Below are positions 1-64,000 of a stretch of DNA of 64,000 bases, piece by piece; position 1 is the stretch's first letter; the number at the start of each line of letters is the position of its first letter. Position numbers and translations under genes: made by a program. A model generated the notes under the pieces. It was not told the origin of the DNA. It ran no database searches and saw only the letters and a program-made list of their open reading frames with translations. This DNA comes from Streptomyces globisporus (GTDB lineage Bacteria; Actinomycetota; Actinomycetes; Streptomycetales; Streptomycetaceae): NCBI GenBank assembly GCA_014649555.1, contig BMTG01000007.1, positions 62,001 through 126,000 of the forward strand, written 5' to 3'.

Positions 1-46
1 AGAACGGGCCGGAGGGTACGGGGGGCTTCGGGTCCGGGCTGCGGTG

Positions 47-1015
47 TCACGTTTTCGCTCCCGCCTTCAGCAACGGTTCGGTGTCCACCGGGGGCTGCGC
101 CTCGACCGGAGGTCCGGCCTGCTCCGGGGGCTCTGGCTGCACCGCAGGCTTCGCGTCCGGGGGCGGTTGCGGGGCCGCGCGCCCGGTGCGCCGTCGTCGG
201 TACGCCCCGGAGGCGAGCGCGGCCAGGCCGCCGAGGACCAGCAGCCCGCCGCCGACGGCCGGGGCCACCGGGAGGTACGTCGCCGAGGCCTCGGCCTCGT
301 CCCGGGCGCCCCCCGAAGCGGTGACCCGCAGCCGTACGGTGACCGCGTCCAGCGCCGGGGCATCGGGCCAGGGTTCGGTCCGCTCGACCCTCCGGCCGGG
401 GGCCAGCTCCAGCGGCAGAGGCCGTTCCGGGCGGTCCAGCAGCGTGCCGAACACCCCCTCGGCACGCACCGCCAGCCGTGGCCTCAGCATCGCGTTGCCC
501 CGGTTGACCAGGGCGTACCGGATGGTCCCGCCGGACACCTCGACGTCCTCGACGCCGAGCGCCGCCAGCGTCGGGCCGATGGTCCGGACCCGGACCGGTA
601 CACGGATCTCCTCGCCCCCGCCGGTGGCCACGGCCTCCCCGGAGGCGTCGCCGGGCACCGCGTTGTCCGGCACCGTGAGGGCGAGCGGCACTTCGGCGCG
701 GGTCCGGGGCGGGAGGGTGACCGTGTCCTCGGCGAACCTGATCCAGGCCCCGGCCCGGCCGTCGCCCCGCAGCCGTACGGTCAGCGGGGCCCGGCCGGAG
801 TTGGTCACCGTGAGGCGGTCCTGGAGGACCGTGCCGGGGGTGCCCTCCAGGTAGACGTACGGCCGGGCGTCCCGGTCGGTGCCGCCGGTGGGCCGCGCCG
901 CCCAGTCGGGCGGACCGTCGGCGGCGGCCGGCGGCGCGAGCCCGCACAGCAGCGCGGCGAGCGCCGCCGTCAGGACGGGCAGCGCCCGGCGGCGGCGCGG
1001 GGTGGGTGGCGACAT
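47..1015 (-). CDS. Exported, membrane-anchored DUF916-like protein
   Basis: The 322-aa product starts with a basic stretch and a hydrophobic signal peptide (about residues 9-32, ending in an Ala-rich cleavage region). Residues about 50-240 look like tandem beta-sandwich repeats with phrases such as LTVTNSGRAPLTVRL, typical of extracellular DUF916/NEW3-like proteins. A hydrophobic helix at about 250-270 is followed by an RRRR stop-transfer patch and a Pro-rich cytoplasmic tail. It is probably a type I surface protein. The ATG start has an AAAGGAG ribosome site just upstream. It lies 51 bp downstream of the LPxTG-like gene on the same strand, so both are probably co-transcribed. The function is unknown; a wall-protein accessory role is inferred from family and neighbour only. 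Confidence 0.75.
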   Translation of the reverse strand: MSPPTPRRRRALPVLTAALAALLCGLAPPAAADGPPDWAARPTGGTDRDARPYVYLEGTPGTVLQDRLTVTNSGRAPLTVRLRGDGRAGAWIRFAEDTVTLPPRTRAEVPLALTVPDNAVPGDASGEAVATGGGEEIRVPVRVRTIGPTLAALGVEDVEVSGGTIRYALVNRGNAMLRPRLAVRAEGVFGTLLDRPERPLPLELAPGRRVERTEPWPDAPALDAVTVRLRVTASGGARDEAEASATYLPVAPAVGGGLLVLGGLAALASGAYRRRRTGRAAPQPPPDAKPAVQPEPPEQAGPPVEAQPPVDTEPLLKAGAKT

Positions 1016-1066
1016 GGGCGGCTCCTTTGCCTTCCGGCGGCGATGGCGCTGCCGTGCGGGCCGTGA

Positions 1067-1822
1067 TCAGCCTGCGGAGCGCTGTCCGCGCCGGGTCAGC
1101 CAGAGCACTCCGGCCGCTCCGGTCAGCAGCACGGTGCCGCCGAGCGTGCCGAGCGCCGCGGCCGAGTCCAGCGGGCCGGTGCGGGGCAGTTCCCCGCCGC
1201 CCGAAGCGCCGCCCGAAGCGCCGCCCGAGGCACCGCCCGAGGCACCGCCCGAGGCACCGCCCGAGGCACCGCCGGTGGAGCCGCCGCCCGTGGAGCCGCC
1301 GCCCGACGAACCGCCCGCCCCCTGGACGTCGAGTTCGAGGGACGGTTTGGGGCTGTTCTTGGGTGTGCAGGTGGTGGTCGTACCGAGGGCCTTGATGGTG
1401 AGGACCCCGGCGGTGAAGGTGACCTTGCCGCTCTTCTTCGGGGTGTACGTCCCCGACAAGTCACTGATCTTGATCGGGGTGTTGGCCGGAATCGCCTCGG
1501 CGTTCGCCGGGCCGGAGACCTGGACCTTGCCCGTCTCCGCGCCGCCCAGTTCGATCACGGCGCTCGGGTTCATGGCCCCCTTCCCCAGCTCCACCGGGCT
1601 GGAGGAGACGCCCTTCTGGAAGGACATGGTGAGCTTGTAGCCGCCGCCGCTCTTGACGCTCTTGATGTCGATGGGCGAGACCGCGCCCTTGGGCCCGATG
1701 GGCGTCACGCACTGGTAGTTGACGTCCACGACCTCGGCGTACGCGGCGGGCGCGCCCGCCACCACGATCGAGCCCGCCAGCGCGGCCGCCAGCGCGAGAG
1801 TTGTCCGCTTGTGGTTCGGCAC
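1067..1822 (-). CDS. Secreted protein with LPxTG-like sorting signal
   Basis: The 251-aa protein begins at a GTG with a GAGGGGAA ribosome site; the longer in-frame ATG upstream lacks one and would bury the signal peptide. The N-terminus is a Sec signal peptide ending in AYA. The middle holds a beta-rich domain with two cysteines (NYQC and TTTC). Then comes a linker of repeated Gly-Gly-Ala-Ser, and the C-terminus has LPRTG, a hydrophobic helix and an RRGQR tail: a sortase sorting signal. The product should be attached to the wall or held in the membrane. The linker is encoded by a 12-bp tandem repeat, so its length may vary between strains. It is upstream of and co-directional with the DUF916-like gene. 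Confidence 0.8.
   Translation of the reverse strand: MPNHKRTTLALAAALAGSIVVAGAPAAYAEVVDVNYQCVTPIGPKGAVSPIDIKSVKSGGGYKLTMSFQKGVSSSPVELGKGAMNPSAVIELGGAETGKVQVSGPANAEAIPANTPIKISDLSGTYTPKKSGKVTFTAGVLTIKALGTTTTCTPKNSPKPSLELDVQGAGGSSGGGSTGGGSTGGASGGASGGASGGASGGASGGASGGGELPRTGPLDSAAALGTLGGTVLLTGAAGVLWLTRRGQRSAG
1196..1272. repeat. 12-bp tandem repeat encoding Gly-Ala-Ser-Gly linker
   Basis: About six consecutive copies of a 12-bp unit (gccgcccgaggc with A/G variation) lie inside the LPxTG-like gene and encode its flexible linker. The more distal copies carry an A instead of G at one position. Confidence 0.8.
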
Positions 1823-1993
1823 CTCGTGTTCCCCTCTTGCCGGACGCCGCCGCGCGCCACGAACCGTACGGGCACACATTGCTGACGGCACATCAGATTG
1901 GGCGCTCAAGGTACGCCCGGGGCCTGATGGAGGGAAGACAAAGAGCGCGCCGATCCGGCGCGCTCCTTTCGGTGCGGGTGACAGGGGCGGCCC

Positions 1994-2485
1994 CTAGGCG
2001 GGAGCGGCGAGCTCCGCCCAGACGGTCTTGCCCGGGGCGTCCGGCGTACGCAGCACGCCCCAGTCGAGGCAGAGGCGCTGCACGATGAACATGCCGTGGC
2101 CCCCGGGCCGGCCCGCGCGGTGCGGCGTACGGGGTGCGGGTTGTCCGGCCCCCCGGTCGACGACCTCCACCCGCAGCCCCTTGGGGGTGCGGCCGATCCG
2201 GAGCTCTTCGGGGCCCTCCGCGTGCAGGCAGGCGTTGGTCACCAGCTCGGAGACGACCAGCAGGACGTCCTCGGCGGCAGCCCTGCGGTCCGCGGTGGAC
2301 GCGGGGAGCCAGCCCCAGTCGTGCAGCGCCTGCCGGGCGAAGTCCCGGGCCGTCGGAACGATGCCGCTGGCCTGTGCGAGCGAGAGCGTGCGCCACTGCC
2401 GCTCGGCCGGGACGGTCGAGGCTGCGCCCGCTTCGTCCGGCTCGCGACCGAGGTCGCCCGGCGGATGCTGCCGGGTGGTGCTCAT
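1994..2485 (-). CDS. Anti-sigma factor kinase-like ATPase (RsbW/SpoIIAB type)
   Basis: This 163-aa protein has a single HATPase_c fold from about residue 35. The N-box is SELVTNACLHA and the G-box region is VVDRG followed by GGHGMFIVQRL. It is the small single-domain form that binds a SigB/F-type sigma factor and phosphorylates a STAS antagonist. A STAS gene lies just upstream on the same strand and a SigB/F-type sigma gene is divergent, so the three form a partner-switching set. Streptomyces also has many orphan RsbW-like proteins, so the exact partner is inferred from position. Downstream of it are the exported-protein genes, separated by 170 bp. Confidence 0.85.
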   Translation of the reverse strand: MSTTRQHPPGDLGREPDEAGAASTVPAERQWRTLSLAQASGIVPTARDFARQALHDWGWLPASTADRRAAAEDVLLVVSELVTNACLHAEGPEELRIGRTPKGLRVEVVDRGAGQPAPRTPHRAGRPGGHGMFIVQRLCLDWGVLRTPDAPGKTVWAELAAPA

Positions 2486-2687
2486 CAGCGCTTCACCTCA
2501 CCGATTCGCCATGTCGCCATGTCGCCGTTGAACAGATAGTGATCAGTTACCGAATGTGCCGGAGCCCTTGCGGGGCACCGCCGGGGGTTCTCCTGCCCTG
2601 CCATGTCGCAACAACACCCACTTGAGGCACACGATCGCGTGACACAGCCGACATCGAGGATGCCCGCGGTCGCACGGCCGTGCCGGG

Positions 2688-3056
2688 TCAGGTGGCCAGG
2701 GCCTCTTCGAGCGTGGCGTGGACGGTGAAGACCGCCTCCGCACCGGTGATCTCGAACACCCTCGCCACGACGGGCAGCATTCCGGCCAGATGGACGCCGC
2801 CTCCGGCCGCCTCAGCCTTGAGGCGGGCGCCGAGCAGCACGTTCAGCCCGGTGGAATCACAGAAATCCAGGCGGGAGCAGTCGACCACCAGGCGTGACCG
2901 CCCCTGCTCGACCGCACTCTCCAGAGGCTCGCGCAGCAGATCCGCGGTGTGGTGATCGAGCTCACCCACCGGGGTCACCACCTCGCTGCGCCCCTCGGTC
3001 CGGGCCTCGACCTGAAGCCGACCCCGGTTCGCACTGCCGACCGTCCCGCGGTCCAT
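2688..3056 (-). CDS. STAS-domain anti-sigma factor antagonist
   Basis: The 122-aa protein is one STAS domain (residues about 15-115). The segment DFCDSTGLNVLL contains the Ser expected to be phosphorylated by an RsbW-type kinase, on the loop before helix alpha-2. The unphosphorylated form would bind the kinase and release the sigma factor. It is divergent from the sigma gene with a 285-bp shared upstream region, and 202 bp upstream of the kinase-like gene. S. coelicolor has an antagonist/anti-sigma pair next to sigI beside the hut genes; this arrangement looks equivalent, although that rests on memory of synteny. Confidence 0.85.
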   Translation of the reverse strand: MDRGTVGSANRGRLQVEARTEGRSEVVTPVGELDHHTADLLREPLESAVEQGRSRLVVDCSRLDFCDSTGLNVLLGARLKAEAAGGGVHLAGMLPVVARVFEITGAEAVFTVHATLEEALAT

Positions 3057-3341
3057 GCCTGTCCCTCTTCGCCGTTCGTCACTGTGCGCGTCACTGCCTG
3101 TGCGGCTGCATGCATAGCTGCCGCCGACGTGCGCAAAACATTACGCGTTTCCCACGCCACACGGTAGTCGGAGACCTCAACAAAGCGGACATATGGCGGC
3201 AATTGGCGCTTGTCACTGCAGGTCAAGACCGGGTATGGGTAGAGGGACACCAGAAATGCGACCGGCTTTGGAGGCGCCGCTTCACCGCAAGAACACGTAT
3301 GGGCATCGGCAGCCATATGCCGAGAACGATGGAGGAGAAGC

Positions 3342-4313
3342 ATGTCACCCCGGCTCGACGTAGCGCGTACCCAGGACGCGTCGTCGGCATGTCCTCAGGG
3401 ACCGACCAATTCCGACTCCCCCGCCGCGAGCGCCGTCCCCGGCCCGCGCGCAAGCACCACCAGCACGACCTCAGACTTCTCCGGCGCTTCCGGCGAGGGT
3501 CTCGAAGGGCTCGAAGGGCTTCCCGAGATCCCGCCCTACGCCGAAGTGGGCGCTCTGGACGCCAGGGCCCTGTCGAAGACGCTCTTCGAGCGGCTGGAGT
3601 CCCTCGAAGAGGGCACCCACGAGTACGCGTACGTCCGCAACACCCTCGTCGAGCTGAACCTCGCGCTCGTCAAGTTCGCCGCCTCCCGGTTCCGCTCCCG
3701 CAGCGAGCCGATGGAGGACATCGTCCAGGTCGGCACCATCGGCCTGATCAAGGCGATCGACCGGTTCGAGCTGAGCCGCGGTGTGGAGTTCCCGACCTTC
3801 GCAATGCCGACGATCGTCGGTGAGATCAAGCGCTTCTTCCGTGACACCAGCTGGTCCGTGCGCGTACCGCGCCGGCTCCAGGAGCTGCGGCTCGACCTGG
3901 CGAAGGCGGGCGACGAGCTCTCCCAGCAGCTGGACCGCGCGCCCACCGTGGCGGAGCTGTCCGAGCGTCTCGGCATCACCCCCGACGAGGTCGTCGAGGG
4001 CATGTCCGCGAGCAACGCGTACACCGCGAGCTCGCTGGACGCCAAGCCCGAGGAGGACGACGGCGAGGGCGCCCTCGCGGACCGCATCGGTTACGAGGAC
4101 CACGGGCTCGAAGGCATCGAGTACGTCGAGTCGCTGAAGCCGCTGATCGCCGCGCTGCCCGCCCGGGACCGGATGATCCTCTCGCTCCGCTTCGTCAGCA
4201 ACATGACGCAGTCGGAGATCGGCGAGGAGCTGAACATCTCGCAGATGCACGTCTCCCGGCTGCTCTCCCGCACGCTGACCAAGCTCCGCAAGGGTCTGAC
4301 CCTGGATGAGTGA
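3342..4313 (+). CDS. sigI: SigB/F-family RNA polymerase sigma factor
   Basis: The 323-aa protein has a Ser/Thr-rich N-terminal tail of about 60 residues. Region 2 follows (from about residue 104: NLALVKFAASRF, then EDIVQVGTIGLIKAIDRFE and FPTFAMPTIVGEIKRFFRD), then region 3, and region 4 at about 278-320 with helix-turn-helix MTQSEIGEELNISQMHVSRLL. This is a group 3 stress/developmental sigma factor of the SigB/F/G/H/I/K/L/M/N set. The start is an ATG behind GGAGGAG. The symbol sigI is proposed from the adjoining hut genes and partner-switch genes; the family is certain, the paralogue less so. Activity should be set by the divergent antagonist and kinase-like proteins. Confidence 0.85.
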   Translation: MSPRLDVARTQDASSACPQGPTNSDSPAASAVPGPRASTTSTTSDFSGASGEGLEGLEGLPEIPPYAEVGALDARALSKTLFERLESLEEGTHEYAYVRNTLVELNLALVKFAASRFRSRSEPMEDIVQVGTIGLIKAIDRFELSRGVEFPTFAMPTIVGEIKRFFRDTSWSVRVPRRLQELRLDLAKAGDELSQQLDRAPTVAELSERLGITPDEVVEGMSASNAYTASSLDAKPEEDDGEGALADRIGYEDHGLEGIEYVESLKPLIAALPARDRMILSLRFVSNMTQSEIGEELNISQMHVSRLLSRTLTKLRKGLTLDE

Positions 4314-4363
4314 CCCCGGTCGGCCCGCCGCCCCTCCTCGGGGCTTCACGGGCCGTCGAGCAC

Positions 4364-4408
4364 CGCGGAAGGACCCGCCCCGGATCGCCGGGAGCGGGTC
4401 CTTCCGCG
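4364..4408. terminator. Bidirectional terminator between sigma gene and hutI
   Basis: Perfect 15-bp inverted repeat (CGCGGAAGGACCCGC and its complement) with a 15-nt loop, between convergent genes. No T-tract, as is usual in Streptomyces. Confidence 0.75.
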
Positions 4409-4447
4409 TGTCGGGGGTCTGTACGGAACCCTGCCCGCGTACGGGAG

Positions 4448-5620
4448 CTACACCACCCGCTCGCCGCTCCGCCACACCGCGCTGACCAGCGGGACGCCCG
4501 GGCGGTAGGCGAGGTGGACGTGGCTCGGGGCGTCGAGGAGGACCAGGTCGGCGCGGGCGCCGGGGGTGATGCGGCCGATGTCGGTACGGCGCAGGGCCGC
4601 GGCTCCGCCCGCGGTGGCGGACCAGATCGCCTCGTCCGGGGTCATCCCTATGTCGCGTACGGCCAGCGCGACGCAGAACGGCATGGACGAGGTGAACGAC
4701 GAGCCGGGGTTGCAGTCCGTGGAGAGCGCGACGGTGGCCCCGGCGTCGAGGAGGCGGCGGGCGTCGGGCCAGGTGGCGCGGGTGGAGAACTCCGCGCCCG
4801 GGAGCAGCGTGGCGACCGTGCTGCCCTGGCCGAGCGCGTCGACGTCCGCGTCGGTGAGGTGGGTGCAGTGGTCGGCCGACGCGGCGTCGAGCTCGACGGC
4901 GAGCTGGACACCGGGGCCGTAGCTCAGCTGGTTGGCGTGGATGCGCGGGTGCAGCCCCTTGGCACGGCCCGCCGTGAGGATGGCGCGGGCCTGGTCGCCG
5001 TCGAAGGCGCCCTGCTCGCAGAACACGTCGATCCAGCGGGCGTGCGGGGCGCAGGCCTCCAGCATCGGGCCCGTGACCAGGTCGACGTATCCGGCGGGGT
5101 CGTCGGCGTAGTCGGGGGACACGATGTGGGCGCCGAGGTAGGTGACCTCGTCGGTGTGACGGCCCGCGATGCGCAGGGCGCGGGCCTCGTCCTCGACGGT
5201 GAGGCCGTAGCCGGACTTGGTCTCGAAGGTGGTGGTGCCCTGACGCAGGGCCTCGGCGAGGTAGCGGGCGACGTTGGCGGACAGTTCCTCGTCGGTGGCG
5301 GCCCGGGTGGCGGCGACGGTGGTGCGGATGCCGCCCGCGCGGTAGGGCTGCCCGGACATGCGGGCGTTGAACTCCTCGGTGCGGTCGCCCGCGAAGACCA
5401 GGTGGGAGTGGGAGTCGACGAACCCCGGGATCACCGCGCGGCCGGCCGCGTCGAGGACGTTGTCAGTGGCGGGTGCTTTGCTGGATTCACCGGTCCAGAC
5501 GATGCGGTCGCCCTCGATGACGACGGCCCCGTCCTGGATCAGGCCCAGGGGGGTCCCGTTGCCGAGGGAGGGGTCATTGGTGACCAGGCTGGCGATGTGG
5601 GTGACGGCGGTGGTCGTCAT
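4448..5620 (-). CDS. hutI: Imidazolonepropionase
   Basis: HutI hydrolyses 4-imidazolone-5-propanoate to N-formimidoyl-L-glutamate, step 3 of histidine breakdown, in the cytosol. The 390-aa sequence is an amidohydrolase-superfamily TIM barrel. The metal-binding HxH lies in [13 protein letters not shown], with conserved [34 protein letters not shown] and STDCNPG segments of the family. Length is normal. It is the last gene of the hut operon, 140 bp after hutF, and that gap holds an 18-bp repeat array. The ATG is preceded by AAGGAGAA at a slightly long distance. Confidence 0.95.
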
Positions 5621-5668
5621 CTGGAGAGTGTTCTCCTTGCGTTCCGGGGGGTCTGGAGGTGCCGGGGG

Positions 5669-5722
5669 TTCCGGAAGTTCCCGGGGTTCCGGAAGTTCCC
5701 GGGGTTCCGGAAGTTCCCGGGG
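5669..5722. repeat. Three tandem 18-bp repeats between hutF and hutI
   Basis: Three exact copies of TTCCGGAAGTTCCCGGGG, plus a degenerate partial copy on each side. Each unit contains the palindrome TTCCGGAA and can fold on itself. Confidence 0.85.
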
Positions 5723-5760
5723 TTCCCGGGTCGGTGGTGCGGGGCGGTCGCGTCCGGTGG

Positions 5761-7128
5761 TCAGCCGTGCAGGGCGGCGATGGCTGTCGCGAGCGCCCGG
5801 GGCACGTCCTCGAACCGGGTGTGACGGCCGTCCCGGACGATGTGCCGCCCTGCCACGACCGTGTGCCGCACATCAGCGGCGGAGGCGGCGAATACGGCGG
5901 TCTCCGCTGCCAGTCGGGGCACCGGCCCTGCCGTTCTGACGGAGTCTAGGGCGACCGTCGTCAGATCGGCGGGGGCGCCCGGCTCCAGCACGCCCGCGTC
6001 GGGGCGGCCCAGTGCGGCGTGCCCGTCGGCGGAGGCGGCCCGCAGCAGGGCGGCGGCCGTCCAGTGGCCCCGGATGTGGGTGCGCAGCCGCTCGTTGAGC
6101 TCCATCGCCCGCGCCTCCTCGAAGAGGTCGATCACGGCGTGGCTGTCGCTGCCCAGCGAGAGCGGCGAGCCCGCCTTCTGGAGGGCGGCGGCGGGGCCGA
6201 TGCCGTCGGCCAGGTCGCGTTCGGTGGTGGGGCACATGCAGGTGCCCGTCGCCGAGGAGCCCAGCAGCTCGATGTCCGCCTCGGTCAGGTGCGTGTTGTG
6301 GATGCCGGTGGTGCGCGGGCCGAGGACTCCGTGGTCGGCCAGCAGCCGGGTGGGGGTGCGGCCGTGGGCGGCCCGGCAGGCGTCGTTCTCCGCCGTCTGC
6401 TCGGAGAGGTGGACGTGGAGCGGGGCCTCCCGCTCCTCCGCCCAGGCGGCGACGGTGGCCAGCTGGTCCGCCGGGACCGCCCGGACGGAGTGGATCGCCG
6501 CGCCGATCAGCGTGTGGTCGTCGCCCTTGAGGAGGGAGGCGCGCTCGGCCCAGGCCTCGGCGGTGGTGTCGGAGAAGCGCAGCTGGTGCCGGTTGGGCCG
6601 CTCGCCGAATCCGGCCGCGAGATAGGCGGTGTCCAGCAGGGTGATCCGGATCCCGGCCTCGGCGGCGGCCGCGATGAGCGCCTCGCCCATGGCGTTCGGG
6701 TTGGCGTAGGGAGTGCCGCCGGGGGCGTGGTGCAGATAGTGGAATTCGCCGACGGAGGTGATGCCGGCCAGGGCCATTTCGGCGTACGTGGCGCGGGCCA
6801 GGTCGAAGTAGGTGTCCGGGGTGAGCTGGGACGCCGTGCGGTACATCAGCTCGCGCCAGGTCCAGAAGGTCCCGGTGCCCACCTGGACGGTGGCGCGCAG
6901 GGCCCGGTGGAAGGCGTGGGAGTGGGTGTTGGCGAGGCCGGGGAGGGTCAGGCCGCGCAGCGCGGTCGCGCCGGGCGGCGGTGTCTCGGCCCCGGTCCTG
7001 ATCCCGGCGATGCGGCCGTCCGCGACGTCCAGGGTGACGCCCGGCTCGACGTGCGTGCCGAGCCAGGCGTGGTCCATCCAGTAGGTCGCGGTGACGGGCG
7101 CGCCCGCCGTCCGTTGTGTCAGCTGCAC
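5761..7128 (-). CDS. hutF: N-formimidoylglutamate deiminase
   Basis: HutF removes ammonia from N-formimidoyl-L-glutamate to give N-formyl-L-glutamate. The 455-aa amidohydrolase has the metal motif [12 protein letters not shown], then [32 protein letters not shown] and [16 protein letters not shown], all typical of HutF. The start is a GTG with GGAAGG upstream and overlaps the M20 gene by 10 bp, so translation is probably coupled. The branch through N-formylglutamate needs a deformylase; the M20 hydrolase next door is the only candidate in the window. Confidence 0.93.
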
Positions 7129-8429
7129 GCGAGACCTTCCAGTACGTCGGCGAGTGCCTCGACCCCGGCCGTGCAGTCGTCCTCGGCGGCGTGCTCGGCG
7201 GGTGAGTGCGAGATGCCGGTGGGGTTCCGTACGAAGAGCATGGCGGTGGGCACCGAGGCGGACAAAATACCCGCATCGTGGCCCGCGCCGGTGCCGAGGA
7301 CGGGCACGGGCCGCCCCGTGTCGCCGGCGCCTTCGAGGATTTTGGCCAGCTCGTCGCGCAGGGCGTGCTCGAACTCGACGACGGGCGTGAACGATTCGCG
7401 CACGACGTCGAGTTCGATCCCGGCCCGCTCGGCGTACTCCCGGGCGGCGCGCTCGACGCCGGTGACGACGGCGTCCAGGGTGGCCTGGTCGGCGGCGCGG
7501 GAGTCGAGCCAGCCGCGGACGAGGGAGGGGATGGCGTTGACCCCGTTGGGCTCGACCGCGATCTTGCCGAAGGTGGCGAGCGCGCCGGTCAGTTCGGCCT
7601 CGCGGCGGGCGGCTAGCACGGTCTCGGCGTACGTGAGCATCGGGTCGCGGCGGTCGACGAGCCGGGTGGTGCCCGCGTGGTTGGCCTCGCCGCGGAAGTC
7701 GAACCGCCAGCGGCCGTGCGGCCAGATGGCGGAGGCGATGCCGACGGGGTCGCCGGTCAGGTCGAGGGCGCGGCCCTGCTCGACGTGGAGTTCGACGAAC
7801 GCGCCGATCCGGGCGAGCCGTTCCGGGTCGGGGCCGATGGTCCCGGGGTCGTATCCGGCCGCCTCCATGGCGGCGGGCAGGGTGGTCCCGTCCGCGTCCC
7901 GCAGGCGGTGGGCGTCGGGGACGGTGAGCTGTCCGGCGGCGAGCCGGGACCCGACGCAGGCCAGTCCGAAGCGGGCGCCCTCCTCGTCACCGAAGTTGGT
8001 GATGGCCAGCGGCCGGGTGAACTCCACTCCCCTGCCGTGGAGTTCGTCGAGGGCGGCGAAGGAGGACACCACCCCGAGCGGGCCGTCGAAGGCCCCGCCG
8101 TCCGGGACCGAGTCCAGATGGGAGCCGGTGACGACGGCGTCCCCGGCCAGGGGGTCGCCGAGCCAGGCCCACTGGTTGCCGTTGCGGTCGGTCTCGTACG
8201 TGAGCCCGCGCGCCTCGGCCTGCGCACGGAACCAGGCCCGGCAGTCCTGGTCGGCCGCCGACCAGGCGTAGCGCCGGTAGCCGCCGCTGTCGGGGTGGCG
8301 CCCGACGGGAGCCAGCTCCCGCCACATCGAGAGGAAGGAGTCACCGGCACGCCACGGCTGCCGTCCCGGAGCGGCAGGGGTGGGCCCGGCCGCGGCGGCC
8401 GGACCCTGTCCCGAGGTGCCCGTGGGCAT
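7119..8429 (-). CDS. M20-family amidohydrolase in the hut operon
   Basis: This 436-aa zinc peptidase-fold enzyme belongs to the allantoate amidohydrolase / N-carbamoyl-L-amino-acid hydrolase group. Visible family segments are GSHLDSVPDGGAFDGPLGV (metal His and bridging Asp), NFGDEEGARFG (catalytic Glu pair), FVELHVEQG, and GTGAGHDAGILS near the C-terminus. The usual automatic name would be allantoate amidohydrolase. Its place between hutU and hutF, with tight overlaps (1 bp to hutU, 10 bp to hutF), suggests that it works in histidine breakdown, perhaps cleaving N-formylglutamate. No other purine-catabolism gene is nearby. The role is inference; the fold is clear. Confidence 0.88.
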   Translation of the reverse strand: MPTGTSGQGPAAAAGPTPAAPGRQPWRAGDSFLSMWRELAPVGRHPDSGGYRRYAWSAADQDCRAWFRAQAEARGLTYETDRNGNQWAWLGDPLAGDAVVTGSHLDSVPDGGAFDGPLGVVSSFAALDELHGRGVEFTRPLAITNFGDEEGARFGLACVGSRLAAGQLTVPDAHRLRDADGTTLPAAMEAAGYDPGTIGPDPERLARIGAFVELHVEQGRALDLTGDPVGIASAIWPHGRWRFDFRGEANHAGTTRLVDRRDPMLTYAETVLAARREAELTGALATFGKIAVEPNGVNAIPSLVRGWLDSRAADQATLDAVVTGVERAAREYAERAGIELDVVRESFTPVVEFEHALRDELAKILEGAGDTGRPVPVLGTGAGHDAGILSASVPTAMLFVRNPTGISHSPAEHAAEDDCTAGVEALADVLEGLACS

Positions 8430-10087
8430 CAGTTGTCCTCCGTCATGGGTACGCGTACGCCCTTGTCGGCGGCGACGGACTCCGCGATGTCGTAGCCCGC
8501 GTCGACGTGGCGGATGACGCCCATGCCGGGGTCGTTCGTCAGGACGCGGCGGATCTTCTCGCCCGCCAGCTTCGTGCCGTCGGCGACGGAGACCTGGCCC
8601 GCGTGGATGGAGCGGCCCATGCCGACGCCGCCGCCGTGGTGGAGGGAGACCCAGGAGGCGCCGGAGGCGACGTTGACCATGGCGTTGAGCAGCGGCCAGT
8701 CGGCGATGGCGTCGGAGCCGTCGAGCATGGCCTCGGTCTCGCGGTACGGGGAGGCGACCGAGCCGCAGTCGAGGTGGTCGCGGCCGATGGCCAGCGGGGC
8801 GGCCAGTTCGCCGCTCGCGACCATGTCGTTGAAGCGCTCGCCGGCCTTGTCGCGCTCGCCGTAGCCGAGCCAGCAGATGCGGGCGGGCAGGCCCTGGAAG
8901 TGGACGCGCTCGCCGGCCATCTTGATCCAGCGGTGCAGCGACTCGTTCTCCGGGAAGAGCTCCAGCATCGCCTTGTCGGTCTTGTGGATGTCGGACGCCT
9001 CGCCGGAGAGGGCCGCCCAGCGGAAGGGGCCCTTGCCCTCGCAGAAGAGGGGGCGGATGTAGGCGGGGACGAAGCCGGGGAAGTCGAAGGCGCGGTCGTA
9101 CCCGGCGAGCTGGGCCTCGCCGCGGATGGAGTTGCCGTAGTCGAAGACCTCGGCGCCGGCGTCCATGAAGCCGACCATGGCCTCGACGTGGCGGGCCATC
9201 GACTCGCGGGCGCGCTGGGTGAAGTCGGCGGGCTTCTCGGCGGCGAGGTCGGCCATGTCGTCGAAGTCGACGCCGAGCGGCAGGTAGGCCAGCGGGTCGT
9301 GGGCGCTGGTCTGGTCGGTGACGATGTCGACCGGCGCACCCTCGGCGAGCATCCGGGGCAGCAGCTCGGCCGCGTTGCCGAGGAGGCCGATGGAGAGAGG
9401 CTTCCGCTGGTCACGGGCTTCGACGGCGAGCTGGAGGGCGTGCTCCAGGCTGTCGGCCTTCACGTCCAGGTAGCGGTGCTCGATGCGGCGCTCGATGGCG
9501 CGCGGGTCGACGTCGATGCAGATCGCGACGCCGTCGTTCATGGTGACGGCGAGCGGCTGGGCGCCGCCCATGCCGCCGAGACCGGCGGTCAGGGTGATCG
9601 TCCCGGCCAGCGTCCCGCCGAACTTCTTCGCGGCGACGGCGGCGAAGGTCTCGTAGGTGCCCTGGAGGATGCCCTGGGTGCCGATGTAGATCCAGGACCC
9701 GGCGGTCATCTGGCCGTACATGGTCAGGCCCAGCTGCTCCAGGCGGCGGAACTCCTCCCAGTTGGCCCAGTCGCCGACCAGGTTGGAGTTGGCGATGAGC
9801 ACGCGCGGCGCCCACTCGTGGGTCTGCATGACGCCGACCGGCCGCCCGGACTGGACGAGCATCGTCTCGTCCTGCTTGAGCGTCCGAAGGGTCCGGACCA
9901 TCGCGTCGAACGAGCGCCAGTCGCGGGCCGCCTTTCCTGTGCCCCCGTAGACGACGAGCTTGTCGGGGTGCTCGGCGACCTCGGGGTCGAGGTTGTTCTG
10001 CAGCATGCGCAGGGCGGCTTCCTGCTGCCATCCCAGGGCGGTCAGTGCGCTCCCGCGCGGTGCCCGTACGGGGCGGGGTCCTGACAT
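8429..10087 (-). CDS. hutU: Urocanate hydratase
   Basis: HutU converts urocanate to 4-imidazolone-5-propanoate using tightly bound NAD+. The 552-aa protein starts at an ATG behind AGGAGG. It shows [21 protein letters not shown] near the N-terminus, the NAD-binding [10 protein letters not shown] loop, and [14 protein letters not shown], which carries the conserved Cys. Length fits the family. It is the first gene of the hut operon and has a good candidate promoter 37-65 bp upstream. Histidine ammonia-lyase (hutH) is not in the window; in Streptomyces it usually sits elsewhere. Confidence 0.96.
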
Positions 10088-10123
10088 GGCGGTGCCTCCT
10101 CGCGACGGTGGAAATCTATTCAC

Positions 10124-10152
10124 ATCCTGCTGCCCTGAATAGTCGTAGTCAA
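10124..10152 (-). promoter_or_regulatory. Candidate hut operon promoter
   Basis: Read on the minus strand: TTGACT, a 17-bp spacer, then CAGGAT, close to the HrdB-type consensus, ending 37 bp upstream of the hutU start. Prediction from sequence only. Confidence 0.5.
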
Positions 10153-10257
10153 CAGGTGCGGTTCGCGTCGCGATCGGGCAGACGTTCTCCCTACCGAGCA
10201 GGAGGCCGGATCCGCGGGAGGATCCGGGCCGCATCCCAGGCCGGACCGGAGGCACCG

Positions 10258-11676
10258 ATGAGCACTCCCGACACACCCGCACCGGCGGAACCCGAGGGCC
10301 ACGGAGGCCGCGGAGACCACGAGGACCGGACGAAACCCGGCGCCGAGCCGCCGCTCAAGCGCGCGCTGGGCCCCAAGCTGCTGATCCTCTTCGTCATCGG
10401 CGACATCCTCGGCACCGGCATCTACGCCACCACCGGAGACGTGGCGGGCAAGATCGGCGGCGCGCTCTGGCTGCCGTTCGCGATCGGCTTCGTCGTCGCG
10501 CTGCTGACGGCGGCCTCGTACGTCGAGCTGGTCGGCAAGTACCCCAAGGCGGCCGGGGCGGCGCTCTACACCCAGAAGGCGTTCAAGGTCCCCTTCCTGA
10601 CCTTCGTCGTCGCCTTCATGGTCATGTGCTCCGGCCTCTCCTCGGCGAGCGCGGCGGCACGGGCGTTCAGCGGCGACTACCTGGGCGAGTTCACCGACGC
10701 GGTACCGCCGACCCTGATCGCGATCCTGTTCATCCTCGCCCTCGCCGCGATCAACCTGCGCGGAGTCGCCGAGTCGGTCAAGGCGAACGTCGTCCTGACC
10801 CTGGTCGAGGTCAGCGGGCTCGCGGTGATCCTTGCGATCGGCGCGTACGCCGTGTTCAGCGGCGAGGGCGAACCCTCCCGGCTGACCCAGATCGAGACCG
10901 GCGGCACCGGATATGCCCTGCTCACCGGTGTCCTCGGCGCCACCGCGCTCGGCTTCTTCGCCTTCGTCGGCTTCGAGGACTCGGTCAACATGGCCGAGGA
11001 GACCAAGAACCCGGCCCGCAACTTCCCCCGCGCCATCTTCATCGGCGTGGGCGTCACCGGCACCATCTACGTCCTGGTCGCCCTGATCTCCTCGCTCCTG
11101 GTCGACTCCCGCACCCTGTCGGGATCCAGCGGCCCGCTGCTGGAGGTGGTGAAGGCCGGGGGCGTCGATTTCCCGCCGAAACTCTTCGCGCTGATCGCCC
11201 TGTTCGCCGTCACCAACTCGGCGCTGATCAACATCATGATGGCCTCGCGGCTCTGCTACGGCATGGCCAACGAGCGCATCCTGCCGCCCACGATGGGCAA
11301 GGTGCTGTCCGGCCGGCGCACCCCCTGGGTCGGAATCGTCTTCGTCTCCGCCCTGGCGATCGGCCTGGTCTCCACCGGCGAGATCGAGGGGCTCGGCGAC
11401 ACCACCTCGTTCCTGCTGCTCTGCGTCTTCGCCGTGGTCAACATCGCCGTACTGGTGCTGCGCAGGGACCCGGTGGACCACCACCACTTCCGTACGCCCA
11501 CGGCGCTTCCCGTGCTCGGGGCGCTCACCTCGCTGATCCTGGCGAGCCCGCTCGCCGACCGGGGCTCCGACGTGTACGTACGGGCCGGGATCCTGCTGCT
11601 CATCGGGATCGGGCTGTGGGTGCTCAACAAGGTGGTGATGACCGCCCGCGAGAAGTCCGGCGCCGACGTCTCCTGA
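10258..11676 (+). CDS. APC-family amino acid permease
   Basis: The 472-aa integral membrane protein has about 12 hydrophobic segments. The APC-superfamily signature of the first helix is [20 protein letters not shown], and helix 6-8 contains [28 protein letters not shown], a hallmark of amino acid/polyamine transporters. The N-terminal 35 residues are charged and cytoplasmic. The ATG was chosen because longer frames upstream have no hydrophobic or conserved sequence. It is divergent from hutU across 170 bp, so it may import histidine or urocanate, but the substrate cannot be read from the sequence. Confidence 0.88.
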
Positions 11677-11833
11677 CCGGACGTCACCACACCTGTCGGC
11701 ACCACTTTTCGGCCGCTCCTTTACACCCCGGAGGGCATGTACCAAAGGAAAATGCCAGAACCTCCACCAGCCCTGAGCACGTTGCGTAGCCTCTGCGTTA
11801 CAGCCGTACGCCACGTCGGGAGGGGAAATCCGC

Positions 11834-12241
11834 GTGCCCGGAATCGACGAGTGCCTGCTCGAAGTCATGAGGCTGCCCGGTGCCCGGGGCGCCTCGGTGG
11901 TCGACTGGACGAGCGGTCTCGCCCTCGGCACCATCGGGGACTCCCCCAACGGCGATCACGAGGCGACCGCCGCCGAGACGGCCGAGGTCGCCCGGATGAC
12001 CGCCGAACAGCCCGCCTTCGCCCGCCTCGGCGGGGAGGGCGAACGCCCCGCGGAGTCACCGAGCACCCCCGTCGAGGACGTCATCGTCACCACCCACGAC
12101 GGATACCACATGCTCCGATTCGTGGAGACGGCATTCGACAGCAGCGTCTTCCTTCATCTGTGGCTCGACCGCTCGGCGGGCAATCTCGCGCTCGCCCGGA
12201 TGCGACTGGGTGAACTGGCGGAGCGGCTGGTGCTGGCATGA
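11834..12241 (+). CDS. Roadblock/LC7-like protein 1
   Basis: This 135-aa protein resembles the roadblock/LC7 (MglB-like) fold: the N-terminal phrase LLEVMRLPGARGASVVDWTSGLALGTIG and the C-terminal HMLRFVETAFDSSVFLHLWLDRSAGNLALARMRL align well with the clearer member encoded at 13728-14102. An acidic, Pro-containing insertion lies between them. Roadblock proteins in bacteria act as GTPase-activating or scaffold partners of small Ras-like GTPases. It is the first gene of a tight operon: its stop overlaps the next start by 4 bp. No GTPase gene is nearby. Confidence 0.75.
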   Translation: MPGIDECLLEVMRLPGARGASVVDWTSGLALGTIGDSPNGDHEATAAETAEVARMTAEQPAFARLGGEGERPAESPSTPVEDVIVTTHDGYHMLRFVETAFDSSVFLHLWLDRSAGNLALARMRLGELAERLVLA

Positions 12242-13044
12242 GCGCGATAGCCGCCGACCCCGACGCACCGGAGACGGACCGGCTCCCGGTCCTCTCCCCG
12301 ATGCTCCAGCGCCTGGCCGCCGAGCGCGCCACCGGCGCCCTGATGCGCGACCGCGGCACGCTCTACCTCGCCGACGGCCAGGTGGTGCACGCCGAGAGCC
12401 CCGCCACCCCCGGCATCGACGTCCTGCTCACCACCGGCGGCACCCTGCGGCACGAGGGCTGGTGGGACGCCGTGGCGCAGGCCGGGGCGGGCCACCGGGT
12501 CGGCCGCTATCTCGTGGACAGCGGTCATGTGCCGGGCGGCGCACTGGAGTTGTGCCATCTGGGCGCGCTGTACGACGCCGCGTTCTTCGCGCTCGCCCCG
12601 ACCGGGACGCCCGCCCGCTTCCGCTACGGGGTGGCGCACTGGATCGGTCCGGTGCGGCCCGTCCCGGTCGCCGCCGTGGAGCGCGAGACGCTGCGCAGAC
12701 GGGAGTTCCTGGACCGGATCTGGCCCGACCCCGCCTGCGACAGCGCCCCGCTCCTGCGGACGGCGCACGGGACCGACGCCCCGGTGCCGACCCGGCAGCG
12801 CCGGCTCCTGGAGCTGGTCGACGGGTTCCGTACGGCCTCGGACATCGCGCAGGCGCTGGGCCGTTCGGCGTTCCACATCCTGGTCGACCTGCGGCGTCTC
12901 GCGGCGGCCGGCCTGGTGGAGGCGGTCCGCGCCCAGCCCCTGCCGGCCGCCGAGACCCCCGGCCGGATCACCCTCCCCGAGGTGACGGCCGACCCCGATA
13001 TCGCCCTGCTGCGCCGACTCCGAGACGCATTGGAGGCCCTGTGA
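12238..13044 (+). CDS. Putative DUF4388-like / winged-helix signalling protein
   Basis: The 268-aa protein has an N-terminal segment (ATGALMRDRGTLYLADGQVVHAESPATPG) like DUF4388, a domain found in bacterial signalling proteins. Its C-terminal part (about 175-235) looks like a winged helix: LVDGFRTASDIAQALGRSAFHILVDLRRLAAAGLVEAV. It is translationally coupled on both sides (ATGA with the gene before, GTGA with the gene after), so it probably works in one complex with the two roadblock proteins. The domain names come from pattern reading and are moderate in certainty. No enzymatic motif is seen. Confidence 0.65.
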   Translation: MSAIAADPDAPETDRLPVLSPMLQRLAAERATGALMRDRGTLYLADGQVVHAESPATPGIDVLLTTGGTLRHEGWWDAVAQAGAGHRVGRYLVDSGHVPGGALELCHLGALYDAAFFALAPTGTPARFRYGVAHWIGPVRPVPVAAVERETLRRREFLDRIWPDPACDSAPLLRTAHGTDAPVPTRQRRLLELVDGFRTASDIAQALGRSAFHILVDLRRLAAAGLVEAVRAQPLPAAETPGRITLPEVTADPDIALLRRLRDALEAL

Positions 13045-13556
13045 TACGCGCGCTCAGACAGCGTGCCGGGAGGAGACAGCCGATGGTGCCCGAGGCCGAA
13101 ACACGTGATGTCCTCGACGAGCTCCAGCGGTTACGCGCCCGGGTCCCACTGCTCTCCGGGGCGCTGGCCGCCTCCACCGACGGGCTCGTCCTGGCCCACG
13201 ACACCCCGGGCGTGGAGGCGGAGGGCGTCGCCGCCCTCACCGCGGCCGCCCTCGGCGTCTCCATCCGGATGACCGACGCCACCGGCCGGGGCGGCTTCCG
13301 GGAACTGCTGGTCCGCGGCGGCAGCGGCTACATCGCCACCTACGCCGCGGGCTCCTCCGCCGTCCTGACCCTGCTGGCCGAGGACCGCATCAACGTCGGC
13401 CGGCTCCATCTGGAGGGCCGCCGCGCGGGCGCCCGGATCGGCGAACTCGTCGACGCCGCACTGAAGCGCGTCGAGCGCCCCGCCGCCACCCCCCGCGCCG
13501 CGCCGCCGCGCCCCGCCACCGCGCCCAACCGCGCCCTGCCGCAACGCCCCACGTAA
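13041..13556 (+). CDS. Roadblock/LC7-like protein 2, with a TTA codon
   Basis: This 171-aa protein has the roadblock pattern LLSGALAASTDGLVLAHDTPGVEAEGVAALTAAALG followed by GGFRELLVRGGSGYIATYAAGSSAVLTLLAEDRINVGRLHLEGRRAG, and a Pro/Arg-rich tail of about 30 residues. The GTG start overlaps the previous stop (GTGA) and has GGAGG upstream; an internal ATG at 13083 is possible. Codon 31 (13131-13133) is TTA, the rarest leucine codon in Streptomyces, read only by the bldA tRNA. That tRNA is encoded in the same window. Translation of this protein should therefore depend on bldA. Confidence 0.78.
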   Translation: MIRALRQRAGRRQPMVPEAETRDVLDELQRLRARVPLLSGALAASTDGLVLAHDTPGVEAEGVAALTAAALGVSIRMTDATGRGGFRELLVRGGSGYIATYAAGSSAVLTLLAEDRINVGRLHLEGRRAGARIGELVDAALKRVERPAATPRAAPPRPATAPNRALPQRPT

Positions 13557-13727
13557 CGCGTCTTCGCGCAGCGGTCGCCCGATTCCCCCCACCCGTACCG
13601 CCACAACCACCGGGACTCAGCCATCACGCAGAAGCCCGAGCACCAGCCCGCACGGAAACCGGCCCAGCGGCCGGCACAGAAACGGACCCGGTCACCGCGA
13701 CCGGCCAGGGAAAGGAAACGAGCCTCC

Positions 13728-14102
13728 ATGGCGAACACCGAAGCGACACTGAAGGAAGCGATGAGCTCGATCGAGGGCGCCACGGGTGCCGCCCTCGTCG
13801 ACTACACCAGCGGCATGGCCCTGGGCACGCTGGGCGGCGGCAAGGACTTCAACCTGGAGGTCGCCGCCGCGGGCAACACCGACGTGATCCGCGCCAAGCT
13901 CCGCACCATGGAGCACCTGGGGCTCAAGGAGGAGATCGAGGACATCCTCATCACCCTGAACACCCAGTACCACCTGATCCGGCTGCTCAAGACCCGTGGC
14001 GGCAACGGCCTGTTCCTCTACCTGGTGCTCGACGCGAGCCGGGCGAACCTGGCGATGGCCCGCCACCAGCTGAAGAAGATCGAGGCCGAGCTGGAGGTCT
14101 GA
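13728..14102 (+). CDS. Roadblock/LC7 domain protein 3
   Basis: The 124-aa product is a clean single roadblock/LC7 domain: [38 protein letters not shown] and [28 protein letters not shown]. It is most like the first protein of this group, and differs by lacking the acidic insertion. The start ATG has AAAGGAAA upstream. A gap of 171 bp separates it from the coupled trio, so it may have its own promoter. Streptomyces conservons pair roadblock proteins with a sensor kinase, a DUF742 protein and a GTPase; none of those is present here. Confidence 0.85.
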
Positions 14103-14132
14103 CGCGTCCGGGGCGGCGCGAGGCCGGGGCTC

Positions 14133-14978
14133 TCACTCCACGAACAGACCGCGCGCCGCCGCCCGTACGTCGAACTCCTCCAACCGCGCCTGGGCGTCCG
14201 GGAGTCCGTCGCACATCGCCTCCAGCAGCACCCGGCCGAGCAGCATCGGCGCACAGACGGTGTCGAAGGAGAGCCCGGAGCCGATGGCCGCCGGGAGCAG
14301 CAGATCGCTGTGTTTGGCGACGGGCGCGAACGCGGAGTCGGCGACCGTCACGACGGTCAGCCCCTGGTCCTGGGCGTACGCGAGCGCGTCCACGCTCTCC
14401 TTGGGGTGGCGCGGCAGCGCGAAGCACATCAGGGCGGTGGCCCCGGCACGGCGGGCGGAGTCGATCCGGTCGGCCAGCATGCTGCCGCCCTCGTCGAGCA
14501 CGCGGACGTCGGGGTGCACCTTGGCGGCGAAGTATCCGAAACCGCGCGCCTGCGAGGAGGCGGCACGCAGCCCGAGCACCGGCAGGGGCCGGGAGCCGGC
14601 GAGCAGCCGTCCGGCCCGCTCGACGGGCGCGGGGTCGGCGAGCACCTCGGAGAGGTGCTGAAGGTTCTCGATCTCGGCGCGGACGGCCTGCTGGTATTCG
14701 TTGTACCGGTCCCCCGCCTCCTCCTGCTCCGGGTCGGCGGGTGCGACCTCGCGCAGGTGCCTGCGCAGCGCCGGATAGCCGTCGAAGCCGAGGGCGACGG
14801 CGAAGCGGGTGACGGAGGGCTGGCTGACCCCGGCCAGCTCGGCCAGCTCGACGCTGGAGAGGAACGGCGCGTCGGCGGCCCGGCGGACCATGCAGTGCGC
14901 GATGCGCCGCTGGGTGGGCGTGAGCCGGTGGCCCTCGAAGAGCCGCTGCAACCGTGCGGCGGGGCTGCTCCCGCTCAT
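14133..14978 (-). CDS. MurR/RpiR-family transcriptional regulator
   Basis: The 281-aa protein has an N-terminal HTH_6 domain (about 1-80: RIAHCMVRRAADAPFLSSVELAELAGVSQPSVTRFAVALGFDGYPALRRHL) and a C-terminal SIS sugar-phosphate-type sensing domain (about 115-270, with ALMCFALPRHPKESVDALAYAQDQG). The start ATG was chosen for its AAGGGGAC ribosome site; an upstream in-frame ATG has none. The regulator is divergent from a small membrane-protein gene, and a strong inverted repeat lies in the shared region. SIS regulators usually sense phosphosugars; the ligand here is unknown. Confidence 0.85.
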   Translation of the reverse strand: MSGSSPAARLQRLFEGHRLTPTQRRIAHCMVRRAADAPFLSSVELAELAGVSQPSVTRFAVALGFDGYPALRRHLREVAPADPEQEEAGDRYNEYQQAVRAEIENLQHLSEVLADPAPVERAGRLLAGSRPLPVLGLRAASSQARGFGYFAAKVHPDVRVLDEGGSMLADRIDSARRAGATALMCFALPRHPKESVDALAYAQDQGLTVVTVADSAFAPVAKHSDLLLPAAIGSGLSFDTVCAPMLLGRVLLEAMCDGLPDAQARLEEFDVRAAARGLFVE

Positions 14979-15076
14979 GGTGTCCCCTTGCTGGATCCGT
15001 CGCGCCCGACCGGCGCGGACCATTCTATTCAGCCAGGAAGGTTGCTGTATGTCCATATGCAGGAGCCCCCTAAGGG

Positions 15077-15108
15077 GGGTTAGCCCCAGGGAATTCGGGG
15101 GCTAACCC
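15077..15108. promoter_or_regulatory. 11-bp inverted repeat, candidate operator or attenuator
   Basis: GGGTTAGCCCC, a 10-nt gap and GGGGCTAACCC form a perfect 11-bp inverted repeat between the RpiR-type regulator and the gene at 15147. A second short hairpin (CCCCC-TAA-GGGGG, 15066-15078) overlaps its left arm, so the two are mutually exclusive. Confidence 0.5.
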
Positions 15109-15146
15109 TACTGTCACGGGGGCCTGGACTCCGTACCGTCATCCCT

Positions 15147-15563
15147 ATGGAAGCCCGTGACCACGAGCTCAAGAAGGAGCTCGCCGCCACCCTCCAGGCC
15201 CGCGGCGAGCTGGGTGCGGAGTACGAGTCCGTGCTCATCGAATCGTTCCTGGAGAAGGTCGAGCAGCGCCTCGACACCACACTCGACCGCCGGGTCCGCC
15301 GTCAGCTCGCCGAGCAGCAGATGACCAACGCCCGGGGCGCGCGTCCGGCGCAGCCGGAGACGTTCGGGGAGCGGCACGCGCTGGGGATCGTCTCGCTGAT
15401 CCTGGCCGTCCCGCTGTCCGCGATCGGCGTCGTGAACGCCGGTATCGGGGGGCTGGTGGTGGCCTGGCTCGGCATCGTCGGCGTCAACGCGTTCCAGGCG
15501 GCGCGGGGCGGGGGGCTGTTCCGCCGCCGGGAGGAACGGGCGTCGTCCGACTGGAAGGACTGA
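15147..15563 (+). CDS. Small integral membrane protein
   Basis: The 138-aa protein has a charged, partly coiled-coil N-terminal half (ESFLEKVEQRLDTTLDRRVRRQLAEQQ) and two adjoining hydrophobic segments (about 82-115: LGIVSLILAVPLSAIGVVNAG and GGLVVAWLGIVGVNAF). The C-terminus is short and basic. This layout is common in actinobacterial proteins of unknown function. It is transcribed away from the RpiR-type regulator and ends at a very strong inverted repeat. I do not recognise a function. Confidence 0.75.
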   Translation: MEARDHELKKELAATLQARGELGAEYESVLIESFLEKVEQRLDTTLDRRVRRQLAEQQMTNARGARPAQPETFGERHALGIVSLILAVPLSAIGVVNAGIGGLVVAWLGIVGVNAFQAARGGGLFRRREERASSDWKD

Positions 15564-15630
15564 GCCCGCAAGGGGCGAAGAGGCCTGAGCCCGGTGCGGG
15601 GGCCGGGAAGGGCCGAGCCCGAGGAATATG

Positions 15631-15689
15631 TCGCGGGGACCGCCGCACCCCCGGTTGCCCGGGGGGCGGGACGACGGCGGTCCCCGCGA
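15631..15689. terminator. Large inverted repeat, probable terminator
   Basis: A perfect 15-bp stem (TCGCGGGGACCGCCG and complement) encloses a 29-nt loop that can itself pair C5 with G5. It lies 67 bp after the gene ending at 15563. Confidence 0.65.
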
Positions 15690-15945
15690 GGGACGCGGTC
15701 CGGGTCAGGGCCGGTTGCTCGCGTCCGGGCGACGGTGGAGGTCCGGGAGCCGCTCCGTAGTCCGGTGTCGCCGTTCTGGGTGCCGGCGGGTTTCCCTGCC
15801 GACACCCACCAATGTGCCGGAGCCGTGTTAAGCGGGTGCTGCGCGGACGTGACGCGCTCGTACCGTTTTCGCGAAGCCTCGCACCCGGCCCTCCCGGGGG
15901 CCCGCGCCGGACTCTCGGAAGCCCCGCGCCCGGCCCTCCCGAGGC

Positions 15946-15973
15946 CCGTCGCCCGGCCCCGGCCGGGCGACGG
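15946..15973. terminator. Terminator of the CBS gene
   Basis: Perfect 13-bp inverted repeat (CCGTCGCCCGGCC and complement) with a 2-nt gap, 11 bp after the CBS stop on the minus strand. Confidence 0.75.
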
Positions 15974-15983
15974 AGATGCCCCG

Positions 15984-17390
15984 TCAGGCCTTGGCCGTGC
16001 CCGCGTCCTTGGCAAGGAACGCCAGCAGGTCCTGCCTGCTCACGACGCCCTTCGGCTTGCCCTCGACGAGCACGATCGCCGCGTCGGCCCCGTCCGTGCC
16101 GCTGAGCACGGCCATCAGGTCCTCGACCGGTTCGCCGGAGCCGACCTGCGGCAGCGGGGTCGACATGTGCTTCTCCAGCGGGTCGCTCAGCGAGGCGCGC
16201 TGGGTGAACAGCGCGTCCAGCAGCTGCCGTTCCACGACGGAACCGATGACCTCGGCGGCCATCACGTCCGGGTGGCCGGCTCCCGGCTTCACGATCGGCA
16301 TCTGGGAGACGCCGTACTCGCGCAGCACGTCGATGGCCTCGCCGACGGTCTCCTCCGGGTGCATGTGGACGAGCGAGGGCATCGGGCCCTCCTTGAAGTC
16401 CAGGACCGCGCCGACGTTGGCGGAGGTGCCGGAGCCCTCCAGGAAGCCGTAGTCGGCCATCCACTCGTCGTTGAAGATCTTGCTGAGGTAGCCGCGCCCG
16501 CTGTCGGGGAGCAGCACCACGACGACATCGTCGGGGCCGAGCCGCTTGGCGACCTCCAGAGCGCCGACGACCGCCATGCCGCAGGAGCCGCCGACGAGCA
16601 GGCCCTCCTCCTTGGCGAGGCGGCGGGTCATCTGGAAGGAGTCCTTGTCGGACACCGCGACGATCTCGTCCGTGACGTTGCGGTCGTAGGCGCTCGGCCA
16701 GAAGTCCTCGCCGACACCCTCGACCAGATACGGCCGCCCGGAGCCGCCGGAGTAGACCGAGCCCTCCGGGTCCGCGCCGATGACCTGGACCGCGCCGTCG
16801 CTGATCTCCTTGAGGTAGCGGCCGGTACCGCTGATGGTGCCGCCGGTGCCGACGCCCGCGACGAAGTGGGTGATCTTCCCCTCCGTCTGCTCCCACAGCT
16901 CGGGACCGGTGGTCTCGTAGTGCGAGCGCGGGTTGTTCGGGTTGGAGTACTGGTCGGGCTTCCAGGCGCCCGGCGTCTCGGTGACCAGCCGGTCGGAGAC
17001 GTTGTAGTACGAGTCCGGGTGCTCGGGGTCAACGGCGGTGGGGCAGACGACGACCTCGGCGCCGTACGCCCGCAGCACGTTGATCTTGTCCGTGGACACC
17101 TTGTCCGGGCAGACGAAGATGCACTTGTAGCCCTTCTGCTGCGCGACGATGGCGAGGCCGACGCCGGTGTTGCCGCTGGTCGGCTCGACGATCGTGCCGC
17201 CGGGCTTCAGCTCCCCGCTCTGCTCCGCCGCCTCGATCATGCGCAGCGCAATGCGGTCCTTCACGGACCCGCCGGGGTTGAAGTACTCGACCTTGGCCAG
17301 GACGGTCGCCTGGATACCTGCCGTGACGTTGCGCAGCCTCACCAGCGGGGTGTTGCCGACAAGACTGATCATCGAATCGTGGAATTGCAC
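15984..17390 (-). CDS. Cystathionine beta-synthase
   Basis: The 468-aa enzyme joins homocysteine and serine to cystathionine (transsulfuration) with pyridoxal phosphate. The N-terminal fold-type II PLP domain shows LVGNTPLVRL, the PLP-lysine motif NPGGSVKDR, the substrate loop PTSGNTGVG, and GTGGTISGTGRYLKE. The C-terminal third (from about 335) carries two CBS repeats, which bind adenosyl ligands in the family. The start is GTG behind a GGAG ribosome site; the same frame stays open far upstream, antisense to the genes there, but that part is a composition artefact. It is divergent from the SGNH hydrolase gene. Confidence 0.93.
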   Translation of the reverse strand: MQFHDSMISLVGNTPLVRLRNVTAGIQATVLAKVEYFNPGGSVKDRIALRMIEAAEQSGELKPGGTIVEPTSGNTGVGLAIVAQQKGYKCIFVCPDKVSTDKINVLRAYGAEVVVCPTAVDPEHPDSYYNVSDRLVTETPGAWKPDQYSNPNNPRSHYETTGPELWEQTEGKITHFVAGVGTGGTISGTGRYLKEISDGAVQVIGADPEGSVYSGGSGRPYLVEGVGEDFWPSAYDRNVTDEIVAVSDKDSFQMTRRLAKEEGLLVGGSCGMAVVGALEVAKRLGPDDVVVVLLPDSGRGYLSKIFNDEWMADYGFLEGSGTSANVGAVLDFKEGPMPSLVHMHPEETVGEAIDVLREYGVSQMPIVKPGAGHPDVMAAEVIGSVVERQLLDALFTQRASLSDPLEKHMSTPLPQVGSGEPVEDLMAVLSGTDGADAAIVLVEGKPKGVVSRQDLLAFLAKDAGTAKA

Positions 17391-17534
17391 CGTGTACTCC
17401 GGGATCTCCGAGATGGTCCGGCCCAGAGTATGCGTACGGGACGCACTGTGCGTACGGGAAGGAGTACGCGGAGCCCCGAGCGGGGCAAGTAGGTACGTGT
17501 ACGGCTGTACGGCGAGGAGGAGGTGGACCGGACT

Positions 17535-18551
17535 GTGTCGAGGGCAAGGGTGGCACGGCGGATCGCGGCGGGCGCGGCTTACGGCGGTGGCAGCATCGGG
17601 TTGATCGGTGCGGCGGCCGTGGGCGTGTTCCTGGCGGAGGTCCAGCTCGCGAAGAGGCAGGTCGGCGGCGGGACGGCACCGGTTCCGCCGAGCGCGGACG
17701 GGCGGTACGGAGTGGCGTTCGCCGGGCCGAACGACGCGATGCGGCTCGGGATGCTCGGGGATTCGACGGCGGCGGGCCAGGGGGTGCGGCGGGCCGGGCA
17801 GACCCCGGGCGCCCTGCTGGCCTCGGGTCTCGCGGCGGTGGCCGAGCGGCCGGTGGATCTGCGGAATGTGGCCCTGCCCGGGGCCCGGTCGGACGATCTG
17901 GAGCGGCAGGTGTCGCTGCTGCTCGCGGATCCGGCGCGGGTCCCGGACGTCTGCGTGATCATGATCGGGGCGAACGACGTCACCCACCGGATGCCCGCGA
18001 CCCAGTCGGTGCGCTGCCTGACGACGGCGGTGCGCAGGCTGCGGACGGCGGGGGCGGAGGTGGTCGTCGGGACCTGCCCGGATCTGGGCACGATCGAGCC
18101 GGTCTACCAGCCGCTGCGCTGGCTGGCCCGGCGGGTGAGCCGGCAGCTGGCCGCGGCGCAGACGATCGGTGCCGTGGAGCAGGGCGGGCGCACGGTGTCG
18201 CTGGGCGACCTGCTGGGCCCCGAGTTCGCGGCGAACCCGCGCGAACTGTTCGGGCCGGACAACTACCACCCCTCCGCCGAGGGGTATGCCACGGCGGCCA
18301 TGGCGGTGCTGCCCACGCTGTGCGCGGTGCTGGGCCTGTGGCCGGAGACCGACCGGCTGGACGGCGCGCGGCGCGAGGACATCCTCCCGGTGGCGAAGGC
18401 CGCGTCCCAGGCGGCCCGGGAGGCCGGTACGGAGGTCACGGGGGCGCGGGCTCCCTGGGCCCTCCTCAAGCACCGCAGGCGGCGGCGTCTGCCCGCCTCC
18501 ACGGAACCCACCCCGCACGCCCACCCGGACGCGGCCCACAGGCACGCGTAG
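17535..18551 (+). CDS. SGNH/GDSL-family hydrolase
   Basis: The 338-aa protein has one N-terminal hydrophobic segment (signal anchor, about residues 10-35) and an SGNH esterase domain. Block I is MLGDSTAAGQG with the nucleophile Ser, block III is IGANDVTH with the oxyanion Asn, and block V is DNYHPSAEG with the catalytic Asp and His. The C-terminus is Arg-rich and hydrophilic. The GTG at 17535 was chosen because a near-perfect AGGAGGTG lies 8-9 nt before it; a GTG at 17523 sits inside that site. It is probably a membrane-anchored esterase or lipase on the outer face; the substrate is not known. Confidence 0.87.
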   Translation: MSRARVARRIAAGAAYGGGSIGLIGAAAVGVFLAEVQLAKRQVGGGTAPVPPSADGRYGVAFAGPNDAMRLGMLGDSTAAGQGVRRAGQTPGALLASGLAAVAERPVDLRNVALPGARSDDLERQVSLLLADPARVPDVCVIMIGANDVTHRMPATQSVRCLTTAVRRLRTAGAEVVVGTCPDLGTIEPVYQPLRWLARRVSRQLAAAQTIGAVEQGGRTVSLGDLLGPEFAANPRELFGPDNYHPSAEGYATAAMAVLPTLCAVLGLWPETDRLDGARREDILPVAKAASQAAREAGTEVTGARAPWALLKHRRRRRLPASTEPTPHAHPDAAHRHA

Positions 18552-18737
18552 CGGGTGGCGACCGACGGCAGGCCGTGCTGAGCAAGCGCTTAGAAAAGAG
18601 TCCCGCATCACACGGCCTGCCGGGTGACCCCGGCGATACGTCCGGGTAACTTCCAGAGGAGTTCCGCCTTTCCACCCCGACGTGCAGCCGTACAGCCTCA
18701 CAGCCCGTACAGCCTTCCAGCCCCTTGGAGCCGCGTG

Positions 18738-19958
18738 ATGCCCGAAGCCGTGATCGTCTCTGCCGCCCGTTCGCCGATCGGCCGCGCCTTCAAGGGGTCC
18801 CTGAAGGACCTGCGCGCGGACGACCTGACCGCCACGATCATCCAGACCGCACTGGCCAAGGTCCCCGAGCTGGACCCGAAGGACATCGACGACCTGATGC
18901 TGGGCTGCGGTCTGCCCGGCGGCGAGCAGGGCAACAACCTGGGCCGCATCATCGCCGTGCAGATGGGGATGGACCACCTTCCCGGCTGTACGGTCACCCG
19001 CTACTGCTCCTCCTCGCTGCAGACCAGCCGGATGGCGCTGCACGCGATCAAGGCGGGCGAGGGCGACGTCTTCATCTCGGCCGGTGTCGAGATGGTGTCC
19101 CGCTTCACCAAGGGCAACTCCGACAGCCTCCCGGACACGCACAACCCGCTGTTCGCCGAGGCCGAGGCCCGCACCGCGGCCCGCGCCGAGGAGTCCGGCG
19201 CGAGCTGGCACGACCCGCGCGAGGACGGCCTCGTCCCGGACGCGTACATCTCGATGGGGCAGACGGCGGAGAACCTGGCCCGGGCCAAGGGCGTCACCCG
19301 TCAGGACATGGACGAGTTCGGCGTACGGTCGCAGAACCTCGCCGAGGAAGCCCTGAAGAACGGCTTCTGGGAGCGGGAGATCACCCCGGTCACCACCCCC
19401 GACGGCACGGTCGTCTCCAAGGACGACGGCCCGCGCGCGGGCGTCACGCTGGAGGGCGTGCAGGGCCTGAAGCCGGTGTTCCGCCCCGACGGCCTGGTCA
19501 CCGCGGGCAACTGCTGCCCGCTCAACGACGGCGCGGCGGCCCTGGTGATCATGTCCGACACCAAGGCGCGCGAGCTGGGCCTGACCCCGCTGGCCCGGAT
19601 CGTCTCCACCGGCGTCTCCGGCCTCTCCCCCGAGATCATGGGCTACGGCCCGGTCGAGGCCAGCAAGCAGGCGCTGAAGCGGGCCGGCCTGACCGTCGAC
19701 GACATCGACCTCGCCGAGATCAACGAGGCGTTCGCCGCCCAGGTCATCCCCTCCTACCGGGACCTCGGCCTGCCGCTGGACAAGGTCAACGTCAACGGCG
19801 GCGCGATCGCGGTCGGCCACCCCTTCGGCATGACCGGCGCCCGCATCACCGGCACGCTGATCAACAGCCTCCAGTTCCACGACAAGCAGTTCGGCCTGGA
19901 GACGATGTGCGTGGGCGGCGGCCAGGGCATGGCGATGGTGATCGAGCGGCTGAGCTGA
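18738..19958 (+). CDS. Acetyl-CoA C-acyltransferase (thiolase)
   Basis: The 406-aa enzyme carries the three thiolase signatures: the nucleophilic Cys90 in [12 protein letters not shown], the catalytic His in [15 protein letters not shown], and the C-terminal Cys in [13 protein letters not shown]. It should catalyse reversible Claisen condensation or thiolysis of 3-ketoacyl-CoA in fatty-acid breakdown or acetoacetyl-CoA formation. The ATG gives a start ([16 protein letters not shown]) that matches the family exactly. It lies 186 bp after the SGNH gene. No hydratase/dehydrogenase partner is next to it, so the pathway cannot be fixed. Confidence 0.94.
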
Positions 19959-20019
19959 GCCCTCTCGCGTCCCGCGCGGCGGGGGTTTCGAACCCCGTCG
20001 AGCCCCGACCGTGACCGAA

Positions 20020-20054
20020 TCTCCCCCAGGATGTGATCTGCGTCCCGGGGGAGA
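20020..20054 (+). terminator. Terminator after the thiolase gene
   Basis: TCTCCCCC and GGGGGAGA arms around a 19-nt loop, followed by a short T-run, 62 bp after the thiolase stop. Confidence 0.65.
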
Positions 20055-20197
20055 GCCATTTTCGCAGGTCAGGGCGGTTCGAGGCTAAACATCGGACCGA
20101 AAGACCTGTCCATTTCGTGACGTAATGCACTGACAGCCCGTACCGGTACAGGCCAAGCTGATGTAGGAAGTCGGGGGTATCGATTGAGACCGGGAGT

Positions 20198-21115
20198 ATG
20201 TCAGTGAGCGCCATGTCATTTGCCCTGTTGCTGACCACCGCCGCTGCCACGGCCGTCGGCGCCGCCGCACTGCACGCCGCTCACGGGCTGCGCAAGCAGG
20301 TCGTGGCGCTGCGTACGGAGCTGGCCGCGAGCCACGTTCCCGGCGCCTCGGTGCCACCACAGAGCCGCAGTACGGCCACTCCCGCCGAGGAGATACGCGC
20401 GGCCGTCGCCGACGCGCTCGCCGAGGAGCGGGAGCGCGAGCTGGCCGAGGCGCGCGCCTTCTGGGCTGCCCAGGAAGCCCGTGACGCCGCCGACGCCCCG
20501 TCCCTGCTGGGCGGTCTGCCCGGCCTGGGCGACGACGCCCCGTACTACCTGCCCCGGCAGGCCGACTTCGCCGGCCTGGAGTCGATGGACCTGGAGGCGG
20601 CCGAGGCGATGGAGGAGCTCGTCGAGCTGAGCGAGCGGACCCTCGCGGAGCACGAGGTCGGTGAGCTGACCGATCTGCCGGTGGAGCTGTCGACGGACCT
20701 GACGACCGGGCTTCCGGAGACCTCGGAGTTCCCCGAGGACTCCCCCGAGCTGGCCGCTGCCCGCCGCCGCCACCCCTCGCACCCGGACTTCGTTCCCGTG
20801 CAGACGCCGGTGGTCACCGACCACGAGCGCACGGTGAACCGTCTTGAGGAGCTGGCCGACACCGCGACCGAGCTGACCGATGTGCGCCCCGGCCCGCTGG
20901 GCACGCTCGATGTGTACGTCTTCGCCGACGGCACCACGCTCTGCATGACCCCGGGCCACCGTGAGACCGCCGAGCGGCTCGCGGACGCGCTGCGGGCGGG
21001 CCGGCAGCCGGTCCTGCTGGGCGGTTCGGGCGTCTCGGGCGCCTACGCGCTGACCTTCTCCTGCGGCGAGGACAACGTGTACATCCTCGCCGACCGCGTC
21101 ATCGCCTCGTTCTGA
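20198..21115 (+). CDS. Conserved hypothetical membrane-anchored protein
   Basis: The 305-aa protein has an N-terminal hydrophobic helix (about 5-30), then a long Ala/Glu-rich region likely to be helical (EEIRAAVADALAEERERELAEARAFWAAQEARDAA) and an acidic linker. A compact C-terminal domain (about 205-305) contains LDVYVFADGTTLCMTPGHRETAERLADAL and GAYALTFSCGEDNVYILADRVIASF. I do not recognise the family or a catalytic motif. The ATG has GGGAG just upstream. It stands alone between a terminator and a convergent small gene. Confidence 0.7.
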   Translation: MSVSAMSFALLLTTAAATAVGAAALHAAHGLRKQVVALRTELAASHVPGASVPPQSRSTATPAEEIRAAVADALAEERERELAEARAFWAAQEARDAADAPSLLGGLPGLGDDAPYYLPRQADFAGLESMDLEAAEAMEELVELSERTLAEHEVGELTDLPVELSTDLTTGLPETSEFPEDSPELAAARRRHPSHPDFVPVQTPVVTDHERTVNRLEELADTATELTDVRPGPLGTLDVYVFADGTTLCMTPGHRETAERLADALRAGRQPVLLGGSGVSGAYALTFSCGEDNVYILADRVIASF

Positions 21116-21154
21116 CCGCCGGGCGCGGGCCGCTCGTACGCGCACCCGCGCCGC

Positions 21155-21472
21155 TCACGCGAAAGCCCGCGCCACCGCTTCGTCGACATACCGCACGGCC
21201 TCGTCCAGCTCCTGGGACGGGGCCGTTTCCAGCGCCACGGCCAGGTCCCGCCCGGCGACGGCGAGCTGGTCGCCCACCGCGAACATCCCGGCGTCCGGCA
21301 GCTCCCGCGGCTCGGCGCCCGGGCTCTCCAGCCGCTGGGCCCGTACGGCGAGCTCCCGGGCGGCGGCCAGCGCCTCGGCTGCCGCACCGCGCTGGAGGCG
21401 GCTCTGCGGGGCCGAACGCAGCCGGTCGGCGAAACGGTCCACGGCCAGGATCAGGGGCGTCGTATCGAGCAC
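21155..21472 (-). CDS. Small hypothetical protein, helical
   Basis: A 105-aa acidic protein from a GTG start (VLDTTPLILAVDRFADRL). It is rich in Ala, Glu and Arg and predicted largely helical (AAAEALAAARELAVRAQRLE; DEAVRYVDEAVARAFA). The frame is open further upstream, but that part crosses a strong terminator hairpin, so the short start is preferred. No domain is recognised. It converges with the gene at 20198-21115. Confidence 0.6.
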   Translation of the reverse strand: MLDTTPLILAVDRFADRLRSAPQSRLQRGAAAEALAAARELAVRAQRLESPGAEPRELPDAGMFAVGDQLAVAGRDLAVALETAPSQELDEAVRYVDEAVARAFA

Positions 21473-21551
21473 CCGGCCGACCCTACGCGCCCCTCCCGCG
21501 CGCCCGCCAACGGCCTGATCCGCACACCGGCCGCCCGCAGCCTCACACACG

Positions 21552-21588
21552 CGGAACGGCCCGCAGGCGGTGCCTGCGGGCCGTTCCG
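21552..21588. terminator. Terminator of the BI-1-like gene
   Basis: A 17-bp near-perfect stem (CGGAACGGCCCGCAGGC and complement) with a 3-nt loop, 36 bp past the stop on the minus strand. One of the strongest hairpins in the window. Confidence 0.85.
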
Positions 21589-21624
21589 GTACTACGGGGT
21601 ACCGCTCTGGTACTACGGGGTCGC

Positions 21625-22506
21625 TCAGTCGTCGCCGCTGAGGATCGCGACCAGGCGCAGCATCTCGATGTAGATCCACACCAGGGTCACGGTGAGGCCG
21701 AACGCGGCGAGCCACTCCTCCTCGCGGGGAGCGCCGTACGCGATGCCGTCCTCGACCTGCTTGAAGTTCAGGGCGAGGATGGCCGCGCCGATGACGATGG
21801 CCACGATGCCGAAGACGACGCCGAGGGCGCCGCTGCGGAAGCCGAGGCCGTCACCGCCGCCGAAGACGGCGAACAGGAGGTTGACCATCATCAGCAGCAT
21901 GAAGCCGATGGCGGCCGCCATCACGAAGCCGTAGAAGCGGCGCGTGACCCGGATCAGGCCGGTGCGGTAGGCGATCAGCACACCGGCGAAGACCGCCATG
22001 GTGCCGAGCACCGCCTGCATCGCGGCGCCGGGGGCGACGTACATGCTGACGATGTTGCTGACGATGCCGAGGAAGACACCCTCGAACGCCGCGTAGGTCA
22101 GGATCAGCGCGGGCGAGGGCCGGCGCTTGAACGAGTTGACCAGCGACAGCACGAAGCCGATGAGCGCGGCGCCGATGGCCACGCCATAGGCGCTGCCCAG
22201 GTTCGCCTGGTCGACCGGCATGATCCACCACGCGGCCGCGGCGGCCAGGATCACGGTGCCGAGCGTCATCGCCGTACGCGTCACGACGCCGTCGATGGTC
22301 ATCGCGTCGGTACGGGCGGGCGCCTGCGGGGCGCCGTGCGTGTCCGTCTGCGCGTAGGGGTTGGTGGCGTACGGGTTGGCGGCGGTGCCCTGTGCGTACG
22401 GGTTGCCCGTCGCGGGGGCCCCGGCCTGCGGCGCCGCGTTGAAGCCCGCGTGGCCGTTGTCGCGGCTGAACCCCCGTCGCGAGAAGACCGGGTTGCTGCT
22501 CCTCAT
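21625..22506 (-). CDS. Bax inhibitor-1/YccA-family membrane protein
   Basis: The 293-aa protein has an N-terminal cytoplasmic tail with repeated NPYA motifs (about 35-60) and then seven hydrophobic segments typical of the BI-1/YccA (TMBIM) fold; the last ends in WIYIEMLRLVAILSGDD. This family is linked to calcium or proton leak in bacteria; no direct role is known in Streptomyces. The ATG has GGAGGAG 4 nt upstream. The gene ends at a strong terminator and lies next to bldA on the same strand, 212 bp downstream of it. Confidence 0.85.
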   Translation of the reverse strand: MRSSNPVFSRRGFSRDNGHAGFNAAPQAGAPATGNPYAQGTAANPYATNPYAQTDTHGAPQAPARTDAMTIDGVVTRTAMTLGTVILAAAAAWWIMPVDQANLGSAYGVAIGAALIGFVLSLVNSFKRRPSPALILTYAAFEGVFLGIVSNIVSMYVAPGAAMQAVLGTMAVFAGVLIAYRTGLIRVTRRFYGFVMAAAIGFMLLMMVNLLFAVFGGGDGLGFRSGALGVVFGIVAIVIGAAILALNFKQVEDGIAYGAPREEEWLAAFGLTVTLVWIYIEMLRLVAILSGDD

Positions 22507-22718
22507 CTCACTCCTCCATGGCCACACTGCGTGGCCTTGCCACAAGAGTAATGGGTAGGCAAAGGAATCACCCTAGTGCCCGGGGAGGATCTTTCCGGCA
22601 TCCGCGACGGAGCGCCCGTCGGGGGCCGGGCCGGGTTCCGAGGCGGTTCAACGGTCACGGCCGGAGGCGACACGGCGGTCACGGTAAGGGCCGTGCGGGT
22701 CACGCAGCGTGCGGCGCG

Positions 22719-22804
22719 TGGTGCCCGGAGCCGGACTCGAACCGGCACGCCCCCGAGGGGCAGCGAGGTTTAAGCTCGCCGTGTCTACGTTCCACCATCC
22801 GGGC
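22719..22804 (-). tRNA. bldA: tRNA-Leu (anticodon UAA), bldA
   Basis: On the minus strand a complete 86-nt class II tRNA can be folded. The acceptor arms are GCCCGGA and TCCGGGC, followed by A and an encoded CCA. The anticodon stem is GCGAG/CTCGC around loop CTTAAAC, giving anticodon TAA. A variable arm (TGCCCCTCGGGGGCG region) and a T-arm with GGTTCGAGTCC are present. It is the only tRNA that reads UUA efficiently in Streptomyces, where it controls development and antibiotic synthesis through rare TTA codons. The sequence matches my memory of S. coelicolor bldA. Confidence 0.95.
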
Positions 22805-22833
22805 GTGCCGCGCGGCTCCGCGTCTGGCTACCG

Positions 22834-22861
22834 ACCCTATCCGGGGCCGTCCCTCGATCAG
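22834..22861 (-). promoter_or_regulatory. Candidate bldA promoter
   Basis: Minus-strand CTGATC, a 16-bp spacer and TAGGGT, ending 30 bp before the tRNA 5' end. Fits a short 5' leader. Confidence 0.5.
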
Positions 22862-23393
22862 CGGAACAGTGGCGCGATGTTGTCTTATTTTATTGACCGC
22901 TTGAGGGGTCGTCAGCACATCGGGCCGGGCTGAGCGCACGCCCGCGGCCGTTCCCGGGCACGGTGCGCGCCACATCGGAATGACGGAAAGTCGCCGCACT
23001 CGTACGGCCCAACGCGCCAGGTCCGCGCCATGCCCCGCCAGGGCATCCGCCACCCTCGGCTCCGACGGCACTCCGACCTCGGGCCCGGCACCGCTCCGCG
23101 ACCCCCCGGCAGCCGCCGCGACCGGCCCCTCGTCCACGCTCCGCCCACTCACGCTGCGTCACGGCAGGCCGACCACGCCCGGGGGTGGGAGGACACCGGT
23201 CAGGGTCGTGTCATACCCGAGGAGGACGAAGCCACGCCCTCGATGCGACTCAAGACGGCCCCGGGAACGGGCATCGGGGGTGACGACCAGGGGCAGTCGG
23301 GCCGTAAGGATGGAGTAAGTCCCCTAGGCATGGCGTCAACGCCCGCATCGGCATGACCCAGGCACCCGCACCACCGAACCAGGAGCGTCCCCA
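22862..23393. other. Intergenic region between bldA and the ABC transporter
   Basis: About 530 bp with no supported gene. It includes an unusually A/T-rich patch (around 22877-22903) upstream of bldA. Nothing else recognisable was found; a promoter for the ABC genes must lie in the right half. Confidence 0.45.
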
Positions 23394-24164
23394 GTGACCA
23401 CCACCCCCACCGTTCACCGCGCCACCGCGGTGGCTGCCCGCGCCACGGAGCTGTCGAAGGTCTACGGCGAGGGCGAGACGCAGGTCGTCGCCCTGGACCG
23501 GGTGACCGTGGACTTCCCGCAGGGAGAGTTCACCGCGATCATGGGCCCGTCGGGCTCCGGCAAGTCGACGCTGATGCACTGCGTCGCCGGGCTCGACAGC
23601 TTCAGCAGCGGCTCGGTGCGGATCGGCGAGACCGAGCTGTCCACACTGAAGGACAAGCAGCTCACCCAGTTGCGCCGGGACAAGATCGGCTTCATCTTCC
23701 AGGCGTTCAACCTGCTTCCGACGCTCACCGCGCTGGAGAACATCACCCTGCCGATGGACATCGCGGGCCGTAAGCCCGACGCCGCCTGGCTCCAGAAGGT
23801 GATCGACATGGTCGGTCTCTCGGAGCGGCTGAAGCACCGCCCCACCGAGCTCTCCGGCGGCCAGCAGCAGCGCGTCGCCGTGGCCCGCGCCCTGGCCGCG
23901 CAGCCCGAGATCATCTTCGGTGACGAGCCGACCGGAAACCTGGACTCCCGCTCCGGCGCGGAGGTGCTGGGCTTCCTGCGCAACTCGGTGCGCGAGCTGG
24001 GCCAGACCGTGGTGATGGTGACGCACGACCCGGTGGCCGCCTCCTACGCGGACCGGGTCATCTTCCTCGCGGACGGCGCGGTCGTCGACCAGATGATGCA
24101 CCCGACCGCCGACGGCGTCCTCGACCGGATGAAGGCGTTCGACGCGAAGGGCCGCACCAGCTGA
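23394..24164 (+). CDS. ABC transporter ATP-binding protein (MacB/LolD type)
   Basis: The 256-aa ATPase has Walker A GPSGSGKST, Q-loop FQAFNLLPTLT, signature LSGGQQQRVAVARALA, Walker B EIIFGDEPTGNLDS and the H-loop MVTHDPVAA. The AFNLLPTLTALENITLPM segment is typical of the MacB/LolD/FtsE mechanotransmission class. The start is GTG with AGGAG upstream. The next gene, 120 bp downstream, is its FtsX-like permease; together they form a type VII ABC system acting on an exported or membrane substrate. The substrate is unknown. Confidence 0.93.
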   Translation: MTTTPTVHRATAVAARATELSKVYGEGETQVVALDRVTVDFPQGEFTAIMGPSGSGKSTLMHCVAGLDSFSSGSVRIGETELSTLKDKQLTQLRRDKIGFIFQAFNLLPTLTALENITLPMDIAGRKPDAAWLQKVIDMVGLSERLKHRPTELSGGQQQRVAVARALAAQPEIIFGDEPTGNLDSRSGAEVLGFLRNSVRELGQTVVMVTHDPVAASYADRVIFLADGAVVDQMMHPTADGVLDRMKAFDAKGRTS

Positions 24165-24283
24165 CGCCCGCGGCCGGTCACCGCGACCGGCCGCCGCACG
24201 GCTGACGCGTACGGCCGCCGTACCCGGCCCCGTACCCGCGCGCCCCCGCCCTCCCCTTCCGGAACCCATCCCAGGACACAGAC

Positions 24284-26815
24284 ATGTTCCGTACCGCCCT
24301 GCGCAATGTGCTCGCGCACAAGGCCAGGCTGCTGATGACCGTGCTCGCCGTCATGCTCGGCGTAGCGTTCGTCTCCGGCACGCTGGTCTTCACCGACACC
24401 CTCGGCAACGCCTTCCGCAACCAGTCCGCCAAGAGCTACGACAACGTCGCCGTCTCCATCGAGACGTACGCCGGCGACGACGAGAAGACCCCCGGCATCG
24501 ACGACGCCACCCTGGAGAAGATCCGGGGCCTGGACGGCGTGGCCTCCGCCACCGGCCGCGTCGACGGCTTCGCCGGGGTCGCCGACCCCGACGGCAAGCT
24601 GATCGGCAACGGCTGGTCCAACACCGGTGCGAACTTCGCCCCCGGCAAGGACGGCAAGGACGCCCAGTACACCTTCGTCGAAGGCTCGGGTCCGGCGAAG
24701 AACGGCTCGATCGCGCTCGACAAGGACACCGCGAGCAAGGGCAAGTACAAGGTCGGCGACCCCGTGCGGGTCGCGACCAACGGCCCGGTGAAGGAGTACA
24801 CCCTCGCGGGGATCTTCACCACCGAGGACGGCGCGGTCAACGCGGGCGGCAGCCTCGTGCTGTTCGACACCCCGACCGCCCAGAAGCTCTACCTGAAGCC
24901 CGGTGTCTTCCAGAACGCCACGGTCAGCGCGGCGGGCGGGGTCTCCGACCAGACGCTGCTGGACGAGATCGAGCCGCTGCTGCCGAAGGACGCCACCGCG
25001 CAGACCGGCAAGGCGCTGGCCGACCAGCAGGCCAAGGACATCGAGTCCGGCCTGACCAGCCTCAACACCATGCTGCTGGCCTTCGCGGGCATCGCGCTGT
25101 TCGTCGGCATCTTCCTCATCGCCAACACCTTCACGATGCTGATCGCCCAGCGGACCCGTGAGCTGGCCCTGATGCGGGCCATCGGCGCCACCCGCCGCCA
25201 GGTGAAGCGCTCGGTGCTGCTGGAGGCCGCCTTCGTCGGCGTCCTCGCCTCCGTCATCGGCTTCCTCCTCGGTCTGGGTCTCGCCACCGGTCTGCGCTCC
25301 GCGATGGGCGTCATGGGCGGCAAAATCCCGGCCGGTCCGCTGGTCGTCTCGCCCACCGCCGTGATCTCCGCCTTGGCAGTCGGCATCCTGATCACCGTGC
25401 TGGCCGCCTGGCTGCCCGCCCGCCGGGCCGCGAAGATCGCACCGGTCGCCGCGATGAGCAGCGTGCACGCCACCGCCTCCGTCAAGTCCCTCGTCGTACG
25501 GAACTCGATCGGCGGTGTGATCACCCTGCTGGGCTCCGCCGGCATCGTCGGCGGTGCCGCGACCGGTGGCACCTCCGGCCGGCAGCTGGTCGCCGCGGGC
25601 GCGTTCTTCGCCCTGATCGGCGTCATCATCCTGATCCCGCTGCTCTCCCGCCCGGTGATCGCGCTGGTCCGGCCGCTGCTGAAGAAGATCTTCGGCGTCT
25701 CCGGGAAGCTGGCATCCCAGAACGCGGTCCGCAACCCGCGGCGCACCGGAGCCACCGCCTCGGCGCTGGCCATCGGGCTCACCCTGGTCACCGGCATCTC
25801 GGTGCTCGGCGTCACGCTCGGCCAGGCCATCGACAAGATGACCACCGACAACATCAAGGCCGACTACCTGATCTCGATGGCCAGCGGCGACTCGCTCGAC
25901 GAGTCCGCGCTCACGGCTCTGTCGAAGGCCGACGGCGTCGCCGCGCTCTCCCCGCAGCAGGCGGCCTCGCTCCAGGTCGACGGTGAGTACCACTCGGCCT
26001 CCGGCGTCACCCCGGGTGACGTGGAGAAGGTCTTCGCGCTGACGACCGAGTCCGGTTCGCTGGCCTCGCTCAAGGACGGCCAGGTCGCGGTCGGCTCCAA
26101 GACCGCGAAGTCGAACGGCTGGAAGACCGGCGACACCCTTCCGGTGACGTTCGAGGACGACAAGAAGGGCGAGGTGACGATCGGGGCGACGTACAAGCAG
26201 AACGAGTTCCTCTCCCCCTTCGTCCTCCCGAAGGAGCTGGCCGACCGGCACAGCGCCTCCACCCGCCCGGAGATCCGTGAGATCTGGATCAAGGCGGACG
26301 GCGGCGCGAGCAAGGCCAACGAGCAGTCCATCGTGGACGCGCTCGGCGACAACCCGGCGATGAGCGTCATGGACCGGCAGGACATCCGTGACATGTTCGG
26401 CGGCTTCATCAACACCGCCCTGAACATCATGTACGGGCTGCTCGCCATGGCCCTGCTGATCGCGGTCCTCGGGGTCGTCAACACCCTCGCGATGTCGGTG
26501 TTCGAGCGGCAGCAGGAGATCGGCATGCTCCGCGCGATCGGCCTCGACCGGGGTCGCGTCAAGCGGATGATCCGTCTGGAGGCCGTCGTCATCTCGGTCT
26601 TCGGCGCGGTGATCGGGGTCGGCCTCGGTGTCTTCCTCGGCTGGGCGATCGGCCGGACCCTGTCCTCGGACATCCCCGGCTACGCCCTGGTCATCCCGTG
26701 GGACCGGCTCGGCATCTTCCTCCTCCTGGCCGGCCTGGTGGGCGTCCTCGCCTCGCTGTGGCCCGCCCGCAGCGCCGCGAAGCTCAACATGCTGACGGCG
26801 ATCAAGACGGAGTAG
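24284..26815 (+). CDS. FtsX-like ABC transporter permease, duplicated MacB fold
   Basis: The 843-aa protein holds two FtsX domains, as in the large Gram-positive MacB-like permeases. There is a membrane helix at about 15-40, then a large extracellular MacB_PCD-like domain, then three helices (about 255-380, including ELALMRAIGATRRQVKRSVLLEA). A second copy follows: helix, extracellular domain (about 520-700) and three final helices with IGMLRAIGLDRGRVKRMIRLEA. The duplicated MRAIGATRxQVKR / LRAIGLDRGRVKR loops show the internal repeat. It works with the ATPase encoded just upstream. It ends at a bidirectional terminator facing the methyltransferase gene. Confidence 0.92.
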   Translation: MFRTALRNVLAHKARLLMTVLAVMLGVAFVSGTLVFTDTLGNAFRNQSAKSYDNVAVSIETYAGDDEKTPGIDDATLEKIRGLDGVASATGRVDGFAGVADPDGKLIGNGWSNTGANFAPGKDGKDAQYTFVEGSGPAKNGSIALDKDTASKGKYKVGDPVRVATNGPVKEYTLAGIFTTEDGAVNAGGSLVLFDTPTAQKLYLKPGVFQNATVSAAGGVSDQTLLDEIEPLLPKDATAQTGKALADQQAKDIESGLTSLNTMLLAFAGIALFVGIFLIANTFTMLIAQRTRELALMRAIGATRRQVKRSVLLEAAFVGVLASVIGFLLGLGLATGLRSAMGVMGGKIPAGPLVVSPTAVISALAVGILITVLAAWLPARRAAKIAPVAAMSSVHATASVKSLVVRNSIGGVITLLGSAGIVGGAATGGTSGRQLVAAGAFFALIGVIILIPLLSRPVIALVRPLLKKIFGVSGKLASQNAVRNPRRTGATASALAIGLTLVTGISVLGVTLGQAIDKMTTDNIKADYLISMASGDSLDESALTALSKADGVAALSPQQAASLQVDGEYHSASGVTPGDVEKVFALTTESGSLASLKDGQVAVGSKTAKSNGWKTGDTLPVTFEDDKKGEVTIGATYKQNEFLSPFVLPKELADRHSASTRPEIREIWIKADGGASKANEQSIVDALGDNPAMSVMDRQDIRDMFGGFINTALNIMYGLLAMALLIAVLGVVNTLAMSVFERQQEIGMLRAIGLDRGRVKRMIRLEAVVISVFGAVIGVGLGVFLGWAIGRTLSSDIPGYALVIPWDRLGIFLLLAGLVGVLASLWPARSAAKLNMLTAIKTE

Positions 26816-26849
26816 CCACAGGTCCCGGGTGCGGGACAACAGGGGACAA

Positions 26850-26893
26850 CGAGGGGCCGGGGCACCGCTGGGGAGCGGAGCACCGGCCCCTCG
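26850..26893. terminator. Bidirectional terminator
   Basis: An 11-bp stem (CGAGGGGCCGG and complement) with an internally paired 22-nt loop lies between the convergent FtsX-like and methyltransferase genes. Confidence 0.75.
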
Positions 26894-26921
26894 CCCGTGC
26901 CCGTGCCCGTACGCGTACGGG

Positions 26922-28253
26922 TCAGGCGTCCGTTTCCGTTTCCGTGTCCGTGTCATCCGCGTCCTCCGTCCACGCACGGGCGCGCAGCGGCAGCCGGGAG
27001 CCGCCTCCGTCCAGCGGGCGCACCGCGAGGATCTGGTTGACGCCGATCTTGTTGCGCTCGAAGGAGAGCGCCGAGGCCGCCATGTAGAGCCGCCACACCC
27101 TGGCCCGGCCCGGGGAGGTGGCGCGTACCGCCTGCTCCCAGTGCCGCTCCAGGTTGGCCACCCACTGGCGCAGGGTCAGCGCGTAGTGCTCGCGCAGCGC
27201 CTCGACGTCCCGGGCCTCGAAGCCGGCCTCCTCCAGGGTGGCCAGGGTGCGGCCGACCGGGGCGAGTTCGCCGTCGGGGAAGACGTAGGCGTCGATGAAC
27301 GCGTCGATGTGGTAAGCCTCCTCGTCCCGTTCGGGGCGGCGGGCGATCTGGTGGTTCAGGAGGCGGCCGCCGGGCTTGAGGAGGGCGTAGAGGTCGTCGG
27401 CGTACTCGCGGTAGCGGACCGAGCCGACATGCTCGGCCATACCGATCGAGGAGATCGCGTCGTACGGACCGTCGTGGACGTCCCGGTAGTCCTGGACGCG
27501 GATCTCGATCCGGTCGGCCAGGCCCTCTTCGGCGATGCGCTTACGGGCGTGGGCGGCCTGTTCCCGGGAGAGCGTGATGCCGGTGACCCGGGCCCCGTAG
27601 TGGCGGGCGGCGTGGATGGCCATCGAACCCCAGCCGCAGCCGACGTCCAGGAGCCGGTCGCCCTCCTTCAGGCCGAGCTTGCGGCAGACCAGGTCGAGCT
27701 TGTCGCGCTGGGCCTCCTCCAGGGTGCCGCCGTCCTGCCAGTAGGCGCAGGAGTAGACCATGGAGGGGCCGAGCACCAGGGCGTAGAAGTCGTTGCCGAC
27801 GTCGTAGTGGTGGCTGATGGCCTCCTTGTCCCGGCGTCTGGTGTGCAGCGGGCCGGTGCGGCGGCGCACCTCCTCGGCGGGCGGGGCGGGCGGCGGCCAG
27901 GGCCCGGCGAGGCCGAGGAGGCCGCGGGCGAAGGCGCGGACCTTCGGGTCGCGGACCGGGTGGACGGCGTCCTTGGCGTCGGCGCCCCGGTCCCAGAGCA
28001 GCCCGGCGATCCGGTCGAGGACCTCGTACAGATCGCCCTCGACGTCGATCTCCCCGGCCACCCAGGCGCGGGCCAGACCCAGTTCGCCGGGCTTCCACAG
28101 GAGGCGGCGCAGGGCGCGGCGGTGGCGGATCACGAGGGCCGGGGCGTCGGGCGGCCCCGACTCGCTGCCGTCCCAGGCCCGGATCCGGACCGGCAGGGGT
28201 TCCGAGAGCAACTCCTCGGCGAGAGCGGTCAGCCGCGACGCGGCGTCTGCCAT
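26922..28253 (-). CDS. Cyclopropane-fatty-acyl-phospholipid synthase family methyltransferase
   Basis: The 443-aa enzyme has the SAM-binding motif LLDVGCGWGSMAIHAA, preceded by SHHYDVGNDFYALVLGPSMVYSCAYW, the substrate-side signature of CFA synthases. SSIGMAEHVG, a conserved active-site segment, also occurs. It should transfer a methylene or methyl group from SAM to unsaturated acyl chains in membrane lipids. The C-terminal 20 residues are an acidic Asp/Thr/Glu tail. The ATG has GGAGGTG; the frame is open upstream only through a low-complexity repeat. Length is about 50 aa longer than the E. coli enzyme because of N- and C-terminal additions. Confidence 0.92.
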   Translation of the reverse strand: MADAASRLTALAEELLSEPLPVRIRAWDGSESGPPDAPALVIRHRRALRRLLWKPGELGLARAWVAGEIDVEGDLYEVLDRIAGLLWDRGADAKDAVHPVRDPKVRAFARGLLGLAGPWPPPAPPAEEVRRRTGPLHTRRRDKEAISHHYDVGNDFYALVLGPSMVYSCAYWQDGGTLEEAQRDKLDLVCRKLGLKEGDRLLDVGCGWGSMAIHAARHYGARVTGITLSREQAAHARKRIAEEGLADRIEIRVQDYRDVHDGPYDAISSIGMAEHVGSVRYREYADDLYALLKPGGRLLNHQIARRPERDEEAYHIDAFIDAYVFPDGELAPVGRTLATLEEAGFEARDVEALREHYALTLRQWVANLERHWEQAVRATSPGRARVWRLYMAASALSFERNKIGVNQILAVRPLDGGGSRLPLRARAWTEDADDTDTETETDA

Positions 28254-28280
28254 GGCGCACACCTCCGTGGTGTTTCCCCG

Positions 28281-28334
28281 ACAAGCACAGCAAGCACAAG
28301 CACAACAGGCACAGGCACAGGCACAGCAACAGAC
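28281..28334. repeat. GCACAG/GCACAA hexamer-like tandem repeat
   Basis: About 54 bp of irregular copies of GCACAG, GCACAA and GCAACA, nearly free of T, immediately upstream of the methyltransferase ribosome site (transcribed as a TGTGCC/TGTGCT-type repeat). Confidence 0.75.
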
Positions 28335-28522
28335 ATGCTCGTAGCCCCGCCACGACACCCCGGGCGCCGTCGCGAGGTACACCTGCGTCAACTCTTCCCG
28401 CACACTCCGTCATCCCGCTACCGGGCAACGAATGGGCAAAGTGTGTGTACGCCCCACCCACATCGGCGGGGCCGGGCCACCGCCGCCCGCCGGGCCCCGG
28501 CCCGGACCCGCCCCCGGGTACG

Positions 28523-28566
28523 CCGAAGGGGCCGTCCGCACCACGGATGGCGGACGGCCCCTTCGG
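28523..28566. terminator. Terminator of the NADH dehydrogenase gene
   Basis: Perfect 17-bp stem (CCGAAGGGGCCGTCCGC and complement) with a 10-nt loop, 43 bp past the ndh stop. It fills most of the 28335-28608 gap, where no gene is seen. Confidence 0.85.
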
Positions 28567-28608
28567 GCGTCGTACGGAGCGCTCCTCGCGGAGCGGGTCA
28601 CCTGAGGG

Positions 28609-29994
28609 TCAGGAGGCCTTGGCCTTCTCGCCCTCGGGCTTGGCGGCGGCCGGAGCCGGGGCCGGCTTGGCGGCCTCGTAGAACTCCTCGCGCGGCGTCT
28701 CCATGGCGCCGAGCGAGACGACCTCGCGCTTGAGGAACATCGCCAGCGTCCAGTCGGCGAAGATCCGGATCTTGCGGTTCCAGGTCGGCATGGCCATGCC
28801 GTGGTAGCCGCGGTGCATGTACCAGGCGAGACGGCCCTTGAGCTTGATCTTCACCTTGCCCATGACGATCATCGCGACGCCCTTGTGCAGGCCGAGACCG
28901 GCGACCGCACCCTTGTTGGCGTGGCTGTACTCCTTCTGCGGGAAGCCCCGCATGCCGGAGATCACGTTGTCGCCGAGGACCTTCGCCTGACGCAGCGCGT
29001 GCTGGGCGTTGGGCGGGCACCAGGCGTTCGGGTTGCCGGCGCGGCGGCCCACCATGTCCGGCACCTGGGCGTTGTCGCCCGCGGCCCAGATGTAGTCGGT
29101 GCCCTGCACCTGGAGCTTCTCCGAGGTGTCCACGTGGCCGCGGGGGCCGAGCGGCAGGCCGAAGCGGGCCAGCGCCGGGTTCGGCTTCACACCGGCGGTC
29201 CACACGATGGTGCTGGAGTCGACCTCCAGGCCGTTCTTCAGGACCACGTGGCCGTCGACGCAGGAGTCCATCGAGGTGGAGAGGTAGATCTCCACGCCGC
29301 GGCTCTCCAGGTGCTCCTTGCCGTAGGTGCCCAGCTTCGGGCCGACCTCGGGAAGGATCTTGTCGGCGGCGTCGACGAGGATGAAGCGCATGTCCTCGCG
29401 CTTCACGCTGGTGTAGTACTTCGCCGCGTCGCGGGCCATGTCCTCGACCTCGCCGATGGTCTCCGCGCCGGCGAAGCCGCCGCCCACGAAGACGAACGTC
29501 AGCGCCTTGCGGCGGACGTCCTCGTCGGTCGTGGAGTCGGCCTTGTCCAGCTGCTCCAGGACGTGGTTGCGCAGGCCGATGGCCTCCTCGACGCCCTTCA
29601 TGCCGATGCCCTGCTCGGCGAGGCCGGGGATCGGGAAGGTGCGGGAGACCGCGCCCATCGCGATGACCAGGTAGTCGAAGGGCAGCTCGTAGGCCTCGCC
29701 GACGAGCGGCGCGACCGTGGCGACCTTGCGGTCCTGGTCGATGGTCGTGACACGACCGGTGAGAACCTCAGCCTTGGGCAGCACGCGTCGCAGCGGGACG
29801 ACGACATGCCGAGGCGAGATGCTGCCGGCAGCAGCTTCGGGGAGGAAGGGCTGGTAGGTCATGTACGACCGCGGGTCGACGACCGTGACGGTCGCCTCTC
29901 CGTATCGCATCTTCTTCAGAATGCGACGAGCTGCGTACAGGCCTACGTACCCACCGCCTACAACGAGGATCCTGGGACGCTCCGTGGTGCTCAT
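28609..29994 (-). CDS. ndh: Type II NADH dehydrogenase
   Basis: The 461-aa flavoprotein passes electrons from NADH to menaquinone without pumping protons. It has the N-terminal FAD dinucleotide fold ILVVGGGYVGLYAAR, the second NADH-binding fold TFVFVGGGFAGAETIGEVEDMA, and TDYIWAAGDNAQVPD near the FAD. The C-terminal part (HRGYHGMAMPTWNRKIRIFADWTLAMFL) is amphipathic and would seat it on the inner membrane face; it ends in an Ala/Pro/Lys tail. Two sites resembling the Rex operator lie upstream, which fits control by the NAD+/NADH ratio. The ATG has no strong ribosome site. Confidence 0.92.
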   Translation of the reverse strand: MSTTERPRILVVGGGYVGLYAARRILKKMRYGEATVTVVDPRSYMTYQPFLPEAAAGSISPRHVVVPLRRVLPKAEVLTGRVTTIDQDRKVATVAPLVGEAYELPFDYLVIAMGAVSRTFPIPGLAEQGIGMKGVEEAIGLRNHVLEQLDKADSTTDEDVRRKALTFVFVGGGFAGAETIGEVEDMARDAAKYYTSVKREDMRFILVDAADKILPEVGPKLGTYGKEHLESRGVEIYLSTSMDSCVDGHVVLKNGLEVDSSTIVWTAGVKPNPALARFGLPLGPRGHVDTSEKLQVQGTDYIWAAGDNAQVPDMVGRRAGNPNAWCPPNAQHALRQAKVLGDNVISGMRGFPQKEYSHANKGAVAGLGLHKGVAMIVMGKVKIKLKGRLAWYMHRGYHGMAMPTWNRKIRIFADWTLAMFLKREVVSLGAMETPREEFYEAAKPAPAPAAAKPEGEKAKAS

Positions 29995-30029
29995 GCCATC
30001 GAGTATCCACCCCGCCCCAGGGGGGTGCT

Positions 30030-30045
30030 CGTGAGCCCCTTCACA
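30030..30045. promoter_or_regulatory. Rex-like operator close to the ndh start
   Basis: CGTGAGCCCCTTCACA matches most of the Streptomyces Rex consensus TGTGAACNNNTTCACA and sits 36 bp before the ndh start codon. Confidence 0.55.
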
Positions 30046-30302
30046 AGGATTGACCGACCCTCTGCTACACTTCGCCGCCCACGTGACCCAGGTCATGGGC
30101 ACGAAAGGGAACCACGACACCGCGGGAAACGTTGTTCACCGCTTGTGAGCTGGCCCTTGACCCTCCGGGCGGGGTGAACCGCGCCCCTCTTTCACCCGGG
30201 CGTAACACCCCGGGAACGCGCCCGCGACGCCCCTCCGGGTCCCCCGGAGTGCCCCACAGGGGCGTACGGGGCGCGAACTGCGCCCGACAGAGCCCAATTC
30301 CT

Positions 30303-30318
30303 TGTGAAGAAGTTCACG
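30303..30318. promoter_or_regulatory. Second Rex-like operator
   Basis: TGTGAAGAAGTTCACG preserves the TGTGAA/TTCAC arms of the Rex site, about 310 bp upstream of ndh. Confidence 0.5.
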
Positions 30319-30422
30319 AACTTTCTCGCCGCGTGTCCCGGAAGGGGTCCCCCGAGCGGCCCACCGAAGCCGGTGGGCGGCTCAAAGGTGCAGGTGGCGA
30401 AGCGATTGAGCGGCGGTGCCGG

Positions 30423-31367
30423 TCAGCCCGCCGCACTCCACGCGATCCCGTCCAGGATGTCGTGCTCACTCACGACGACCTCGTGGGCTCCCGTCCGCTC
30501 CATGATGGCGAGCAGGACGAGCGCCCCGGCCCCGATCACGTCGACCCGGCCCGGGTGCATCACGGGGATCGCGGCGCGCTCCTCGTGCGTCGAGCGCAGC
30601 AGGTGCTCGGTGATCGCGCGGACCTGGCCCCGGGAGACCCGGGAGTGGTGGATGGCCCCGGAGTCGTACTCCGCCAGCTCCAGCGCGATCCCGGCGACCG
30701 TGGTGACGGTGCCCGCGAGGCCGACGAGCGTGCCCGCGCCGGTGAGCGGCACGGTCTTCCCTGCGACGTCGAGGGCGGCGTCGATGTCCGCGCGGATCGC
30801 GGCGGCCCGCTCGTGGCTCGGCGGGTCGACGACGGCCCCGTCCACGACGAGGTGACGCTCCGTCATCCGTACGCAGCCGATGTCGACGGACCGGGCCGCC
30901 TCCACCTCGTCCGAGCCGAGGACGAACTCGGTGGAGCCGCCGCCGATGTCGACGACCAGATACGGCTTCGTCAGACGGTCGCTGCCGGCCAGCTCCTTGG
31001 TGGCCCCGTCGAAGGAGAGCTGGGCCTCCTGGTCGCCGGTGATCACCTCGGGCTCGACGCCCAGGATGTCCCGCACCCCGGCCACGAAGTCGGCGCTGTT
31101 CTCGGCATCGCGGGAGGCGGAGGTGGCGACGAAGCGGATCCGCTCCGCGCCCAGCTCCTCGATCACGGCGGCGTACTCACGGCAGGCCGCGAACGTCCGC
31201 TCCAGCGCCTCGGGGGCGAGCCGGCCGGTCCTGTCGACGCCCTGGCCGAGACGGACGATCGTCATCCGCCGGTCCAGCTCGGTGAAGGAGCCGGTGGCGG
31301 GGTCCACGTCGGCGACGAGGAGCCGGATGGAGTTGGTGCCGCAGTCGACGGCGGCGACCCGGGTCAC
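30423..31367 (-). CDS. Ppx/GppA-family exopolyphosphatase
   Basis: The 314-aa protein has the ASKHA ATPase-like phosphate-binding segments: phosphate 1 VAAVDCGTNSIRLLVAD and phosphate 2 YLVVDIGGGSTEFVLG, plus RFVATSASRDAEN and GTLVGLAGTVTTVAGI. It should release phosphate from polyphosphate or pppGpp. This is the short actinobacterial form, without the C-terminal HD domain. The start is GTG, overlapping the DUF501 stop as GTGA, so the two are translationally coupled in the operon that begins with eno or divIC. Confidence 0.92.
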   Translation of the reverse strand: MTRVAAVDCGTNSIRLLVADVDPATGSFTELDRRMTIVRLGQGVDRTGRLAPEALERTFAACREYAAVIEELGAERIRFVATSASRDAENSADFVAGVRDILGVEPEVITGDQEAQLSFDGATKELAGSDRLTKPYLVVDIGGGSTEFVLGSDEVEAARSVDIGCVRMTERHLVVDGAVVDPPSHERAAAIRADIDAALDVAGKTVPLTGAGTLVGLAGTVTTVAGIALELAEYDSGAIHHSRVSRGQVRAITEHLLRSTHEERAAIPVMHPGRVDVIGAGALVLLAIMERTGAHEVVVSEHDILDGIAWSAAG

Positions 31368-31978
31368 GCGCCCTTCCCGTCGGCGGGGCCGTCGAGCGGG
31401 CGGAAGGCGAAGTGGCCCTCGTCGCCCTCGTCCACCGTCCAGCCGTCGCCCTCGCCCGTCGGCACGCACGGCGCGACGCAGGGGCCCTTGGCCCACCACT
31501 CGGGCAGCATCGCGATGGCCTCGTCGCCCAGCGGGTTCACGCCGGGCCCGGCGGCCAGCGAGTGGCCCACCAGGACGTGCAGGCACTTCACCCGGTCCGG
31601 CATGCCGCCCGCGCTCGGGAAGCCCTCCAGGACCTCGATGGCGTCGCGGCGGGTGATGTAGTCCTCGTGCGCGGCCCGGTAGGCCTTCGCCAGCTCCGGG
31701 TCGGTCTCCAGACGGGCCGTCATCTCCTTCATGACCCCGTTGGCCTCCAGCGTGCCGATCGCCGAGGCCGCCCGGGGGCAGGTCAGGTAGTACGTCGTCG
31801 GGAACGGCGTGCCGTCCTCCAGACGGGGCTGGGTCTCCACCACGTCCGGGTTGCCGCACGGGCAGCGGTGCGCGATGGCGCGCAGCCCGCGCGGCGGGCG
31901 GCCGAGCTGCTGCTCGAACGCGGCGATGTCCGCGTCGGTGGGCTTGGTGGACTCGGTCTGCGGAGGGGGCGTTTCCAT
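31364..31978 (-). CDS. DUF501-domain protein
   Basis: The 204-aa protein matches the actinobacterial DUF501 pattern: FEQQLGRPPRGLRAIAHRCPCGNPDVVETQPRLEDGTPFPTTYYLTCP, then a helical middle and KCLHVLVGHSLAAGPGVNPLGDEAI. Paired Cys in RCPCG and LTCP could bind metal. The gene is conserved between divIC and ppx in actinobacteria. The function is not established. It is coupled to ppx by a 4-bp overlap, and 48 bp downstream of divIC. Confidence 0.88.
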   Translation of the reverse strand: METPPPQTESTKPTDADIAAFEQQLGRPPRGLRAIAHRCPCGNPDVVETQPRLEDGTPFPTTYYLTCPRAASAIGTLEANGVMKEMTARLETDPELAKAYRAAHEDYITRRDAIEVLEGFPSAGGMPDRVKCLHVLVGHSLAAGPGVNPLGDEAIAMLPEWWAKGPCVAPCVPTGEGDGWTVDEGDEGHFAFRPLDGPADGKGA

Positions 31979-32026
31979 GCCTGCCTTGGTTCTGCTCGAA
32001 GCTCGTAAAGGGGGGTCGCGGGTCGG

Positions 32027-32506
32027 TCAGTCGCGGTCGTCACGGTCGGCGCTGTCCACGCCGTCCCAGAGGTTGGAGTGCCAGGGGCGGTCGCTCGCGC
32101 CGGGCTCCGACCGACGGTCCTTCGCCGCGTCGGGGTCGGCCACGGTGTAGCCGGTCTCCCCGGGAAGGACGTAATGGAGGTGCTGGCGGGCCAGGCGCAT
32201 GATGTACGCGTCGTCCTGGAGCCGCGCCTTCTCGTCCCGCAGCTCCTCGGTGTGCCGCTCCGCCTCCTGCGAGAGCCGCTCCTGCTCGGCGATCTCGTCG
32301 CGCTGGGAGACGTACTGCCGCATCGGGTAGGCGAGCGCCACCACCAGGGAGCAGACGACCAGCGCCAGGAACGCGGCCCGGCCGGTGAGCCGGGAGCGGC
32401 GGGCCTGGCGGCGGTTCTGCGATCGGTACACGCGGGCCGCGGTCTGCTCGCCGAGCAGCCGCAGCCTGGTCGCGGTGGAGAACCGGTCACGGTCCTTGCC
32501 GGCCAT
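32027..32506 (-). CDS. divIC: Septum formation initiator (DivIC/FtsB)
   Basis: The 159-aa bitopic protein has a basic cytoplasmic N-terminus, one membrane helix (about 55-75: AAFLALVVCSLVVALAYPM) and an extracellular coiled coil (about 80-115: SQRDEIAEQERLSQEAERHTEELRDEKARLQDD). RLARQHLHYVLPGETGY is the typical DivIC/FtsB end of the coil. An acidic tail follows. It acts with FtsL and FtsQ in the division complex. The ATG was taken because it has GGGGAG and leaves a basic start. It sits between eno and DUF501, the usual actinobacterial order. Confidence 0.92.
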   Translation of the reverse strand: MAGKDRDRFSTATRLRLLGEQTAARVYRSQNRRQARRSRLTGRAAFLALVVCSLVVALAYPMRQYVSQRDEIAEQERLSQEAERHTEELRDEKARLQDDAYIMRLARQHLHYVLPGETGYTVADPDAAKDRRSEPGASDRPWHSNLWDGVDSADRDDRD

Positions 32507-32530
32507 GTCTCCCCGCCTCCCCGTCACATA

Positions 32531-32575
32531 CGTCCGTCCCCGCACACGGTACGGGACCGGGTGCGGGGACGGACG
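32531..32575. terminator. Terminator of eno
   Basis: Perfect 15-bp stem (CGTCCGTCCCCGCAC and complement) with a 15-nt loop, 25 bp after the eno stop on the minus strand. The next gene, divIC, starts just beyond it. Confidence 0.8.
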
Positions 32576-32600
32576 GAGGCCACCGACTTGACGCTGCGGG

Positions 32601-35125
<2,525 letters not shown>

Positions 35126-35160
35126 GACGGTCGACGGGGCCCGCGGTGCGAGCGGCTTAG

Positions 35161-35190
35161 ACCGTAAACACAGGCAACCCCGACATTCAA
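35161..35190 (-). promoter_or_regulatory. Candidate promoter of the riboswitch-controlled Rpf gene
   Basis: Minus-strand TTGAAT, an 18-bp spacer and TACGGT; transcription from here would begin about 28 nt before the riboswitch and give a leader of about 240 nt. Confidence 0.5.
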
Positions 35191-35381
35191 AGATGGACAT
35201 AGGGGGCAATCGGCCCGAACTCGCTGCGGCCGATGGGCTGTTTCCGCAGGTCGGGGGCGATGTGTGCGAATGAGCCGGAAGGGGCGCGCGAGTTGAAGCA
35301 AAGAGACCCATGTCTCACTTACGCAAAGTGGACATAGGCCTCTTAACTGCCTCTGATTTCGGGGTATTTTCCCGAATTGAT
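35191..35381. other. Intergenic region with an inverted repeat
   Basis: No gene. An imperfect inverted repeat (35310-35335, arms ATGTCTCACTT and AAGTGGACAT) is followed by an A/T-rich stretch; either a terminator for the gene at 35382 or an upstream site for the riboswitch gene. Confidence 0.4.
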
Positions 35382-36410
35382 TCAGTTGGCGGCGGGTGCC
35401 TCGTCGGACTTCCCGGCAGGCTCTTCGGCACCTTCGGGCGCGGCCTGGTCCAGCCCCAGATCCAGGTTCTGGCCGGGCAGGATCAGGTCCGGGTCGGAGC
35501 CCAGGAGGTCCTTGTTGGCCTCGTAGAGACCGGTCCAGCCGTCAGGGAGTTCCTGGGCATCGGCGATGACCCAGAGGTTGTCGCCGGGCTGCACCGTGTA
35601 CGCGCCGGCCGCCGCACCGCCGTCCCGGGCGTCGCCGTCGCGCGAGGCGTGCCGACCGGATCCGCGCGGGCCGTCCTCCTGGCCCGCTCCGGCCTCCTCG
35701 GGCGCGGGGGCGCCGCGGTGCTTGCCACCCTCACCCTTCGAGGAGTCGAGGGAGGTGGAGGGGTCGATGGTGTCGGGGGCCTCGGAGGAGGGCGGAGTGG
35801 AGGGCCTCACCGAGGAGTCGGGGGCTTCGCCGCCCTTCTGCGCGTCAGCGCTGTCACCCTTGTCCGCCGGGTCACCCTTCTCACCCTTGCCACTCTTGTC
35901 ACCCTTGTCGGACTCATCAGCTTTACCGGACTTGCCGGATTCATCCGCTTCGTCGGGTGCGTCTGCTTCGTCGGTCGGGGCGGTCGTCGGGTCGGGGGCC
36001 GGCGAGGTGCCCGGGTCGACGCCCGGCAGGCTGCCGTCCACCGCGAGACCCGAGATCACCGCGCAACTCGGCCACGCCTTGGGGCCCTGGTCGTCCAGGA
36101 TCTTCTCGGCGACGGAGATCTGCTGCGACCGGCTGGCGAGGTCGGCGCGGGACGCGAACTCCGTACCGCCGTACGCCGACCAGGTCTCCTGCGACAACTG
36201 GAGCCCGCCGTAGTAGCCGTTGCCGAGGTCGGCGCTCCACATTCCGCCGCTCTCGCACTCCGCGACCCGGTCCCAGGTGGCGGCCTCGGCGGCGGACGCG
36301 CCGCTCGCCCCGAGCAGCGGGATGGCGATGGCCGATCCCGTCACCCCTGCGGCGACGACGATGGCGGGTGCCTGGCGAGGGCGGCGGTGTCTGCCGTTCG
36401 CGGAGCCCAT
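35382..36410 (-). CDS. Resuscitation-promoting factor with LysM domain (2)
   Basis: The 342-aa secreted protein has a signal peptide, an Rpf domain (about 40-115: [33 protein letters not shown] with catalytic Glu in CESGG), and a long acidic/Lys/Ser/Pro linker (about 125-270, including repeats of ESGKSGKADESDKGDKSGKG type). A C-terminal LysM (about 275-325: YTVQPGDNLWVIADAQ and LILPGQNLDL) follows. The role is as for its neighbour, but no riboswitch is seen upstream, so the tandem pair is probably regulated differently. In S. coelicolor two rpf genes also lie side by side next to eno. Confidence 0.93.
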   Translation of the reverse strand: MGSANGRHRRPRQAPAIVVAAGVTGSAIAIPLLGASGASAAEAATWDRVAECESGGMWSADLGNGYYGGLQLSQETWSAYGGTEFASRADLASRSQQISVAEKILDDQGPKAWPSCAVISGLAVDGSLPGVDPGTSPAPDPTTAPTDEADAPDEADESGKSGKADESDKGDKSGKGEKGDPADKGDSADAQKGGEAPDSSVRPSTPPSSEAPDTIDPSTSLDSSKGEGGKHRGAPAPEEAGAGQEDGPRGSGRHASRDGDARDGGAAAGAYTVQPGDNLWVIADAQELPDGWTGLYEANKDLLGSDPDLILPGQNLDLGLDQAAPEGAEEPAGKSDEAPAAN

Positions 36411-36586
36411 GGGTATGCCTTCCGTGCGACTGACAAGCGAGTGACCTGAGCACCGCGCAGCGGGATTCCGTGCCTGCGTCGGCGCACAAGGGACGCGTGA
36501 GCAACGTGCGACCTACGCGTCGAACCGTGAACCTAGCGGGACTCGAACGTGTGTCACAAGTCGATGCAGCGCAGATCACGTGAAAG

Positions 36587-37891
36587 TCACAGAGTTGACA
36601 GCGTGTCACTTTTTTCGGAGCGGATTCCGGGCTCGAACTCGACCGGAAGGGTGCGCAGTCCGCGCATGATGAGCCCGCCGCGCCAGCGCAAATCGGCAGG
36701 TTCTGCTGCAAGTCGCAGGTCAGGAAGGCGTCCCAGGAGGGTGGCCAGCGCGGTCTGCCCTTCGAGCCGGGCCAGCGGTGCCCCCAGGCAGTAGTGGATG
36801 CCGTGCCCGTAGCCGAGGTGCTGGTTGTCACTCCGTGCAAGGTCCAGAACGTCCGGATCCGTGAACCGCTCCGGGTCCCGGTCGGCCGCCGCCAGCACCA
36901 CCAGTACGGGGTCCCCGGGGGCGATCTCCGCGCCGCCGAGGGTCAGCTGCTCGGTGGCGTACCGCCAGGTCGCCATCTCGACCGGCCCGTCGAACCGGAG
37001 CAGTTCCTCCAGCCCGGTCGCCAGCAGCGCGCCCTCCCCGGCATTCAGGGAAGCCTGGAGCGCGGCCCGCTGCTCGGGGTGGCGCAGCAGGGCGTAGGTG
37101 CCGTTCCCGATCAGATTGACCGTCGTCTCGAATCCGGCGAAGAGCAGGATGAACGCCATCGCGGCCGCCTCGTTCTCCGTGAGGTGCTCGCCGTGGTCGC
37201 TGGCCCGGATCAGCCCGGAGATCAGGTCGTCGCCGGGATTCTCCCTTTTACGGTGGATGAGTTCGGCGAGGTAGCCGCGCATCTTCTTCACCGACCGGGC
37301 GACCCCGCCGCGCGGCCCGCCCCCGTGCCGGATCATCATGCCCGCCCAGTCCCGGAAGTCGTCCTGGTCCTCACGGGGGACGCCGAGCAGGTCGCAGATG
37401 GCGTAGATGGGGAGCGGAAAGGCGAAGTCATGGATCAGATCGGCTTTCCCCTCCTCGATGAACCCGTCGATGAGCTGGTCCGTCAGCTCCTGCACGCGGG
37501 GCGCGAACTCCGCGACCCGGCGCGGGGTGAACGCCTTGGACACAAGCCGGCGCAGCCGGGTGTGGTCCGGCGGGTCGATATTGAGCAGATGCGTCATCAG
37601 CTCCGCCTTGCGCTCCCCCGGGATCCCTGTCTTCCCCTTGGCGTGCGGCGACTCGGCGTGGTTGGCCGGGTTCTTGGAGAGCCGCGCGTCGGCGAGCGCC
37701 TGCCGGGCATCCCCGTACCGGGTCACGAGCCAGGCCTCGACCCCGCTGGGCAGCGCGGTGCGGTGCACGGGGCGGTGCTCGCGGAGCCAGGCGTACGCGG
37801 GGTAGGGGTCGGAGGCGAACTCCCAGGTGAAGAGTTCGGGGGCGCTTTCGGGGGTGGTGGCGCTGTGGGGGCAGACGGGGGTGTCGTTCAC
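36587..37891 (-). CDS. Cytochrome P450 (CYP107-like)
   Basis: The 434-aa monooxygenase has the I-helix oxygen-binding motif LLFAGFETTVN, the ExxR pair in EELLR, and the heme loop LGYGHGIHYCLGAPLARLEGQ with the ligand Cys (Tyr replaces the usual Phe of the loop). The N-terminus lacks a membrane helix, so it is a soluble bacterial P450. Position next to rpf and mazG matches S. coelicolor CYP107U1, reported to be important for sporulation; assignment by synteny only. The GTG start overlaps the mazG stop (GTGA). Redox partners are not encoded nearby. Confidence 0.93.
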   Translation of the reverse strand: MNDTPVCPHSATTPESAPELFTWEFASDPYPAYAWLREHRPVHRTALPSGVEAWLVTRYGDARQALADARLSKNPANHAESPHAKGKTGIPGERKAELMTHLLNIDPPDHTRLRRLVSKAFTPRRVAEFAPRVQELTDQLIDGFIEEGKADLIHDFAFPLPIYAICDLLGVPREDQDDFRDWAGMMIRHGGGPRGGVARSVKKMRGYLAELIHRKRENPGDDLISGLIRASDHGEHLTENEAAAMAFILLFAGFETTVNLIGNGTYALLRHPEQRAALQASLNAGEGALLATGLEELLRFDGPVEMATWRYATEQLTLGGAEIAPGDPVLVVLAAADRDPERFTDPDVLDLARSDNQHLGYGHGIHYCLGAPLARLEGQTALATLLGRLPDLRLAAEPADLRWRGGLIMRGLRTLPVEFEPGIRSEKSDTLSTL

Positions 37892-38889
37892 GCGCCCTCC
37901 ACCGCCACGATCGCGTCCCGGTACGCCCGGGCCGCCGCGCGCAGGGCGGCCTCCGGGTCGGTGCCGTTCGCCTCGGCCTGTACGGCGAGCGCGAGGAGCT
38001 CGTAGCCGATGGAGTCGGAGGAGGGATCGCCCGTCGGCAGGGGAACGTCGAGGCCCGCCGTGCGGACCCGGCTGCCGAGCTTTGCGGCGAGGGCCAGGCC
38101 GGGCTGCCCGAGGGGGACTCCTTCGGTGACCGACGTGCGCTGCTTCTCGATCGCCTTGGTGCGCAGCCAGTGCGCGTGGACGTCCTCGGGGGTCTCCGCG
38201 GTCTCGTCGCCGAAGACGTGCGGGTGGCGGTGGATCAGCTTCTCGACGAGGCCGCCCGCGACGTCGTCGATGGCGAAGGGCTCGTCGGGGTCCTCCTCGG
38301 CGATGCGCGCGTGGAAGACGACCTGGAGCAGGACGTCGCCCAGCTCCTCGCGGAGTTCGTCCCGGTCGCCGTCCTCGATCGCCTCGACCAGTTCGTACGC
38401 CTCCTCGATCGCGTACTTGGCGAGGCCCCGGTGCGTCTTCTGCGAGGTCCAGGGGCAGGCGCGGCGGATCCGGTCCATGACCTGGACCAGGTCGAGGAGG
38501 CGGGCGCCGGGGAGGTCGTAGGAGCCCGGGAGCAGTTCCAGGTCCGGCATCGGCATCCGGCCGGAACCGCCCAGGCGGGCCAGGCCGTCGGTGAGGGGGG
38601 CGTTGCCCTCGCCGCCGGTGAGGACGACCACCGTCCGGCCGCCGGCGCAGTCCGCGACCAGTTCGTCCGCGGAGGGCGTGGCGTGTTCGACGTGTACGCC
38701 CGCCTCGCGGAGGTAGGGCAGCTGCGGCTGGTCCGGGTCCGCGGTGAGGACGCGGTCGGCGGCGTGCAGGGTCTGCCAGGCCGGCCAGGACAGCAGGCCG
38801 GGTGCGACCCGGTGGCTGGCGGTGAGCAGGACGATGCGGCCGGGGTCGGCGGGGGTCTCGACGGAGGTGTCGGGGGCTTCGGCGTTCAC
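37888..38889 (-). CDS. mazG: Nucleoside triphosphate pyrophosphohydrolase MazG
   Basis: The 333-aa protein has a MazG domain from about 140: LLDLVQVMDRIRRACPWTSQKTHRGLAKYAIEEAYELVEAIEDGDRDELREELGDVLLQVVFHARIA, with the EExxE...ExxD metal motif, and KLIHRHPHVFGD. It hydrolyses NTPs to NMP and pyrophosphate. The N-terminal 130 residues resemble a SAM-methyltransferase-type (tetrapyrrole methylase-like) fold that often accompanies MazG. GTG start. Coupled to the P450 by a 4-bp overlap. Confidence 0.93.
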   Translation of the reverse strand: MNAEAPDTSVETPADPGRIVLLTASHRVAPGLLSWPAWQTLHAADRVLTADPDQPQLPYLREAGVHVEHATPSADELVADCAGGRTVVVLTGGEGNAPLTDGLARLGGSGRMPMPDLELLPGSYDLPGARLLDLVQVMDRIRRACPWTSQKTHRGLAKYAIEEAYELVEAIEDGDRDELREELGDVLLQVVFHARIAEEDPDEPFAIDDVAGGLVEKLIHRHPHVFGDETAETPEDVHAHWLRTKAIEKQRTSVTEGVPLGQPGLALAAKLGSRVRTAGLDVPLPTGDPSSDSIGYELLALAVQAEANGTDPEAALRAAARAYRDAIVAVEGA

Positions 38890-38950
38890 CCTGCGAACCT
38901 ACCCCCGGCTCCGCGAGCGGCCGACGGGCCGCCCTGCGCGGCCGGACCGG

Positions 38951-39604
38951 TCAGGCCTCCGTCGGCTGCTCGGGGGTGAACTCGGTGCGCTGGGTGATCC
39001 AGGGCGCGCTGTAGTTGCCGAGCTGCATCTTCTGGTCGTCCCAGGTGCCGAAGCGCGGGTTGACGTCGATGTCGAGGGCCTTCGACGCCTTCGTGAGGGC
39101 CTGGCCGACGGCCTGCTGGCCGGCGGGCGTGCCCAGGTCCGCGCCGAGTGCCCGGGCCAGCTTCGGGAGCTGGACCTCCTGGCGCATGTCGGCGTCGATC
39201 TGGTCCGGGGCCACCCAGCGCTGCTGGAGCATCATCGCCTCGAACTGGTCCTCGCCGCCCTGCTGGGCGAGGCTGGCCTGCCGCATCTCCTGGATCTCCT
39301 TGCGGGAGACCGTGACCCCCGCGTCCTCGGCGGCGCGGTCGAGGATCCGGCCGAAGATCAGCCCGTGCAGCTTGGCGCGGTTGAGCTGGCCCGACTTGTT
39401 CACCAGCTGGGCCGCCTGCGGGGAGCTCTCCTGGGCGGTGCGGACCTCCGCGGCCCGCTCCTGGACCGCCGACACCTCGATCCGCTCACCGCCCACGACG
39501 GCCGCGGCACCGGGGTGGGCCTGGCTGCCGCAGGCCGACAGGAGCGGCGCGGCGACGAGCGTTGCGGCGAGGACGGAGAGCGCGGTGCGACGACGGCGGT
39601 GCAA
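38951..39604 (-). CDS. SurA N-terminal-domain lipoprotein
   Basis: The 217-aa product begins at TTG behind GGGAGG; the upstream GTG in frame has no ribosome site and would spoil the signal. A lipoprotein signal ends in the lipobox LSAC. The mature part (GGERIEVSAVQERAAEVRTAQ, then helices, ERMR-like QEMRQASLAQQ) matches a SurA_N-type chaperone/peptidyl-prolyl-isomerase N domain without the PPIase domain. It probably helps fold exported proteins at the membrane. It lies between mazG and the kinase gene, as in other Streptomyces. Confidence 0.85.
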   Translation of the reverse strand: MHRRRRTALSVLAATLVAAPLLSACGSQAHPGAAAVVGGERIEVSAVQERAAEVRTAQESSPQAAQLVNKSGQLNRAKLHGLIFGRILDRAAEDAGVTVSRKEIQEMRQASLAQQGGEDQFEAMMLQQRWVAPDQIDADMRQEVQLPKLARALGADLGTPAGQQAVGQALTKASKALDIDVNPRFGTWDDQKMQLGNYSAPWITQRTEFTPEQPTEA

Positions 39605-39757
39605 AGGAGCCTCCCGGAAAGAGTTTGTGCATCGGTGCACAAAGCCTTGCGGTGATCGATGTTAGGCAGTGGATGTGGCCTGTGCCACTGATTCGACCAA
39701 CGATTCGGGAGGAGTTGGGGATGTGGTCCGCGAAGGGCGGTGCTCCGGGGGCCGCTG

Positions 39758-41416
39758 TCAGCCGCCGCGGACGTCCCGCTGGTGACTGAGCAGACGGCGC
39801 AGGTCCATGGGCAGCGGGTGGTGCGGCCCGTAGGTGCGCTCGGCGTCGTACAGCAGCGCCTGGAGCTGGGCCCGGCCCGCGGTGTGGTCGCCGACCGCCA
39901 GGAGCAGCTGTCCGATGCGGTGCCGGATGTCGAGGGCGCGGCCGGGGTCGGAGGTGATCGGCCCGTAGGCGTTCTCGTAGTACGGGAGGACCGCGCGGTA
40001 CTCGACCAGTGCGGCCCCGGCCTCGCCGAGCTGTTCCAGGCACTGGGCCGCGTCGTAACGGAACTGGAGGGCCTGGCTGTCGGCCGGTCCCGCCTCGGCG
40101 GCACGGTCCTCGGCGAGGCGGCGCAGTTCGGGCAGGGCGCGGCGGTACTGCCCGTCGTCCATGAGCGTCGCGGCGTACTGCTTGCGCAGGATGCGGACGA
40201 CCGGTGAGTGCTCGCCGTGCTCGGCCGCGGCGGCCGGGAGGGTGGCGCCGAGGACGTCCACGGCCTGGGTGATCCGGCCCTCGCCGAGCAGCTTCTTCAC
40301 CTCGTCCACGGCCCGCGCGACGTCCAGCCGGCCGGGCGGCGGGGTGGTGGGGCGGGCCGGGGTGGCCTGGGCCGGGGTCGGGAAGGCGGCCGGGGGCCGG
40401 GTGAAGGACGGCGGGCCTCCGACGGTGGGCCACGTCGCGGCCAGGACCGGCGGCGGCGCGGCGAAGGTGTCGGGCGCGGGCACGGAAGCCGGAGTGGCGG
40501 CCCGGTCCGGCCAGGGGGCGTGCGGCCGCAGGAACGGGCGGGTCGGGTCGAGCGGCCCGGCGGGCGTCCCGTGCTTCGGCAGCAGCGGGGCCAGCTCCTC
40601 GTACACCTCCTGGGCGGAGGCGGGCCTCTCCTGCGGGTCTTTGGCGAGCAGCCGCAGGACGAGGGCCTCCAGCACGACGGGCACCTCGGGGCGCTTCTGC
40701 CGGACCGGGACCGGGGCCTCGTAGAGATGGCGGTGCAGGACGCCCAGCGCGGTGGACCCGGCGAACGGCACGTCACCGCTGAGGAGTTCGTGCAGGAGGA
40801 CCCCGAGGGCGTACAGGTCGGTGTACGGGCCGACCGCGCCGCCCATCGCCTGCTCGGGGGCCATGTAGGCCGGGGACCCGATGGGCGAACCGGTGTGGGT
40901 GAGGCGGGTGGTGTCGGTGTCTAGGACTGAGGCGACGCCGAGGTCGAGGACGGTGACCGTGCCGTCGGGGCGGACCATCACGTTCCGGGGCTTGAGGTCG
41001 CGGTGGACGATCGGCACGGCGTGCACCGCGCAGAGGACCGCGCAGAGCTGGGCGGCGACCGCGACGGCCCACGGCCAGGGGTAGGGGTCCTGTTCGGCCA
41101 GGTGGTCGGCGAGGTCGGCACCCTCGACGTACTGCATGACGAGGTAGAGGTCGTCGCCGTCGCTGCCCGCGTCGTGGACGGTGACCAGACCCGGGTGGTC
41201 GACCTGGGCGGTGACCCGGCACTCGCGGACGAACCGGCGGCGCAGTTCGTCGGCCGCGTCGCTGCCGGTGGGGCCGGCGACCCGGTCGGGGCGCAGCAGC
41301 TTCACGGCGACGCGGCGGTCCAGGCGCCGGTCGTACGCCGTCCACACCTGGCCCATGCCGCCCTGGCCGAGGATGGTCGCCAGCTCGTAGCGGTCGGCGA
41401 TGGTCCGCCCGCTCAC
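39758..41416 (-). CDS. Serine/threonine protein kinase with TPR-like tail
   Basis: The 552-aa kinase has the P-loop GQGGMGQVW, VAVK lysine, catalytic loop HRDLKPRNVM, DLG in place of DFG, and the activation-segment APEQ. The kinase domain covers about 10-275. A Pro/Ala-rich linker (about 285-365) leads to a helical repeat region (about 370-550) of tetratricopeptide type. No transmembrane helix is seen, unlike many Streptomyces kinases. Its start overlaps the stop of a small membrane-protein gene (ATGA), so that protein may tether or be a target of the kinase. Confidence 0.92.
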   Translation of the reverse strand: MSGRTIADRYELATILGQGGMGQVWTAYDRRLDRRVAVKLLRPDRVAGPTGSDAADELRRRFVRECRVTAQVDHPGLVTVHDAGSDGDDLYLVMQYVEGADLADHLAEQDPYPWPWAVAVAAQLCAVLCAVHAVPIVHRDLKPRNVMVRPDGTVTVLDLGVASVLDTDTTRLTHTGSPIGSPAYMAPEQAMGGAVGPYTDLYALGVLLHELLSGDVPFAGSTALGVLHRHLYEAPVPVRQKRPEVPVVLEALVLRLLAKDPQERPASAQEVYEELAPLLPKHGTPAGPLDPTRPFLRPHAPWPDRAATPASVPAPDTFAAPPPVLAATWPTVGGPPSFTRPPAAFPTPAQATPARPTTPPPGRLDVARAVDEVKKLLGEGRITQAVDVLGATLPAAAAEHGEHSPVVRILRKQYAATLMDDGQYRRALPELRRLAEDRAAEAGPADSQALQFRYDAAQCLEQLGEAGAALVEYRAVLPYYENAYGPITSDPGRALDIRHRIGQLLLAVGDHTAGRAQLQALLYDAERTYGPHHPLPMDLRRLLSHQRDVRGG

Positions 41417-41994
41417 CGGCCCTCGCCGTCCCTGCTGTCCTTGTTCTCCTTGCGGAGGTAGTCGCTCAGCTCGTCCAGCTCGGCCCGGACCTGGTCGAGG
41501 CGCTGGGGCGCGGGCTTGGGGGTGGGCGGCGGAGTCGGCGCGGTGTACGGGTTGGGCTGCTGGTGCGGGGCGAGGTGCTGTTGCTGGTACGGGAGCGGGG
41601 GCGCCGGGTGCACGGGTGCGCCGTACGGGGCCGGGGCGCCGAGGGTGTTGTAGTGCCGTATCTCCGCGTACAGGTAGTAGGTGATCACCCCGGCCAGCAG
41701 GCCGAGGATCCAGAGCATCATGAACAGCGCCGCCGCGTCCGACATCTGGTCGGGGTCGTCCGGGGTGGCCATGATGAAGACGAACAGCCCGATGTTGAGG
41801 GCGAGCACGACCACCAGCAGGAACCAGTCGCGCGGCTTCCGGGTGACGATCGCGAGTCGCAGCATCGGCGCCCAGCCCAGCAGGCCGCAGCTCAGCACGG
41901 TCAGCGCCACGAGGATCACGCGCACCGTCGTGAGCGTCGCCGGGGACGGCCGCGATGTCGTCGGCTGCTGCGGCATGGGGCCGTAGCCGTGCAT
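41413..41994 (-). CDS. Membrane protein coupled to the kinase
   Basis: The 193-aa protein has a short Pro/Ser-rich N-terminus, then three or four hydrophobic segments (about 22-50, 60-80, 93-115), and a Pro/Gln/Tyr-rich tail ending in a helical charged segment (LDQVRAELDELSDYLRKENKDSRD). The pattern resembles CD225/interferon-induced-type membrane proteins of actinobacteria, but this is uncertain. The ATG has AGGAGC upstream. Overlap of 4 bp with the kinase start points to a joint role. The Thr/Pro-rich tail could be a kinase target. Confidence 0.75.
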   Translation of the reverse strand: MHGYGPMPQQPTTSRPSPATLTTVRVILVALTVLSCGLLGWAPMLRLAIVTRKPRDWFLLVVVLALNIGLFVFIMATPDDPDQMSDAAALFMMLWILGLLAGVITYYLYAEIRHYNTLGAPAPYGAPVHPAPPLPYQQQHLAPHQQPNPYTAPTPPPTPKPAPQRLDQVRAELDELSDYLRKENKDSRDGEGR

Positions 41995-42151
41995 GTGCTG
42001 CTCCTGGGAGGCGTATGTCGGACGTGTGGGGTGAGCGTATACACCTCCGCCGACCGGCTGACCCCGGTTGCCCCCAAGGTTGTCCGCACCGTTGTGTGCG
42101 GCGGTCGTCCCCGGCTTGGCCGCCACGGCCGGGGCGCCCGGCGCGGTCACC

Positions 42152-42455
42152 TCATCCGGGCGTGACCGTGCCGTCCGTCAGGCCGTCGTACATCCGCTGG
42201 ACCAGCCGGCCGCCGAGCCGCCCCGCCGTCCGCAAAGCGTCCTCGAAGGCGGCCGGTTCGCGGAACCGCTCCCCGTACCGCTGCTGCTCCGCGAGCGGCA
42301 TCAGGGGCCCCGGCCGCCCTGGCCCGCGCCTGGAGACCGGCGACGGCCGCGACGGTGGCGGACGCGCGGTGCGCGATCGCGACGAGGGCGTTCTGCATGT
42401 CGATGACGAGGAGGGCGGGGGTGGGCGGCGCCGCGGAAGCGGGGTTCACCGTCAC
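42152..42455 (-). pseudogene. Broken isochorismatase-family gene
   Basis: A GTG that overlaps the upstream acetyltransferase stop (GTGA) opens a frame with the isochorismatase N-terminus TPALLVIDMQNALVAIAHR, including the catalytic Asp. After about 50 codons the coding pattern shifts frame near 42305, and the new frame reads MPLAEQQRYGERFREP...RLVQRMYDGLTDGTVTPG to a stop at 42152. An isochorismatase should be about 180 aa; this is about 100 with the core missing. A deletion that joined two fragments, or a frameshift, would explain it. A sequencing error cannot be ruled out. Confidence 0.45.
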
Positions 42456-43198
42456 AGCCGGTGCCGTACCCATACGTTGGGCTCGACGTACACCGCGTAC
42501 CCGTGGGCGAGCGCGCAGTGGACCGGGACGAGCGCCCCCGGCACCTCCACCGGACCGTCCGTGTCGAACGGCAGCCCGGTCCACTCCCGCCACTGCGCGA
42601 GCGAACCGCTCACCGTCATCGACACGGTGGCGACCGAGTCCACCGTTCCGCCCGCCCGGACGTGGACCCGCAGCCAGGGATCCTCGGGCAGCCCGTCACC
42701 GGCCCGGGTCAGCCGGGCGTACTTCTCCATCGGCAGGCCGGACTCGAGATGCTTGCCGCTCGGCCGCACCGGGGCGACGACCTCGCGGAAGCCGTGCCGC
42801 CGCGCGTTGTCCCGCATCGCGGCGAGCATCCGGCCCGATATCCCCTTGCCCTGGTGACCGGTGGCCACCGTGATCTCGATCGCGCCGACCGTGTCGGGCG
42901 TGCGCCCGCGCCGCAGGTCGGCGAAGGCCCACAGCAGCATCCGGTCCCAGCCGCCGACGGGCAGTTCACCGCGCCCGGGCGCGTCCAGCACGAAGGGCAC
43001 GCTGTAGGCGCGGGCGACCACGGCGCCCTCGGGGTCGGTGGCGACCAGCACGTACTGGGGGAACTCGACGGCGATCCGGGCGAAGTTGGCCCAGCCGACG
43101 ATGTCCTCCAGCACGAACTCCGGCCAGGTGTCCGGCATTCTGTCCAGGGCACCGGCGAGCTCGGGACGCTCGGCGAGGGTGGTGATGTTCAGCTCCAT
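42452..43198 (-). CDS. GNAT-family N-acetyltransferase
   Basis: The 248-aa protein shows a GNAT-type acetyl-CoA site in ITVATGHQGKGISGRMLAAMRDNARRHGF (the Q/RxxGxG/A motif as HQGKGISG). EFPQYVLVATDPEGAVVARAYSVPF gives the preceding beta-strands. A C-terminal extension of about 80 residues has no clear domain. The substrate is unknown. Its stop overlaps the start of the broken isochorismatase gene. Confidence 0.8.
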   Translation of the reverse strand: MELNITTLAERPELAGALDRMPDTWPEFVLEDIVGWANFARIAVEFPQYVLVATDPEGAVVARAYSVPFVLDAPGRGELPVGGWDRMLLWAFADLRRGRTPDTVGAIEITVATGHQGKGISGRMLAAMRDNARRHGFREVVAPVRPSGKHLESGLPMEKYARLTRAGDGLPEDPWLRVHVRAGGTVDSVATVSMTVSGSLAQWREWTGLPFDTDGPVEVPGALVPVHCALAHGYAVYVEPNVWVRHRL

Positions 43199-43299
43199 AC
43201 GCGCGACCTTAGGCAGACGGTACGGCTCCCACCAGCGATTATCGGCGCGGGCCGCCGCGCTCCGGAGGCGGCGGACGGCCCCGGCTACCCTCTCGCCGC

Positions 43300-43863
43300 A
43301 TGACGACGGCGACACCACCGGACTCCCCCGCCCCCGCTCCCGTACACATCCGCCCCTGCCGGGCGGCGGACCTCGACGTGCTGGAGCGGCACATGCCCTC
43401 GCCCGGCCGGACCCGGCGGCACGCGGACCGGTTCGACCGGCAGGAGCAGGGGCTCACCGCCTTCCTGACCGCCTGGGCCGACGACGTACCGGTGGGAACG
43501 GCGCAGATCCTGTGGCAGGGCTGCGCGGCCCCCGAGGTGCAGGCCCGCTTCCCCGGCTGCCCCGAGCTGAACGGCCTCGGGATCTGGCCACCGGAGCTGC
43601 GTTCCCGGGGCATCGGCACGGCGTTGATCCGGGCGGTGGAGGAGCGGGTCCGGGCCGCCGGCCACACCCTGATCGGCCTGGGCGTGGACGACGACAACCA
43701 CCGGGCGGCCGCGCTCTACCTGCGGATCGGCTACCGGGAGACCGGCTGCCGCTACCTGGACCGGTACGCGTACCTCGACGACGACGGCGTCCGGCACGAG
43801 GTCGCGGACCCGGCCCGCTTCCTGGTCAAGGGGCTGGCCGGGCGGGCTTTCGGGCCGACGTGA
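43300..43863 (+). CDS. GNAT-family N-acetyltransferase
   Basis: The 187-aa protein is a single GNAT domain: strand beta-4 and motif A are ELNGLGIWPPELRSRGIGTALIRAVEERVRAAGHTLIGLGVDDDNHRAAALYLRIGYRETG. RSRGIGTA binds acetyl-CoA and the N-HRAAALYLRIGY helix is the usual motif B. The ATG lies 7-8 nt after a possible -10 (TACCCT), so the message could be almost leaderless. It diverges from the other acetyltransferase. The substrate is unknown; resistance or tRNA/peptide acetylation are both possible. Confidence 0.85.
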   Translation: MTTATPPDSPAPAPVHIRPCRAADLDVLERHMPSPGRTRRHADRFDRQEQGLTAFLTAWADDVPVGTAQILWQGCAAPEVQARFPGCPELNGLGIWPPELRSRGIGTALIRAVEERVRAAGHTLIGLGVDDDNHRAAALYLRIGYRETGCRYLDRYAYLDDDGVRHEVADPARFLVKGLAGRAFGPT

Positions 43864-43968
43864 TCCGGCCGGAACCGTGAGGTGTGCATGCCGCGTCCCC
43901 ACCCGTGACTTTCCACCCCGTGCGCCACCTGTGCGCCACCCGTGCGTCACCCGTCGAGGAGCAGAACC

Positions 43969-44631
43969 ATGACCCAGCCCGGCAGTACACCGAACCGCCC
44001 CCGGAGAGGCGCCGGATGCCTGCAGAGCCTGCTGGTGCTCGCGGTGATCCTCGGTCTGGGCTACGGAGCGTCCAAGATCTTCGGTGACGAGTCGTCGAAG
44101 TCGAAGAGGTCCTCATCGTCGTCCTCGTCCGCATCGGACGGCCAGGGCGGATCGTGGGAGATAGGTGACTGCGGGGGCCCGGATCCGGAGAACAAGCCGG
44201 ACGGCTACCGCGCCTTCGACTGCGACGAGGAGGGCGCGACCTTCAAGGCCCTGAAGATCGAGGACGCGAGCTTCCTGCCCAACGCGATCCAGTGCCCGGC
44301 CGGAACGGACCTGATCATCCAGGTCTCCCGGGTCTTCGGTTCAGGCGATGACAAGAAGGGCGGCGGCATCCCGACCAACACCGTCTGCGGCCGCAATCTG
44401 ACGGGCGACCATCCCGGCGACGCGGGCGCCGGCGGCGGCCAGCTCGTCGAGGGCGACTGCATCTCGGCGACGGCCAAGGAGATCGCCTGCGCCTCGGCCG
44501 GGGCGAACGACTTCAAGGTCCTCGGCCTCGTCAAGGAGGAGACGGAGTGCCCGGCGGCGACCACGGAGCCGATGGAGCTGATGATGGCGATGGGCCGCCC
44601 GTACGACGTCATCTGCGGCGGCAAGGTCTGA
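43969..44631 (+). CDS. Exported membrane-anchored protein, Cys-rich
   Basis: The 220-aa protein has an N-terminal cytoplasmic stretch, one hydrophobic helix (about 18-35: LQSLLVLAVILGLGYGASKIF), a Ser-rich linker (KRSSSSSSSASDG), and an extracellular domain with eight or so Cys in regular spacing (IGDCGGPD, AFDCDEEG, IQCPAG, NTVCGRN, EGDCISA, EIACASA, ETECPAA, DVICGG). The cysteines likely form four disulfides. No family is recognised. ATG with GAGGAG. It converges with the HNH nuclease gene. Confidence 0.75.
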   Translation: MTQPGSTPNRPRRGAGCLQSLLVLAVILGLGYGASKIFGDESSKSKRSSSSSSSASDGQGGSWEIGDCGGPDPENKPDGYRAFDCDEEGATFKALKIEDASFLPNAIQCPAGTDLIIQVSRVFGSGDDKKGGGIPTNTVCGRNLTGDHPGDAGAGGGQLVEGDCISATAKEIACASAGANDFKVLGLVKEETECPAATTEPMELMMAMGRPYDVICGGKV

Positions 44632-44653
44632 TCGGGCGCCTCCGGGGTCCCGC

Positions 44654-45457
44654 TCAGCCGCCGCACTGAGCGAGCATCGCCCGCTTGTCGGCCGTCGTGA
44701 CCGGGAGTTCGTACTTCAGCGAGACCTGGGCGAACCGCACCGCGTAGGAGCAGCGGACCGGCTTGTACGGCGGCAGCCAGGAGGCGGGGCCGGAGTCACG
44801 CTTGGCGTTGTTGGCCGGGCCGTCCACCGGGATGAGGTTGAGCGGGTCGTTGGCGATCTGCTCGCGCTTGGACTCGTTCCAGCGGGCGGCGCCCATCTGC
44901 CAGTTGTAGGACAGCGGCATCACATGGTCGATCTGCACCTTCGTCGCCTGCTGCTTGCGCCAGTCGATGGTCTCGCCGGTGTAGGGGTCCTGGAGCGTCA
45001 TCGCCATGACGACGCAGTCGGAACCCGCCTTGTGCTCGATGTCCTTGCCGTCGCGGGCGAGCAGGTCGTTGCGGGTGTCGCAGCCGTTGCGGGCGAGCGG
45101 GATGCCGTCGACGCCGTCCTTCCAGGCGTAGCCGAACTTGTCCCGCTCGTAGCCGGTCTTCGGGCCGCGCCCCTTGGTGGCCACCTTCTCGATGAGCTGC
45201 CGGGCGGCCGCCCGGTCCGTGTCGCTCGTGAGGGGCGCCAGGCCCGGCTTCGTACCGTCCGGGTTGTCGAGCGGGCCGGCGCCGAAGCCCTCGGCGGACT
45301 GCGCGCCGCCGTTGGCCTCGCCGCTCGTGCCACCGCCGTCGGCCGCAAGGTCGTCGGGGCCGCAGCCGCTCGCCAGAGCGATCACGACGAGGGCGCCGAC
45401 GGCGGGCAGGGCCGCTGCTCGGTGCGTACGGCGGCGGTGCGTACGGGGAGCTGTCAC
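44654..45457 (-). CDS. Secreted HNH nuclease-like lipoprotein (DUF1524/GmrSD_C type)
   Basis: The 267-aa protein has a lipoprotein signal with lipobox-like LASGC. The C-terminal half matches the secreted DUF1524-type HNH domain of actinobacteria: GYERDKFGYAWKDGVDGIPLARNGCDTRNDLL, DWRKQQATKVQIDHVMPLSYNWQMGAARW (IDHV carries the His-Asp metal/catalytic pair) and IANDPLNLIPVDGPANNAKRD (the second N/N-K). It probably degrades extracellular DNA. Six Cys in the mature part suggest disulfides. Confidence 0.88.
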   Translation of the reverse strand: MTAPRTHRRRTHRAAALPAVGALVVIALASGCGPDDLAADGGGTSGEANGGAQSAEGFGAGPLDNPDGTKPGLAPLTSDTDRAAARQLIEKVATKGRGPKTGYERDKFGYAWKDGVDGIPLARNGCDTRNDLLARDGKDIEHKAGSDCVVMAMTLQDPYTGETIDWRKQQATKVQIDHVMPLSYNWQMGAARWNESKREQIANDPLNLIPVDGPANNAKRDSGPASWLPPYKPVRCSYAVRFAQVSLKYELPVTTADKRAMLAQCGG

Positions 45458-45546
45458 GGGGAGCCGTCCTGACGGTGAGGAGAGCGGGCGCTGAGGATCC
45501 TACGGGCGCCTTCCCCGTCGGAGTGGCTTCCATGACTGCAAGGCCT

Positions 45547-45873
45547 CTAGAACACGTCGCGCAGGGTCTCCAGGAGACGGGCGATGTTCGCCTCGTCGCG
45601 GCGGTAGTACGTCCACTTGCCTCGCCGTGTGGCGATCACCAGCCCTGCCTGCCGCAGTATCGTCAGGTACTGCGAGGTGGTGGACTGCCCCAGGCCCGCA
45701 CGCTGCTGGATGTCGCTCACACAGACGCCGATCTCGACGTCGGCGGGCTCCTGGCCCGGGAAGCTCATCGGGTCCTTGAGCCACACCAGCATCTGGCGGC
45801 GGGCCGGGTTGGACAGGGCCCGGAACACCGCCAGCAACTCCGTCTCCGAGAACACCAGGCGATCGTAACCCAA
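45547..45873 (-). CDS. ArsR-family transcriptional regulator
   Basis: The 108-aa protein is one winged helix: FRALSNPARRQMLVWL, DIQQRAGLGQSTTSQYLTILRQAGLVIATRRGKWTYYRRDE. No obvious Cys metal site of the ArsR/SmtB type, so it may sense an organic or redox signal. The start is uncertain: TTG at 45873 or the internal GTG at 45855, neither with a good ribosome site. It diverges from the oxidoreductase gene over a 43-bp gap, which holds an inverted repeat, and probably represses both. Confidence 0.85.
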   Translation of the reverse strand: MGYDRLVFSETELLAVFRALSNPARRQMLVWLKDPMSFPGQEPADVEIGVCVSDIQQRAGLGQSTTSQYLTILRQAGLVIATRRGKWTYYRRDEANIARLLETLRDVF

Positions 45874-45876
45874 TCA

Positions 45877-45898
45877 CATATTGGCAATTCGCGATATG
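45877..45898. promoter_or_regulatory. Candidate ArsR operator
   Basis: CATAT, a 12-bp centre and ATATG form an inverted repeat in the short gap between the divergent ArsR and oxidoreductase genes. Confidence 0.5.
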
Positions 45899-45916
45899 AC
45901 GATTTATGTTTGAGGC

Positions 45917-46909
45917 ATGTCGACTTCGATGCGTGTGATGGAACTCGTCCACTTCGGTGACGCGGACACCGCGTTCGCCGCCCGGGACCTGCCGAGGCCC
46001 GCTCCGGGACCCGGCCAGGTGCTGGTGCGTGTGCTGGCCACGTCCGTGAACCCTCTCGACCTGCAGACCCGGCGCGGCGACTACCGCGACGAGGTGGCGC
46101 TGCCGGCGGTGATCGGCAACGACGTGTCCGGCGTGGTCGTCGGGACCGGCCCCGGGGCGGACGACTTCCGGCCGGGCGACGAGGTCTGGTATCTGGCGCC
46201 GGTGTTCGCCGGACAGGGGACGTACGCCGAGTTCCACGTGGTCGACCAGGCCCTGGTCGCCCGCAAGCCCGAGGGGCTGTCGCACGTCGAGGCCGCCGGT
46301 CTCGCGCTCGTGGGCGTGACGGCGTGGGAGGCGCTGGTGGAACGAGCCGGGGTGAAGGCCGGGGAACGGGTCCTGGTGCACGGCGGAGCGGGCGGGGTCG
46401 GCTCGGCCGCCATCCAGGTCGCCCACGCGCTGGGAGCGGAGGTGGTGACCACCGCGCGGGCGAAGGACCACGAGTTCGTCACCGGTCTCGGAGCCGACAC
46501 CGTGATCGACTTCTCGGCCGGTGACTATGTTCCGCAGGTCCGTGAGCTGGGCGGGGTGAACGTCGTGCTGGACACCGTGGGCAGGGACACCCTCACCCGC
46601 AGCCCGGAGGTCCTCGCCGACCGGGGCCGCGTGGTGTCCATCGTGGACACCCCCGAGCCACAGAACCTGCTGGCCGCGTGGGGTGTGAACGCGACCTACC
46701 ACTTCCTCTTCGTCAGCCCCGGCCGGGCGAAGCTCGACGCCCTCAGCCGGCTGATCGACCGGGGCGAGCTCCGGCCGGACATCGGTGCGGTGCTCCCGCT
46801 GGCCGACATCGCCCAGGCACACACGCTGCTGGAGGGCGGTTCCGTCGGCGAGGGCCGCCGACGCCCCCGCGGCAAGATCGCCATCGCCGTCGGGCCCGAG
46901 CTCGGATGA
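45917..46909 (+). CDS. Zinc-independent MDR-family quinone oxidoreductase-like enzyme
   Basis: The 330-aa protein is a medium-chain dehydrogenase/reductase. The GroES-like N part holds LVRVLATSVNPLDLQTRRGDY and GNDVSGVVVGTG; the Rossmann NADPH site is VLVHGGAGGVGSAAIQVAHALGAEVVTTA. The catalytic-zinc and structural-zinc Cys are missing, so it belongs to the quinone oxidoreductase/enoyl reductase branch. The ATG has GAGG just before it. Its divergent ArsR partner probably controls it. Confidence 0.9.
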   Translation: MSTSMRVMELVHFGDADTAFAARDLPRPAPGPGQVLVRVLATSVNPLDLQTRRGDYRDEVALPAVIGNDVSGVVVGTGPGADDFRPGDEVWYLAPVFAGQGTYAEFHVVDQALVARKPEGLSHVEAAGLALVGVTAWEALVERAGVKAGERVLVHGGAGGVGSAAIQVAHALGAEVVTTARAKDHEFVTGLGADTVIDFSAGDYVPQVRELGGVNVVLDTVGRDTLTRSPEVLADRGRVVSIVDTPEPQNLLAAWGVNATYHFLFVSPGRAKLDALSRLIDRGELRPDIGAVLPLADIAQAHTLLEGGSVGEGRRRPRGKIAIAVGPELG

Positions 46910-46918
46910 ACCACGCCT

Positions 46919-46945
46919 GCCCCCCCCCCCCGGCCCCGGGGGGGC
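46919..46945. terminator. C-run hairpin between convergent genes
   Basis: A run of 12 C (46920-46931) followed by a run of 7 G can form a GCCCCCCC/GGGGGGGC hairpin. The C-run is also a likely place for sequencing length errors. Confidence 0.55.
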
Positions 46946-46972
46946 TCACCCTTCCAGCTTCTACGACGCGGG

Positions 46973-47842
46973 TCACACCTTCCCGATGCCGAGGGTGTTC
47001 TCGGACGGCAGCATCCCCGAGCCGATGACCTCCAGCCACGGCTCCCCCAGGAGCTGCACCAGCCGCTCCCGCTCCGGCTCCCCCAGCGCCCGCCACGGCG
47101 CCGCGGCCTCCTCGTCGGTGCGCAGCTCCACCTTCGCGCGGAGCTCGCGTCCCGCATCCGTGGCCGTCCCGTCCGCCGCGAGCAGCCCGCGCTCCTGGAG
47201 CCGCCGCCGGGCCGCGCCCCACTCCTCGGCGCTCCACCCTCGGCTCGCGAACACCTCGGGGGCCGCCGCGCCGACCGCCGCGAAGGAGACCAGCGACTCG
47301 ACCGGGTCGAGGCCGGCCCCGGTCAGGGCGGCGATGTGCCCGTCGCCCCGGTGTTCTCGCAGGACGGTCGCCGCCTGCCAGAGCGTCAGGTGCGGGGGGT
47401 CGGGCCAGGGCAGGGCGGAGTTGGCGGCTCCGAGACCACCGGGGACCCCGGGGGCCGCCGCCTCAGCCGCACGCCGGGCCAGGGCGGCGGCTTCGGCGAA
47501 CCCCGCCCCCTCCACGCGGTCCCCGAACAGCGCCCGGTAGGTCAGGTCGACCGCACGCAGCCGGGCCGCGAGCACGGCGTCCGGGTCGGCGACCGCCCAG
47601 CCGGCCGGGACATGGCGGTCCACCACCCTCGGGGCGAAGCTGTGGAACGTCCGCACCACCTCGTCCGCGCCCGCCGCCCCCAGCGGAGCCGCCCGCCAGG
47701 CGAAGTAGCTCGCCCAGCGCTCCTCGGTGTCGTACCCCAGCGCGGCGGCCTCCTCGAAGGCCGCGGGGGCGTAGTACAGAACGGCGTGCAGGGGCTCCAC
47801 GAGGTGCCACATCTGCCGCACGCGAGCCGGTTCTCCGGTCAT
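46973..47842 (-). CDS. SCO6745-type helical/winged-helix protein
   Basis: The 289-aa protein has the actinobacterial pattern LVEPLHAVLYYAPAAFEEAAALGYDTEERWASYFAWRAAPLGAAGADEVVRTFHSF and a C-terminal half reading like a winged helix (SAEEWGAARRRLQERGLLAADGTATDAGRELRAKVELRTDEEAA). I recall it as the SCO6745 family of unknown function. The ATG has GGAGAT. It is divergent from a TetR gene, with repeated GTCAATGCCTAGAT sites between them. Confidence 0.8.
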   Translation of the reverse strand: MTGEPARVRQMWHLVEPLHAVLYYAPAAFEEAAALGYDTEERWASYFAWRAAPLGAAGADEVVRTFHSFAPRVVDRHVPAGWAVADPDAVLAARLRAVDLTYRALFGDRVEGAGFAEAAALARRAAEAAAPGVPGGLGAANSALPWPDPPHLTLWQAATVLREHRGDGHIAALTGAGLDPVESLVSFAAVGAAAPEVFASRGWSAEEWGAARRRLQERGLLAADGTATDAGRELRAKVELRTDEEAAAPWRALGEPERERLVQLLGEPWLEVIGSGMLPSENTLGIGKV

Positions 47843-47882
47843 GATCTCCGCCTCTCCCGGACTCCCCGGACGGGAATCACGC

Positions 47883-47901
47883 ATCTAGTCAATGCCTAGA
47901 T
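47883..47901. promoter_or_regulatory. TetR operator candidate, site 1
   Basis: ATCTAG-TCAATGC-CTAGAT: a perfect 6-bp inverted repeat with a 7-bp centre, 41 bp before the start of the divergent SCO6745-type gene. Confidence 0.6.
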
Positions 47902-47935
47902 CGGACCTTCAGCATGGTCCGCACCGCCGGAACTT

Positions 47936-47949
47936 GTCAATGCCTAGAT
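47936..47949. promoter_or_regulatory. TetR operator candidate, site 2
   Basis: GTCAATGCCTAGAT repeats 14 bp of site 1 exactly, 48 bp away, and overlaps the -35/spacer of the TetR promoter (TTGTCA, 16 bp, TAGGGT at 47956-47961). Confidence 0.6.
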
Positions 47950-47968
47950 GCCGGGTAGGGTGCTGTCC

Positions 47969-48556
47969 ATGACCAGCGAGCGCGAGCGCACCTACCACCA
48001 CGGCGATCTGCGGCGCGCCATCCTGACCGCCGCCCTCGACGTCATCGCGACCGAGGGCCCCGCCGCCCTGAGCCTGCGCGATCTGGCCCGCCGGGCCGGC
48101 GTCTCGCACGCCGCGCCCGCGCATCACTTCAAGGACCGCACGGGCCTGCTGACCGCCGTGGCCGCCGAGGGCTACGCCCTGTTCGCCGACGCGCTGGCCG
48201 GGGCCCCGGATCTACGGGAGCGGGGCGTGGCGTACGTACGGTTCGCGGCGACGCATCCCGCGCACTTCCAGGTGATGTTCCAGCCGGACCTGCACCGCGC
48301 CGACGACCCGGACCTGCTGGTCGCCCGCGCCCGGGCGACCGAGGCGTTGCGCTCCGGCGTTGCGGACCTCCCCCCGGCCGGCCGGGGGGAGGACGACCGG
48401 CTCACGGGGGTGGCCGCGTGGTCGCTGGCCCACGGCTTCGCGACACTGCTGCTCACCGGCAACCTGGCGGACGCGCTGGCGGGCCGGGACCCGGAGGAGG
48501 CGTTCCGGTCTCTGGCCGCGTTGACCTTTGCGCCGGAGGACGGTCGCGGCCGCTGA
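47969..48556 (+). CDS. TetR-family transcriptional regulator
   Basis: The 195-aa protein has an N-terminal TetR helix-turn-helix (AILTAALDVIATEGPAALSLRDLARRAGVSHAAPAHHFKDRTGLLTAVAAEGYALF) and a C-terminal TetR_C-type ligand domain (YVRFAATHPAHFQVMF...LAHGFATLLLTGNL). A TAGGGT -10 lies 7-8 nt before the ATG, so the transcript is probably leaderless, and no ribosome site is present. Two copies of a GTCAATGCCTAGAT motif upstream suggest autoregulation together with the divergent gene. Confidence 0.9.
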   Translation: MTSERERTYHHGDLRRAILTAALDVIATEGPAALSLRDLARRAGVSHAAPAHHFKDRTGLLTAVAAEGYALFADALAGAPDLRERGVAYVRFAATHPAHFQVMFQPDLHRADDPDLLVARARATEALRSGVADLPPAGRGEDDRLTGVAAWSLAHGFATLLLTGNLADALAGRDPEEAFRSLAALTFAPEDGRGR

Positions 48557-48615
48557 CAGGCACGGCCCAAGCTGTCCCACCGGCGTTTCCTGAGCGAGGA
48601 ACGAGCTTCCGCGGC

Positions 48616-49206
48616 CTAGTCGTCCGCGAACCAAGAACGACCTTCGGCCCAGTGGGCCACCCATCCCGCGATACCGGGCGTGCCCGGCATCACGAGAGCA
48701 CCCGGCCGGGTGCCGAACGGTATCGCGCCGAACTCATCGATCAGCCAGACGTGACCGCGTTGCGGGCCCGTGGTGATCAGGTGCCAGTACATGCCGCAAC
48801 CGTCCGTACCCAGCAGCAGGGAGCCGTGGTCGTACACGGCTTCCACCCGGGTCTCGAACTCCTCGTCCGACAGTTCCTCCCCACCCTCGTCCTCTTCGTC
48901 TCCCCCTTCCCACTGCCATGCCTCCGTGAGCGGAAAAGGCTGGGCGAGCAGGCGCTCGGCACGGCCCTCGCCCCAGTCCGAGGGCGTTTGCGCCAGGGGC
49001 AGCAGACCGTAGTCGGGCGGTCCCGCGCGCAGTCCGTCGCTGATCTCCGCCACGCAGGAGCGGTACGGCTCCGGGAGCACGATGCCGTGCTCCGCCTCGA
49101 ACGACCGCACCGCCTCCCAACCGGCCGGCGGCGCCGCATCGGGATGGGACGCGAAGATCTCGCGGAGGGCGGCCGCCTCCGACGGGGCGCAGGTTTCCGT
49201 GTTCAT
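48616..49206 (-). CDS. SMI1/KNR4 (SUKH)-family protein
   Basis: The 196-aa protein has the SUKH pattern GWEAVRSFEAEHGIVLPEPYRSCVAEISDGLRAGPPDYGLLPL, a very acidic insertion (GGDEEDEGGEELSDEEFE), and GTDGCGMYWHLITTGPQRGHVWLIDEFGAIPF. SUKH proteins are often immunity proteins to polymorphic toxins, but here no toxin gene is adjacent. The ATG at 49206 was taken; 49215 is also possible. It is flanked by the TetR gene and the mfd terminators. Confidence 0.82.
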   Translation of the reverse strand: MNTETCAPSEAAALREIFASHPDAAPPAGWEAVRSFEAEHGIVLPEPYRSCVAEISDGLRAGPPDYGLLPLAQTPSDWGEGRAERLLAQPFPLTEAWQWEGGDEEDEGGEELSDEEFETRVEAVYDHGSLLLGTDGCGMYWHLITTGPQRGHVWLIDEFGAIPFGTRPGALVMPGTPGIAGWVAHWAEGRSWFADD

Positions 49207-49266
49207 GCCGGTCATCATCCAGGACACGGGAGAGGCGGCGTCCCGTACCTGCGAGGAGGGCACCTA

Positions 49267-49343
49267 GGGCCCCGACGGGTGAACAACCCGGCGGGGCCCG
49301 ATCGTTCGCGAACCCCGGGGAGCACAGGCGCCCCCGGGGTTCG
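49267..49343. terminator. Tandem terminators after mfd
   Basis: Two hairpins: 49309-49343 (perfect 12-bp stem, CGAACCCCGGGG arm, 11-nt loop) and 49267-49299 (GGGCCCCG and CGGGT arms, one mismatch). They lie between mfd and the SUKH gene start. Confidence 0.8.
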
Positions 49344-49366
49344 GTCGTTCGCAGGGCTCCAGGGAG

Positions 49367-52300
49367 CTACGACCCCAAAATCGTCGTCAGGAACTCGCCT
49401 GTCCACGCCAGTAGTTCGCGGCCGATGACCGGCTTGCCGCCGATCTTGCCCGTCGTCGGGCGGGGGACCAGGATCTGGTGGGCGGCGGGCTTGATGACCG
49501 TCTTGGGGTGCAGGCGCTTCAGGCGCAGTTCCTGGGACTCGCGCAGCTCCACCGGGGCGAAGCGGATGTTGGAGCCCTGGAGGACGATCTCGCCGACTCC
49601 GCAGGCGCGGGCCAGCATGCGCAGGCCCGCCACCAGGAGGAGATTCTCGACCGGTTCGGGCAACGGGCCGTAGCGGTCGGTGAGTTCCTCGCGGACCGCT
49701 CGGATGTCGTCCTCCGAGTTGGCCGAGGCGATCGCGCGGTACGCCTGGAGGCGCAGGCGCTCGCCGGGGGCGTAGTCGTGCGGGACGTGCGCGTCGACCG
49801 GGAGCTCGATCTTGACCTCCAGCGGGGGCTCTTCCTGCTCGCCCCCCTCCATCTGGGCCCGGTAGTCGGCGACGGCCTCGCCGACCATGCGGACGTACAG
49901 GTCGAAGCCGACGCCCGCGATGTGGCCGGACTGCTCGCCGCCGAGCAGGTTGCCCGCGCCGCGGATCTCCAGGTCCTTCATCGCCACGTACATGCCCGCG
50001 CCCATCTCCGTGTGCTGGGCGATCGTCGCCAGGCGTTCGTGGGCCGTCTCGGTGAGGGGCTTCTCCGGGGGGTAGAGGAAGTAGGCGTAGCCACGGTCGC
50101 GGCCTCGGCCCACCCGGCCGCGCAGCTGGTGGAGCTGGGACAGGCCGAAGTTGTCGCCGCGCTCCACGATCAGGGTGTTGGCGTTGGAGATGTCGATGCC
50201 GGACTCGACGATCGTCGTGGAGACCAGGACGTCGAACTTCTTCTCCCAGAAGTCCACCACGACCTGTTCCAGGGCCTGTTCGGACATCTGGCCGTGTGCT
50301 GTCGCGATGCGCGCCTCGGGGACGATCTCGCGGAGGCGGGCGGCCGCGCGGTCGATGGACTCGACCCGGTTGTGGATGTAGAAGACCTGGCCCTCGCGCA
50401 GCAGTTCACGGCGGATCGCCGCGCCGATCTGCTTCTCCTCGTACGGGCCGACGAAGGTGAGCACCGGGTGGCGCTCCTCCGGCGGGGTGGTGATCGTGGA
50501 CATCTCGCGGATGCCGGTGACCGCCATTTCGAGCGTACGGGGGATGGGCGTCGCGGACATGGTCAGGACGTCCACGTTGGCGCGGAGCTTCTTCAGCTGC
50601 TCCTTGTGCTCGACGCCGAACCGCTGCTCCTCGTCCACGATGACCAGGCCGAGGTCCTTGAACTTCGTCTCGGAGGAGAAGAGGCGGTGCGTGCCGATGA
50701 CCAGGTCGACCGAGCCGTCCTTCAGGCCTTCCAGGGTTGCTTTGGATTCCGTTTCCGACTGGAAGCGGCTCAGCGCCCTTACGTTGACCGGGAATTGGGA
50801 GTAGCGCTCGGTGAACGTGCCGTAGTGCTGCTGGACGAGGAGCGTGGTGGGGACCAGGACCGCCACCTGCTTGCCGTCCTGGACCGCCTTGAACGCCGCC
50901 CGGACCGCGATCTCCGTCTTGCCGTAGCCGACGTCGCCGCAGATCAGCCGGTCCATCGGGACCGTCTTCTCCATGTCCTCCTTGACCTCGGCGATCGTGG
51001 AGAGCTGGTCGGGGGTCTCCGCGTACGGGAAGGCGTCCTCCAGCTCCCGCTGCCAGGGGGTGTCCGCGCCGAAGGCGTGGCCGGGGGCCGCCATGCGCGC
51101 GCTGTACAGCTTGATCAGGTCGGCGGCGATCTCCTTGACCGCCTTCTTCGCCCGCTGCTTCGTCTTCGTCCAGTCCGCGCCGCCGAGCCGGTGCAGCGTC
51201 GGGGCCTCGCCGCCGACGTACTTGGTGACCTGTTCCAGCTGGTCGGTCGGGATGTAGAGGCGGTCGCCGGGCTGGCCGCGCTTGGCCGGGGCGTACTCGA
51301 CGAGCAGATACTCGCGGGTCGCGCCCTGGACCGTGCGCTGCACCATCTCCACGTACCGGCCGACGCCGTGCTGTTCGTGGACGATGTAGTCGCCGACCTC
51401 CAGCGTCAGCGGGTCGATCGTCTTCCTGCGGCGGGCCGGCATCCGGCCCAGGTCCTTGGTGGCCGTGCGCTGGCCGGTCAGGTCGGTCTCGGTGAGCACC
51501 GCCAGCTTCAGCGCCGGGTCGACGAAGCCCTGCTCGATCGCCCCGCAGGAGACGTGGACCAGGGACGGGGTGATCTCGGTGAGGTCCGCGTCGAGGCGGG
51601 CCGCGATGCCCTCGCCGCTCAGCACCTCGACCGTACGGGAGGCGAGCCCCTGGCCCTCCGTGACGTACACCGTGCGCCAGCCGTCGGCCAGCCAGCCCTT
51701 GGTGTCGGCGAGCGCCCGGGCGGTGTCGCCCCGGTACGCCTCGGGGGCGTGCATGGAGAGCTGGAGGGTGTCGTCGTCGTGGTCGGCGGCGTCGGCCGCG
51801 AACGGCGAGAGCGACCACCACATCATGTCCAGCTCGCGGGCCCGGTCCCGGACGTCCGCGATGCCCCACAGCGAGGCCGCGCCCACGTCGATCGGGGCCT
51901 CGCCGCCGCCCGCGCTCGCCGCCCAGGACGCCTGGAGGAACTCCTGGCTGGTGGCGACCAGGTCGGCCGCCCGCGTCCGCACCCGCTCCGGGTCGCAGAC
52001 GATCGCCATCGCGTCCTTCGGCAGGACGTCGAGCAGCAGCTCCATGTCGTCGACCAGGACCGGGGCCAGCGACTCCATGCCCTCGACCGCGATGCCCTCG
52101 GCGATCTTGCCGAGCAGCTCGCCCAGCTCCGGATGGGCCTCGGCGAGCGCTGCAGCCCGCTCCCGCACCTGGTCGGTCAGCAGCAGCTCGCGGCAGGGCG
52201 GGGCCCACAGCCCGTGCGCGGCGACCTCCAGCGACCGCTGGTCGGCGATCTTGAAGTAGCGGATCTCCTCGACCTCGTCGCCCCAGAACTCCACCCGGAG

Positions 52301-52900
52301 GGGGTGCTCCTCGGTCGGCGGGAAGACGTCCAGGATCCCGCCGCGTACGGCGAACTCACCGCGCTTCTCGACCAGTTCCACCCGGGAGTACGCGGCGGCA
52401 GCCAGCGCGTCCACCACCTCCCCCAGGTCCGCGCTCTGCCCGCCCGCAAGGCTCACCGGCTCCAGCTCGCCGAGCCCCTTGACCTGCGGCTGGAGCACGG
52501 AGCGGATCGGGGCGACGACGACCGAGACCGGGCCGGTCTCCGGGTCGTCCTCGCGGGGGTGCGCCAGGCGGCGCAGCACGGCGAGGCGGCGGCCGACGGT
52601 GTCCGAGCGGGGCGAGAGCCGCTCGTGCGGCAGGGTCTCCCAGGAGGGGTACTCCGCGACCGTGTCCGGCGGCAGCAGCGTGCGCAGGGCCGAGGCCAGG
52701 TCCTCGGCCTCGCGGCCCGTGGCGGTGACGGCCAGCACGGTCCGGCCGGTCTGCCGGGCCAGCGCGGCTACGGCGAACGGGCGCGCGCCGGGCGGGCCGA
52801 CCAGGTCGACATGGGCCCGGTGCCCGTCTCCGGCGGCCTTCACCGCCTCGGCGAGCGCCGGGTCCGTAACGACGACATCCAGCAGACCGTGCAGGCTCAT
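49367..52900 (-). CDS. mfd: Transcription-repair coupling factor
   Basis: Mfd removes RNA polymerase stalled at DNA damage and recruits UvrA. The 1177-aa protein has an N-terminal UvrB-homology region, the RNA-polymerase interaction domain (about 480-560: PLTLEVGDYIVHEQHGVGRYVEM), and a RecG-like DNA translocase: Walker A CGDVGYGKTEIAVRAAF, DEEQRFG as the Walker B, TMSATPIPRTLEMA (motif III), and QLRGRVGRGRDRGYAYF (motif VI). The TRCF C-terminal domain closes it. Length is normal. The start ATG was taken over longer frames that cross the regulatory gap. Confidence 0.97.
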   Translation of the reverse strand: MSLHGLLDVVVTDPALAEAVKAAGDGHRAHVDLVGPPGARPFAVAALARQTGRTVLAVTATGREAEDLASALRTLLPPDTVAEYPSWETLPHERLSPRSDTVGRRLAVLRRLAHPREDDPETGPVSVVVAPIRSVLQPQVKGLGELEPVSLAGGQSADLGEVVDALAAAAYSRVELVEKRGEFAVRGGILDVFPPTEEHPLRVEFWGDEVEEIRYFKIADQRSLEVAAHGLWAPPCRELLLTDQVRERAAALAEAHPELGELLGKIAEGIAVEGMESLAPVLVDDMELLLDVLPKDAMAIVCDPERVRTRAADLVATSQEFLQASWAASAGGGEAPIDVGAASLWGIADVRDRARELDMMWWSLSPFAADAADHDDDTLQLSMHAPEAYRGDTARALADTKGWLADGWRTVYVTEGQGLASRTVEVLSGEGIAARLDADLTEITPSLVHVSCGAIEQGFVDPALKLAVLTETDLTGQRTATKDLGRMPARRRKTIDPLTLEVGDYIVHEQHGVGRYVEMVQRTVQGATREYLLVEYAPAKRGQPGDRLYIPTDQLEQVTKYVGGEAPTLHRLGGADWTKTKQRAKKAVKEIAADLIKLYSARMAAPGHAFGADTPWQRELEDAFPYAETPDQLSTIAEVKEDMEKTVPMDRLICGDVGYGKTEIAVRAAFKAVQDGKQVAVLVPTTLLVQQHYGTFTERYSQFPVNVRALSRFQSETESKATLEGLKDGSVDLVIGTHRLFSSETKFKDLGLVIVDEEQRFGVEHKEQLKKLRANVDVLTMSATPIPRTLEMAVTGIREMSTITTPPEERHPVLTFVGPYEEKQIGAAIRRELLREGQVFYIHNRVESIDRAAARLREIVPEARIATAHGQMSEQALEQVVVDFWEKKFDVLVSTTIVESGIDISNANTLIVERGDNFGLSQLHQLRGRVGRGRDRGYAYFLYPPEKPLTETAHERLATIAQHTEMGAGMYVAMKDLEIRGAGNLLGGEQSGHIAGVGFDLYVRMVGEAVADYRAQMEGGEQEEPPLEVKIELPVDAHVPHDYAPGERLRLQAYRAIASANSEDDIRAVREELTDRYGPLPEPVENLLLVAGLRMLARACGVGEIVLQGSNIRFAPVELRESQELRLKRLHPKTVIKPAAHQILVPRPTTGKIGGKPVIGRELLAWTGEFLTTILGS

Positions 52901-53317
52901 GAAGTTTCCGTCCGAAATCAGATCAGCGGTGGCTCGGTCGTTGCCGGCAGCCGGCTGCTGCCCGGGCAACGCGAAGGACCCGACACGTGGGACGCGCCGG
53001 GGGTTCCAGGTTACGACCCGGCGGTGACAGCCGCGCCCGCAACCGGCCGGGAGGCCCCGGCCGCCCGTCGTGCCGGGCCCGCCGCTCGTCGACGGTCGCG
53101 CACCGTTCATCTCCGTATCGCACACAGTTGTGCCGGGGATCCTCACAGGAGTGAGCGCAGCGTCTAGTCTTTGCCCGACCCTTGCACAGCAGGGTGTTCC
53201 GAGAGCGTCACACAGGCAGTACCGAGCACGGGCGGAGCGAGCAGCGGCCCGGGGCGGGCGGCGCGGGGCGATCCCCCTCGGTGCACGGTCCCACGGCATC
53301 AGGCATCGGGGGCGTAC
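52901..53317. other. Divergent region between mfd and the RiPP regulator
   Basis: 417 bp with no supported gene. It marks the boundary between core genes and the RiPP cluster. I could not assign promoters with confidence; a TAGTCT at 53164-53169 is a possible -10 for the regulator gene. Confidence 0.45.
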
Positions 53318-54325
53318 GTGGGCGAGAACGAGATGTCTGTCTTCGGGGTCCCGGAGGCCGAGGAAGAGATCTACCGGCACTTCCTGCGCAATCCCGGATC
53401 CCGCGCCGACGACCTCCACCTCCTGCTGCACTCCCGGCCGGGCGAGACCCGGGCCCGGATCGCCCGGCTCCAGAAGCTGGGGCTGCTGCACACCGAGGAC
53501 GCGGAGCGGCGGATCTTCCCGGCGGACCCCGAGGTGGCGCTCGCCCGGCTGGTGGACGTCCGGCTGGCCGCGCTCCATCAGGAGCTGCAGCGCGTCACCC
53601 GGTCGCGGCACGTCATTGACGGTCTACGCGCGGAGCAGGGAGCCCGTTCGCCCCATCCGCAGGGCATCGAGCAGCTGGAGGGGCTCGCCCAGATCCGTAA
53701 CCGGATCGACGACCTCGCGTTCTTCGCCCGGGACGAGATCCTGTCCGTGGAGCCGTACGCCCGGCTGTCGGCGGAGAACATCGCCCGGTCCCGCCCGCTG
53801 GACCTGCGCTGCCTGCGGCGCGGGGTGCGGATCCGCAACGTCGTCTCCAGCACGGCGCTGAAGGACCCGCCGACCGCCGCCTATCTGCGCGAGCTGGCCG
53901 AGCACGGGGCGGCGATCCGGGTGACGCCGGACACCACGGAGCGGCTGCTCGTCTACGACCGCCGGGCGGCGCTCGTCCCGCTGGACCCGCGCGACACCTC
54001 ACGGGGCGCGCTCCTGGCCCATCGCAGCGGCCTAGTCTCCAACATCATCTCCCTGTTCGAACGGATCTGGGACCAGGCCGACGACCTGTCCCGGGCCGTC
54101 GGCGGCGCGGAGAGCGGTGAGGGCACGGCCGCCCCGCGGCCCTCCGGCATCGAGCGCCGGGTGCTCGTGTCGATGTGCACGGTGGGCAAGGACGAGGCGG
54201 GCGCGCGGGAGCTGGGGGTGTCGGTGCGGACCTACCGGCGCCATGTCGCCGACCTGATGCAGACGCTCGGCGCGGCGAGCCGGGCGCAGGCCGCGCTGCT
54301 GGCCCGGGAACGCGGCTGGATCTGA
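53318..54325 (+). CDS. LuxR-type regulator of the RiPP cluster
   Basis: The 335-aa protein has an N-terminal winged-helix (TrmB-like) segment (EEEIYRHFLRNPGSRADDLHLLLHSRPGETRARIARLQKLGLLH), a middle helical/PLD-like sensor part (about 90-260), and a C-terminal LuxR-type HTH (about 275-330: LVSMCTVGKDEAGARELGVSVRTYRRHVADLMQTLGAASRAQAALLARERGW). This layout is common in pathway regulators of Streptomyces peptide clusters. The GTG at 53318 has GGGGG before it; ATG at 53333 is an alternative. It is convergent with the biosynthetic genes and probably controls the precursor promoter. Confidence 0.82.
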   Translation: MGENEMSVFGVPEAEEEIYRHFLRNPGSRADDLHLLLHSRPGETRARIARLQKLGLLHTEDAERRIFPADPEVALARLVDVRLAALHQELQRVTRSRHVIDGLRAEQGARSPHPQGIEQLEGLAQIRNRIDDLAFFARDEILSVEPYARLSAENIARSRPLDLRCLRRGVRIRNVVSSTALKDPPTAAYLRELAEHGAAIRVTPDTTERLLVYDRRAALVPLDPRDTSRGALLAHRSGLVSNIISLFERIWDQADDLSRAVGGAESGEGTAAPRPSGIERRVLVSMCTVGKDEAGARELGVSVRTYRRHVADLMQTLGAASRAQAALLARERGWI

Positions 54326-54376
54326 TCGCCCGGGGGCTCCTGGGGCCCGACCTCGTCCCAGCGAAAGGCCCTGGGC

Positions 54377-54649
54377 CTACCGCTCCTCCGCCCAGCCGCA
54401 CAGGGCCGCGTCCGCCAGGACGCGGGACACCGCCCGCCGTACCGCCGACGCGTCCGCCGCCCCGGCCAGCTCGAACCGCAGCACCACCCGGTCCTGCCCC
54501 ACCTCGGGGTGGCAGGCCCAGTGCCCCGGGAGCAGTCCCAGCAGCCGTACGACGGTGGTCCACCCGGTGGGGGCCGCGCGGTCGCGGCGTACGACGACGA
54601 CGTCGGCGACTCCGGCCCCGGGGATGCGGGCGGTCCGGTGGGCCGTCAT
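54377..54649 (-). CDS. Small protein of the RiPP cluster, unknown
   Basis: A 90-aa protein (VVVVRRDRAAPTGWTTVVRLLGLLPGHWACHPEVGQDRVVLRFELAG...RRAVSRVLADAALCGWAEER) with alternating beta and helix pattern, and no membrane helix or metal motif. It overlaps the M20 gene stop by 4 bp (ATGA), so it is made together with it. I do not recognise it. It could be a structural partner of the hydrolase, or a second small binding domain for the peptide. Confidence 0.7.
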   Translation of the reverse strand: MTAHRTARIPGAGVADVVVVRRDRAAPTGWTTVVRLLGLLPGHWACHPEVGQDRVVLRFELAGAADASAVRRAVSRVLADAALCGWAEER

Positions 54650-56157
54650 GACGCCGTCCCCCGGTCCCGCGCGGCCCCCGGGTCCAGCACCTGCCGGGCC
54701 GCCGTCGCCAGGGCCGTGATGCCGACGGGCAGGGCGGCCCGGACGTCGGGGGCGAAGCCGGGTGCGTGGTTGGGCGGTACGGGGCCGCCTCCGGCGCGGG
54801 CCGCCCGCCAGGGGCCGGCTCCGGTGGTCCCGAGCATCCAGTACGCGGCCGGGACCCCGCCCGCCGCGAAGTGCGGGAAGTCCTCGGTGGCCGCGGACCC
54901 GGCGAGGTCCAGCACCCGGCCGGGGCCGAGGAGCGCCTCGTGGACCCGGCGCACCCGGGCCGTGAGCGCCGGGTCGGGGCGCAGGACGGGCGAGCGGGCG
55001 GTGACGGTGAATTCGGGGGCGCGCGGGGCTCCGAAGGCGGCGGCCTCGGCCCGGACGGCCCGTTCGGCGGCGGCCACCAGCCGGTCGAGCGCCGGTTCCG
55101 TGAACGCCCGGATGGTGAGGGAGAGTTCGGCGTGGTCGGGGGTGATGTTGCCGCGCTCGCCCGCCCGCACCGAGCCCACCGTGAGCACGGCCTGCTCGGC
55201 GGGCACGGTCTCCTCGGCCACCACGGTGCGCAGCCGCAGCACGGTGGCGGCGGCCATCAGGACCGGGTCGAGGTTGAGGTGCGGGGTGGCCGCGTGTCCT
55301 CCCCGGCCGTGCAGGACCGCCTCGACGGAGATGCCGCCCGCCATCAGGGGCTCCCCGCCGGCCGGGGCGTGGGCGAGGGTCCCGGCGGGGAGCGGGGCGG
55401 CGTGCTGGGCCAGGACCGCGTCGGGGACGCCGAACCGCTCGTACAGCCTGCCGTCCTCCAGCAGGGACCGGGCCCCGCTCAGCGTCTCCTCCTCGGGCTG
55501 GCCGACGACGAGGACCGTGCCCCGCCAGCCGTCCCGGGACGCGGCGAGGAGGGCCACCGCGCCGGTGACCGCCGCGATGTGCAGGTCGTGGCCGCAGGCG
55601 TGCATGACGCCGGGCACGGTGCTGGCGTACGGGAGTCCGGTGGCCTCGGTGACGGGCAGCGCGTCGAGTTCGGTGCGCAGGAGCACCGTGGGGCCGGGGC
55701 CGTTGCGCAGGACCCCGACGAGTCCGTGGCCGCCGCCCACGGAACGGGTGACCGTGCAGCCGTGTTCCGCGAGCCGGGCGGCGAGGCGGTCGGCGGTGCG
55801 GTGTTCGTGGGCGGAGAGTTCGGGGTGGGCGTGCAGGTCGAGGTAGAGCTCGACGGCGGAGCGGAGCAGTTGGCGCGGCAGGGGGCCGGACGCCGGTGAC
55901 GTGACGCCCGCGGCCTGCCTCCCGGTCGCCCGGGCGTCGGCCGTGGCTTCCCCGCCCGCCCTGTGCCCGCCGGCTGCGGCTTCCCGGCGCGCGCCGTGCC
56001 CGTCGGCCGTGGCTTCCCCGCCGGTCGCGTGCCCGCCCTCCGCGGCCTCCCCGCCGGTCTCGCACCCGTCCACCGCGTGCCCACCGCCCGCCGCCGTTCC
56101 GCCCCCCGTGCGCCCGTCGTCGTCCGCGTTCTCCGTCGCTCTCGCCGCTGTGACCAC
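54646..56157 (-). CDS. M20D-family amidohydrolase of the RiPP cluster
   Basis: The 503-aa enzyme carries an M20D (hippurate hydrolase/amidohydrolase) domain from about 95: LDLHAHPELSAHE, MHACGHDLHIAAVTGA (metal His/Asp), GQPEEETLSGARSLL (catalytic Glu), HGRGGHAATPHLNLDP (dimerisation His) and SAATEDFPHF. The first 90 residues are an odd Gly/Ala/Glu/His-rich tail with repeated GGEA, GGHA, GREA and RATGR phrases, not seen in the family. The GTG start follows GAGGTG; an ATG 12 bp upstream is possible. In a RiPP cluster it may trim the leader remnant or remove an N-acyl group. Confidence 0.85.
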   Translation of the reverse strand: MVTAARATENADDDGRTGGGTAAGGGHAVDGCETGGEAAEGGHATGGEATADGHGARREAAAGGHRAGGEATADARATGRQAAGVTSPASGPLPRQLLRSAVELYLDLHAHPELSAHEHRTADRLAARLAEHGCTVTRSVGGGHGLVGVLRNGPGPTVLLRTELDALPVTEATGLPYASTVPGVMHACGHDLHIAAVTGAVALLAASRDGWRGTVLVVGQPEEETLSGARSLLEDGRLYERFGVPDAVLAQHAAPLPAGTLAHAPAGGEPLMAGGISVEAVLHGRGGHAATPHLNLDPVLMAAATVLRLRTVVAEETVPAEQAVLTVGSVRAGERGNITPDHAELSLTIRAFTEPALDRLVAAAERAVRAEAAAFGAPRAPEFTVTARSPVLRPDPALTARVRRVHEALLGPGRVLDLAGSAATEDFPHFAAGGVPAAYWMLGTTGAGPWRAARAGGGPVPPNHAPGFAPDVRAALPVGITALATAARQVLDPGAARDRGTAS

Positions 56158-56231
56158 CGCGCACCTCATCTCTGCTCAACGAGCCTGCTCCGTACGGCTG
56201 TCACGTGCCGCGCCGCCGTCCTGCCACCGGA

Positions 56232-56272
56232 TGTCAGCGATGTGACAGCGAAACCGCGGCCGATCTGACAGC
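56232..56272. promoter_or_regulatory. Candidate regulator sites upstream of the precursor
   Basis: TGTCA-GCGATG-TGACA is an inverted repeat (56232-56247), and TGACAGC occurs again at 56266-56272, 82 bp before the precursor start. Between the M20 and precursor genes, which are divergent. Confidence 0.45.
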
Positions 56273-56353
56273 GGCCGCCCCTGCAATGGGTCCAGCACCC
56301 GGGCACCGGACCGGATCGGCCGGCCGGACCCCCACGAGACCAGGGAGACCGCC

Positions 56354-56530
56354 ATGACCCCCAAGACCGAACTCGCCACCCTCGCCGACGAGATCCTGGA
56401 GCTGGAGTCGGAGACCTTCGAGATCTCGGACTACTCCGACGCCTCCGAGGTCGTTCTCGCCGGTTCCACGTCGTGTTCCTCGACGTCGACCTGCTCCAGC
56501 ACCACCAGCACCACCTCCTGCAGCGCCTGA
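56354..56530 (+). CDS. RiPP precursor peptide, thiopeptide/azole type
   Basis: This 58-aa gene is too short for most gene finders. ATG with AGGGAGA upstream. The leader (1-37) is acidic with 10 Asp/Glu, and has hydrophobic spacing LADEILELESETFEISDYSD, ending in SEVVLAG. The core (38-58) reads STSCSSTSTC then SSTTSTTSCSA: 10 Ser, 7 Thr, 3 Cys and a terminal Ala. Cys would become thiazoles through the YcaO enzyme; Ser/Thr would become oxazoles or dehydroamino acids through the LanB-like pair. The shape fits the family recalled as thiazolylpeptide-type bacteriocin precursors. It is the only gene on the plus strand among divergent biosynthetic genes. Confidence 0.92.
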   Translation: MTPKTELATLADEILELESETFEISDYSDASEVVLAGSTSCSSTSTCSSTTSTTSCSA

Positions 56531-56558
56531 GACCGCTGCTCGGCCCGCTCGTGCGCCG

Positions 56559-56583
56559 GCCCCCTCCGTCGGTCGGAGGGGGC
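56559..56583. terminator. Terminator between precursor and YcaO genes
   Basis: Perfect 10-bp stem (GCCCCCTCCG and complement), 5-nt loop; 29 bp after the precursor stop and 25 bp from the convergent YcaO gene stop. May limit or process both transcripts. Confidence 0.85.
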
Positions 56584-56607
56584 TCTCGTACGTGGTGCGC
56601 GGGCCGG

Positions 56608-58635
56608 TCACGGGAACGGGTGCGGGACGGCCTTGATCTCCGCCTCCGGCAGGTCGTCGGCCCGCCGGCCCGCCGCCCGCGGCGCGGTCCGCAGCCGGGG
56701 CATGTGCAGAGCCCGCTGTCTGCTCCAGCCGAAGTCCAGCGGCAGCAGTCCGGGAACGACGGTGGAGACGGTGTGCAGGCCCATCCGGTGCTGCTCCGGC
56801 GTCGTCTGGTCGACGGCGATGACGTCGTACCCCGCCCCCGTCAACCCGTCCCGCAGCAGCCGCAGATCGTCCAGCAGATCGCCGGTGCGGGGGCGCAGCG
56901 GCTCCCAGTCGGCGAACGCCTCCGCCATCGGAAGCACGGCGGCCGGCTCCAGGTACTCGGCGGCGTGCCGGGCCATCGACGGCAGTCCGTAGAGCTGGGC
57001 GTGGTCCTTGAGGTGCCGGACCTTGGTGAAGTCCCGCTCCATATCCTCCAGTTCGGCCCGGCGTTCGGCGACCTGGTAGGGCAGGTGCGGGATGTAGGTG
57101 AGCACTTCGGACAGGGCCGCCTCCACCGTGTCCGACGGGTCGAAGCCGGCCGCCGCGCTGAAGGACAGCGTGCCGGGGCCGCCGTCCCTGCGCACCGCGA
57201 GGGCGGTGACGACGGGGACCGCCAGATCCATCCGGGTGTCGAAGGCGTGCACGTCGTAGCCGTGCAGGGCAGCCCGGTCGAGCATCGAGCGGACGGCGGG
57301 AGCGGTCGCGCCGGTGAGGTCGATCTCGGTGAGGCGCGCCCGTCCGTACCAGGCGAGGAGGAAGGCGTCCCGCTCGACGAGTTCGAGGAGGCCGAAGAGG
57401 ATCGCCTCCTCGAGACTGCCGCCGGTGGCGCAGCCGTTGGAGCATTCGAAGACGAAGTTGTCCGCGTCGACGCCCGCGCTGTAGTGGGCGAGCCGGGCCG
57501 GGACGAGGATCGGGGCGTCGTCGCGCAGGGAGTGGCCCCAGACCCACGGAATGGGCCGGTCCGGGTCGAAGGGGCTGACCAGGGGGTCGGTGGCGTACGT
57601 CCGAGGGGTGTAGAAGCCGCAGTCGGCCGGGTTCAGGGCCTGGCCGGTGAGGTTGCGGTAGCTGTCGAGGACCGGGGTCGTGCCGCGTCGGCGGTGGGTA
57701 CCGGCGTACCGCTCCAGGCCCTCCAGGTGGGCGAGGGTGCGGCTGGTGGCGTACCGGTTGGCCTGGCCGCTCCAGGTGACGTCGTTGAGACCGGCGTACC
57801 CGCGCACGAAGTGGGTCCCGGCGACCGGGGCGGTGGTGGTGGATGTGGGGTTGATCCAGATGTCGGAACCGAGCGCACCGCAGACCGGGTTGGCGAGGGC
57901 GGCGGTCGGCAGCGGGTAGGAGTCCAGGGTGCGCAGGCGGTACGTGCCGGGGTCCGGTTTGGGGGTGGGGGCCAGGGTCATACGGGCCGCCTCCGCCGTG
58001 TCCGGGACCTCGTGGACGCAGGCGGGGCACAGGGGTTCGGGCAGCAGCGGGAAGGTGGCCGTGGCGAGGGTGACCAGGTCGACCCGGGTGACCTGGGGAA
58101 GCGCCCGGTCGGCGGGGGTCGCGGCGGCGCCCTCGGGGCCGGTGCGCGCCTCGGGGCCGGCGGAGGGGGCAGAGCCGGTGGGGCCCTCGGGGCCGGGCGC
58201 TCCCGGGGTGCTGCGAGGGCCCGTGAAGACCGCGCTGTACGTCGCCCACACCGCGTCCACCGCGTACTCCGTGAGCACCGGCCAGTCCACGGCCCCCTGC
58301 GGCTCGTGCCCCAGTTCCAGGGCCTCCCGCTCCGACCGGCTCCGCAGCCGCTGCCAGCGCATCGCCAGGCACTGGCCGCAGACGGCGGCATCGGGTCCGC
58401 CGCCCCAGGGGCCGATGAGGACGGCCCGGGAGGTCAGCTGCACGGTGGCGGCGGGCCGGGTGCCGGCGTACGGGTCCGGGTGGCCGAAGCCGAGGACGTC
58501 GGCGGCCCCGAGGGGGACCACGTACGGCGCGGGCGGGCCGCCCTCGCCGGGCCCGTCCGCGTGGCGTGCCGACAGCGCGGACTGGAGCCGGGCGCGCGCC
58601 GCGTCCAGCGGGGTCGGGGCGGTGGCCGTCGTCAT
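56608..58635 (-). CDS. YcaO cyclodehydratase with fused N-terminal leader-binding region
   Basis: The 675-aa enzyme should cyclise Cys (and perhaps Ser/Thr) of the core to azolines using ATP. Residues 1-230 resemble an Ocin-ThiF/C-protein remnant with a zinc site: CxxC at 86/89 (VCGQC) and 203/206 (LCPAC). The YcaO domain follows from about 230 (DIWINPTSTTTAPVAGTHFVRGYAGLNDVTWSGQANRYATSRTLAHLEGLERYAG; ECSNGCATGGSLEEAILFGLLELVERDAF). It ends in PHPFP, the C-terminal PxPxP motif of azoline-forming YcaOs. ATGA overlap with the ABC permease. A dehydrogenase to turn azolines into azoles is not seen in the window. Confidence 0.92.
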   Translation of the reverse strand: MTTATAPTPLDAARARLQSALSARHADGPGEGGPPAPYVVPLGAADVLGFGHPDPYAGTRPAATVQLTSRAVLIGPWGGGPDAAVCGQCLAMRWQRLRSRSEREALELGHEPQGAVDWPVLTEYAVDAVWATYSAVFTGPRSTPGAPGPEGPTGSAPSAGPEARTGPEGAAATPADRALPQVTRVDLVTLATATFPLLPEPLCPACVHEVPDTAEAARMTLAPTPKPDPGTYRLRTLDSYPLPTAALANPVCGALGSDIWINPTSTTTAPVAGTHFVRGYAGLNDVTWSGQANRYATSRTLAHLEGLERYAGTHRRRGTTPVLDSYRNLTGQALNPADCGFYTPRTYATDPLVSPFDPDRPIPWVWGHSLRDDAPILVPARLAHYSAGVDADNFVFECSNGCATGGSLEEAILFGLLELVERDAFLLAWYGRARLTEIDLTGATAPAVRSMLDRAALHGYDVHAFDTRMDLAVPVVTALAVRRDGGPGTLSFSAAAGFDPSDTVEAALSEVLTYIPHLPYQVAERRAELEDMERDFTKVRHLKDHAQLYGLPSMARHAAEYLEPAAVLPMAEAFADWEPLRPRTGDLLDDLRLLRDGLTGAGYDVIAVDQTTPEQHRMGLHTVSTVVPGLLPLDFGWSRQRALHMPRLRTAPRAAGRRADDLPEAEIKAVPHPFP

Positions 58636-59387
58636 GACTTGTCGCTCCAGCGGAAGGTCTTCAGCGCCACCGCGCCGAGGACGAGGGCGAATCCGGCGAG
58701 GACGGCGCAGGCGACTCCGATGTCCGTCAAGGAGCCGCCGCCGGTCAGCGCGCCGGAGACCCCGTCGTTGAGGTAGCGCAGCGGCAGGATCCGGGAGAGG
58801 GTCTGCATCCAGCCGGGCATGGCGTCCAGCGGGAAGAACGAGCCGGAGAGGAACGCCATGGGAATCATCAGGCAGTTGGCCACGGCGGCGACCGCTTCGG
58901 GGGTCTTCGCATAGCTGCCGACGATGACGCCGAGCGCGAGGAACGCGGTGATGCCGAGCACCAGCACGGGCAGGGCGAGCGGCCAGCGGCCGTCCAGCTG
59001 AAGGCCGAAGGAGGGCAGCAGCGCCACGGCGACGAACAGGGCCGCCTGGACGGCCCCGATGGCCAGGGCCAGGACGTAGCGGGAGGCGAGGACGGCGGAG
59101 ACGGGTGTGGGTGTCATCCGGATCAGCCGGAGGATGTCGTCGCGCCGCCACTGCATGAGGACGAACCCGACACCGAAGACGGCGGCGTTGGCGACGCCCC
59201 AGGACAGCACACCGGGCGCGATGTAGTTGATGTAGGGCTTGCCGCTCTCCTCGACCGTCTGGCCGTGAAAGATCAGCCCGAAGACGACCAGGAAGATCAG
59301 CGGGAAGGCGAAGGTGAAGAAGAGGGTGGTGCGGTCGCGGGTGTAGGCCCGGTACCCGGCCTGGCTCAGCGCGGTGTAGGCGCTCAT
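58632..59387 (-). CDS. ABC-2 type permease of the RiPP exporter
   Basis: The 251-aa protein has six hydrophobic segments of the ABC-2 family. YTRDRTTLFFTFAFPLIFLVVFGLIF is the typical first amphipathic plus membrane segment and QWRRDDILRLIRMTPTPVSAVLASRYVLAL is the coupling helix region; SGSFFPLDAMPGWMQTLSRILPLRYLNDG comes before the last helix. It pairs with the ATPase gene 88 bp upstream to export the mature peptide or confer self-resistance. Start ATG with GGAGAC. Confidence 0.92.
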   Translation of the reverse strand: MSAYTALSQAGYRAYTRDRTTLFFTFAFPLIFLVVFGLIFHGQTVEESGKPYINYIAPGVLSWGVANAAVFGVGFVLMQWRRDDILRLIRMTPTPVSAVLASRYVLALAIGAVQAALFVAVALLPSFGLQLDGRWPLALPVLVLGITAFLALGVIVGSYAKTPEAVAAVANCLMIPMAFLSGSFFPLDAMPGWMQTLSRILPLRYLNDGVSGALTGGGSLTDIGVACAVLAGFALVLGAVALKTFRWSDKS

Positions 59388-59475
59388 GGGGTGTCTCCGT
59401 ATCGCTGGATCGCTGCGCGTGGGTGGGGCGGATCTTCCGGGGGCCGGAGCTTCCGGGGTGCGGATCTTCCGGGGA

Positions 59476-60438
59476 TCACGGCTGCGGGGCGCCGGTGCCG
59501 GTGCCGGTGAGCTCCAGGTACACGTCCTCCAGGCTCGCCGTCCTGGTCTGTACGCCCTGGAGCCCGGTGATCGCGTCGACGGCGGCCAGGACCCGGCCCG
59601 CGGCGAGGGTCTCCAGCACGAGCGAGCCGCCCTCCTCGGTCACCCGGTCCACGGCCTCGATGGCGCGGGCCTGTTCCGGGGTGAGGCGGCCGGCCGGGAC
59701 CAGCAGCCGGGTGGTCGGGGTGGCGGCGGCGATCAGCCGGCCGGGGCTGTCCAGCGCGGCGACCCGGCCCGCGACCATGATGGCGACGCGGTCGCAGAGC
59801 GCCTCGGCCTCGTCCAGGTGGTGGGTGGTGTAGACGATGGTGCGGCCCTGGCCCTTGAGGTCGCGCAGGACCTGCCAGAGCGAGCGGCGGGCCTGCGGGT
59901 CGAGGGCGGCGGTCGGCTCGTCCAGGAAGATCAGTTCGGGGTCGTGGACCAGGGCGGAGGCGATGGCGAGCCGCTGCCGCTGGCCGCCGGAGAGGTCGTC
60001 GACCCGGGTGTCGCCCTGCTCGGTGAGGCCGACGGAGGCGAGCGTGCGCTCGGCGGCCGCCGCGTCGCACCGGTAGAGGGCGGCCACGGTGGCCAGGTGT
60101 TCGCGGGCGGTCAGCCGGACGAAGAACGCGGAGGCCTGGGTCTGCACGCCGAGCCGGGGCAGCAGGGCGGTGTTGCGCAGCCAGGGGCTCTCCCCCAGGA
60201 CCGCCACCGTGCCGGAGTCGGCCCGCCGCTGGCCCTCCATGATCTCGACGAGGGTCGTCTTGCCCGCCCCGTTGGGCCCGAGCAGCCCGAAGAACTCCCC
60301 GCGTTCGACGGTCAGCGAGACCCCGTCGACGGCCCGGGAGGCCCCGTACGTCTTGCGGACCTCGGTCAGGGCGACGGCGGGCCCGGCGGAGGGACCTGCC
60401 GGGGGGTCCTGCGGGGGGCGGGGGGCGGTGGACGTCAT
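59476..60438 (-). CDS. ABC transporter ATPase of the RiPP exporter
   Basis: The 320-aa ATPase has Walker A GPNGAGKTT, signature LSGGQRQRLAIASALV, Walker B LIFLDEPTAALD, and a C-terminal region of about 90 residues as in drug-resistance (DrrA-like) ATPases. ATG behind GAGGAGAG. A Pro-rich N-terminal tail of about 30 residues precedes the domain. The 88 bp after it contain repeated GGATCTTCCGGGG/GGAGCTTCCGGGG phrases. Confidence 0.93.
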   Translation of the reverse strand: MTSTAPRPPQDPPAGPSAGPAVALTEVRKTYGASRAVDGVSLTVERGEFFGLLGPNGAGKTTLVEIMEGQRRADSGTVAVLGESPWLRNTALLPRLGVQTQASAFFVRLTAREHLATVAALYRCDAAAAERTLASVGLTEQGDTRVDDLSGGQRQRLAIASALVHDPELIFLDEPTAALDPQARRSLWQVLRDLKGQGRTIVYTTHHLDEAEALCDRVAIMVAGRVAALDSPGRLIAAATPTTRLLVPAGRLTPEQARAIEAVDRVTEEGGSLVLETLAAGRVLAAVDAITGLQGVQTRTASLEDVYLELTGTGTGAPQP

Positions 60439-60481
60439 GGAACTCTCCTCGATGGGGAACTGCGGGCCCGGGGAGGGCACT

Positions 60482-61618
60482 TCAGGCGGTCAGCAGATGG
60501 TGGACGCCCGCGACGGCCGCCGCGACGGCGGCGGCCAGGACGAGGACCGTGGCCACCGCGTAGAGGGGGTAGGCGATACGGGCCCGGCGCGGGTAGGCGG
60601 CCGCCTCCGGGGAGCGGCGCAGGGCGAGCCGCAGATAGCCGCCCGCGGAGGCGGCGAGGCCGGTGGCCCCGGCGAGCTGGCACGCGATCTTGTAGCCGTC
60701 CAGCGGGGGCAGCGGCACGAGCATCGTGAACGCCTGGACGCTGCCGAGGAACAGGAGGGCGGCGAAGGCCTCGTGCGTCGCGTCGTCGAGCGGGGCGAAC
60801 AGCCACAACGCGCAGAACGGGAGCAGGAAGACCAGGTTCATCACCGCGCCGGCGGCGGCCGTGGCGATGCGGTGCCGGCGGGTGCCGAGGTAGAGGTAGT
60901 CGTCGACCGTGCAGTACATGATGACGGCGGGCAGCCGCCACCGCAGCCCGATCTCGGCGACCCGCCCGCCGTGGTGCCGGGCCACCACGCCGTGCGCCAG
61001 CTCATGGAGGGCGGTGCTCACCCAGAGCAGGACCGCCGTGCTGGTCAGCAGGACGGGATGGGTCATCAACCCCCGCACAGCCAGCAGAAGTTCACCGGAC
61101 CGGGCGACGACCACCGCCTCCATGGCGAGGACGAGGGCGAGCAGCGGCACCATGACCGCGGGCGCGAGCAGGAAGCCGAAGACCCGGTGGAGGCGGGCGG
61201 TGGTGGCGTCGGCGTCGGCCACCAGGGGGAGGGAGCCCCGCAGGAGGGTGCGCTTCTCCGGCGGGACGGAGGAGGGGGCGGGCTTCGGCGGTGCGGAGGT
61301 GGGAGCGGGCTTCGGCTCGGGGGCGCCGGCCAGCAGCCCCTTCGCGCCCAGCAGGGCCAGGAGCCGCTGCCAGTGGGCGTCGCCCAGCCGTCGCCCGTAC
61401 TCCCCCGCGTACGCCTCGCCGATCTCCGCGAGGCTCCGCTCCCCGTCCATGCGGGCGATGAGGAAGTGCTCCTTGGGACCGACCTTGAAGGAGTTCCCGG
61501 TCCCGGCGTCCTTGATCAGGTGGACGGTCGCGGCCCCGTCCAGCAGCGGATCGCTGAGCAGCACGCGGGGACGCAGCGCGGGGCGGTAGGCGGCGAGCGC
61601 CCCGGGGGCCGCGCTCAC
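60482..61618 (-). CDS. PqqD-like domain fused to M50 membrane metalloprotease
   Basis: The 378-aa protein has an N-terminal PqqD-like RiPP recognition region (about 30-96: HFLIARMDGERSLAEIGEAYAGEYG, ending LLALLGAKGLL), a Pro/Ala-rich linker (97-122), and an M50/site-2-protease-like membrane domain. The zinc motif HELAH is at 205-209 and the second motif reads PLPPLDGYK. Six or so hydrophobic segments are seen. The recognition domain should bind the precursor leader, and the protease could cut it within or at the membrane during export. GTG start, with the LanB-like stop overlapping as GTGA. Confidence 0.85.
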   Translation of the reverse strand: MSAAPGALAAYRPALRPRVLLSDPLLDGAATVHLIKDAGTGNSFKVGPKEHFLIARMDGERSLAEIGEAYAGEYGRRLGDAHWQRLLALLGAKGLLAGAPEPKPAPTSAPPKPAPSSVPPEKRTLLRGSLPLVADADATTARLHRVFGFLLAPAVMVPLLALVLAMEAVVVARSGELLLAVRGLMTHPVLLTSTAVLLWVSTALHELAHGVVARHHGGRVAEIGLRWRLPAVIMYCTVDDYLYLGTRRHRIATAAAGAVMNLVFLLPFCALWLFAPLDDATHEAFAALLFLGSVQAFTMLVPLPPLDGYKIACQLAGATGLAASAGGYLRLALRRSPEAAAYPRRARIAYPLYAVATVLVLAAAVAAAVAGVHHLLTA

Positions 61619-62697
61619 GCGGACTCCTTGAGGACCCGGCCCAGGACGTGGCTGAGGTAGGCCTCGTCGCGGATGGTGACGTGCAGCCGGTTGTTCGTCA
61701 TGTGCATGTACGGGGAGAGCAGCAGCGGCAGCGCCACCGCGGGGTCGGTGACCCGCTCGTCCCGCTCGCCGTCCCAGGACCGGAACACCAGGTCCCCGTC
61801 GACGGCCAGTTTCCGGGCCCTGTACCGCAGTTCGGCGCAGTGCTCGGCCCAGCCCGCCAGGGACCCGGGCAGCGAGCGGGCGCTCCCGGGCGGTGCCGTG
61901 GCGGCCCGGACCCGCGCGAACCGGTCCCGCAGCCCGTCCGCCGTCCGGGCGTAGTTGGTGTCGTACTCCTCCGTGCCGATGAAGCCGGTGCCGGGAAACG
62001 CCCGGCGCCAGAACGCGTAGTAGTCGTCGAGGTACTGGGTCAGCTCCGCCCGGTCCGGCAGGAAGGTGGACGACATGACCATCATCAACTGGGCTGCTGT
62101 ACCCAGCAGTACGGTGCGCAGGTGGAGGTTCTTGGTGGCGAGGGCGTCGATCACCAGGTCACTGGAGTGCCGGAAGTGCCACTCGGCCAGCTCGATCCCG
62201 GCGGCCCCGCCGTACTTCCCGAACTCCGGTTCGTACGGCTCCCGGTGGCGGGAGTTGTTGGGGCGCAGGTTCATCCGGCCCTGCTCGTCCGTGTAGTGGC
62301 CGCGCTCGCTGCCGGGGAACTCGATCTCGAAGAGGGTGTTGTAGAAGTCGTTGAGGAACCCGGAGTCGACCTCGTACAGCGCGGGCCGCTCGGCGAGGAA
62401 CGCGTCCACGGCCCGCTCGGTGCGGCGGGCGACTTCCGGCTCGGCGGCGGTCGTCGACGGCTTCAGGCGCAGCCGTACGTGGGGTCCCTCCAGCCAGTAG
62501 TTGATGAAGAAGTACCCGGCGAGCAGGCCGTCCGCCTCCAGATCCGCGACCAGGGGGCGGACGCAGTTCAGGAGGAAGGGGCGGGGGTTGGCGGCGTAGA
62601 AGACGTGGGTGGCCTGCCAGGCGCCGGTCGTCCCGGTCCCCGTCGTTCCGGTCCCCGTCGTTCCGGTCCCGGTCGTTCCGGTGGTGGGCGGTGTCAT
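61615..62697 (-). CDS. Thiopeptide-type (SpaB_C-like) dehydratase/cyclase domain protein
   Basis: The 360-aa protein is the stand-alone C-terminal LanB domain of thiopeptide and azole-peptide clusters: HVFYAANPRPFLLNCVRPLVADLEADGLLAGYFFINYWLEGPHVRLRLKP, then EYEPEFGKYGG-type YEPEFGKYGGAAGIELAEWHF and SPYMHMTNNRLHVTIRDEAYLSHVL. It would either remove glutamate from glutamylated Ser/Thr (elimination) or catalyse the [4+2] ring closure of thiopeptides; sequence reading alone cannot tell. The start is followed by TGTTGTG-type repeats (about 5-26). ATGA overlap with the upstream gene. Confidence 0.9.
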   Translation of the reverse strand: MTPPTTGTTGTGTTGTGTTGTGTTGAWQATHVFYAANPRPFLLNCVRPLVADLEADGLLAGYFFINYWLEGPHVRLRLKPSTTAAEPEVARRTERAVDAFLAERPALYEVDSGFLNDFYNTLFEIEFPGSERGHYTDEQGRMNLRPNNSRHREPYEPEFGKYGGAAGIELAEWHFRHSSDLVIDALATKNLHLRTVLLGTAAQLMMVMSSTFLPDRAELTQYLDDYYAFWRRAFPGTGFIGTEEYDTNYARTADGLRDRFARVRAATAPPGSARSLPGSLAGWAEHCAELRYRARKLAVDGDLVFRSWDGERDERVTDPAVALPLLLSPYMHMTNNRLHVTIRDEAYLSHVLGRVLKESA

Positions 62698-64000
62698 ACG
62701 GTCCTCCTGCGGACGGGTGCGGCCGTCTCCACGGCCAGTTCGGCGACATGGCGGCCGGGGCCCGAGACGGTGGGCAGCGCGTCCTCGTCCGGCAGCATCT
62801 CCCGGAACACCACGCGGGCTTCCGGGGACTTGATCAGCGCCTCGAAGGCGGACAGGGACAGCGGGCTGTCGAAGTCGAGGTACTGCGGTTTGGCCCCGGT
62901 GGCGCCCCGGGCCCCGGTGTCCGACACGGTCGCGAAGACCCGGTCGGGCAGCCCGTGGGTCCGCCGGAAAGCGTGCCAGTCCAGGAACCAGCCGTCCTCC
63001 GGTGTGCCCGGCCGGTGCAGCGGCAGGACGGTCGCCGGGGCGCTCCAGCTGCGCCGGCTCAGCACGAGCGAGCCGTGTCGCACCCGGGGCCGCCCGGTGA
63101 CCCCGCCGCGCGGCTCGGCCTCGGGAACGCCCGCCCACACGTTGAGCGGGGCCATCGAGGTCGGGGAGAGGAGGAGCAGGGTGCGGGGCAGTTCGGGCAG
63201 GGCGAGGGGGACGAGGTAGCCGAGGTAGACGGGGATCACCTCGCGGTCCAGGCGGGCCGAGCGCAGGACGAGCCGGTCGGCCCCCGGGTCGTGGACGAGG
63301 TGGAGATCGTCCAGATCGATCCTGAACTCCGGCTCCAGCGTGCCGCGTTCGCCGGGGCAGACAATCTCGTACGGGGTCAGCCGGCCGTGCAGGTTGAGGT
63401 TGCTGGTGACCGGACCGCCGGTGACCTCGGCGAGAACGGCCCCTTCGGGCACGAGCGTTCCCGTGTCCGCGAGGAGCTGTTCGCCGAGACCGTCGAAGAG
63501 CTGGGTGAACCGGCTGAACGGGAACGACACCCCGCCGTAGGACCGGTTGAGGACGACGAGCGGGTCGCCCAGGCGGTCGGCGATCTGGACGTGGTGACTC
63601 ATCGGGGCGAAGTCGGCCGGTGGGAGGTCCAGTTCACCGGCGACCGCGTCCAGGAACGCGTCGTCGAGCCACACCTCGACCGCCCCCGGCTCAGCCGCCT
63701 CCGCCAGTGCGGCCATCCGGGCGGTGAAGGTGCGGCGCGCGGCGTCGAGGGCGCGCAGCCGGGGCAGGCCGAGCCAGTTGACCTCCGGGACGTAGGTGCC
63801 GTCGGCGTCGTACGGGGTGCGGGAGGCGGTGAACGTCATGTACTGGTCGAAGAAGTCCTCGTGGAAGTCGTGGACCAGCTTCAGCAGGTCGTCGCAGCGG
63901 CCGCCGCGTCCGTAACGCGCCAGGAAGAAGCCCTGGAAGGTGATCCGCTGCGGGAGGGTGAGGTCGAAGGCGGGCAGCACCCGCTCCACGGCCGCCAGCG
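62694..64000 (-). CDS. Lantibiotic dehydratase (LanB N-domain), 5' part outside window
   Basis: The visible 431+ residues are the second half of a LanB-type glutamylating dehydratase: VLPAFDLTLPQRITFQGFFLARYGRGG, FHEDFFDQYMTFTAS, LNRSYGGVSFPFSRFTQLFD, LNLHGRLTPYEIVCPGE and FATVSDTGARGATGAKPQYLDFDSPLSL. Its frame stays open to the right edge of the window, so the start lies beyond 64000. It transfers glutamate from glutamyl-tRNA to Ser/Thr of the core. The separate C-terminal domain encoded next shows the split LanB layout of thiopeptides and goadsporin. Confidence 0.92.
   Translation of the reverse strand, partial: LAAVERVLPAFDLTLPQRITFQGFFLARYGRGGRCDDLLKLVHDFHEDFFDQYMTFTASRTPYDADGTYVPEVNWLGLPRLRALDAARRTFTARMAALAEAAEPGAVEVWLDDAFLDAVAGELDLPPADFAPMSHHVQIADRLGDPLVVLNRSYGGVSFPFSRFTQLFDGLGEQLLADTGTLVPEGAVLAEVTGGPVTSNLNLHGRLTPYEIVCPGERGTLEPEFRIDLDDLHLVHDPGADRLVLRSARLDREVIPVYLGYLVPLALPELPRTLLLLSPTSMAPLNVWAGVPEAEPRGGVTGRPRVRHGSLVLSRRSWSAPATVLPLHRPGTPEDGWFLDWHAFRRTHGLPDRVFATVSDTGARGATGAKPQYLDFDSPLSLSAFEALIKSPEARVVFREMLPDEDALPTVSGPGRHVAELAVETAAPVRRRTV

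Follow-up and report, generated by a model that had tools for sequence, protein, structure and literature searches.

A conserved Streptomyces RiPP cluster predicted to make a linear azole and dehydroamino-acid peptide by goadsporin-like logic with enzymes of thiopeptide lineage

Beside the mfd gene of Streptomyces globisporus lies a RiPP cluster that an earlier note on this DNA had read as encoding an azole and dehydroamino-acid peptide by thiopeptide and goadsporin-type logic, which raises the question of what kind of molecule it makes. Our analysis of the window (i.e., the whole stretch of 64,000 nucleotides) and of the DNA beyond its end supports the general reading and points to a linear peptide carrying both azoles and dehydroamino acids as the probable product, predicted to be made by goadsporin-like logic with enzymes of thiopeptide lineage.

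All genes that had been named are open frames with coding composition (Table 1), and most assignments held: the Cys/Ser/Thr-rich precursor, a YcaO protein with a zinc-binding-type N domain (two CxxC pairs, seen by eye), the split LanB pair, an ABC-2 exporter comprising permease and ATPase, the M20 amidohydrolase, the 90-aa protein noted as an unknown, and the position next to mfd. The frame of the supposed LuxR-type regulator is present, with a GerE match under the cut-off; the proposed PqqD-M50 fusion stands as an M50 protease, its PqqD part being suggested by matches that are not significant. As foreseen, no dehydrogenase lies inside the window and the cluster continues past position 64000, ending near W73474 (W marks positions counted on beyond the window), with a SagB-type dehydrogenase just outside the window and, behind it, genes for another YcaO, an F protein and a SARP. 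TIGR03604 is above its cut-off in two cluster proteins and TIGR03605 is matched at 126.7 bits (cut-off 78.4); both YcaO proteins carry an N-terminal cyclo_dehyd_2 domain. The start of the M20 protein is uncertain because its first ~95 aa look low-complexity. A scan of 18 proteins showed neither an acetyltransferase, whose absence counts against a goadsporin-like reading, nor a DUF4135 LanM-type dehydratase.

Table 1. Features of the cluster and its border (W, position beyond the window end at 64000).
Feature	Position	Strand	Evidence
mfd, adjoining the cluster	49367-52900		TIGR00580, 1057 bits
LuxR-like HTH regulator, accessory	53318-54325	+	GerE 18.8 bits, cut-off 23.5
90-aa protein, accessory	54377-54649	-	predicted ferredoxin-like fold, model pLDDT 88
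M20 amidohydrolase/peptidase	54646-56169	-	PF01546 96.5 bits; TIGR01891 241.6 bits, above cut-off
Three SARP-type direct repeats TG(T/A)CAGCG	56232, 56243, 56266 (span 56232-56273)	+	promoter shared by precursor and M20 genes
Precursor peptide, 58 aa	56354-56530	+	TIGR03892, NF033400
Hairpin between convergent precursor and YcaO-1 genes	56531-56607		-51.3 kcal/mol
YcaO-1, fused C and D cyclodehydratase, 675 aa	56608-58635	-	TIGR03604 336.6 bits; TIGR03882 84.4 bits
ABC-2 exporter permease	58632-59387	-	PF01061, E 4.4e-29
DrrA-like ABC exporter ATPase	59476-60480	-	PF00005; TIGR01188 218 bits, under cut-off 312
M50 membrane metalloprotease	60482-61618	-	PF02163 36.7 bits; NF041824 85 bits, under cut-off 300
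LanB C part (SpaB_C)	61615-62697	-	PF14028 136 bits
LanB N part, 904 aa	62694-W65408 (window edge 64000)	-	PF04738 149.5 bits
SagB-type dehydrogenase	W65465-67069		
YcaO-2 (second YcaO)	W67157-69178		
F protein	W69168-71318		
SARP regulator	W71465-73474		

The precursor is no chance open reading frame because it scores 49.4 bits against TIGR03892 and 40.9 bits against NF033400, above their cut-offs of 25 and 30, which also marks its leader as thiazolylpeptide-type. This leader ends in ...ETFEISDYSDASEVVLAG and is followed, across an approximate leader/core border, by the 21-aa core STSCSSTSTCSSTTSTTSCSA, in which 20 of 21 residues are Ser, Thr or Cys. Precursor copies (70 in total) were found in 68 of the 80 loci read, with 16 of 21 core places fixed among 68 copies and a median core identity of 95%, as against medians of 55-73% for the enzymes; medians are used here, and the lowest pairwise value for YcaO-2 (41%) probably stems from truncated loci in which YcaO-1 was picked. 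A precursor that is nearly unchanged across many Streptomyces species suggests an important role, and it seems unusual for a peptide of the antibiotic type that the core stays invariant while the enzymes drift freely.

The locus itself is common, since 45 of the 295 Streptomyces genomes, about one in six or seven, carry its SpaB_C at an identity of at least 53%. Within the limited stretches examined around 80 related loci, 61 of which were covered over their full span, the order of nine genes is kept in 60/61 and YcaO-1 sits at the same place in equally many, while both LanB parts are present in all 61 and the M20 gene in 57; the 90-aa protein (25/61) and the HTH regulator (27/61) were seen less often within the stretches covered.

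Whether the product could be a thiopeptide turns on the SpaB_C protein. By its scores, its place in the tree and its diagnostic residues, the only SpaB_C of the cluster is of the glutamate-elimination type (TbtC-like) and not a pyridine synthase. As a comparison set we used 7 clusters of the genus that contain a TbtD above cut-off, each with an adjacent TbtC-like protein. A model of the present SpaB_C family scored the TbtC-like protein over the TbtD-like one in all seven, and in the tree a branch of 4.0 sets the TbtD clade apart, although the lack of an outgroup root and the presence of several long branches count against this tree. H324, E164, E337 and R69 are kept in 25/25 rows of the family and in 7/7 TbtC-like rows, as they are in the SpaB_C of a second azole cluster in strain CWH03, whereas Y, A and R occupy 324, 164 and 337 in all seven TbtD-like rows, only one of which keeps R69. 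Columns 139 and 118 are not diagnostic, because N139 agrees in 24/25 family rows and the CWH03 control has S at 139 and H at 118. Conversely, when the seven TbtD rows were made into a TbtD model, no score in the 80 loci exceeded 89 bits, compared to 538-616 bits for the seven themselves and 31-97 bits for TbtC-like proteins.

The earlier note had also expected a second SpaB_C past position 64000, but this candidate had to be rejected: neither it nor a TbtD was found in the cluster, the rest of the genome or the stretches of the 80 related loci, which have one SpaB_C apiece (80/80, 19 of them not covered over the full span). No [4+2] cycloaddition enzyme of the TbtD/TclM type exceeds the cut-off of NF045556 in this genome (G000), where a single match to that model scores 91.7 bits (cut-off 325). 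The genome's other PF14028 gene encodes a SpaB_C-PCMT fusion beside a LanC-like gene on a different contig. Because the only SpaB_C is of the elimination type and lacks a second one at its side, the thiopeptide half of the original reading finds no support as far as its defining [4+2] enzyme goes, and the goadsporin half stands as a matter of logic only.

Other parts of the machinery nonetheless tie the cluster to thiopeptides. The nearest solved chains of the LanB N part are 6ec7 (151 bits), which we take to be TbtB, and 9jhq (49 bits), titled "Goadsporin biosynthetic protein" and presumably GodF; the protein itself would presumably be a glutamyl-tRNA-dependent glutamylation enzyme. Since the leader belongs to a thiazolylpeptide family and LanB N is closer to 6ec7 than to 9jhq, the cluster descends from the thiopeptide side, which counts against our explanation. 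The N domain of the F protein matches the PbtF recognition element (E 2.3e-7). The M50 protease, a candidate leader protease, has a conserved N-terminal domain that is possibly a PqqD-like recognition element; PqqD is its top match, but neither this nor any other match to known recognition elements reaches significance, which also counts against our explanation. PqqD was not detected in the window's own M50 and only in 4 of 20 family members (best E 0.03), a search of the PDB gave a best E of 0.35, and profile comparison with the F-protein domain was not significant; in the second CWH03 cluster, the related M50 aligns with the full length of the PqqD model (E 0.0009, 20.0 bits; cut-off 23.4).

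Taken together, these genes suggest a pathway in which the F protein would grip the leader and the two YcaO cyclodehydratases would form azolines from some residues of the Ser/Thr/Cys run, to be oxidized to azoles by the SagB-type flavoenzyme. The LanB N part would then glutamylate leftover Ser and Thr in a Glu-tRNA-dependent manner, and the SpaB_C protein would eliminate glutamate to give Dha and Dhb; the sequences themselves show the genes, their conservation, the enzyme classes and the conserved repeats and gave no [4+2] enzyme, whereas this order of steps and the choice of residues for azoles or dehydration are inferred. No pyridine ring would be formed. The leader would be removed by the M50 protease, perhaps also by the M20 protein, and the product exported via the ABC-2 pump.

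Expression would be controlled by the SARP, which may activate the promoter of the precursor and M20 genes via heptamer repeats. Nowhere else in the 98 kb is there an 11/22/33-bp pair, and 30 Markov controls gave a mean of 0.03 and a maximum of 1. With one mismatch allowed per repeat, the 11-bp pair occurs in 49 of 69 precursor upstream regions compared to 13 among 3000 segments drawn at random from these loci, and without mismatches in 27/69 compared to 8/3000. Two observations count against our explanation: 20 of the 69 upstream regions lack an 11-bp pair even with mismatches, and the single motif is not enriched in the 98 kb (20 found, 34 expected). The 14 cluster genes contain no TTA codons and therefore show no sign of bldA control. 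The hairpin downstream of the precursor gene (z -2.99; 2 of 200 shuffles equally low) is a probable two-way terminator, and most of 12 relatives shown have strong hairpins too. A search for RNA families was negative for the portion of the window that the cluster occupies and gave one c-di-AMP riboswitch elsewhere.

The evidence bears differently on the alternatives to a linear azole and dehydroamino-acid peptide. A true thiopeptide, for which the single SpaB_C would perform both elimination and [4+2] closure to a pyridine macrocycle, could draw on the leader family, the proximity of LanB N to 6ec7, the PbtF-like F protein and the fact that SpaB_C has its best NCBIfam match in NF045556 (92.7 bits). 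Yet this score is far under the cut-off of 325 and inside the range of TbtC-like proteins beside true TbtD in the seven clusters (52-102 bits), the diagnostic residues are those of elimination, and core place 1, which we take to be the usual pyridine Ser, is Cys in 2 of 70 copies, a residue that gives no Dha this way; we thus consider a thiopeptide distinctly unlikely. A lanthipeptide-like product, with Cys thiols adding to Dha or Dhb, would suit a core that combines Cys with dehydratable Ser and Thr, but no LanC-type cyclase was found among 18 proteins scanned with Pfam and 18 with NCBIfam, and the conserved YcaO/SagB set would consume the Cys, making this the most improbable of the alternatives.

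Somewhat less unlikely is a linear peptide with azoles only, whose mature form would hold zero or just one or two dehydro residues. Two dedicated YcaO proteins could use up most Ser, Thr and Cys, and dehydration may be sparse because GodF is reported to need azoles for activity (goadsporin study, PMC5303826); the retention of both LanB parts throughout the full-span loci argues against it, as do the elimination protein's diagnostic residues, which are intact in the 25 rows inspected. Finally, the product could be a known one, spongiicolazolicin A or B (29 and 28 residues; PMC8838263), given that their producer strain CWH03 (L037) carries this cluster and that the length permits it. We judge this highly unlikely, mainly because these peptides are described as having a pattern like triplets of Dha/Dhb, heterocycle and unmodified residue (PMC11583998), which needs many residues other than Ser, Thr and Cys. 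The core has 1 of these among 21, whereas they are present in the four small precursors with Gly/Ala-rich ends of the second azole cluster in CWH03 (C1), which also has a YcaO and a SpaB_C; C1 fits the pattern better and is likely the spongiicolazolicin cluster. A 29-residue end as a marker of the C1 precursors was dropped as an argument, since the cut is freely chosen and the present precursor can be cut to 29 as well.

A near-invariant linear peptide with azoles or dehydro residues at nearly every place of a 20-residue Ser/Thr/Cys run, built by two cyclodehydratases with separate jobs, might be under selection in Streptomyces and further actinomycetes because these bacteria share it as a signal or an effector of development rather than as a diversifying antibiotic, a role that we offer as a speculative and rather doubtful idea. 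In any case, core invariance allows the need for Ser, Thr or Cys at each place, and the molecule's recipient, to be probed clearly, and the two-YcaO set offers a direct way to see how thiazole/oxazole formation and dehydration are split where nearly every core residue is a possible substrate. NCBI family names label the precursor a thiazolylpeptide-type bacteriocin and therefore direct the search to the wrong molecule; a pyridine should not be sought.

The open literature searched, with subscription papers mostly outside it, yielded no product for this common and deeply conserved cluster; short core strings had no match in open-paper text, and the matches listed (goadsporin, thiopeptide, YcaO and spongiicolazolicin literature) include no description of it, nor do the accessible parts of PMC9576775, PMC10885120, PMC6306032 and PMC7616364. 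A "Thiopeptide-lantipeptide" cluster common to J1074 and sponge strains, described without a product in the text available (PMC4018334), may be the same.

Among known systems, goadsporin (god, Streptomyces sp. TP-A0584) shares with the present cluster a YcaO, an FMN dehydrogenase, a split LanB, a linear precursor with Ser, Thr and Cys and, as far as the accessible text goes, the lack of a [4+2] enzyme (PMC5303826, PMC4603692). It sets a precedent for linear logic, with GodD and GodE acting alongside GodF and its partner GodG, which LazF could replace in vitro, and has the acetyltransferase GodH (PMC5303826) and a peptidase-ABC transporter, whereas our cluster has two fused YcaO proteins, an F protein, a simple ABC-2 pump with an M50 protease next to it and a core of nearly only Ser, Thr and Cys; our direct comparison with the God enzymes covers LanB N, which is distantly like 9jhq. 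Thiomuracin-type thiopeptides share the leader family, the LanB N type and the PbtF-like recognition domain, but here TbtD is missing and SpaB_C is of the elimination type only. The spongiicolazolicins are likewise linear azole peptides, and their likely cluster, which CWH03 carries besides the present one, contains a YcaO, a SagB-type dehydrogenase, a SpaB_C and a related M50; it differs in its four precursors, a separate C protein and a C-SagB fusion, and a 930-aa frame at the place of LanB N matched no family. By description, the predicted coryneazolisins of another genus, Corynebacterium, also combine a pair of D proteins with LanB-like dehydratases and near-invariant Ser/Thr/Cys-rich precursors, and the account available gives them no [4+2] enzyme (Cox et al. 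2015, PMC4603692); there one D protein is discrete and one fused, whereas both are fused here, and a further difference is a core with two runs separated by an Ile. Dehydrazoles such as carnazolamide also unite azoles and dehydro residues in a single peptide, but their dehydration is carried out by a DUF4135 LanM-like enzyme (PMC10676384) instead of the split LanB found here.

To complete the locus at its open end, the window (G000:C7:62001–126000 of the 8.25-Mb source genome) was extended further along its contig, and genes were called by codon-position GC. The SagB-like dehydrogenase that the earlier note had sought past position 64000 was found 1.5 kb beyond the window end, while the second SpaB_C protein that it had expected there does not follow in the cluster. 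The overall interpretation as a RiPP cluster stood, and we regard the cluster as real and conserved; the thiopeptide label fell because a pyridine synthase appears to be absent, and the product is predicted to be linear.

Genes of the RiPP cluster beside mfd (window numbering, carried past 64000)
Feature	Position	Strand	Remark
SARP regulator	71465–73474	-	
F protein	69168–71318	-	ocin-ThiF-like front, weak YcaO match at end
YcaO-2	67157–69178	-	
SagB-type dehydrogenase	65465–67069	-	TIGR03605, 126.7 bits (cut-off 78.4)
LanB N part	62694–65408	-	
SpaB_C	61615–62697	-	
M50 protease	60482–61618	-	
ABC ATPase	59476–60480	-	
ABC-2 permease	58632–59387	-	
YcaO-1	56608–58635	-	
Precursor	56354–56530	+	
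M20	54646–56169	-	
90-aa protein	54377–54649	-	
HTH regulator	53318–54325	+	mfd adjoins beyond

The window also holds a tRNA-Leu (taa) gene (22719–22804, - strand) and a c-di-AMP (ydaO/yuaA) riboswitch (34917–35093, - strand; 66 bits). Outside the cluster, the genome encodes a fourth YcaO gene (G000:C3:543757–544797) and a LanC-like gene adjoining a SpaB_C-PCMT fusion (L009:49–3441; G000:C3 near 199512); the latter two look like a class I lanthipeptide cluster that includes an isoaspartate methyltransferase.

Of 295 genomes in the genus, 45, with the source genome among them, encode this SpaB_C (≥53% identity across >300 residues); beyond these, genome G171 has the gene in two pieces, and G088 and G151 carry it at 39% and 45% identity, respectively. 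YcaO-2 matches at E 1e-60 came from 5 of 396 sampled genomes of the phylum (own included), all of the same genus. A contig scan yielded 155 relatives, and the best 80, used as related loci, include Sphaerimonospora, Micromonospora, and Actinacidiphila. The Sphaerimonospora row nests among Streptomyces rows in the SpaB_C tree (96/80), which suggests transfer. Among the 61 loci spanning at least 20.9 kb ("full-span"), 60 share one order of the nine biosynthetic and transport genes, and the precursor, M20, and SARP genes were found in 59, 57, and 60, respectively. Within the stretch covered, 25 of the same 61 loci encode the 90-aa protein, 27 the HTH regulator, and 12 mfd, and genes beyond the SARP are common to 3 of the 9 genomes viewed further out, namely those with the window's own neighborhood. 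Because of these low counts, the 90-aa protein, the HTH regulator, and the mfd neighborhood look like local additions. The one exception in gene order, L027 of Streptomyces sp. sk2.1 (about 12161–14897, near mfd), is without YcaO-1, permease, precursor, and M20 and is probably a decaying copy. In 2 other loci (L159:11677–13866 of G036 and L086:11146–13500), the M50 protease and ABC ATPase are seemingly joined in one long frame, in line with protease and export acting together.

The precursor was recovered in 70 copies from 68 of these best 80 of 155 relatives. Its 21-residue core reads STSCSSTSTCSSTTSTTSCSA in 33 copies, and the remaining ones differ at one to a few places. The unmodified core has a monoisotopic mass of 1975.73, or 2032.75 when the Gly before it is included. 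Across 68 copies of equal length (2 longer Micromonospora copies were left out), 16 of 21 places are without variation; places 1, 2, 4, and 20 vary within Ser/Thr/Cys, and place 12 has a single Ala. This Ala, replacing Ser, is in one of the two cores of L011, which like L066 has 2 precursor genes per cluster. For the core, pairwise identity has a median of 95.2% (68 loci), versus medians of 54.7% to 72.7% for 10 enzymes and transporters (55 to 68 loci each). Ser at several fixed places is encoded by both TCN and AGY codons, and among the 33 identical cores the 63 coding bases show a median of 10 differences and a maximum of 23, so it is the encoded peptide sequence that selection maintains. 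Since Cys, Ser, and Thr can each yield an azole, the places that switch among them would be the likeliest azoles, and a Cys at place 1 in 2 copies hints that the leader–core boundary may be closer to the N terminus. Among the more distant clusters, G036 encodes 2 precursors with Ser/Thr/Cys-rich terminal runs, G151 (L160) has a precursor frame ending at 8402 whose final 26 residues are all Ser/Thr/Cys, and G088 has a possible short precursor with a mixed end. A single YcaO was called in the L160 cluster.

Thiopeptides are defined by their [4+2] pyridine synthase. In a profile search, NF045556 exceeded its cut-off in 7 of 295 genomes of the genus, in each of which a second, TbtC-like SpaB_C adjoins the TbtD-like NF045556 protein; by analogy with TbtC, this partner would be the elimination enzyme, and these 7 pairs served as controls. 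A model of the cluster's SpaB_C family scored TbtC-like above TbtD-like proteins in all 7 pairs over the best stretch (e.g., 117.7 versus 48.0 bits; narrowest, 57.3 versus 45.1). A tree was built from 39 rows (25 sampled from the larger family set, plus both sets of 7). In it, family, TbtC-like, and TbtD-like rows each form one clade (supports 97/98, 97/97, and 100/100), and the branch leading to the TbtD clade measures 4.0 changes per column; the tree has several long branches and no outside root. H324, E164, and E337 are kept in all 25 family and all 7 TbtC-like rows and are Y, A, and R in the 7 TbtD-like rows; R69 is likewise kept in 25/25 and 7/7 rows, and in 1/7 TbtD-like rows. Work on NisB is reported to assign residues of this type a role in glutamate elimination. 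The cluster's SpaB_C reached 92 bits against NF045556, as compared to 52 to 102 for the TbtC-like proteins and a cut-off of 325, and a TbtD model built from the 7 TbtD rows yielded no more than 89.4 bits for any of the 80 related loci, 31 to 97 for TbtC-like proteins, and 538 to 616 for its own rows. No second SpaB_C was found in these loci (best 80 of 155; 61 full-span), each of which shows one. From these scores, the tree, the residues, and the single SpaB_C per locus, we conclude that the cluster lacks a pyridine synthase and that the thiopeptide name does not apply. Common descent with thiopeptides is nevertheless what the leader, the LanB N part (151 bits to chain 6ec7, which we take to be TbtB; 49 bits to the goadsporin protein 9jhq, presumably GodF), and the F-protein domain (matching PbtF, E 2.3e-7) point to.

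In the proposed pathway, both YcaO proteins would heterocyclize the core together with the F protein, SagB would then oxidize the azolines, and the 2 LanB parts would subsequently glutamylate and eliminate; the M50 protease, perhaps also M20, would take off the leader, and the ABC-2 pump would export the product. Azole formation before dehydration follows the goadsporin precedent, for which PMC5303826 reports that GodF glutamylated only azole-bearing GodA, that Dha arose at a Ser preceding an azole, and that LazF replaced GodG in vitro. Hypothetically, YcaO-1 and YcaO-2 may split Cys from Ser/Thr.

Upstream of the precursor, in a promoter common to M20, lie repeats TG(T/A)CAGCG at 56232, 56243, and 56266. 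The first 2 are such a pair, and no other 11/22/33-bp pair of the motif occurs across 98 kb (mean of 30 Markov controls, 0.03); single motifs are not enriched there (20 observed versus 34 expected). The 11-bp pair occurs in 49 of 69 precursor upstreams with one mismatch per repeat (13 of 3,000 random segments of the same loci) and in 27 with zero mismatches (8 of 3,000); 20 of 69 lack it even with mismatches. SARP proteins recognize direct repeats of heptamers, in the classical case arranged in units of 11 bp (PMC10972967), and the cluster's SARP is a natural candidate binder. A strong hairpin lies between the convergent precursor and YcaO-1 genes.

No description of the product was found in the open literature searched, and a near-invariant core made almost entirely of Ser/Thr/Cys in so widespread a cluster is the surprising part. 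Streptomyces pacificus CWH03 (L037) carries the cluster and, according to PMC8838263 and the title of a paper cited in PMC11767043, produces spongiicolazolicins of 29 and 28 residues, with a pattern very similar to triplets of Dha/Dhb, heterocycle, and unmodified residue (PMC11583998). We judge these unlikely to be its product because such triplets need more non-Ser/Thr/Cys residues than the core's one. They are possible from the precursors of a second azole cluster of CWH03 on contig C1 (L178:11006–20000 and L179:1–1664), which is the probable spongiicolazolicin cluster and encodes a YcaO, a C protein, a C-SagB fusion, M50, SpaB_C, and 4 small precursors with Gly/Ala-rich ends (L179:618–1664); a 930-aa frame at its LanB N place had no family match. 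At the 4 diagnostic places, the SpaB_C of C1 matches the studied family residue for residue, so it can usefully serve as a linear-product control. By gene logic, the closest predicted class to the studied cluster is that of the coryneazolisins (PMC4603692).
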